Positions 1 through 33,465 of a DNA stretch of 33,465 bases are shown in pieces. The translations under genes were made by a program, and so were the position numbers. Positions within the stretch are counted from its first letter, which is position 1. Every line of letters begins with the position of its first letter. The stretch comes from Pseudobutyrivibrio sp. (GTDB lineage Bacteria; Bacillota; Clostridia; Lachnospirales; Lachnospiraceae), in contig JABUSV010000048.1 in assembly GCA_021442555.1 (NCBI GenBank), positions 1 through 33,465 on the forward strand, in the 5' to 3' direction. The notes beneath the pieces were generated by a model. The model had not been told where the DNA came from, did no database searches, and worked only from the letters and a program-made list of their open reading frames with translations.

Positions 1-456
1 TACAGTTACTTTTCCTGTGCCTTTAGACTTGATAGAAGTAACCTTCTTATTCTCTTTAGACTCTGCCTTGTTAGACTTAACACCTTCCTCATATACAGCC
101 TTTAAGACATTACTAGGCATAACCTTTCTTGCATACTGTGATGCAAGCTTATTAAGAGCAGTATTGTAGTTTACTCCAAGCTCTCCATAGTGATACATCT
201 CATTGGAATATCTAACGTATGAAGCTGCAGGAATAGCATCATCATAAGACTCTAAGAAAGTCTGTGCGCTATCTTCGTATTTCAAAGCATTTTCGTACTT
301 GTAATATTGCCAGAATCAGTATCCTGTGATACATTATCCTTAGGCATTCGTATATTATAGTCACTATTAGTGATTACGCGAGTGCCTTTTTTCTACATAA
401 ATACACCCAGATTCTATATATCCCCATTTACTTTTTTTGATTGCATGTTTTTTCAT
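1..456 (-). pseudogene. Decayed/frameshifted ORF remnant, truncated by the left window edge
   Basis: On the minus strand an ATG at 456-454 opens MKKHAIKKSKWGYIESGCIYVEK. Protein-like sequence then continues in other frames (GTRVITNSDYNIRMPKDNVSQDTDSGNI, then WQYYKYENALKYEDSAQTFLESYDDAIPAASYVRYSNEMYHYGELGVNYNTALNKLASQYARKVMPSNVLKAVYEEGVKSNK..., open to base 1). In-frame stop at 318-316. Confidence 0.45.
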
Positions 457-605
457 AAATTGGATGAGTACTATTGCATAGGAACTCAGTAATATAAAAT
501 AATTAATATTTTTCCAAAATAATTGATATACAATTCAATATCAAAATGATATTTATATTTAGCAAATAATTTGAAGAGGAAGGTCATCAGACCGGAAGGG
601 ACATC

Positions 606-1628
606 ATGGAGCTTAACAGAGGAATTAATCTTGGTGGATTTTTATCACAGTGCATCCACACAGAAGAACACTATCATACGTTTATCGTAGATAAAGATTT
701 GGAGAATATCGCTAAGCTTGGATTTGATCATGTACGTCTCCCTATCGATTATAATTTCTTTGAGACTGAAGATGGTACATATATTCCAGATCATTTTATC
801 ATGCTAGACAACATCATTAAAAAATGTCAAAGCCTTCAGCTTAACGTAATCATCGACCTGCACAAGGCCTATGGATATGATTTCAATGACGCAGGCAATG
901 CAGAGAAAAACAATCTCTTTTCCGATGCAAAGCTTCAGGATCGTTTCCTAAAGCTTTGGGAAAAAATATCTGATACCTTTGGCAAATACAACCATGTGGC
1001 ATTCGAATTACTTAATGAAGTAGTTGAGGAAGAAAATGCCAGTGCATGGAATTCATTAATATCAAAGGCTGTAGCTGCTATCCGAAAACATGCAGCAGAA
1101 TCTTTGATAATATATGGCGGCATCCAGTGGAACAGTGCCAAGACTGTAAAATATCTTGACCGTCCTACTGATAAAAATATTTTATTTACCTTTCATTTCT
1201 ATGAGCCATTACTATTTACACACCAAAAGGCCCCTTGGGTTGCCGCAATGGACCCTGACGAGTCAGTGCCTTATCCTGAGAGCATGGAATACTACAAATC
1301 GCATTCCCGCAAATTAGGTTTTCAGGGTGAGGTAGTGACAAAGGCAGATGCCAAGCTGATTGGACCTGAGTTCTACGAGGAACTCATCTTAGAAGCAATA
1401 GAAGCAGCCAATAAAGCTGGTGTAGGGCTCTACTGTGGAGAATTCGGTGTTATTGACCGTGCTCCAGTTCCAGATACACTTCGTTGGTACAAGGATGTTG
1501 ATGCAACATTTAGAAAATATAATATCGGTTGTGCAGCTTGGAGCTACAAGCTAATGGATTTTGGTATTACAGATCCACACTATGCAGATATTTTTGATGA
1601 GATCATTCACCTCTGGATTAACAAATAA
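606..1628 (+). CDS. GH5-family glycoside hydrolase (cellulase/glucanase-like), no signal peptide
   Basis: 340 aa; RGINLGG N-terminus, FELLNEV (acid/base Glu) and CGEFGV (nucleophile Glu) motifs; upstream GGAAGGG ribosome-binding site. Confidence 0.85.
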   Translation: MELNRGINLGGFLSQCIHTEEHYHTFIVDKDLENIAKLGFDHVRLPIDYNFFETEDGTYIPDHFIMLDNIIKKCQSLQLNVIIDLHKAYGYDFNDAGNAEKNNLFSDAKLQDRFLKLWEKISDTFGKYNHVAFELLNEVVEEENASAWNSLISKAVAAIRKHAAESLIIYGGIQWNSAKTVKYLDRPTDKNILFTFHFYEPLLFTHQKAPWVAAMDPDESVPYPESMEYYKSHSRKLGFQGEVVTKADAKLIGPEFYEELILEAIEAANKAGVGLYCGEFGVIDRAPVPDTLRWYKDVDATFRKYNIGCAAWSYKLMDFGITDPHYADIFDEIIHLWINK

Positions 1629-1632
1629 CAAT

Positions 1633-1675
1633 AAAAAGCGATTCCTTTGATAATATCAAAGGAACCGCTTTTTTT
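1633..1675. terminator. Bidirectional intrinsic terminator between convergent GH5 and GHL10 genes
   Basis: Inverted repeat aaaaagcgATTCCTTTGATAatATCAAAGGAACcgcttttttt with A-tract left and T-tract right. Confidence 0.85.
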
Positions 1676-3071
1676 AGTTCTTATATACTCCGGTTACATA
1701 ATTGCGTAAAGCCTGGTTTCCAGACAAACTGCTGTAATTATAATGTATCTCTCCGTCTATCTCTGAAGATGTAGCATTAATCTCCATCTCTCGAGCTATC
1801 ATATTAACACCCTTGTCTTGATACCAGTCACTGGAAGCATCTGTCTCAAAGGTTCTGTAATCAGCCAAACCTATATATAATCTTGTACTGCTGCCTGCTA
1901 CTTGATTCGACCACCAGTTGGCAAGAATCGCATAATCAGCCTTGGAATAGCCTATAGTCCAATATAACTGTGGTGCTATGTAATCAATCCACTCGGACTG
2001 GGCCCACATTCTTGTATCTGCAAAAAGCTGGTTATAGGCTTCCATTCCGTTGGTATCACTGCCCGCAGGATTGTTCTTTTTGTTGGCCCAAATTCCACAA
2101 GGGCTGATACCAAATGCCACATTAGGCTTTGCGGCCTTAATTGCAGGATTTAGAGACTGTACCAAAAGATTAACATTATTTCGTCTCCAGTCTGCCTTGT
2201 TACTAAAGCCATTGTTATAAGCTATAAAGCTGGCATCATCGTTAAAGGCCTCTCCACTTTCATTCGGATAAAAATAATCATCAAAATGTATTCCATCTAT
2301 ATCGTAGTTGTTAACTATCTCCATCACTCCGTCAGTAACCAGCTGTCTTACCTCTGGTATAGCAGGATTAAAATAGTAATTATCCTTGTGCCTTACCAAC
2401 CATTCAGGATGCTGTTTTGCAGGATTGCTGGCTGGCAGATTGACGTATTCTGTATCAAATGCATCGTTATCTCTTGTAACTCTGTAAGGATTAATCCATG
2501 CATGAAGCTTGATTCCATTGTTATGACACTGCTTTATCCAGTATGTCAATGGGTCAAAATCATTATCAGGTGCCACACCCTGTGCGCCAGTACAATATTT
2601 ACTCCATGGATAGATATTAGATTTATAAAAAGCATCACTGGTAGGTCGAACCTGAAGAAAAATATTGTTAATACCCATTGCTGCACAGTTTGCGATAATA
2701 TTATCAGCCTCTGCCTTAAGTGATTCACTGTTGGTTGTTGCAGTATTTGGATAATCGATGTTTCTAAGTGTTGCTACCCACACTCCTCTCATATTGCTAT
2801 CAAGGGTTGGAAGCGATGCTGTCTCTATCACTTCCTCTGGTGTAGGTGTAGGAGTTGGTGTCTCGGTAGGTTCTTCTGTAGGATCAACTGTCTCTACAAC
2901 AACCTCCACAGTAGGTGTAGGAGTAGGTGTTTCAGTGGCAACTTCAACAGCTTCTTCTTGAGGAGGCAATGCCCCCTCAAGCTGCGCTGCAGGCTGACCG
3001 CAGCCAGTTGTCATCATCATAACGCACAGTATTATCCCTGCGCCTCTTCTAATCCTTCTCAAAACACACAT
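1674..3071 (-). CDS. GHL10/YngK-like glycosyl hydrolase lipoprotein (DUF187/PF02638 type)
   Basis: Lipobox-like MMMTTGCG, Pro/Thr-rich linker, then MRGVWVATLRNIDYPN...HAWINPYR...DGIHFDDYFYP, typical of the GHL10 family. The ATG is adjacent to GGGAGG, so TTG at 3062 (MRRIRRGAG...) may be the real start. Confidence 0.85.
   Translation of the reverse strand: MCVLRRIRRGAGIILCVMMMTTGCGQPAAQLEGALPPQEEAVEVATETPTPTPTVEVVVETVDPTEEPTETPTPTPTPEEVIETASLPTLDSNMRGVWVATLRNIDYPNTATTNSESLKAEADNIIANCAAMGINNIFLQVRPTSDAFYKSNIYPWSKYCTGAQGVAPDNDFDPLTYWIKQCHNNGIKLHAWINPYRVTRDNDAFDTEYVNLPASNPAKQHPEWLVRHKDNYYFNPAIPEVRQLVTDGVMEIVNNYDIDGIHFDDYFYPNESGEAFNDDASFIAYNNGFSNKADWRRNNVNLLVQSLNPAIKAAKPNVAFGISPCGIWANKKNNPAGSDTNGMEAYNQLFADTRMWAQSEWIDYIAPQLYWTIGYSKADYAILANWWSNQVAGSSTRLYIGLADYRTFETDASSDWYQDKGVNMIAREMEINATSSEIDGEIHYNYSSLSGNQALRNYVTGVYKN
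2835..2945 (-). repeat. Short in-gene repeat encoding a (TETPTPTPT..EV) Pro/Thr-rich linker
   Basis: Two copies of ETPTPTPT separated by VEVVVETVDPTEEPT; imperfect ggtgtaggagt(t/a)ggtgt repeats on the + strand. Confidence 0.7.
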
Positions 3072-3089
3072 CCTCCCAAACGTATTGTT

Positions 3090-3893
3090 TTAAAGCAATC
3101 CCAAAAAGGCTCCTAAATTACCTCTTTTGCCATTGCTAGCCCTATGAGAAAAGAATATATCATTATGGCAACAAGTGCAAATACCAGATACATGAATATT
3201 GCATTTTTTTATTCCAGCATCTAATAAAACAAGTTCGTTGGCCTTCCACAAATCAAGCTGATAGTGCTTTTCATCAGTCTTATAAGCCACAGACTCCCCA
3301 AATTCTTTGATAAACTGTTCTGCCACATCATTGCTTACCTCGTAACACTTCTGGCAGATAGATGGGCCAATGGCCGCAATAATGTCTTCTGGATTGCTGC
3401 CAAATTCTAGTATCATCTTATCAACTGTAGCCTGCCCCATTCTATTAACTGTACCCTTCCAGCCAGAATGAGATAAACCGATTGCTTTCTTAACAGGGTC
3501 AACAAAATATAGCGGCACACAATCAGCATAAAAAGTAGCCAGGACTATACCTGGCTCATTAGTTACCATTCCATCAATATCAACTATATCAAGAGGCTTT
3601 GTAACCCCTCGGCCGGCATCCTTTGCTCCCACCCTTTGCACATTGGTGGTATGGGTTTGCATAGAACATATTATGACATCATCTTCTACTCCAAGAGCCT
3701 TAGCTACTCTGTGATAATTCTCTCTTACTGCCTCTGGCTCATCCCCCTGATTAAAGTTAAGATTCAGACTCTCTTGATAGCCATGAGAAGCACCACCTAT
3801 TCTGGTGGTAAACAGATGTCTTACAAGCTCGGTATCTGCCAGGGCCTCAAATTCGTAATACGGAATAATTCCTTCTTTTTCTACATATCTCAT
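3090..3893 (-). CDS. pgeF: Peptidoglycan editing factor PgeF (YfiH/laccase-domain, DUF152)
   Basis: VRHLFTTRIGGAS, DCVPLYFVDP, GLSHSGWKGTVNRMG, IGPSICQKCYEV, CHNDIFFSHRASNGKRG. Confidence 0.9.
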   Translation of the reverse strand: MRYVEKEGIIPYYEFEALADTELVRHLFTTRIGGASHGYQESLNLNFNQGDEPEAVRENYHRVAKALGVEDDVIICSMQTHTTNVQRVGAKDAGRGVTKPLDIVDIDGMVTNEPGIVLATFYADCVPLYFVDPVKKAIGLSHSGWKGTVNRMGQATVDKMILEFGSNPEDIIAAIGPSICQKCYEVSNDVAEQFIKEFGESVAYKTDEKHYQLDLWKANELVLLDAGIKKCNIHVSGICTCCHNDIFFSHRASNGKRGNLGAFLGLL

Positions 3894-3905
3894 ATTATTT
3901 TTATC

Positions 3906-4793
3906 TTATCCCTTTACACTTCCCTGCAGTGTAACACCTTCTATAAGCTGCTCCTCTCCAAACAGGTATATCAGAAGACTAGGTATCATGTAAATTGTTG
4001 CAACTGCAAATGCAATACCTACATCCCCTGAATTGATTTTTACCAAATAAATAGATAACGGATATTTAAATTCGTCTGTAAAGAATAAGAGCGGCTGTTC
4101 CACCATATTCCAATAGTCTATAAATACCAGTATAGCGCAGGATGTAATAATCCCCTTACTCATTGGAGTACATATCTTCAAAAACACCTGAAGTTCGCTG
4201 GCCCCATCAATCATGGCAGCCTCAAATAGAGAGCTCGGTATTCTTTTCATAAACTTGGTTAACAGATATACGCTAAACGGTGAAAATATACCCGGAAGCC
4301 AGATACTCCAGTTAGTATCCAAGAGATTCATCAACCTGAGTACCATATAGTTTGGTACCAAAGTAACCTGATATGGCATCATCATAAGAATTATATATGC
4401 AAAAAATATAATGGCAGACAGTTTCCCCTTTGTTCTTGTAAATCCATAGGCAGCAAAAACTGCAACTATCAACTGAAAAAATACAATTGGCACTACCAGT
4501 ATTATAGAATTCCAGAATTTAATCAGATAATCAGGGCTCTTAAACAATACAGTTGCATACTGAGAAAAGCTGACCATATCTGGTAAAAATTTGAGATTAG
4601 CTGTATCTGATACATATTTTTTGCCATCTGACAGGCCCTTAAAAATACTGCCGTAGTTGGATACTATCTCTGACTCTGACATGAATGAGTTGGTTACTGT
4701 AAGTACTATAGGAACCAAAAACATAACTGCCGTAAATACAGCCAATATGGTAAGGATGACGTTGATAATATGTCTCTTTTTCTCTTTTATCAT
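3906..4793 (-). CDS. Carbohydrate ABC transporter permease (MalG/CUT1-like)
   Basis: Multi-TM protein; EAAMIDGASELQVFLKICTPMSKG is the EAA loop. Confidence 0.9.
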   Translation of the reverse strand: MIKEKKRHIINVILTILAVFTAVMFLVPIVLTVTNSFMSESEIVSNYGSIFKGLSDGKKYVSDTANLKFLPDMVSFSQYATVLFKSPDYLIKFWNSIILVVPIVFFQLIVAVFAAYGFTRTKGKLSAIIFFAYIILMMMPYQVTLVPNYMVLRLMNLLDTNWSIWLPGIFSPFSVYLLTKFMKRIPSSLFEAAMIDGASELQVFLKICTPMSKGIITSCAILVFIDYWNMVEQPLLFFTDEFKYPLSIYLVKINSGDVGIAFAVATIYMIPSLLIYLFGEEQLIEGVTLQGSVKG

Positions 4794-5668
4794 TATTCGT
4801 CCTCCAAATCCTTGCCAAAATAATTCTCCACAGCAAACAACAGACCAATAATGATAATCATAACAATAGACATGTATATTGCAGCAGTAGACAGCTTTTG
4901 ATAATCGACTGACTGAAAGGTGTTGTTCATGTAATGCTGGAGCATGTACAATCCCTCTACCGGATATCCACCAGTGAGCATATATATCTCTCTAAAAATC
5001 TTAAATGAATTGATGGTGGACAAAAATATAGTAAATACAATGGTTGGCATCAGATATCTTATCTTTACAGAAAAGAATATGCGCCATTTTCCTGCACCAT
5101 CTAGCTTGGCAACCTCGATAATATCCTCCGGTATTGCACTCATGGCTGACAAAAACAAAATCATGTTATAACCAAGATTTTTCCATAAAAACAACAGCAG
5201 AATAACCAGCATACCAGCCGATGTCTTAAGCCAGTCAACTTTACCTGCGCCGCATTTTTCTATAAGCTCATTAACAACACCGCTGTAGTCAAACAGTACC
5301 TGCCATATAAGAACTATCGATGCTATAGGAACCATAAGAGGTGTTAAAAAAGCACTTCTAAGATGACTCTTGAAATATATTCCTGAATTAAGCCAAAATG
5401 CCAAAACAAGCGATAGTACAACAGCCAATGGCACTGCTGTCATGGAAAAAAGTGTAGTGTTTTTTATTGCCTGAATAAAAGCGTCATTTCTTGCCAGCTT
5501 AATATAGTTCTCCAATCCAACAAAATCCTTTTTGATGGGGTTGTTGATTAGAGAAAAATATATAACTACAACAAAAGGAGCAACATAAAACAGCAACATT
5601 CCCAATGCGCTTGGTGCCATATACAGACTTGTGATTTGAAATTTAAACTTACTCTTATTTTTTTTCAT
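4793..5668 (-). CDS. Carbohydrate ABC transporter permease (MalF/CUT1-like)
   Basis: Multi-TM protein; EVAKLDGAGKWRIFFSVKIRYLMP EAA loop; stop/start overlap with the downstream permease. Confidence 0.9.
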   Translation of the reverse strand: MKKNKSKFKFQITSLYMAPSALGMLLFYVAPFVVVIYFSLINNPIKKDFVGLENYIKLARNDAFIQAIKNTTLFSMTAVPLAVVLSLVLAFWLNSGIYFKSHLRSAFLTPLMVPIASIVLIWQVLFDYSGVVNELIEKCGAGKVDWLKTSAGMLVILLLFLWKNLGYNMILFLSAMSAIPEDIIEVAKLDGAGKWRIFFSVKIRYLMPTIVFTIFLSTINSFKIFREIYMLTGGYPVEGLYMLQHYMNNTFQSVDYQKLSTAAIYMSIVMIIIIGLLFAVENYFGKDLEDE

Positions 5669-5696
5669 GATATAGTTATACCACTTTCAAATAAAA

Positions 5697-5723
5697 AGGT
5701 GTACTACTTTTTGTAGTACACCT
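5697..5723 (-). terminator. Intrinsic terminator downstream of the methyltransferase
   Basis: Perfect 11-bp stem AGGTGTACTAC-ttttt-GTAGTACACCT, followed on the minus strand by a T-rich tract. Confidence 0.8.
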
Positions 5724-5728
5724 GAAAA

Positions 5729-6523
5729 TTATTTTCCTTTTTCTCTTGCAACAATGTATATCCTCTCACTGACATCTGTTACAACATCGTGGGTGTCAGC
5801 ATCAATAGCTTCCACAAATTCCATCCCCGCTATACTTAGCAACGATTTTACCTCCGCTAAGGTATAACCTCTCTGATAGTGCGTTTCATAATATCTGCTA
5901 AAAAGCTCCTCCTTGGTATTCTCCTTAACAAATATCGTCAAATCATATTCATTAATATGCTCATCTTCATGATAGTAGTTTTCCCAAATAAAGCTGGCAT
6001 CCTCACGATTTTCAGCTATGGTTGTATCTCCTATTACCGTCTCATATTTATATAAAGTATTAAAATCAAAAATAAACAGTCCCTTAGGATAGAGATAGTT
6101 ATTTACAAGTTTAAATACTGTAACAAGGTCCTCATCCTCTAAAATATAGTTGATGCTGTCACATACGCTGATAACAGTACCTACTGTACTGTATAGCTCA
6201 AGTTCTCTCATATCCTGCATAAGATACAGAATATCCTTGCCGCTTGCAGCCTTCTTGTCCATAGCAATCTCTAACATATCCATAGAATTGTCTATGCCTA
6301 TCATATCAAAGCCCGCATCTGCCATGAGTTCAGTCAGTGTACCAGTTCCACAGCCCAAATCAAGCACCAGATTGCGTTCCTGACTAAGAGGGTCATCTGA
6401 TACCTTTTCTGGTGTTTTGCCATGTTTTGCCATTAACTCCAACAGATAATCAGCCCACTGAGTATATGGTACATTGTCCATGAATTTATCGTATACATAT
6501 GCAAATGAGTGGTATGAGTTCAT
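5729..6523 (-). CDS. Class I SAM-dependent methyltransferase
   Basis: LDLGCGTGTLTELMADAGFDMIGIDNS SAM-binding motif. Start set to ATG 6523 (MNSYHSFAYVYDKFMDNVPY) because AAGGAG precedes it; the ORF track extends to 6574. Confidence 0.85.
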   Translation of the reverse strand: MNSYHSFAYVYDKFMDNVPYTQWADYLLELMAKHGKTPEKVSDDPLSQERNLVLDLGCGTGTLTELMADAGFDMIGIDNSMDMLEIAMDKKAASGKDILYLMQDMRELELYSTVGTVISVCDSINYILEDEDLVTVFKLVNNYLYPKGLFIFDFNTLYKYETVIGDTTIAENREDASFIWENYYHEDEHINEYDLTIFVKENTKEELFSRYYETHYQRGYTLAEVKSLLSIAGMEFVEAIDADTHDVVTDVSERIYIVAREKGK

Positions 6524-6586
6524 TGAAATCTCCTTATATTCCCTGTTTCTTTGACATATTAGAGTATATCGCAAAACAAAATAAGA

Positions 6587-6604
6587 GACCAGCCTAAGCT
6601 GGTC
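6587..6604 (-). terminator. Hairpin terminator at the end of the GH3-GtrA-GH3 operon
   Basis: GACCAGC-ctaa-GCTGGTC stem, followed on the minus strand by a T-rich run (CTTATTTTGTTTTG). Confidence 0.65.
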
Positions 6605-6621
6605 CCTTAGATTAACAACTG

Positions 6622-9546
6622 CTATTCACTTACTATTGTTGCTGCATTTGTTCTCTTCTTATATTTTTTAAGAAGTACTACCTCAAGTAGAATCAGAACA
6701 GCTGCCAGAGCAACATCTGCACCAACTACAGTCTTAACCCAAGCAGGAAGCTTGTCCGCATTGGCGATTGCACGGCTGTTAGCTACAGTATATAAGATAT
6801 TGTGAGCTGAATTTCTGGCTGCTACTACATTGCTGGCTGTGGACAGATCTGGATGATTTACTCCCATATCCATAGGACAAAGCATAATATCTGTACCATT
6901 GTAGATAGCCTGAGTAGCATTCATGTATCCATATACTCCGAAGTAATCTGTGAGAACCATGCCTCTAAAGCCCCACTCACCGCGAAGGATATCAGTCTGA
7001 ACCGGCTTGTATGCACCAGACCATGTGGTACCAATGTAGTTGAAGGATGCCATAAGTGCTGCTGGGATGTTTTCTGCAACGCAGCCCTTAACAGCTATCT
7101 CAAAAGCCTTGAGATAGTTTTCACGAGCAGCCTGCTCTGTTGTCCATGTACACATCATATTGGTACGATTAGTTTCCTGATCATTTAAAGCATAGTGCTT
7201 GAAGTATGAGTACACTCCACTTTCTGCTGCACCCTTGGCTGCCTCAAGAGCCATGTATCCCGATATAACTGCATCCTCTGAGTAGTACTCAAAATTACGT
7301 CCGGCAAATGCAGATCTGTGAATATTCATGGCTGGCGCATACCAACCTGATACATTCATCTCATCTGCCATCTTGCCAATACCCTGACCAAATGCTCTGG
7401 CAAGGTCTACATTCCAGGTAGCTGCAATCATGGTTGCTGCTGGATAGCCGATTGAAGATGCGCCTGTAAAATTGTTGTTAATGGAAGCTGGGCCATCACA
7501 GTCTGTTGTACCTGGATCGCCTACTGATGCAACTGCAGGTGTTGAATAACCACCATTTGCAATAAGGTTGTCCATATCCTCTACAGTAAGCTGATCTAAA
7601 AGTGTATCCCACTTTGGATCGTCATAGCTTAATCCTGTCATATCTTTTAAAGAAAGACCGTTTTTTGCACCAGTTGTTGGCATAACAGCTGACTCGTCTG
7701 GTGTAAATCCGCTAATAAAAGCATTGCTAAGATTTGTAAATGATGCAAGCTGAGCTTCTGTCATCTCATAATTGGTTGGAGCTGCTGTGGCCTCTGCATA
7801 ATTAGCAAATCCATCAGCACGAGAAAGGTATGTAACCTCTCCAACTGCATCCTGCATTTTATTTGTTGCTGCTTCAACATCAGTTGTGCGACCATCAGAA
7901 TACACTATATCTGAAGCTACAGCATACACTTCAGAATCAAGTATAGTGTGTGCGTCACCATTAACAGAGATTATATAATCGCCTGCTTCAAGTACATAGC
8001 ATCCCTTGCCCTTTTCATCAAAGGAAGCCAAATCTTCTGTGTTTACTGTTATGGTAAGAGTCTGGCTCTCTCCTGGCTTGATTACATCTGTTTTATCAAA
8101 TGCAATAAGATTGCAGGCAGATTTTTCAATACCACCATTTGTATATGGAGGGTTTGAATATACCTCTACAACATCCTTGCCAGCTACTGAACCAGTATTT
8201 GTAACTGTTACATCAAATGTAAGCACACCATCTGACTCTGTAACAGGTCCCATATCCTGGGCAAAGGTTGTATATGAAAGACCATATCCAAATGGATACA
8301 TAACAATAGAGTCATAATCAAATTCCATGTTGCCTGCCAATGCCTCAGCATAAGCTGTCTCATAGAACTTATAACCTACATAAATATCTTCTACATAGTT
8401 AACAAAATTTGGCTTAACCTCTGGGCTAAACTGTGATGCTTCTACAGTATACTGGTCAGCATTTGTATATCCAAAGAAACCAAAATTGTTGTACCAAGGT
8501 GTTGCTGTAAGATCCTTTACAAAAGTGTCTACTGTCTTACCTGATGGATTAACCTCACCTGTAAGAATCTCTCCAAGTGCAGTAAATCCAGTCTGACCTG
8601 CTCCTGCTGTCCAGATACATGCATCTACATCCAATTCATCAACAAAGCCAAGCTCCATTGCATTTGCTGCATTGACTACCACGATAACATTTGCGTAATC
8701 TGAGCAAACCTTCTCCATCATGGCACGTTCTCTGTTGGTAAGCTCAAGATAGTGCTTAGACGCATCAAGGTCATCCTTGTTTGAGCTTATACGTACACCG
8801 GATACGCCAAACATTCCACCACCATTATCTACAAAGGTATCTTCACCATCGTAACTCATAGGAAGGTCAGCGCCCTCTCCACCTGAACGGGCTATTACTA
8901 CTACTGCTGTATCAGAGAAGCTTTTAGCTGAATCAAAAATACCTGCTGCATTATAATCATCCATTGATGGTTCTGGAATGGTCCAATCCTGACCAAACAT
9001 ACCAACAGTTGGTCTGACTGCTGCATAATTCTTGTAAAAATCAACAAGCTCCTGATTTACCTCAAAGCCTGCATCTGTAAGTGACTGAATGATATCTACC
9101 TTTGGATAAGCATCTGAAGTAGAACCTGATCCAGTTCCTCCATATACAGGGTTTGTTGAAGACCAACCAAACACGTTAATCTTGCCCTTGTTTGAAAGTG
9201 GAAGTGTATTCGATTCATTCTTGAGTAGAACCATACCTTCTTCAGCTATTTCAGTACAGGTCTTTTGTGACTCCTCAATAGACTTGTCTGATATCTGGCC
9301 CCCACCTAATGCCAATGATACAAGCGTATTCATTGGTCCTGTTACTACGATGTTAATAATTACTACCAATGCAAGTAAAAAAGCTAACCATGTCTGTCCA
9401 CGAAGAAGCTTTTTTGTTGCTACAGGCTGTTTTCTAACCACAACTGTCATGACAATAGCAAGTACAAGTACAATAGCGATTGCTATAAGCTGTGGCTTAC
9501 AAGACTGTAATGCGGCAATTACGTCGCTAGGGTTAATTGCTAACAT
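6622..9546 (-). CDS. Membrane-anchored GH3 beta-glycosidase with permuted domain order
   Basis: Two N-terminal TM segments (LIAIAIVLVLAIVMTVVV; TWLAFLLALVVIINIVV) and one C-terminal TM (VALAAVLILLEVVLLKKYKKR). The C-type alpha/beta domain (GMVLLKNESNTLPL) and FnIII precede the TIM-barrel motifs (DCDGPAS, GRNFEYYSEDA, KHYALNDQETNR, VLTDYFG). Confidence 0.9.
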   Translation of the reverse strand: MLAINPSDVIAALQSCKPQLIAIAIVLVLAIVMTVVVRKQPVATKKLLRGQTWLAFLLALVVIINIVVTGPMNTLVSLALGGGQISDKSIEESQKTCTEIAEEGMVLLKNESNTLPLSNKGKINVFGWSSTNPVYGGTGSGSTSDAYPKVDIIQSLTDAGFEVNQELVDFYKNYAAVRPTVGMFGQDWTIPEPSMDDYNAAGIFDSAKSFSDTAVVVIARSGGEGADLPMSYDGEDTFVDNGGGMFGVSGVRISSNKDDLDASKHYLELTNRERAMMEKVCSDYANVIVVVNAANAMELGFVDELDVDACIWTAGAGQTGFTALGEILTGEVNPSGKTVDTFVKDLTATPWYNNFGFFGYTNADQYTVEASQFSPEVKPNFVNYVEDIYVGYKFYETAYAEALAGNMEFDYDSIVMYPFGYGLSYTTFAQDMGPVTESDGVLTFDVTVTNTGSVAGKDVVEVYSNPPYTNGGIEKSACNLIAFDKTDVIKPGESQTLTITVNTEDLASFDEKGKGCYVLEAGDYIISVNGDAHTILDSEVYAVASDIVYSDGRTTDVEAATNKMQDAVGEVTYLSRADGFANYAEATAAPTNYEMTEAQLASFTNLSNAFISGFTPDESAVMPTTGAKNGLSLKDMTGLSYDDPKWDTLLDQLTVEDMDNLIANGGYSTPAVASVGDPGTTDCDGPASINNNFTGASSIGYPAATMIAATWNVDLARAFGQGIGKMADEMNVSGWYAPAMNIHRSAFAGRNFEYYSEDAVISGYMALEAAKGAAESGVYSYFKHYALNDQETNRTNMMCTWTTEQAARENYLKAFEIAVKGCVAENIPAALMASFNYIGTTWSGAYKPVQTDILRGEWGFRGMVLTDYFGVYGYMNATQAIYNGTDIMLCPMDMGVNHPDLSTASNVVAARNSAHNILYTVANSRAIANADKLPAWVKTVVGADVALAAVLILLEVVLLKKYKKRTNAATIVSE

Positions 9547-10100
9547 TGTTCATCCTCCTTTTTTGTTTCTGGAAAAATTATTTTATTAACGAAGAAGAAT
9601 ACTACCATTGAGATTCCTCCGTTAAGCACTGTTGTACCGATATTGTATACCCAGGCTGGAACTAAAAGTCCGGCCACTGCAACCCAGATGCAGTTTATTG
9701 AGTTTACAACACAGGTAATGATACAAAATGCAAACACATACCAGGCTATCTGTTTTCCTGCCTTGTCATGGTTTCTAAAGACAAATATCTTTTGTATAGG
9801 GAAGTTTATGACCTCACCTATTACCATGGCTACCATATATGCTGCAAAGTATGCAAGACCACCGTGGGCCTGATCATATCCTAAGATATTCCACTGAAAT
9901 GTCTCATTAAAGAGAGTAAGTGGTATTCCCGGCCATCCAAAGGATGTATCGCCAAGTCCTGCAAATGCCTTGGGCAAAAAGGTTAAAAGCAAATACTTAA
10001 ATACTGTAATCAGATTGCTAACTATTACAAACAATCCACCTTCTCTGACCCACTTGGCAAGCTTGGGATTCTTTTTCTCAAATCTTGTCCAAATATTCAC
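9540..10100 (-). CDS. GtrA-like small multi-TM membrane protein
   Basis: 186 aa, about four TM segments, FPIQKIFVFRNHDKAGKQIAWYVFAF signature. GTG start at 10100 overlaps the upstream GH3 stop (TAGTG); its own end overlaps the downstream GH3 start by 7 nt. Confidence 0.75.
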   Translation of the reverse strand: MNIWTRFEKKNPKLAKWVREGGLFVIVSNLITVFKYLLLTFLPKAFAGLGDTSFGWPGIPLTLFNETFQWNILGYDQAHGGLAYFAAYMVAMVIGEVINFPIQKIFVFRNHDKAGKQIAWYVFAFCIITCVVNSINCIWVAVAGLLVPAWVYNIGTTVLNGGISMVVFFFVNKIIFPETKKEDEQC

Positions 10101-12478
10101 TATTTCAGACTCCTTTCATATTCCTTGTTTAGTCTTCTGTTTCTAAAGAAACCTGATATCACTTTACCTAATCCCTTAAAGAAATGACCATTAGCTATTA
10201 CTACAATACCTTCTGTCATTCCCCTGTCTATTAAGCCACCACTCATTTTGTACATGGCTCTAAATGGCATATTGTAGATGAAAAAGATATTTAAATCCGG
10301 AATCCCAGCCTCGTAGGAAGCATCCATCTTCTTTTTCAAAATCTTGTAGATTAATCTGCAAAGTCCACTCTTGGCATCTTTCATCTGACATAAAGCATCA
10401 TTAATCTCTAATGGCCCTGTCTTTTCTTCTGGAAGTGCTCTGCCATATAATCTGGCAAACTCATCACGATGAACATTTCTTATATGACCTGAAGCATAGC
10501 TTAATAGCTTGGTTAAATCATAAGGTGCAACATCAGTTGTTCCTTTTATTTCTATTACGGTATCAAGTCTGATGTCTGCGCTGGATGCTCCTACCAAAAT
10601 AGTGTATTCTCCTGCTTCTGTCTCAAAAGAGTCAGTTGCTACATTAAAATACCTGAAGCTCTTATCATCAAATGGGATGGTGACAACCTTTTCTTCACCT
10701 GGCTTGAGAGAAACCTTGGTAAAACCTTTTAGTTCCTTATATGGTCTTATTACCGAGGTATCAGCTTTTCTAATATACATCTGAGCTATCTCTTCACCTG
10801 CCAATAAACCAGTATTTTTTATCTTAAAGGTGATGCCTATGTCGTTTATGTTAAGGTTGCTGTATTCAAAGGTTGTATAGCTTAGTCCAAAACCAAATGG
10901 AAACTGTACAGGTATCTCAGCCTTTTCGTAATATCTGTAGCCTACATATATTCCCTCTCTGTACTCCAGATTTCTATTCTCTACTCCATCGTAATGCTCT
11001 ATTGAGCAATCAGCATAGGAGTATGGATAAGACTCTGCAAGCTTGCCAGATGGATTAGCCTGACCTGTCAGTAAATCCAACATGGCGCTTGCTCCAGCCT
11101 GCCCTGTCAGATATCCATGAAGCAGACCACTTAGATTATCAATCCAAGGCATCTTCACAGCACTTCCTGCTGACATGATTCCAACCACCTTGGCACCAAG
11201 TCTGTGTAAGCTCTCCAGTTCTTTTATCTGGTATTCTGGAATATCCATGGAAAGTCTGTCAGCACCTTCTGACTCTGACACTTCGTCCAGTCCAAAGAAG
11301 AATAAAACAACATCTGCTTTATCTATATCTCTTACAACCTTTAACTTATACTTTTCTACCTCTTCTGATATTTTCTCTATATGAGTTGCATTAACTTGAG
11401 ATGAACCAGCTCCCTGGTATCTTGGTTTATCTGTAAACGGTCCTCTTAGGGCTACCTTACAGCCCGGCTTGAGAGGAAGTACATTGTCCTCGTTTTTAAG
11501 AAGTACTGCACTTTTTTGGGCTGCTTCTCTTGCAATATTATGATGAGACTCCTTATCAAAATCATCTGTTGTAGCAGGATGCTCTTTAAAATACTCTACT
11601 GCCTCGATGATTGGAACCAGTGCCTCATCAAGCTCTTCTTCTGAGAGTCTTCCACACTCAACTGCTTCAATCAGTTCTCTGGCAGATCCAAGGCCAGGAT
11701 TTGGCATCTCACAGTTAGACAGGCACTTAACACCATCAACATGGTCATTACTTGCGCCCCAGTCTGTTACTACTATTCCATCAAAGCCCCACTCTTTTCT
11801 TAAGATATCAACCAAAAGATGCTTGTTCTCATTTACATAACTGCCGTTTACTTCGTTGTAGGAAGACATAATAGCCTTGGCCCTGCCTTCCTTAACTGCT
11901 ATCTCAAAGCCTGTAAGATATATCTCCCTTAGAGTCTGTTCATCAACCACTGAATTCATGGCCATTCTTCTGTATTCACGGCTGTTTACCGCAAAATGCT
12001 TTGGACATGCATACACGCCCTGGCTCTGAATACCTCTTATATATGAAGCTGCCATCTTGCCTGCAAGAAAAGGATCCTCTGAAAAATATTCAAAGTTTCT
12101 TCCGCACAATGGTGATCTTTTGATATTAAGACCCGGTCCCAACAATACATTTACATTTTGTGCCTTGGCTTCCTGCCCCAGTGCCTCACCTATTTTTGTT
12201 CCCAGTCTCTCATCCCAACTGTTTGCTATTGTAGCTGCTGTAGGAAAGCAAGTAGCAGGAAGTGAATCATTCAATCCCAAATGATCGCCAGCACCATCAA
12301 GCTGTCTTCTAAGACCATGAGGTCCATCTGAGAATGTTATAGATGGAATTCCTTTTGAAGGTATGTCCCGAAGTTCCCATTCATTCTTACCTGATAACAG
12401 AGCTGCCTTCTCCTGTAAAGTTAAGCTTTCAATAATCTCACTTACGTTCATTTTCATCCCTCTAAGATTTGACAACAT
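10100..12478 (-). CDS. Canonical-order GH3 beta-glycosidase with an extra C-terminal region
   Basis: TIM barrel first (FSDGPHGLR, LCGRNFEYFSEDP, CPKHFAVNSREYRR, VVTDWGA), then SAVLLKNEDNVLPL, YPFGFGLSYTTFEY and an FnIII domain; no signal peptide. Confidence 0.9.
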   Translation of the reverse strand: MLSNLRGMKMNVSEIIESLTLQEKAALLSGKNEWELRDIPSKGIPSITFSDGPHGLRRQLDGAGDHLGLNDSLPATCFPTAATIANSWDERLGTKIGEALGQEAKAQNVNVLLGPGLNIKRSPLCGRNFEYFSEDPFLAGKMAASYIRGIQSQGVYACPKHFAVNSREYRRMAMNSVVDEQTLREIYLTGFEIAVKEGRAKAIMSSYNEVNGSYVNENKHLLVDILRKEWGFDGIVVTDWGASNDHVDGVKCLSNCEMPNPGLGSARELIEAVECGRLSEEELDEALVPIIEAVEYFKEHPATTDDFDKESHHNIAREAAQKSAVLLKNEDNVLPLKPGCKVALRGPFTDKPRYQGAGSSQVNATHIEKISEEVEKYKLKVVRDIDKADVVLFFFGLDEVSESEGADRLSMDIPEYQIKELESLHRLGAKVVGIMSAGSAVKMPWIDNLSGLLHGYLTGQAGASAMLDLLTGQANPSGKLAESYPYSYADCSIEHYDGVENRNLEYREGIYVGYRYYEKAEIPVQFPFGFGLSYTTFEYSNLNINDIGITFKIKNTGLLAGEEIAQMYIRKADTSVIRPYKELKGFTKVSLKPGEEKVVTIPFDDKSFRYFNVATDSFETEAGEYTILVGASSADIRLDTVIEIKGTTDVAPYDLTKLLSYASGHIRNVHRDEFARLYGRALPEEKTGPLEINDALCQMKDAKSGLCRLIYKILKKKMDASYEAGIPDLNIFFIYNMPFRAMYKMSGGLIDRGMTEGIVVIANGHFFKGLGKVISGFFRNRRLNKEYERSLK

Positions 12479-12502
12479 GTTAATACACAGATGTTTTGTC
12501 TG

Positions 12503-12531
12503 TATTTACGTTTTATCACATATATTTTCAA
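12503..12531 (-). promoter_or_regulatory. Putative sigma-A promoter for the GH3-GtrA-GH3 operon
   Basis: Minus strand TTGAAA (12531-12526), 17 bp, TAAATA (12508-12503), upstream of the start at 12478. Confidence 0.45.
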
Positions 12532-12546
12532 ATGAAGCATTCAAAG

Positions 12547-12576
12547 GATAACTTGTTAAATTTTCGTGATAACTTG
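12547..12576. promoter_or_regulatory. Candidate LytTR-type direct repeat
   Basis: GATAACTTG at 12547-12555 and again at 12568-12576: exact 9-mer repeat with a 12-bp spacer, 21-bp period, next to a LytTR regulator gene. Confidence 0.5.
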
Positions 12577-12608
12577 CATGATACATTTCTTTTTGTTATC
12601 TTCTAGAC

Positions 12609-13313
12609 ATGATTAATTTATGTATTGTGGAGGACGAAACAGACCAGGCAGATATACTGCAGGGTCTCATATCGGATTATGAAAAGTCTCATAACTGCCA
12701 GCTTTCTGTAACACACCTGTCTGATGGTATAGACCTGGTAGATGGCTACTGTGGGCAGTACGATATCATTCTTTTGGATATTCAGATGAAGCATATGAAT
12801 GGTATGGATGCTGCTGAAAAGATCAGAGCCTTGGATAATAATGTTGTTATTATCTTTATTACTTCCACCGTTCAATACGCTGTTCAGGGCTACGCTGTAG
12901 ATGCTTTGGGCTATGTTCTAAAGCCTGTCAGTGCCGCTGCTTTTGAGAAGCTTTTGGACAAATCCATTGATAAAGTTAATTCTTCCAGGGAAAAGGTCTA
13001 TATAAAGATCTCAGTAGAGGACAAGCAGCTTAAGCTTGACTGCCAGTCTATATACTATATAGAAAGTTCCAGAAACAATGTTGTTATTCACTGCAAAAAC
13101 GACAGTTTTGTTACTTCTGGTCCTCTTAAAAAGTTTGAGGAGTTATTATGGGACAAGGGATTTTTTAAATGTCACAATGCATATCTTGTCAATCTTTCAA
13201 TGGTTGATGCGATACAAAAGGAAGACGTAATCCTATTGGATAATACTACTTTGCCCATTAGCCGTAACAAGAAAAAAGAGTTTATGTCAGAGTTGACAAA
13301 GGATATTTTATGA
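12609..13313 (+). CDS. LytTR-family response regulator (AgrA/VirR type)
   Basis: Receiver domain (VEDE, DIILLDIQMKHMNGMDAAEKIR, KPVSAAAFEKLL) plus LytTR domain (YYIESSRNNVVIHC, FFKCHNAYLVNLSMVDAI, LPISRNKKKEF). Confidence 0.92.
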   Translation: MINLCIVEDETDQADILQGLISDYEKSHNCQLSVTHLSDGIDLVDGYCGQYDIILLDIQMKHMNGMDAAEKIRALDNNVVIIFITSTVQYAVQGYAVDALGYVLKPVSAAAFEKLLDKSIDKVNSSREKVYIKISVEDKQLKLDCQSIYYIESSRNNVVIHCKNDSFVTSGPLKKFEELLWDKGFFKCHNAYLVNLSMVDAIQKEDVILLDNTTLPISRNKKKEFMSELTKDIL

Positions 13314-14623
13314 TGCTTGTGACCTTTTTCAAACCTGAAATCCTTCAGGATACCCCAAGATTTTTTACCGCTATTGCCGAATGGCTTGCAGTCTTCATAT
13401 ATCTTTTTATGTTCAAAAAAAGATATACTGGTCCTAGACTGTGGCTAAGCTGTGCAATAGCTTTTTTTATCATAGCAGCTCAACAGGCTGTTGCAGGTGT
13501 GCTATCCATATACTGGTGGATTCCATCCATGATACTTTCCGTTGCCATGATGTATATATTTATGTATGTTATCCTGGATATTACACCTCTAGATTGTGGA
13601 CTGTTTACCTCCACAGCCTTTGTATTGGCAGAGCTTTCTGCATCCTTGTACAGGCAGCTGTACGTATGGCTGATTGCGGAACGTACTGACACCTTCTTAG
13701 CATCTTTTATATTCATGATACTAATCTATTCCATTGTCTATTATTTCTTTTACAGGATTCAAAAAGACAACATACCTGACACCGTAGACCTGGGCACTAC
13801 CCTAAGCGAGCTGTCCGGTGCAGTAATCACAGCACTTGGTGCATTTTTCATGAGCAATATCAGCTTTGTTTGGACCAACACTCCATTTTCTGCCACCAGC
13901 AACATGCTGTACGTTAGAACTCTTGTAGACTTTGGAGGGCTTCTGATGCTTATTACACAGCAAGACAGACGTACTCAGCTTATGATCAAGCACGAAAAGG
14001 ATGCCATAGACCAACTGTTTCATAAGCAATACAATCAATATCGTCAAACCCTGGATAACTCAGAGCTATTAAGGAAGGAAATGCACGACCTCAAACACTA
14101 TCTGGCAGCTCTAAGAGGTGAAGACGACCCAGTCAAGCGAGAGGAAGTTCTGGCTGATATGGAACAGGCAATTGCTATTCAGGAATCCTTCATGAACACT
14201 GGCAATCAGGTGTTAGATGTTATATTAACAGGAAAAAGTCTTGCCTGCAGCAAGGCTAAAATTACCTTAAGTGCAATGGTTGACGGCAGTCTGTTAGAGG
14301 GTATACATGTTAAGGATATTTGCTCTTTGTTTGGAAATATACTGGATAATGCCATTGAGGCTACTCAGCAGGTTGAAGATGTAGATATGCGTCTGATTAA
14401 TCTTTCCATGCACAAGACCAATCAGTTTATAGTAATAGAATGCGAGAATTATTTTACTTCAAAAATCAGCAGTTCTGATATGCCTCGCACCACAAAAAAC
14501 GACACCATTCACCATGGTTATGGATTAAAATCCATCAATCAGGTAGCGGACAAATATCATGGTGGCATGACAATATCGGTAGAAAATAATTGGTTTAAAA
14601 TAAAAGTACTGCTAAGCAAATAG
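13310..14623 (+). CDS. GHKL-family sensor histidine kinase (AgrC-like)
   Basis: Multi-TM N-terminus; KEMHDLKHYLAALRG phospho-acceptor region; LFGNILDNAIEAT N-box; GYGLKSINQVADKYHG G-box; 4-nt overlap with the regulator gene. Confidence 0.9.
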   Translation: MMLVTFFKPEILQDTPRFFTAIAEWLAVFIYLFMFKKRYTGPRLWLSCAIAFFIIAAQQAVAGVLSIYWWIPSMILSVAMMYIFMYVILDITPLDCGLFTSTAFVLAELSASLYRQLYVWLIAERTDTFLASFIFMILIYSIVYYFFYRIQKDNIPDTVDLGTTLSELSGAVITALGAFFMSNISFVWTNTPFSATSNMLYVRTLVDFGGLLMLITQQDRRTQLMIKHEKDAIDQLFHKQYNQYRQTLDNSELLRKEMHDLKHYLAALRGEDDPVKREEVLADMEQAIAIQESFMNTGNQVLDVILTGKSLACSKAKITLSAMVDGSLLEGIHVKDICSLFGNILDNAIEATQQVEDVDMRLINLSMHKTNQFIVIECENYFTSKISSSDMPRTTKNDTIHHGYGLKSINQVADKYHGGMTISVENNWFKIKVLLSK

Positions 14624-14638
14624 CCTGGCAGTACTTTT
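14602..14638. terminator. Intrinsic terminator overlapping the kinase stop codon
   Basis: AAAAGTACTGC (14602-14612) / GCAGTACTTTT (14628-14638); the TAG stop (14621-14623) lies in the loop; A/T tracts on both sides suit both convergent genes. Confidence 0.75.
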
Positions 14639-14647
14639 TCAATATAC

Positions 14648-17044
14648 TTAATCAAATTTTAGAATCAGCTCAAGAACTCTTTTTGCACATTTTTGTATGT
14701 CATTTCTTGTAATGGCTCCCATATCCAGGGCTTTTTTTACTCTCTTTGGATAACCACAAGCCATCTTCACATCGTTACCTGCGAGTATCTCCTTATAATG
14801 TTCGCCTCTGGTCCACCAGTCTGTGGTAACCATTCCATCAAAACCCCACTCATCACGAAGTATGCCATCCAATAGTTCCTTGCACTCAGAGGCTCTGTGT
14901 CCATTGATGACATTGTATGAGGTCATAATAGTCCATGGCTTTGCTTCTTTGACTATTATCTCAAACTGCTTAAGATATATTTCTCTTAGTGCTCGTTCTG
15001 ATACTCTTGAATCACAATGCTTTCTGTTTGTTTCCTTGTTGTTGGCGGCAAAATGTTTAACAGAACAAGCCACATTGTTAGACTGTATACCTCTGACCAT
15101 AGCAGCAGCCAACTTTCCAGTAAGAAGTGGATCTTCTGAATAGTATTCAAAATTACGTCCACAAAGAGGATTCCTGTGAATGTTTACTGCAGGTGTCAGC
15201 CATATAGCCAGATTATTCTCCTTGAGTTCTGCGGCGCCTGCCGTGCCTACCTGCTCTATTAAGGCTTCGTTCCAGCTGCATGCTAATGTAGTAGCACATG
15301 GCCAGGCAGTAGTTGCCACACCACAGCATGGGTTGATGCGAACCCCGGCTGGCCCGTCTGATGTCATTATACTTGGGATTCCATATTCTGGCATGTTGCC
15401 CATACCCCATGTGTTAGCCACGCCAAGATTAGGCTGGCCTCCTAAAAGCTCAATAAGCTCCTCAGTCTCCATCTGATTCAAAAAATCATCAAGACTAAGC
15501 TTATCTTCTGCTACATCAATAAGAGGATGTTTGCCCTCTTTGCAGGTGGAAAACAAAAATACACTTTCCCGTCCTCTCACTGCTGGAGCATAGCCTTCCT
15601 CTGTACCAGGAATCATTTTATCAAATATACAATCGTCTTTATCATTAGGTTGTCCTGCAGGTAAACTCTCATAGGTGCCGTCTGACAATAGTCTTTTTTC
15701 AAGCTGTGTAGGAGCACACCGACTGACTAACTGCTGAAGTATGGTATCCTTTTCAACAGTTATGGTACCAGCTTCAAACACATCACTTATATTGCTTCCA
15801 ACATACAGTCCATATTCACCTGCTTCAAGTACATAGGCTGATTTTGCAATTATGCCCAAGTCGTCATAGGAAGACATCATATACCTGTTAAAACTAAGTT
15901 GAAGCTTTTCCTTTTCACCAGGTAAGAGCTCCTTAGTTTTTTTAAAGGCAACAAGGCTCTTTTTTGACTTTGACAGCTTTAAAGAAGGAGCCGTAACATA
16001 CAACTGCACAACTTCTTTTCCTGCTGCATTTCCCGTGTTTGTTACTGTTACATCTACTATTATTTTATCATTGGATTTGGCACAGTCATTTACTTGTATA
16101 GCAAAGCTGGTATAGCTTAGACCATAACCAAATGGGTATACTCTTGGCTTGTTAAAAGTCTCAAAATATCTATAACCTACAAAAATATCCTCTATGTAAT
16201 CCACATAATCATAGCTTTGATGAAAACCTGCTGTGGATGGATAGTCTTCAAGTGACGCCGCATAGGTATCAACCAGCTTTCCGCTGGGATATTTGATACC
16301 GCATATTACTTCAGCTGCTGCACTTCCGCCCTCCATTCCACCCTGACCTATATTTAGACAGGCTGATATTCTATCATCATCTCTGATCCAGCTTGTATCT
16401 ATTATTCCACCAATATTTAATATAACACCTACTTTATCATATAAAGATGTTACCTTTTCTATAAGTGTTTTTTCTGACTGTGTCAGATAAAAATCTCCAT
16501 CTGGGAAAATCTCACCTGAGAGCTTTGGCATAGACGTCTCCGACTCCCATGGGTTATATTCACCTTCATACACTACAGTGGAACGATCCCAGCCTTCTCC
16601 AGAGAATCGACTAATAAAAATAAGTGCTACATCAGAGTTTTTGGAAGCCTCCTTGTACATGTCATCACTAAGTACAGGTTCTGATATCATGCCAGCAGCG
16701 GCCCCCTTTGAATACATATCCAGCACGTAGTCTCTGTAATAATCTGAAAGAGGTTCAAACACAACTACATGCTCTGTTTCCTTTAGCCCCTGGTAGACGT
16801 TTTTTATATACCTGGTATATACATCACCACTTCCGCCGCCGCCTTTTACATAATCAAAAGAACCCTTTCCAAACAGTGCTACCTTTGCATTCTTTTTTAG
16901 CGGGAAAAGCCCATTATTCTTTAATAAAACAATTCCTTCAGTAGCAGCTTCCTTGGATAAAGCTATATGCCTGCTACTGCAGGTTACCCTTTCATCCCCA
17001 AGAGGAAGATTTGGCTGATATTTCAATCTAGCCCATTTTTCCAT
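14648..17044 (-). CDS. Domain-permuted GH3 beta-glycosidase, cytoplasmic
   Basis: 798 aa: GIVLLKNNGLFPL and YPFGYGLSYTSF come first, then TSDGPAGVR, LCGRNFEYYSEDP, VKHFAANNKETNR and TTDWWTRGEH; no signal peptide or TM. Confidence 0.9.
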   Translation of the reverse strand: MEKWARLKYQPNLPLGDERVTCSSRHIALSKEAATEGIVLLKNNGLFPLKKNAKVALFGKGSFDYVKGGGGSGDVYTRYIKNVYQGLKETEHVVVFEPLSDYYRDYVLDMYSKGAAAGMISEPVLSDDMYKEASKNSDVALIFISRFSGEGWDRSTVVYEGEYNPWESETSMPKLSGEIFPDGDFYLTQSEKTLIEKVTSLYDKVGVILNIGGIIDTSWIRDDDRISACLNIGQGGMEGGSAAAEVICGIKYPSGKLVDTYAASLEDYPSTAGFHQSYDYVDYIEDIFVGYRYFETFNKPRVYPFGYGLSYTSFAIQVNDCAKSNDKIIVDVTVTNTGNAAGKEVVQLYVTAPSLKLSKSKKSLVAFKKTKELLPGEKEKLQLSFNRYMMSSYDDLGIIAKSAYVLEAGEYGLYVGSNISDVFEAGTITVEKDTILQQLVSRCAPTQLEKRLLSDGTYESLPAGQPNDKDDCIFDKMIPGTEEGYAPAVRGRESVFLFSTCKEGKHPLIDVAEDKLSLDDFLNQMETEELIELLGGQPNLGVANTWGMGNMPEYGIPSIMTSDGPAGVRINPCCGVATTAWPCATTLACSWNEALIEQVGTAGAAELKENNLAIWLTPAVNIHRNPLCGRNFEYYSEDPLLTGKLAAAMVRGIQSNNVACSVKHFAANNKETNRKHCDSRVSERALREIYLKQFEIIVKEAKPWTIMTSYNVINGHRASECKELLDGILRDEWGFDGMVTTDWWTRGEHYKEILAGNDVKMACGYPKRVKKALDMGAITRNDIQKCAKRVLELILKFD

Positions 17045-17047
17045 ATC

Positions 17048-17386
17048 CTATTGCTCCTTTACTACTGTAAGAAGCATCTTAAATCTGTCCTTGGCCTTTA
17101 CTGAGTGCGGTACCCCTGATGGCATTACGATACCTTCTCCTGCCTTTACTACATATGATTTGTCAGCTATGGTAATATGCGCTTCACCCTCTAATACGTT
17201 AACAAAAGCATCTCCTGGTGCAGCATGAGTACTCACTCCCTCTCCTGCATCAAAAGCCATAAGTGTCATTGCTACTGCCGGTCTTTGAGCCATTGTAAGA
17301 CTGGCTACTGAGCCTTCCTGATAATCTATCAAATCCTTGATAGTTACAATTGTTTCATGTTCAATATTTTTTATTAATTCGCTCAT
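17048..17386 (-). CDS. Small cupin-domain protein
   Basis: GEGVSTHAAPGDAFVNVLEGEAHI...GEGIVMPSGVPHSV cupin motifs. Confidence 0.8.
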   Translation of the reverse strand: MSELIKNIEHETIVTIKDLIDYQEGSVASLTMAQRPAVAMTLMAFDAGEGVSTHAAPGDAFVNVLEGEAHITIADKSYVVKAGEGIVMPSGVPHSVKAKDRFKMLLTVVKEQ

Positions 17387-17391
17387 ATTTT

Positions 17392-17724
17392 TTACTCCTT
17401 TACTGTTATCTGTAAAAACTTCGCATCTTTGTTTCCATCAACACTGTGTAATACATGAGATGGAACCATTATGACCTCCCCTTTATTAACAGGATATGTG
17501 TTATTCCCATACTTAATCTCTATGTATCCCTCTAACACATAATAAAGAGTATCTCCATAATACTCTTCTTCACTTACATTTTCAAAATCTGAAAATGCCA
17601 TTAGTACAACGCTGGTATCACAGTCTCTTGTCAATGCCTTACTAACAACCTGATGAGGCTTAATATCAATAAGCTCATTTAATGATTTTGCCCTTTCGAT
17701 TGGTATGTTTTTTAGCTGCGCCAT
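17392..17724 (-). CDS. Small cupin-domain protein with degenerate metal motif
   Basis: YYGDTLYYVLEGYIEIKYG...KGEVIMVPSHVLHSV; GGAGGGG ribosome-binding site. Confidence 0.75.
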   Translation of the reverse strand: MAQLKNIPIERAKSLNELIDIKPHQVVSKALTRDCDTSVVLMAFSDFENVSEEEYYGDTLYYVLEGYIEIKYGNNTYPVNKGEVIMVPSHVLHSVDGNKDAKFLQITVKE

Positions 17725-17799
17725 TTACCCCTCCTTCAACAATATCGTATATTCTGCCAGACAATACTCCCAAAATATTAAGCAAAATTACGTTCATAT

Positions 17800-17833
17800 G
17801 TATAGTATACTTAGTGTATAATATAAAAATCAA
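17800..17833. promoter_or_regulatory. Overlapping divergent promoters of hypB and the cupin-GH3 operon
   Basis: Plus-strand -10 TATAAT at 17817-17822; minus-strand TTGATT (17833-17828), 18 bp, TATACT (17809-17804); alternating half-sites GTATA-G-TATAC-TTAGT-GTATA at 17800-17820. Confidence 0.4.
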
Positions 17834-17861
17834 TTCATATATTTTTAGAATGGTATAAAAA

Positions 17862-18542
17862 ATGAGTGAAGTAAAAGTAATTAAAGTAGAAGAAAGCATT
17901 TTTGCTGCTAACGATGAAAAAGCCATAGCGACCAGAGAAATGATGACCAAAAACGGTACTTTTTTTGTAAATGTTATGTCTGGTCCTGGTGCAGGAAAGA
18001 CCACAACCTTATCTGCTCTAATTAATCTCATGAAGGACAAATATAAGATTGGTGAGATGGATGTAGATATCGAAACAAGTATAGATGCTCAGCGTGTAGC
18101 TGATGCCACTGGTATTGAATCCCTTCAAATCCATAACGGAGGACTGTGTCACATAGATGCGGATATGACAGCCCGGGCATTTGAAGAGTATGACACCACT
18201 GGCTTTGATCTTATGATATTAGAGAATATCGGCAACATGGTCTGTCCAGCAGAATTTGACACTGGCGCTCACAAGAATATCATGATACTCAGTATTCCAG
18301 AAGGCGATGATAAGCCCCTTAAGTATCCCCTTATGTTCTCTGTCAGCGATATAGTACTAATCAACAAGATTGATACCATAGACTATTTTGACTTTTCCAT
18401 GGAAAAGGTTACTGAGCGTATCTTAAGACTCAATCCTACTGCAAAAATATTCCCTATCAGCGCCAAAACAGGTAAAGGACTTGATGCCGTAGTGGAATGG
18501 TTTGACTTAGAGATACAGAATATCAAATCACTTAGTTTATAA
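17862..18542 (+). CDS. hypB: HypB-family nickel-insertion GTPase
   Basis: SGPGAGKTT P-loop, NGGLCHIDADM metal site, ENIGNMVCPAEFD, INKID G4 motif. Confidence 0.9.
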   Translation: MSEVKVIKVEESIFAANDEKAIATREMMTKNGTFFVNVMSGPGAGKTTTLSALINLMKDKYKIGEMDVDIETSIDAQRVADATGIESLQIHNGGLCHIDADMTARAFEEYDTTGFDLMILENIGNMVCPAEFDTGAHKNIMILSIPEGDDKPLKYPLMFSVSDIVLINKIDTIDYFDFSMEKVTERILRLNPTAKIFPISAKTGKGLDAVVEWFDLEIQNIKSLSL

Positions 18543-19640
18543 CTCGTGTTCAATAATATATGACCTAAGCTGTTCATATATCTTATCCTCATCAGGCGGA
18601 CACCCCATGATACACACATCATAATTCTTGGTACATTTTCCTATGCCAAGATGGCCTGTCTGCCCCTGATGACCTTGTCCTATTGCAATCTGCTCGTGAA
18701 GCTTTGCAAGCAGTCCCTCTTCTTCAAGACGACACAGTGCCGGAACAAGATTCCCGTAGCAGGCACTGCAGGAATCCACCTCATCTACTGTATAAGACAC
18801 CTTAAGAATCTTATCCTGCCTATGAATAGTGTTGTCAAGATTACCCTCGTTTAGATGGATAATCTCAGCACAGGAAAGATCACTTATTCCAGATCCCAAT
18901 TGTTCAGCAAGTGCAATATATGGCACCTCAGATACGTCATAACCCATGATACTGCAGGCAAAGCTGTCAACCAGCACTGGATCCATGGCAGCCATAACAC
19001 AGTTTCTGATTACAGGGTTTCCCCCGTCTTCAAAATCCAAATCTCCACAGATATGATCCACCACAATAAAATCCTGATGTATTCCACAGGATAGATGTGC
19101 TATTGGTGCATGTAAACCAAGAGTGTGGAACTTGCGCTTTTCTGTGTTAGGAATAAGTCCCTTCATGTTTTTAAGAGCGCAGGTAACCTTAGTCTGACAA
19201 TGGCCCTTAATAACAGGTACATTAATTAAAAAATCCACCCTATCCACAACATCACAGATGTTTAAGGCCATTCCTTTACAGTCCACCTCATGATATCCAT
19301 CCTTTTGGGTATCATAAAAAGGCACCTGATACTTTTCAGACAGTTCCTTAAAACCACAGAACTCGTAGGCATCACTGGTCTTGTCTCCTACCCATGAGCC
19401 CTCTAACATCATAATATTATTATGCCCATTATCCTTAAGATATTCTATAATGCCTGCCACCACCTGGGGATGTGTTGTAGCTCCAAATTCTGCAGGAGTT
19501 GGCGCAACAAGGTTAGGCTTAATTCCAACCATTGTATCCTTAGAGGGTATCAACGATATCAAATCAGCCTTATCCAAAAGCTCTTTTGTCATATCCTTGT
19601 AATCGGTTCCATAAATCTTAAAAAGCTGGTTTTTATCCAT
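18537..19640 (-). CDS. DUF362-family protein with Cys-rich C-terminus
   Basis: GIKPNLVAP, NVPVIKGHCQTKVTCALKNMKGLIP core; later CSACYGNLVPALCRLEEEGL and GIGKCTKNYDVCIMGCPPDED. Confidence 0.8.
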   Translation of the reverse strand: MDKNQLFKIYGTDYKDMTKELLDKADLISLIPSKDTMVGIKPNLVAPTPAEFGATTHPQVVAGIIEYLKDNGHNNIMMLEGSWVGDKTSDAYEFCGFKELSEKYQVPFYDTQKDGYHEVDCKGMALNICDVVDRVDFLINVPVIKGHCQTKVTCALKNMKGLIPNTEKRKFHTLGLHAPIAHLSCGIHQDFIVVDHICGDLDFEDGGNPVIRNCVMAAMDPVLVDSFACSIMGYDVSEVPYIALAEQLGSGISDLSCAEIIHLNEGNLDNTIHRQDKILKVSYTVDEVDSCSACYGNLVPALCRLEEEGLLAKLHEQIAIGQGHQGQTGHLGIGKCTKNYDVCIMGCPPDEDKIYEQLRSYIIEHEL

Positions 19641-20595
19641 TAATCATCCTTGTCACTTCCTCAACTGTAGGCATTACTCTTAATGCTCCCTTACGAGTTG
19701 TAATAATAGATGCTGCTGCATTGGCAAAGTTAAGCATCTCAAAAAGAGCTGCCTCATCCAAGTCTTTATAACCGTGCTCCAATACATAGTGCAAACAGCA
19801 GGCTCCAAAGGTATCTCCTGCACCTGTAGTCTCTACAGTGTCCTGTCTTATATATGCATCTGCATGGGCTCTGTGGCCATTACAGTATGCGCGGCTTCCG
19901 TCTTTTCCCAGTGATAACAGAATAAGTGGAATATGATATGTATCTGAAAGCTTTGCTACCGCCTCATCGTAATCGTCTATTCCTGTAAACCACTGTATTT
20001 CATTATCTGATATCTTTAGTACATGACATTTGCCAAGTCCATATTCTAACTGTTGTCTCATGATATCCATTGATGGCCACAGTGATTCTCTGATATTAGG
20101 ATCAAAGGAAATAATGCAGTTATTAGCCATAGCCACATCAATAGCATGCTTAGTCGCGGCTCTTACGCCATCATGAGTCATGGAAAGTGTTCCAAAGTGA
20201 AATATTTTTGCCTGACTAATCAACTCATCATCAACCTCTTTTATATCCAACATCATGTCGGCGCCAGGATTACGATAAAATGAAAAGCTTCTGTCTCCTG
20301 TCTCATCATTTTCTACAAAAGCCAATGTGGTTCTTGCTTCTTTTCCTACAACAAGACCTGTTGTATCTATACCTATATCCTGCAAAATAGTTTTGAGCTT
20401 AAGCCCGAAAATATCCTCTCCCACCTTGCCAATAAATGCACATTTATGACCAAGGTTTAAAAGCATACTTAAAACATTACATGGTGCTCCTCCAGGATTT
20501 GCTTCAAATAAGCCATTGCCCTGAGGGCTTATACCTGAAGATATAAAATCTATAAGCAGCTCACCAAGCGCTACTACATCGTATTTTTTATCCAT
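19633..20595 (-). CDS. PfkB-family carbohydrate kinase, probable fructokinase
   Basis: VVALGELLIDF, NPGGAPCNVLSML, TTGAGDTFGACCL; sits in a sucrose/fructan operon. Confidence 0.9.
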   Translation of the reverse strand: MDKKYDVVALGELLIDFISSGISPQGNGLFEANPGGAPCNVLSMLLNLGHKCAFIGKVGEDIFGLKLKTILQDIGIDTTGLVVGKEARTTLAFVENDETGDRSFSFYRNPGADMMLDIKEVDDELISQAKIFHFGTLSMTHDGVRAATKHAIDVAMANNCIISFDPNIRESLWPSMDIMRQQLEYGLGKCHVLKISDNEIQWFTGIDDYDEAVAKLSDTYHIPLILLSLGKDGSRAYCNGHRAHADAYIRQDTVETTGAGDTFGACCLHYVLEHGYKDLDEAALFEMLNFANAAASIITTRKGALRVMPTVEEVTRMING

Positions 20596-21572
20596 TATGT
20601 ACTCTCTCTTTTAACTAATGATACCGGAAGTAACGATCTTGTTGGAACAGCATCTCCATCATTCTTATGAATGAGCATCTCTATAGCCATCTGAGCCATT
20701 TCCTTAATAGGCTGATGAATAGTTGTGATGCTTGGGGTAGTCAGAGAAGATACAATAACATCATCAAAACCCACTACCTTTATTTCTTCCGGGATTTTAA
20801 TCCCATGCTTTGCGCAAACCTGAATAACCTGCGCGGCAATCAAATCACTGCTGGCAAATATTCCATCAACATCCTTGTGATTGAGCACACATTCCTCTAA
20901 AAAATCTCTGTACTCCAGATTATTATATTGTTTTATATTGGTGGCTATCTCATAGTGCTTCACCTGATACTTTTCGCACACTTCTATAAAAGCGTTAGCT
21001 CTGGCATCAGCAGGCATAGCAGTCTCATGCACACCGCTAATATGTAATAGATTGCGACATCCCCGTTCTATCAGATGCTCTGTTGCCATGCGTCCGCCCT
21101 GAGCATTATCACACTCTATGGAAGCATCACCATTTTCCAAATATCGTTCCAGGGTAATAATAGGAATATTACTGCCCTTGAATTCATCTATGGATACAAC
21201 TGCAGAGCCAAGAATTATTCCCGCCACGCGGTTGCTGGTACACATCTCAAGATATTCTCTTGTCTTGGCATCCTTTCCCTGGGAATTACATAAGATAATC
21301 TTGTATCCTCTCTTATACGCTTCATTCTCCAGATTGCTGATAAGCTCACTGAAATATGGATGCTTTATGTGAGGCATGATTACACCAATAGTATTGGTAG
21401 ATTTTTTTGAGAGGCTTCTGGCCACCTCATTTGGGTGGTAGTTGAGCTTTTTCATTGCCTCATATACCTTTTGACGGGTCTCATCGCTGATATATCCCCT
21501 GTTATTCAATACTCGAGATACTGTGGTTACTGTAAGTCCAGTCTCAGCTGCCACATCTTTTAATGTTGCCAT
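20595..21572 (-). CDS. LacI-family transcriptional regulator
   Basis: ATLKDVAAETGLTVTTVSRVLNNRGYISDETRQKVYEAMKKLNYHPNEVARSL HTH plus periplasmic-binding-like effector domain. Confidence 0.95.
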   Translation of the reverse strand: MATLKDVAAETGLTVTTVSRVLNNRGYISDETRQKVYEAMKKLNYHPNEVARSLSKKSTNTIGVIMPHIKHPYFSELISNLENEAYKRGYKIILCNSQGKDAKTREYLEMCTSNRVAGIILGSAVVSIDEFKGSNIPIITLERYLENGDASIECDNAQGGRMATEHLIERGCRNLLHISGVHETAMPADARANAFIEVCEKYQVKHYEIATNIKQYNNLEYRDFLEECVLNHKDVDGIFASSDLIAAQVIQVCAKHGIKIPEEIKVVGFDDVIVSSLTTPSITTIHQPIKEMAQMAIEMLIHKNDGDAVPTRSLLPVSLVKREST

Positions 21573-23023
21573 AACTCCTCCATTCGATAGACGGTTACCT
21601 TGGGCTTAAAATCGCTCTCCCAAACTATCGTATTTGTATTCCCACTAAGAAGATATGCCCCAAGTAATAAGTTATCCCCCTGGGTCACTTCAAGAATATT
21701 ATAATCTATTGCAAGGAAAATTCCACGTGACTCTGGTAACATTTTATAGCTTTTATCATCAATGATAATGGTTCTTTCAGCTGCTTGATATGATATTTTT
21801 GTATCACCTGAAAAAAATGTCCAGTTACAATCGCCAACATCCTCTATTACAAGATTAAACGGGCCCTTATCAGGCACCTTATCACAGACAACAAATCTGT
21901 CTGCCACTTCTTTGGGAAGCTTCATGCTAAGACTAAGTGCATCCTCTAATCTACATAAAGAAAGCTCTCTGGGATATCCCATGGCACCATTGTAGTTAAT
22001 ACCGTTGGCATTAAGCTTAAGCCATGGTATTTGAATAGTTCTGTCCTTAATCCCCGAATAGCTTTGAGCTGCATAAGGCACTTTATTGGCATATGCTTCA
22101 TGTTTGATGCCATCTGTTTTAAACTCATATCCATCAAAATCGCCTGCATAAAAGAAACCATCAGCAGCAATAAATACCCATACTTCCCTGCCATCCACAT
22201 TAAAAGGTATAAGATCAGGACACTCCCAGGCATCAGGAAGTGTTAGACGTTGTGTCGGATTCCAGTTATATAAATCCTTGGATCTAAAGATGCCAAAATC
22301 ATTGGCATCAATATATAAAACCATGATATAGGCATCACTTTTTTCATGCCAAAATACCTTGGGATCTCTCGTTTCTTTGGTTATAACATCCACGCAGACA
22401 CCAGGCTGTTTTTCTAGAGTCAATCCTCCATCTTGGCTTATGGCCATACGCTGTGTAGGCAGCTTACTCTGACTCCATCTGGTGGCGCCAGCTGCAGTAT
22501 AAAAGAAATACAGCTTATCATCTTTTTTTATGCCACTGCCAGAAAACATCATACCGTTTTCATCAGGAAATAATACAACATCATGTTGTATCCAGTTCAC
22601 AAGGTCAGTACTTGTAGCATGGCCCCACATCATATTATCCCAGATACAGTTAAAAGGATTATATTGAAAATACAGATGATAGTATTGCCCATCATATACC
22701 AGCCCATTAGGGTCGTTAATCCAACCATGATTTGCAGTAAAATGTAAACAAGGTCTGGGCTCCACATTATTGTATGGCATGTTCTCATTTCTTATGGAAT
22801 TCAAATATTCATCCGAAAAATCCCCTTCAAAATCAATATCTTTTCCTATATATTCTGATACCAGAACAGAGGCAAAATACTCTTCACAGTATCCTGCCTC
22901 CTGTTTTTGAATGAATGGTATATTAAATTCGTGTATCTTTTCGCCCTCACAAAAGAGGGACAGATACTCATGGGTACCTTTTTTGTTAATTGGAAACCAC
23001 AAGTACTTTTTTTCTATATGCAT
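21560..23023 (-). CDS. GH32 sucrose/fructan hydrolase, intracellular
   Basis: WINDPNGLVYDGQYYHLYFQYNP, TRDPKVFW and WECPDLI motifs; no signal peptide. Confidence 0.93.
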   Translation of the reverse strand: MHIEKKYLWFPINKKGTHEYLSLFCEGEKIHEFNIPFIQKQEAGYCEEYFASVLVSEYIGKDIDFEGDFSDEYLNSIRNENMPYNNVEPRPCLHFTANHGWINDPNGLVYDGQYYHLYFQYNPFNCIWDNMMWGHATSTDLVNWIQHDVVLFPDENGMMFSGSGIKKDDKLYFFYTAAGATRWSQSKLPTQRMAISQDGGLTLEKQPGVCVDVITKETRDPKVFWHEKSDAYIMVLYIDANDFGIFRSKDLYNWNPTQRLTLPDAWECPDLIPFNVDGREVWVFIAADGFFYAGDFDGYEFKTDGIKHEAYANKVPYAAQSYSGIKDRTIQIPWLKLNANGINYNGAMGYPRELSLCRLEDALSLSMKLPKEVADRFVVCDKVPDKGPFNLVIEDVGDCNWTFFSGDTKISYQAAERTIIIDDKSYKMLPESRGIFLAIDYNILEVTQGDNLLLGAYLLSGNTNTIVWESDFKPKVTVYRMEELWQH

Positions 23024-23032
23024 ACCTTCTCC

Positions 23033-24448
23033 TTAAGAATGAGTTATCTCAAACTCCTTTGATTCAAAGTCTGCCACAAGTCTTGCAAAATCTCCACCAT
23101 TTTTTCTCACAATCACAAGATGCTTATCATCACACTCTTCCAGTTCAAAGCTTCCATCAAAGGCCCTGTGTGTATTTCTAAATCTCATAAGATCAAGTAA
23201 AGATTGAACCACAGGCCTTTTTATTTCATCATCAATCTCTTCGATGGTGTAATAGTGTCTGTTGATGTTGCGTCCCACCTTGGTCTCCTCCAAAAGCTTT
23301 AAATCATTTTGACCAGCCAAAAGTCCTACATAATATATCTGTGGTATACCGGGTGCAAAAAGCTGAACAGCTCTTGCCAATAGATATGCTTTGTCGTCAT
23401 CTCCCAATGCAGAATAATAGCTGCAATTAACCTGATATATATCAAGATTGTTATAAGCTGCGGTGTTGTATATCTTTTTGACGTTTGCACCGTATTTAAA
23501 TATGTCTTCCTTGGTTCTTTCTATCTCCTCATCTGGAAGAAGATCCTTTACATCTACCACTCCTATTCCATCGTGAGTATCAAGGGTGGTAAACTGCTTT
23601 CTTGGGCAGATTCTCAGCCAATTCTTAAGATACTGGGTCTGACCATAATATAATGCATTGATAAGAAGCATCGGAAGAGCAAAATCATATACATAGTAAT
23701 CTTTTCCTGCTATCTTTTTTTGCATGGTGTAATGCTCATGAATCTCAGGAAGAAGAACAGTACCAAAAGGTTCAACTATTTTATCGCACTCTCCTATGAA
23801 CTCCCAAATATCAGGCTCTATGAAAAAACAGCTGGTACCTGCTTTTTTGGTGGCATAGGCAAAAGCATCCAATCTAACCAACGCCGCGTTGTGTTTACAA
23901 AGAGTCTCCAAGTTATCTCTTATAAAAGCCTTGGCTCTATCAGACTTGCAGTTGATATCTATTTGCTCCTCATCAAAAGTACACCATACTTTTTCTGTGG
24001 TGCCATCAAAAAACTTAGCGTCTACATAAGGTGCTCTTGGTTTTCTCTTATAGATGACATCTACCTCCTCAGGTGTAGGTTCTCCATTATCCCAGAAATC
24101 CTTATATCTTATGAATAAATCCTTATATTCAGATTCATCTTTTTTCTCCAGAAAGTCCTTGTAATACTCACTCTGAGCAGATATGTGATTTATCATATAG
24201 TCAAACATCAGATAATAGTTTTGCGCCAAAGCATCAATGTCAGACCAATCTCCAAAGGCAGGATCTACAACATGATAGTTGGTAGGTGCGAATCCTCTGT
24301 CACCAGATGAAGGAAAAAATGGAAGGACATGAACACCTCCTATTGCATCTTTAAAATGCTTATCCAGTACATACTTCAAGTCCTTTAGATTGTTGCCCAT
24401 GCAATCAGCATAGGTAATAAGCATGCATTTATTCTCCAATTTTCTCAT
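23033..24448 (-). CDS. gtfA: GH13 subfamily 18 glycoside phosphorylase, probable sucrose phosphorylase
   Basis: ITYADCMGNNLKDLKYVLD, GGVHVLPFFPSSGDRGF, VRLDAFAYATKKAGTSCFF, LPEIHEHY, TLDTHDGIGVVD, PGIPQIYYVGLLAGQND. Confidence 0.88.
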   Translation of the reverse strand: MRKLENKCMLITYADCMGNNLKDLKYVLDKHFKDAIGGVHVLPFFPSSGDRGFAPTNYHVVDPAFGDWSDIDALAQNYYLMFDYMINHISAQSEYYKDFLEKKDESEYKDLFIRYKDFWDNGEPTPEEVDVIYKRKPRAPYVDAKFFDGTTEKVWCTFDEEQIDINCKSDRAKAFIRDNLETLCKHNAALVRLDAFAYATKKAGTSCFFIEPDIWEFIGECDKIVEPFGTVLLPEIHEHYTMQKKIAGKDYYVYDFALPMLLINALYYGQTQYLKNWLRICPRKQFTTLDTHDGIGVVDVKDLLPDEEIERTKEDIFKYGANVKKIYNTAAYNNLDIYQVNCSYYSALGDDDKAYLLARAVQLFAPGIPQIYYVGLLAGQNDLKLLEETKVGRNINRHYYTIEEIDDEIKRPVVQSLLDLMRFRNTHRAFDGSFELEECDDKHLVIVRKNGGDFARLVADFESKEFEITHS

Positions 24449-25302
24449 TTCACCGCTCCTGCTGTTACACCTTCAACGATATATCGCTGTAGGAAAATAT
24501 ATAGTATCAATATAGGTAACATGGCCAATAACAAGGCGGCCATAATAAGTCCCATATCTGTAGAATAGGTGCCATAAAACACCTTGGTTGCAATAGGTAT
24601 TGTATAAAGCTCCTTGCGTCCTAATACCAGTGATGGTAACAGGTAATCATTCCAAAATGCCATTGCATCAATGATGGCAACTGTAGCTATGGTAGGCTTA
24701 AGCAATGGAAATACTATCATCCAAAAAGTCTGCCATCTGCTGCAGCCATCTATTCTAGCAGCCTCCTCCAAGGAAATAGGCACATTGGTTTTGATTGAAC
24801 CATGGAACATAAAGGTTGCCATGGATAAGGAAAAACCTACATGCATAAATATCAGGGTTGCCCTGTGATTTAGGATTCCAAAGATTCCACCGTATAAGGA
24901 TACAAGAGGAATCATTAGTACCTGAAATGGAATAACCATAGATGCAATCATCAATACAAAAACTATTTTTCCAAACTTCCAGTTATTTCTTTGAATTACA
25001 AAGGCTGTCATGGAAGACAACAGTATTGTAAAAATGGTCGCTAAAGTTGTTATAATTACAGAATTTCCAAAAGACTGCCAGAACTTCATTTTTTCCATAG
25101 CCTTAGGAAAATTAGCAAGTGTAAAACCATGCTTTCCTATCAGTGCAAGAGGCTGACCAACAATATCTGATTTAACCTTGAATACATTGATAATTACCAT
25201 GTAAAAAGGAAAGATAAAACAGAATAAAAGTACAGCTAATATGACTATCATAATTGTATGACGTATTAATCTATTGATTCTGGCTTTTTTGTTAGCATCC
25301 AT
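24445..25302 (-). CDS. Carbohydrate ABC transporter permease (MalG-like)
   Basis: Multi-TM protein; EEAARIDGCSRWQTFWMIVFPLLKP EAA loop. Confidence 0.93.
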   Translation of the reverse strand: MDANKKARINRLIRHTIMIVILAVLLFCFIFPFYMVIINVFKVKSDIVGQPLALIGKHGFTLANFPKAMEKMKFWQSFGNSVIITTLATIFTILLSSMTAFVIQRNNWKFGKIVFVLMIASMVIPFQVLMIPLVSLYGGIFGILNHRATLIFMHVGFSLSMATFMFHGSIKTNVPISLEEAARIDGCSRWQTFWMIVFPLLKPTIATVAIIDAMAFWNDYLLPSLVLGRKELYTIPIATKVFYGTYSTDMGLIMAALLLAMLPILILYIFLQRYIVEGVTAGAVK

Positions 25303-26183
25303 TACGCTTCTACCTCCCCTTTCTTACCTGCCCAAACCTGAAGTCCGCCTATGATTGCGCAGATTACAAATAAAATAAGTGCCTCAGCCTGACCTTTTCC
25401 ATAATTTTTGTTAATAAATGCCTCGTTATACACCTGCATTGCTGCAAGTACTGAGGTTCCGTATGGATTACCGTTGGTCAATGAAAAATTCACATCATAA
25501 ACCATAAAACATCTGGTTATGGATAAGAACAGACACTGAACAAAGGATGAGGTCATAAGTGGTACCGATATATGTATAATGGACTGACTTCCAGTACATC
25601 CATCAATTTTCGCAGCTTCGATTACATCCTCAGATACGCTCATAAATCCGGCTACATATATAAGCATCATGTAGCCTGCATACTGCCAGACAGATACTAT
25701 AATCAAACAAGCCATAGAACCAATCTCTGTTGACAGCCAGGAGGATGACAGTAATGGGCTGTTTATTGCTTCTCCCACCGCAACAAAAGCCTTGTTAAAT
25801 ACAAACTTCCAAACATAACCAAGCACAATTCCTCCGATTAGATTTGGAATAAAAAATCCCGCTCTAAAAAAATTCTGTCCTTTTATCTTGCTTGTAACCA
25901 TAAAAGCAAGAATAAAAGCCAATGTATTAATAAGTATTACTGCAATAAATGCATATATAAATGTTCTCCCCAGGGACTGCCAGTATGCAGTATCATTAAA
26001 GGCCAAAATGAAATTTTCAAGGCCAACAAAAGGCTTTTCTTTTGACACTCCGTCCCAGCTTGTGAATGTCAGATAAATACCATAAATAAATGGAATAATA
26101 ACCACTGACAAAAATATGAAGGTTGATACACCAGCAAATAATAAATATTGTCGCACTTTGTAGCCCAAGGTATTTGTCTTCAT
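25302..26183 (-). CDS. Carbohydrate ABC transporter permease (MalF-like)
   Basis: Multi-TM protein; EAAKIDGCTGSQSIIHISVPLM EAA loop. AAGGGG supports ATG at 26183 over the TTG at 26201. Confidence 0.93.
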   Translation of the reverse strand: MKTNTLGYKVRQYLLFAGVSTFIFLSVVIIPFIYGIYLTFTSWDGVSKEKPFVGLENFILAFNDTAYWQSLGRTFIYAFIAVILINTLAFILAFMVTSKIKGQNFFRAGFFIPNLIGGIVLGYVWKFVFNKAFVAVGEAINSPLLSSSWLSTEIGSMACLIIVSVWQYAGYMMLIYVAGFMSVSEDVIEAAKIDGCTGSQSIIHISVPLMTSSFVQCLFLSITRCFMVYDVNFSLTNGNPYGTSVLAAMQVYNEAFINKNYGKGQAEALILFVICAIIGGLQVWAGKKGEVEA

Positions 26184-26206
26184 AGCATTTTCCCCTTTCA
26201 AAATAA

Positions 26207-26249
26207 CTAATTATGGAGGGAGCTAATGCCCCCTCCAAGAGGTAATTAG
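26207..26249 (-). other. Intercistronic mRNA hairpin between SBP and malF-like gene
   Basis: Outer arms CTAATTA/TAATTAG and inner arms TGGAGGG/CCCTCCA; the SBP stop codon lies in the outer arm; no T-tract strong enough for a clear terminator. Confidence 0.6.
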
Positions 26250-27580
26250 TGAGCAATAGGTGTAGCACCCTTGAAATAATCAACCATAGCCTGTGCCAAC
26301 TCATCACGAGTCATCTTCTCATCAAGATATTTTTGCATAAGCTCCTGTCCTACCACTGTCATGTGGTCATCTGGAAGGTAGTTGTAGTTTGCAATAAGAT
26401 TGTTTCCATCTGCATAAGCCTTTACAGATGATGAAAGTGGATCAAGGGCTGAAGCGTCAATATTGTCAAAGGCAGGAACAAGTAAGCACTGCTCTGTGAG
26501 GAATGCATTACCATCTGCTTCAAAAACAATCCAGTTGAGAAAATCCTTAGCTGCCTGCCGCTGAGCTTCTGATGTATTATCTGTAGAATCTACGATAAAG
26601 TACTTAGAACCACCACCGCAAAGCTTTGTATTCATGCCATCTTCCATATTCTGAGGTACAGGCATGATTCCCATATTCTCGGTATAATCATACTGATTGA
26701 GAACTGACCAGTCCCAGTTACCGCCGAACATGAAAGCAACCTCACCTTCAGCAAGCTTCATTGAAGACTCTTCTCTGTCAGCGTTAGCTGCTGAACCCTT
26801 TGCGTAGTTGTATTTAATCAAAGTATCAAAGGTATCCATCATGGAATTGAACTTCGCATTTGATGCCATATCCTCTGAGCCTGCTAACAAGCCATTTACA
26901 AAGGCATCTGGATCAGCCTGCTGCTCATAGATTTCTGCTGCATAGTGTGCACCAAGTGACCAGTATTCACTAAGAATAGCTACAGGTTTTTCCATACCGC
27001 CTGCTACAAGCCTATCCAAAAGAGCTGTAAAGCTGTCTAATGTTGCATAATCTGTAGGATTAAAGGTCTCTCCCGTAATAGATTCGATAGCATCTGCATT
27101 ATAGATGATGCCTCTTGCTTCTACACAAGTTGGAAATCCTGCAACCTTGCCATCTACTGTAATTGCAAGATTTGTATGTGATACCCACTCTTCATTGCTA
27201 AGGTCTGTAGCGTAGTCAGCCGCAAGACTGTATACATCCTTAGGATCTACCATAGCGATAGTATATGGATCGTTTGATGCATATCTTGTAGATAACTGCG
27301 ATGCAACTGTTGTATCTGTATCAGCACAGTATACTTCCACTTCTACTCCAGTTGATTCCTTATAAGCCTCAGCCATCTCTTCAAACTGTGTCTGAACCTC
27401 AACCTTGGAATTTAAGATTGTAATCTTTACATCATCTGTTGATGCACCTGCATCCTCTGTTGCTGCTGTGCTGTTGTTATCTGTTGTGCCAGCTGCACCA
27501 GAACCCTCTGTGTTGCCACAGGCTACCATGGAAACAACCATCGCTGTTGCCATAAGTAAACTCAATACTTTTTTCTTCAT
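26246..27580 (-). CDS. Extracellular sugar-binding lipoprotein (CUT1 SBP)
   Basis: MKKKVLSLLMATAMVVSMVACGNTEG lipoprotein signal and SBP_bac-type body. AAGGAGGATAAC precedes ATG 27580, so the ORF-track start at 27622 is probably too early. Confidence 0.92.
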   Translation of the reverse strand: MKKKVLSLLMATAMVVSMVACGNTEGSGAAGTTDNNSTAATEDAGASTDDVKITILNSKVEVQTQFEEMAEAYKESTGVEVEVYCADTDTTVASQLSTRYASNDPYTIAMVDPKDVYSLAADYATDLSNEEWVSHTNLAITVDGKVAGFPTCVEARGIIYNADAIESITGETFNPTDYATLDSFTALLDRLVAGGMEKPVAILSEYWSLGAHYAAEIYEQQADPDAFVNGLLAGSEDMASNAKFNSMMDTFDTLIKYNYAKGSAANADREESSMKLAEGEVAFMFGGNWDWSVLNQYDYTENMGIMPVPQNMEDGMNTKLCGGGSKYFIVDSTDNTSEAQRQAAKDFLNWIVFEADGNAFLTEQCLLVPAFDNIDASALDPLSSSVKAYADGNNLIANYNYLPDDHMTVVGQELMQKYLDEKMTRDELAQAMVDYFKGATPIAH

Positions 27581-27644
27581 GTTATCCTCCTTCTCAAAAA
27601 CATGTGGTTTATTATGTAGCAAATCCTAACATCATGTTTCCGCT

Positions 27645-27662
27645 ATGTCAATCGGTTGACAT
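27645..27662. promoter_or_regulatory. Putative LacI-family operator O1
   Basis: ATGTCAA-TCGG-TTGACAT, perfect 7-bp arms. It overlaps a minus-strand promoter TTGACA-N17-TAGGAT (27651-27623). Confidence 0.6.
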
Positions 27663-27767
27663 ATATTTTATTGCACGTAAATAATTTTTTGTAAATATAT
27701 GACAGTATGGGTTTTGGCTTTTTGTGTAAAACAGAGTATTTTATGTTAATATTTATGTCAATTTTAT

Positions 27768-27785
27768 ATGTCAACCAGTTGATAT
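27768..27785. promoter_or_regulatory. Putative LacI-family operator O2
   Basis: ATGTCAACCAGTTGATAT, imperfect copy of O1; its minus-strand TTGACA can be the -35 of TTGACA-N17-TATTAA. Confidence 0.45.
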
Positions 27786-27798
27786 ACGCGCATAAAAA

Positions 27799-27827
27799 AA
27801 AGAACTGCGACTATGTCGCAGTTCTTT
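27799..27827 (-). terminator. Intrinsic terminator after the first GGDEF gene
   Basis: AAAGAACTGCGAC-tat-GTCGCAGTTCTTT followed on the minus strand by a T-tract. Confidence 0.9.
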
Positions 27828-27831
27828 AGGA

Positions 27832-29199
27832 CTAACTAATCTGATAATTGTTTCTTCCACTTTCTTTTATATTGTAAAGATTTAAATCTGCTGTCTGAAT
27901 AATTTCATTGTAGCTGTAATTAAGCTTCCTGTTATTATATGCCGCTCCAACACTTATGGTAAGTGAAAGCTCTGGCACTGCATCCAGGTGGATTTCCTGA
28001 ACCTTATCAACCATTTCAGATATAGTTTCTTCAAGCTCCTCCAGCGTAACATCATTAAAGCAGATAATAAACTCATCTCCGCCATAACGCACTACTCTGT
28101 CACCCTTTGAAGGTTTGATTTCAGACTGTAACAGCTTTGCTATACTAACCAAGGCCCAGTCTCCAACACTATGTCCGAAGCTGTCATTTACATCCTTGAA
28201 ATGGTCAACATCAATAATAGCCACCGAATAGCAGTGTTGTGCATCCTTCCAATTCACGGTCTCAGAATCCAGTATCTCAGAATTCAAATAATGTCTTGAA
28301 TAACAATGTGTCAGGCTGTCCTGTTCTGCAATAAGCTTCATCTTCTGACCATCCTCCTTGATTCTAAGCACTAAAAGAATAATCATTGAAAGACAGAAAG
28401 AAACCGCCACAATAACAACCTTTGCAATAATGTCTGTCGATACACTGTACCAGCCGTTAACAGGTTCAATATCAAGATGCCAATTGAGATTGTATACATA
28501 GAAGGATTCTGAAATAGCACTTTTCATTCTTGCATTAGTTTCCTCTATGACCACTTTATTGCCGTTCTCATCCACATACCATAATCGATAATCTAATTGC
28601 ATCTTTCTTAGATTATCGAGATTAAAGGCATCCAACAGATTGTCAAAATCCATGGTAGCAGTTACCATTCCCCACAATCTCTTGCTTTCACCCTCCTGAA
28701 TATATACAGGAGTTCTGATGGCCATTCCCACACCACCTTGTACCAGGTCAAAAGGATTGGTTATTATTGTCTTGCCCTTCTTGTACGCCTCTATTGCATC
28801 CTGATTGCCAAGCTTTGAAGAATCAGTATAATCAAATCTTAAAAATGCTTCGTTACCCTCCACCGGATATACCTTGCTGACAACATTATTAGGTGCAACA
28901 GCAATATTCCTAAGAGCAACTCCCGTATCTTCTTCTACAGACTCATACATTGATTCTGCTATCTTGTCAAAGAATCCAATATCTCCATCATTTTCAATTA
29001 CCATCTCACGGAGCATATATGACCTTACAACCACCTTATCCACACAACTGATAATGTAGTTGGACTCATTTACAGCAAGATATCTGTACCGTTCCTTCTG
29101 GTCCATAATCATGGACTGAATAAGCGCCGCATACATTACATACAATACTGTTGTAATTACCAGGAAAAAAATAATCGCATATTTTCTATATTTTCTCAT
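27832..29199 (-). CDS. Diguanylate cyclase with N-terminal extracytoplasmic sensor (CHASE/Cache-like)
   Basis: N-terminal TM, about 230 aa sensor (GVGMAIRTPVYIQEG), second TM, then GGDEF domain with intact RYGGDEFIICF. Confidence 0.88.
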   Translation of the reverse strand: MRKYRKYAIIFFLVITTVLYVMYAALIQSMIMDQKERYRYLAVNESNYIISCVDKVVVRSYMLREMVIENDGDIGFFDKIAESMYESVEEDTGVALRNIAVAPNNVVSKVYPVEGNEAFLRFDYTDSSKLGNQDAIEAYKKGKTIITNPFDLVQGGVGMAIRTPVYIQEGESKRLWGMVTATMDFDNLLDAFNLDNLRKMQLDYRLWYVDENGNKVVIEETNARMKSAISESFYVYNLNWHLDIEPVNGWYSVSTDIIAKVVIVAVSFCLSMIILLVLRIKEDGQKMKLIAEQDSLTHCYSRHYLNSEILDSETVNWKDAQHCYSVAIIDVDHFKDVNDSFGHSVGDWALVSIAKLLQSEIKPSKGDRVVRYGGDEFIICFNDVTLEELEETISEMVDKVQEIHLDAVPELSLTISVGAAYNNRKLNYSYNEIIQTADLNLYNIKESGRNNYQIS

Positions 29200-29279
29200 A
29201 AGCCTACCGTATTCAAATAGAAATAGTTAACGTTGAACAAAGAATAGCATTATACTGTGATTAACCTGTGACTAAAAAA

Positions 29280-29307
29280 GCAGTCAAGGTAAATTTACCC
29301 TGACTGC
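29280..29307 (-). terminator. Intrinsic terminator after the second GGDEF gene
   Basis: GCAGTCAAGGTAAATTTACCCTGACTGC stem followed on the minus strand by TTTTTT. Confidence 0.8.
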
Positions 29308-29314
29308 CATATCT

Positions 29315-30424
29315 TTATCCTCTGTCTCGTCTTCGATCTTTGCCGCTTTGTTTGTAGAATTCAGACTTATCCTTGTACATCATCTCTTCAGCCGTTCTCA
29401 CCAACAGATTTTTGTCCAATTCAGCTTTGTTCATACAATGCCAACCAATGGCAACATTATATCCTAGTTCATCTATATCCGACTTAATGTCGTTCATTAT
29501 TATATTCATGGTAGCATCGTCTTTGCCAAAAGCAAAGGCTACAAATTCGTCTCCACCAATGCGATATGTATTGTGATTGCCAAAGGATTTAGCCACTCTG
29601 GAGGCTATAAATCTTAGCATTTCATCTCCTGCTGCATGTCCCTTTTCATTATTAAGCTCATGTAGACCGTTCGCATCCACATATGCGCAGGCTACTGTGC
29701 TGTCTACCTTAGTCTCGATTGAGGCAAGGTCTGTCTCAAAACAGTTTCTATTATGAACTCCTGTCAAGAGATCCACTCTTGATGAATTGTACAACTGACG
29801 TTCCAAGGTAAATCCCATTATCCTGTAATGATTAACAAATATGCACACACATGGGCCAAATAATCCATAGGCTATGGCATCCACCACATCCTGAATCATA
29901 ACCTCGCCACTCTTAAATGTAACACAAAACATGATAAACAGGCCCACAAAGAATGTGTTTATCAGCAACGCAAATATTGGTCTTCCAACGATAAGAACCG
30001 GAAGAATAACAAGAGTTACCATAAAATTAACAGACCTGTCTGATACATCCGTAACGCCTATGTATATGCCATAGATATAGGCATAAGAATAGAATAACAG
30101 CTTAAGTACAACGTCTGACTTTTCTTCCTTGTTAAGATTAATTTTTGCCAAAATAAACAACAGTACAGACATTACCATGCCTATAAGATATGCATCTGCT
30201 GACATGGTTATACTGTCACCAACAAAAAAACATATTATTTCAAGCACAACGACTATTGCAAACAATAGCATTGATAACATGTAAATCAGTTTGATGTTAT
30301 TTTTGGCAATATCATCTTTGGATGCTTCAAAGGATTCCTTGTCTACTCCTGCGTAAAGCAATACTTTTTTAAAAAACATATATAATACCCCATAATTATC
30401 ACCACGGGGATTACTATACCACAT
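29315..30424 (-). CDS. Multi-TM GGDEF-domain protein
   Basis: About six TM segments, then DLLTGVHNRNCFE, VDANGLHELNNEKGHAAGDE and YRIGGDEFVAF. The start may be a downstream Met (MFFKKVLLYAG). Confidence 0.87.
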   Translation of the reverse strand: MWYSNPRGDNYGVLYMFFKKVLLYAGVDKESFEASKDDIAKNNIKLIYMLSMLLFAIVVVLEIICFFVGDSITMSADAYLIGMVMSVLLFILAKINLNKEEKSDVVLKLLFYSYAYIYGIYIGVTDVSDRSVNFMVTLVILPVLIVGRPIFALLINTFFVGLFIMFCVTFKSGEVMIQDVVDAIAYGLFGPCVCIFVNHYRIMGFTLERQLYNSSRVDLLTGVHNRNCFETDLASIETKVDSTVACAYVDANGLHELNNEKGHAAGDEMLRFIASRVAKSFGNHNTYRIGGDEFVAFAFGKDDATMNIIMNDIKSDIDELGYNVAIGWHCMNKAELDKNLLVRTAEEMMYKDKSEFYKQSGKDRRRDRG

Positions 30425-30478
30425 CTATCCAATAAATAAAATGTTAAACGCAGGAATCACATATTTTTTTCGAGATAA

Positions 30479-31069
30479 TTAATATCTGATGCTGATTATT
30501 CTCAATTCCTGATTTTCAAAATTATCATCTGTATAAACATCTGAAAACCAAAGACAGCCATCACAAAGCATGGCACCCTGGGAATTACATGAGATATCAG
30601 TACAGGTCTCTTTACCAATGCTATCTATAAATTCCTGAGGAATGGAAGAATTCCAGTCTTCCTTCAGGAATTCATCTGCATTATTGTATTCATTTCCTGC
30701 TATAGTGATAGGATAGCTTATCTTTGCAGACAAAGATTTCCAGTTTTTGCCTGTAAAATCTTCTTTAATTCCTGCAGCAAAGCTTTCTACCTCCTGCTTT
30801 CCTCTGTTTGTAAACACAACATAATAATCATCTGCATTTTCTGCAGTCTCTGTCGCTTCGTCTTCCTGGACTTTTGTATTTGTATCCTCTGTTTGAGACT
30901 TACTATCATCCTTCACAATAGTTGGTGTTGTATCCTCTTCGCTGAGATTGATTGTAGTAACACCTGCTGACTCTTCTGCTGGCAGCTCTGTAATTGTAAT
31001 TGATTTGTTGCAACCGCTGAGCATAAGGGTTGATAATAACCCAAACACTACCATTGATTTCTTTAACAT
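30479..31069 (-). CDS. Lipoprotein with acidic linker and C-terminal small domain
   Basis: MLKKSMVVFGLLSTLMLSGCNKS lipobox; Thr/Glu/Asp-rich linker; CTDISCNSQGAMLCDGC near the C-terminus. Confidence 0.75.
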   Translation of the reverse strand: MLKKSMVVFGLLSTLMLSGCNKSITITELPAEESAGVTTINLSEEDTTPTIVKDDSKSQTEDTNTKVQEDEATETAENADDYYVVFTNRGKQEVESFAAGIKEDFTGKNWKSLSAKISYPITIAGNEYNNADEFLKEDWNSSIPQEFIDSIGKETCTDISCNSQGAMLCDGCLWFSDVYTDDNFENQELRIISIRY

Positions 31070-31091
31070 ATTTTCTCCTTTATCCTTTGTT

Positions 31092-32132
31092 CTAGTTTAC
31101 CTTAAGCGTATATTCCACTTCATCTACAACTACCTTATCTACATTATTGACATCATAGATACAGGTAAATGGAGCGGCATAATATATACTGTCAGGCTTG
31201 TCGACATGATAATAATCAGTGTCATATATATAATCACGAATTAAATCATAGGCAATATCTGTCCTGTTTGCTTTTGATACAATCCGTGTTTTTTTAAGCA
31301 TGATATTACAGGCTGACTCAAGACATTCATCACTTAAATCCAATGCTGATTCCTCAAATCTTGTAGCATCAAAATCACAATATCTGATGGAGATAGGTGA
31401 CAGCTCTATGGTGCTTCCATCTAAGCTTGCAAAAACTCTCTTTTTCACCGGAATAGTATTGGTAAGTGTCAGAGAACCCAATGTGTTAGGCACATTTAAA
31501 CTACCATCTCCATATTCATCACATTCCCATATTTCTACACTAGGTATTACTTCCTGTTCTGAGTCTGCAAGCAATGTATATAGTAATAAAACATACTGTT
31601 TATCCTTGGTAGTTACATCATAATCGATAAACATACTAGAAGCTCCCATATTGGTGGAGATAGTCGCATATTTTGTTGCCTTTTCATTGTATCTGTACTG
31701 CTTCATCTCCTCTCCCGATGTATACAAACACAATGTATAATCAGTGTCTGGATTGGTGTTTTCTATACTGCAATATATAGCGCCTAATCCATTTTCAATA
31801 TCAACCATGGTGTTTTCAACGCAGATGCTAAAGTCTCCCATGGTAGTAACTTCAGTGCTCTCTGAAATATATTCACTGTAGCTTTGGGCATTCTTTTCAG
31901 AATGTCCCAACATCCTGGCAAAGCCACCTGTTGTTGCGGCATAAGTAACACCGGAAACAGATAACACCGATACCAGAGAACAAATGGCAGCCTTTACTAT
32001 TTTTCTCATTTTGATTATTTCCCTTTCCTGATTGGCTCTTGCAAGACAACGATCAAGGGTTGAATCAAGTCTGGATGGAATATTTGCATCAATATGAGTT
32101 TTAAGTTTTTCAAATTCATCTACATTTCTCAT
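31092..32132 (-). CDS. DUF4179-type membrane protein, probable anti-sigma factor
   Basis: Cytoplasmic N-terminus, one TM (VKAAICSLVSVLSVSGVTYAATT), large extracytoplasmic region; directly follows the sigma gene. Confidence 0.75.
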   Translation of the reverse strand: MRNVDEFEKLKTHIDANIPSRLDSTLDRCLARANQEREIIKMRKIVKAAICSLVSVLSVSGVTYAATTGGFARMLGHSEKNAQSYSEYISESTEVTTMGDFSICVENTMVDIENGLGAIYCSIENTNPDTDYTLCLYTSGEEMKQYRYNEKATKYATISTNMGASSMFIDYDVTTKDKQYVLLLYTLLADSEQEVIPSVEIWECDEYGDGSLNVPNTLGSLTLTNTIPVKKRVFASLDGSTIELSPISIRYCDFDATRFEESALDLSDECLESACNIMLKKTRIVSKANRTDIAYDLIRDYIYDTDYYHVDKPDSIYYAAPFTCIYDVNNVDKVVVDEVEYTLKVN

Positions 32133-32133
32133 G

Positions 32134-32598
32134 CTAATCCTCCAATCTTATTCTTAGAATCTGTAAAGCCTTTTTTTCCTGAGAATGAATTGTAGTCTTG
32201 GGTTTTCCAAGAACCCTGGCTGTCTCCTCTAATGTGTAATCCATCAGCCATCTCATAACAATTACATCTCTTAGCTTTACTGGAAGAGAATCTATTGCGT
32301 TTTTCAACTCTATTGAATCTATGTCTATACTGTAACTGTCAGTGTCAGAAAGCTCATCGAAGGATTCGAACTGCTTTATCTTCATATATCTTTTTTTACA
32401 GAGGTTAATAAGTATTCTTGTAATCCAGGTTTTAAAATACTCCTCATTACGAAGCTTGTTCTTATTTATATATGCCTGATATACAGCCTCATCTACCATA
32501 TCAACGGCAGCAATCTCATCCTTTGTATAACTAAGCGCAATATAGTATAACTGTTTTTTTACACTCTCTATCTGCGTGCAAAATACATCGTCCTTCAA
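32134..32598 (-). CDS. ECF-type RNA polymerase sigma factor
   Basis: FKTWITRILINLCKKRYMK (region 2-like) and LPVKLRDVIVMRWLMDYTLEETARVLGKPKTTIHSQEKKAL (region 4). AGGAGG followed by TTG at 32598 suggests this start rather than ATG 32661. Confidence 0.85.
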   Translation of the reverse strand: MKDDVFCTQIESVKKQLYYIALSYTKDEIAAVDMVDEAVYQAYINKNKLRNEEYFKTWITRILINLCKKRYMKIKQFESFDELSDTDSYSIDIDSIELKNAIDSLPVKLRDVIVMRWLMDYTLEETARVLGKPKTTIHSQEKKALQILRIRLED

Positions 32599-32707
32599 GT
32601 CGTGCCTCCTTCGCACCATCACTCTGGCATGCCTTATTTGTTTATATCTGTTTGTATACATATATTAGAGTCAGATATATCTCATTTTTACGAAAAATAT
32701 TTTAAAA

Positions 32708-32737
32708 AATAAAAAAGAGGTCTATGCCTCTTTTTTT
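32708..32737 (-). terminator. Intrinsic terminator overlapping the P1 peptidase stop codon
   Basis: Minus strand AAAAAAGAGG-catagA-CCTCTTTTTT; the TAG stop is in the loop. Confidence 0.7.
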
Positions 32738-33465
32738 TCTACTGCATTATTGATTGCCTTGCCCATAACGTATGCAGCTAACGGTCCTACAATATCAACT
32801 GTGGCTTCAACGTCACCTGTAGATACTGCATATATGGAGTCTCCATCTGCTGTAGTATGAACTGGTCTGATAGTTCTTCCATATCCATTGTGTGTCATAG
32901 CTGCAACCTTGTTAAGATCAGTCTTATTAAGCTTAGCATTGGTCACAACGATTCCAAGTGTTGTATTTGCTGTAAAAAGGGAATCAGGAAGGTTGCTCTC
33001 CTTTGAGTATAATCCCTGCACATTGGCCATCACCTCAAAAAATGGTACTTCTCCCTCTAACAGATTTCCATCGTCATCTACGGCACCTGCTATTTTTTTA
33101 TTGGTGTCGATGTCATATATGTCACCTAGCGCATTTACTACTACAAAAGCGCCCACCTTAAGCCTTCCAAGTTCCACAGCATAGTGGCCAAAGCCGCCCT
33201 TCATACAATTTTGAAAGTGTGTATATTTTCCTACTGTAGCACCTGTTCCTGCGCCAACACTTCCCATGGCAGGGCTGTTCTTAGTAGCATTTTCACAGGC
33301 TCTGTATGCCATAGCCTTGTCTGGTCTTGCATTCATATTACATGGCTTAAGGTCAAAAATATCTGACTGACACACCAAAGGAACCTTGGTAATTCCAACA
33401 TCAAAGCCTATTCCTCTTTCCTCGAGATACTGCATTACACCGCCTGCTGCATCAAGACCAAAGGC
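32722..33465 (-). CDS. P1-family (DmpA-like) peptidase, N-terminus beyond the right edge
   Basis: Reads through the edge as AFGLDAAGGVMQYLEERGIGF...; GSVGAGTGATVGK, KGGFGHYAVELG, NTTLGIVVTNAKL motifs. Confidence 0.85.
   Translation of the reverse strand, partial: AFGLDAAGGVMQYLEERGIGFDVGITKVPLVCQSDIFDLKPCNMNARPDKAMAYRACENATKNSPAMGSVGAGTGATVGKYTHFQNCMKGGFGHYAVELGRLKVGAFVVVNALGDIYDIDTNKKIAGAVDDDGNLLEGEVPFFEVMANVQGLYSKESNLPDSLFTANTTLGIVVTNAKLNKTDLNKVAAMTHNGYGRTIRPVHTTADGDSIYAVSTGDVEATVDIVGPLAAYVMGKAINNAVEKKEA

Follow-up and report, generated by a model that had tools for sequence, protein, structure and literature searches.

A LytTR-linked operon of two GH3 enzymes and a GtrA-like membrane protein in Pseudobutyrivibrio: a possible two-sided membrane β-glycosidase module

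Described relatives and layout of the operon

Each part of the operon reported here belongs to a known family. Proteins of the GtrA/GtcA family (PF04138) have been proposed as C55-P-sugar flippases (PMC7389260, PMC7117936), and in Listeria GtcA alanine changes at R95, K121, and N132 impair LTA and/or WTA glycosylation (PMC7389260). A GtrA-type fold together with a cytosolic glyco-enzyme is also found in dolichyl-phosphate mannose synthase (DPMS; PDB 5mlz, 9ep0), where a GT2 transferase is fused to the membrane domain. Among GH3 enzymes, GlyA1 (PDB 5k6l; PMC5104943) and BrGH3A (PMC11233000), both of gut or rumen origin, have the permuted order C domain-Fn3-N domain, and Clostridium thermocellum BglB (PDB 7ms2) has the canonical order. 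The link between LytTR regulators and membrane GH3 enzymes was noted in 2010, when three LytTR regulators of Butyrivibrio proteoclasticus were described close to secreted GH3s carrying a TM helix at the C terminus (Kelly et al. 2010, PMC2914790); that article does not mention GtrA, and we saw in it no GH3 with the C-terminal extension described below and no binding site. LytTR sites consist of 9-nt direct repeats 12 nt apart (PMC6193735). Our search of open-access text, which covered GtrA with GH3, GtrA with LytTR, and GH3s for glucosylceramide or steryl glucosides, found no report of a GtrA-GH3 link.

We analyzed a 33,465-nt stretch of Pseudobutyrivibrio sp. DNA (hereafter, the window), in which an earlier note had described three coupled minus-strand genes. 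Reading frames, strands, and overlaps were as described there: the TAG stop of the inner GH3 gene shares 1 nt at 10100 with the GTG start of the GtrA-like gene, and the stop of the latter overlaps the ATG start of the membrane GH3 gene by 7 nt (9540-9546). Because of these overlaps and a closing hairpin at 6582-6609, the three genes look like one transcription unit. Two terminator-like sites were found in the scanned region, against 0.1 expected. The features are as follows.

6582 to 6609, minus strand: terminator-like hairpin at the operon end (12-pair stem and T-run)
6622 to 9546, minus strand: membrane-anchored permuted GH3 (Pfam, hydropathy, alignment of 26 homologues)
9540 to 10100, minus strand: GtrA-like protein with four TMs, from the subfamily that accompanies GH3s (PF04138, AF2, subfamily alignments)
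10100 to 12478, minus strand: inner GH3, canonical order, BglB-type (Pfam; no signal peptide, predicted cytosolic)
12547 to 12576, minus strand: LytTR-type direct repeat CAAGTTATC-N12-CAAGTTATC upstream of the operon (exact 9/9 repeat)
12609 to 13313, plus strand: LytTR-domain response regulator (PF04397 and PF00072)
13310 to 14623, plus strand: GHKL (AgrC-type) membrane histidine kinase (PF14501; weak AgrC match)

A LytTR/GHKL system and a putative target site

Divergent to the operon lies a LytTR/GHKL two-component system (12609-14623) that recurs in relatives; both this system and the LytTR-type repeat had escaped the earlier note. The repeat is located within the 130-nt intergenic region between operon and regulator. 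Its core pattern has one exact match in the genome sequence searched, and when up to 3 mismatches are allowed the window would be expected to contain 0.07 occurrences. Of 164 cassette GH3 genes, 28 are preceded by repeats spaced 12 nt apart; spacers of 8-11 and 13-16 nt gave 0 to 2. Where the regulator is close, the repeats tend to be of the CAAGTTATC type; where it is more distant, they are of the ACCGTT type and similar. The operon of the window has, as LytTR-regulated operons do, a regulator and upstream 9-nt repeats at 12-nt spacing, which we regard as a putative site. No consensus sigma-70 promoter was found in 12440-12640, which fits activator dependence, though it does not prove it. In relatives, automatic ORF choice recovered the LytTR/GHKL pair in 44 of 100 loci. 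This figure is too low, since the automatic choice takes wrong-strand ORFs in GC-rich genomes.

An AgrC-type kinase and a LytTR regulator that seems to have one target site could also belong to a signal or defense module. The kinase would then sense a toxin or signal bearing a sugar, which the glycosidases would inactivate or mature. The presence of another membrane GH3 that has a LytTR pair to itself points the same way. Among the recurrent neighbors, however, there is no gene for a peptide, an exporter, or immunity, and we consider this reading highly improbable.

Conservation of the three-gene unit

In a first survey, a single-sequence search of 150 genomes of the same family, the GtrA-like protein was found in 20 genomes, nearly always adjoining a GH3. 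When 84,980 species genomes were scanned, at least 584 GtrA relatives came up. We retained the best 80; being the closest ones, these are phylogenetically clustered and not independent. They come from Lachnospiraceae (Butyrivibrio, Pseudobutyrivibrio, and others), from Gemmiger, Faecalibacterium, Lawsonibacter, and Pseudoflavonifractor, and from Olsenella/Atopobiaceae in another phylum. Among these best 80 of at least 584 relatives, a canonical-order GH3 adjoins the GtrA gene in 78, and 70 have a same-strand membrane GH3 no more than 4.5 kb away. The two exceptions to GH3 adjacency are a locus at a contig edge (L112) and one with a membrane GH3 only (L088), and the loci of Coriobacteriia are without the membrane GH3. 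Three gene orders occur, with the membrane GH3 first (34 loci), last (30 loci), or in the arrangement membrane GH3-GtrA-inner GH3 (L200 and L208). The median gap between the inner GH3 and GtrA genes is 17 nt. As a control, 30 ordinary GtrA loci of the same family (L140-L169) were inspected, and a GH3 was found within 1.5 kb in one of them (L168), which is itself close to a cassette.

Co-occurrence led to the same picture. Of 120 family genomes, 18 carried a GH3 with the C-terminal extension (called at E < 1e-20); 17 of these 18, and no other genome of the draw, carried the full-length GtrA subfamily (Fisher p ~1e-19, uncorrected for phylogeny). One genome (G042) has the extension-GH3 and the membrane GH3 with no GtrA detected. 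In two others (G053 and G139), GtrA and extension-GH3 are both present and not adjacent, and in G053 copies of the membrane GH3 lie on yet other contigs. In a 60-genome draw, the full-length membrane GH3 (at least 47% identity) was found in 8 of 9 GtrA-positive genomes and elsewhere only as one fragment (G028). Comparison of the distance matrices of the three proteins gave correlations of 0.28 to 0.61, which carry little information because most GtrA copies are very alike. We conclude that the GtrA-like protein and the extension-GH3, mostly with the membrane GH3, very probably form a conserved, sensor-linked unit. The earlier note had taken the three genes for a functional unit and had suggested the neighborhood search; the adjacency and co-occurrence extend well past close relatives, and none of the findings that it had named as fatal to its proposal was made.

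Among 103 proteins of sampled loci, the recurrent neighbors were Response_reg (12), HATPase_c_5/GHKL (11), and LytTR (11), all other families reaching 4 at most. No transporter family (ABC, MFS, or PTS) stands out among the first 25 families listed for these loci, so the conserved dedicated transporter of Gram-positive polysaccharide utilization loci was not seen there, and the GtrA-like protein is therefore the only transporter candidate of the unit. This bears on the view that the operon is an ordinary plant-fiber locus, its GH3s being cellobiose- or xyloglucan-type β-glycosidases of a polysaccharide utilization locus and GtrA a passenger. The rumen and gut distribution would agree with that view, as would the GH5, ABC permeases, and sucrose/fructan locus also present in the window and the reported link of permuted GH3s to gut plant feeders (PMC5104943). 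Nevertheless, co-occurrence and adjacency argue against GtrA being a passenger, and no transporter recurs with the cassette; we give this view little credence.

In many Butyrivibrio loci, a GGDEF protein of ~375 aa lies directly upstream of the cassette (e.g., L059:4350-5468 and L073:1288-2415).

The two enzymes, the GtrA-like protein, and how they might work together

Both enzymes have the N and C domains, the nucleophile Asp, and the acid/base Glu of GH3, in line with the family given in the earlier note; in each, we infer from the motif which Glu is the acid/base. The inner GH3 consists of GH3_N, GH3_C, and Fn3-like domains (Pfam) and has no TM segment by hydropathy. Its AF2 model (pLDDT 86) resembles C. 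thermocellum BglB, with ~40% identity in the fold comparison and the same domain order, as well as other β-glucosidases, and D239, E402, and E404 are invariant in the family alignment. Unlike BglB, it bears an elaborated, GtrA-linked C-terminal extension of ~140 residues (~650-792), which is helical in the AF2 model (helices at 705-723 and 766-791), has no sequence relative in the PDB, and matched no non-GH3 protein. The peak hydrophobicity of this extension (KD) is ~1.0 in the Butyrivibrio group, 1.6-1.8 in Gemmiger/Faecalibacterium, and 2.6-3.0 in Coriobacteriia (maximum, 2.97), where it should span the membrane. In three loci of Coriobacteriia lacking the membrane GH3 (L083, L103, and L107), the inner GH3 terminates in a highly hydrophobic segment that probably crosses the membrane. 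Some GH3s without an adjoining GtrA have the tail in a weak form (L197-L199). Furthermore, a GH2 enzyme replaces the inner GH3 in L206 and L209 and joins it in L202; these GH2 genes (L202:7252-9705, L206:2448-4877, and L209:6889-9294) encode DUF4982 and GH2_C5 domains.

The membrane GH3 has the same three Pfam domains in permuted order (C domain, 105-392; Fn3-like, 458-530; N domain, 701-894), which is the order of the GlyA1 subfamily, and GlyA1 (5k6l) was among its PDB matches. Its catalytic D867 and E224 are invariant in an alignment of 26 homologues, and the catalytic Asp and Glu are likewise kept in GlyA1 and BrGH3A. Unlike those enzymes, it is anchored in the membrane at both ends, and its operon also encodes a GtrA-like protein and an inner GH3. 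The TM layout given in the earlier note was reproduced by hydropathy, with two N-terminal segments (~19-37 and 54-72) and one C-terminal segment (940-958), and none in the other GH3. Because the first loop (5 K/R, 0 D/E) and the C-terminal tail (5 K/R, 1 D/E) are positively charged, the catalytic part is predicted to lie outside, as had been proposed.

Neither enzyme could be assigned as an exo-α-(1->6)-L-arabinopyranosidase (NF041610), the inner GH3 scoring 649 bits and the membrane GH3 240 bits against an equivalog cut-off of 1300. A second membrane GH3 of 1010 aa, 39% identical to the first, is encoded elsewhere in the same genome (L224:490-5740; G000:C70). It has its own divergent LytTR/GHKL pair, with no GtrA or inner GH3 beside it, and the scan applied to the operon found no LytTR repeat upstream of it. 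Since this enzyme has no GtrA, the outer enzyme can work without a GtrA-like protein.

The GtrA-like protein matches GtrA_DPMS_TM (PF04138) at 33.9 bits against a cut-off of 26.1, over profile positions 24-115, and some members of its subfamily score below that cut-off. Its AF2 model, which is moderately confident (pLDDT 70.6), has the four long helices of the GtrA family and a beta hairpin at 59-70. The N terminus has 6 K/R residues and the TM2-TM3 loop has 4, against none in the long TM1-TM2 loop, so the N terminus is predicted to lie inside and the long loop outside. The four TM helices, the inside N terminus, and the conserved family Phe (108) and Lys (173) are thus shared with GtrA/GtcA proteins. 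No natural GH3-GtrA fusion was seen among the open frames found, and a PHROGs search gave no match.

We compared 45 subfamily rows with 30 ordinary GtrA proteins (28 from L140-L169 and two from the window's genome). Unlike ordinary GtrA, the subfamily carries an insertion of 40-60 residues between TM1 and TM2, predicted as an outside loop, and the TM1 Gly found in 30/30 ordinary proteins is Ser in 44/45 rows. We infer the columns corresponding to GtcA R95, K121, and N132 from alignment, spacing, and motif, and all three are replaced. The R95 column in TM3, R in 17/30 controls, has T in 30 rows, S in 11, and other uncharged residues in the rest, with R in none. The K121 column, K in 22/30 controls, has N in 33, D in 9, P in 2, and T in 1. 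The N132 column in the last helix, N in 30/30 controls, has F in 37, Y in 4, I in 2, and S in 2, and N in 0/45. The subfamily has polar residues of its own, namely, N99 and Q103 in 45/45 rows, together with E/Q96 and R/K104.

The earlier note had relied on GtrA-flippase homology to suggest that the operon processes a lipid-linked sugar. Under that reading, of lipid-linked sugar recycling or envelope glycan remodeling, GtrA would flip an undecaprenyl-phosphate or glycolipid sugar that the GH3s remove or transfer. Family membership and the C55-P-sugar role proposed for GtrA proteins favor it, but the equivalents of R95, K121, and N132 are absent and no GtrB-type transferase is among the recurrent neighbors; the partner here is a glycosidase and not a glycosyltransferase. 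Because the Arg, Lys, and Asn needed by GtcA are missing, an undecaprenyl-phosphate-sugar flippase role appears unlikely, and this part of the earlier proposal is not supported; we judge the reading as a whole improbable. The lost residues probably tell what the GtrA-like protein is not, and not what it is. In several Pseudobutyrivibrio loci a soluble GT2 lies directly downstream of the cassette (e.g., L045:11764-12777 and L085:11645-12658); it was considered as a GtrB partner and rejected, having no TM segment and no GtrB assignment.

The best PDB matches of the GtrA-like model were membrane domains of DPMS, a weak match (Foldseek E 0.5, prob 0.96, TM-score 0.48). In the main alternative, the GtrA-like protein would transport nothing and would hold the cytosolic GH3 at the bilayer, as in DPMS but with a separate hydrolase in place of a fused transferase, and the GH3 docked through its extension would cleave membrane-embedded glycolipids. 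The fold match, the co-occurrence of extension and GtrA, and the amphipathic to transmembrane character of the extension all agree with such a platform. On the other hand, a cytosolic dock gives no obvious use to the conserved outside loop and hairpin, the place of the inner GH3 can be taken by GH2 enzymes free of the extension, and GH3s without an adjoining GtrA bear a weak version of the tail. We regard the platform as unlikely, while ranking it as the chief competitor.

We prefer, at a probability of about 0.4, to read the operon as a sensor-controlled, two-sided membrane β-glycosidase module. The histidine kinase would respond to a glycoside outside the cell, or to a product of it, and the operon would be turned on by the LytTR regulator. 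The membrane GH3 would trim β-glycosides at the outer face, the GtrA-like protein would move a neutral small or amphipathic β-glycoside across the membrane or present it there, and the inner GH3, held at the membrane via its extension, would cleave the glycoside and release sugar into metabolism. Movement or presentation of a neutral glycoside is favored because the recurrent neighbors include no transporter and because the GtrA-like protein, which has its own polar set and an outside hairpin, lacks the charges of a phosphate-sugar flippase. The replacement of the inner GH3 by a GH2 enzyme in L206 and L209, and the addition of one in L202, fit a general translocator. Such a permease or presentation role, read from sequence features, seems to us plausible at somewhat less than even odds. 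Several points weigh against the module: the DPMS membrane domain, which is the best (weak) fold match, is part of an enzyme and not a known transporter; the model of the GtrA-like protein is of moderate confidence; G042 has both GH3 types with no GtrA detected; the second membrane GH3 of the window's genome has no GtrA beside it; and the 80 loci are phylogenetically clustered.

Still more tentatively, a branch of the GtrA fold may have passed from flipping phosphate-sugars to handling neutral β-glycosides or glycolipids, as a small permease or as a platform that presents them, coupled to glycosidases on both membrane faces and to its own sensor; this would be a transporter-enzyme type of which we found no described example in the open-access literature. 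If the module reading is true, an undescribed route of β-glycoside uptake and cleavage exists in many common bacteria of the gut and rumen (Butyrivibrio, Pseudobutyrivibrio, Faecalibacterium, Gemmiger, and Olsenella), and a GtrA-fold protein has taken a new role, offering a testable case beyond lipid-phosphate sugars. The sensor and putative binding site named here give a handle for finding the inducer, and membrane-anchored permuted GH3s gain a context.

Other features of the window may be recorded. Just past the kinase, on the other strand, a third GH3 of permuted order without TM segments is encoded at 14648-17044. A sucrose/fructan locus at 19633-27622 comprises a sugar kinase, a LacI-type regulator, a GH32-like enzyme, sucrose phosphorylase, ABC permeases, and a binding protein. 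AT-rich direct repeats with a 21-nt period are present at 24096-24128 and 17364-17394.
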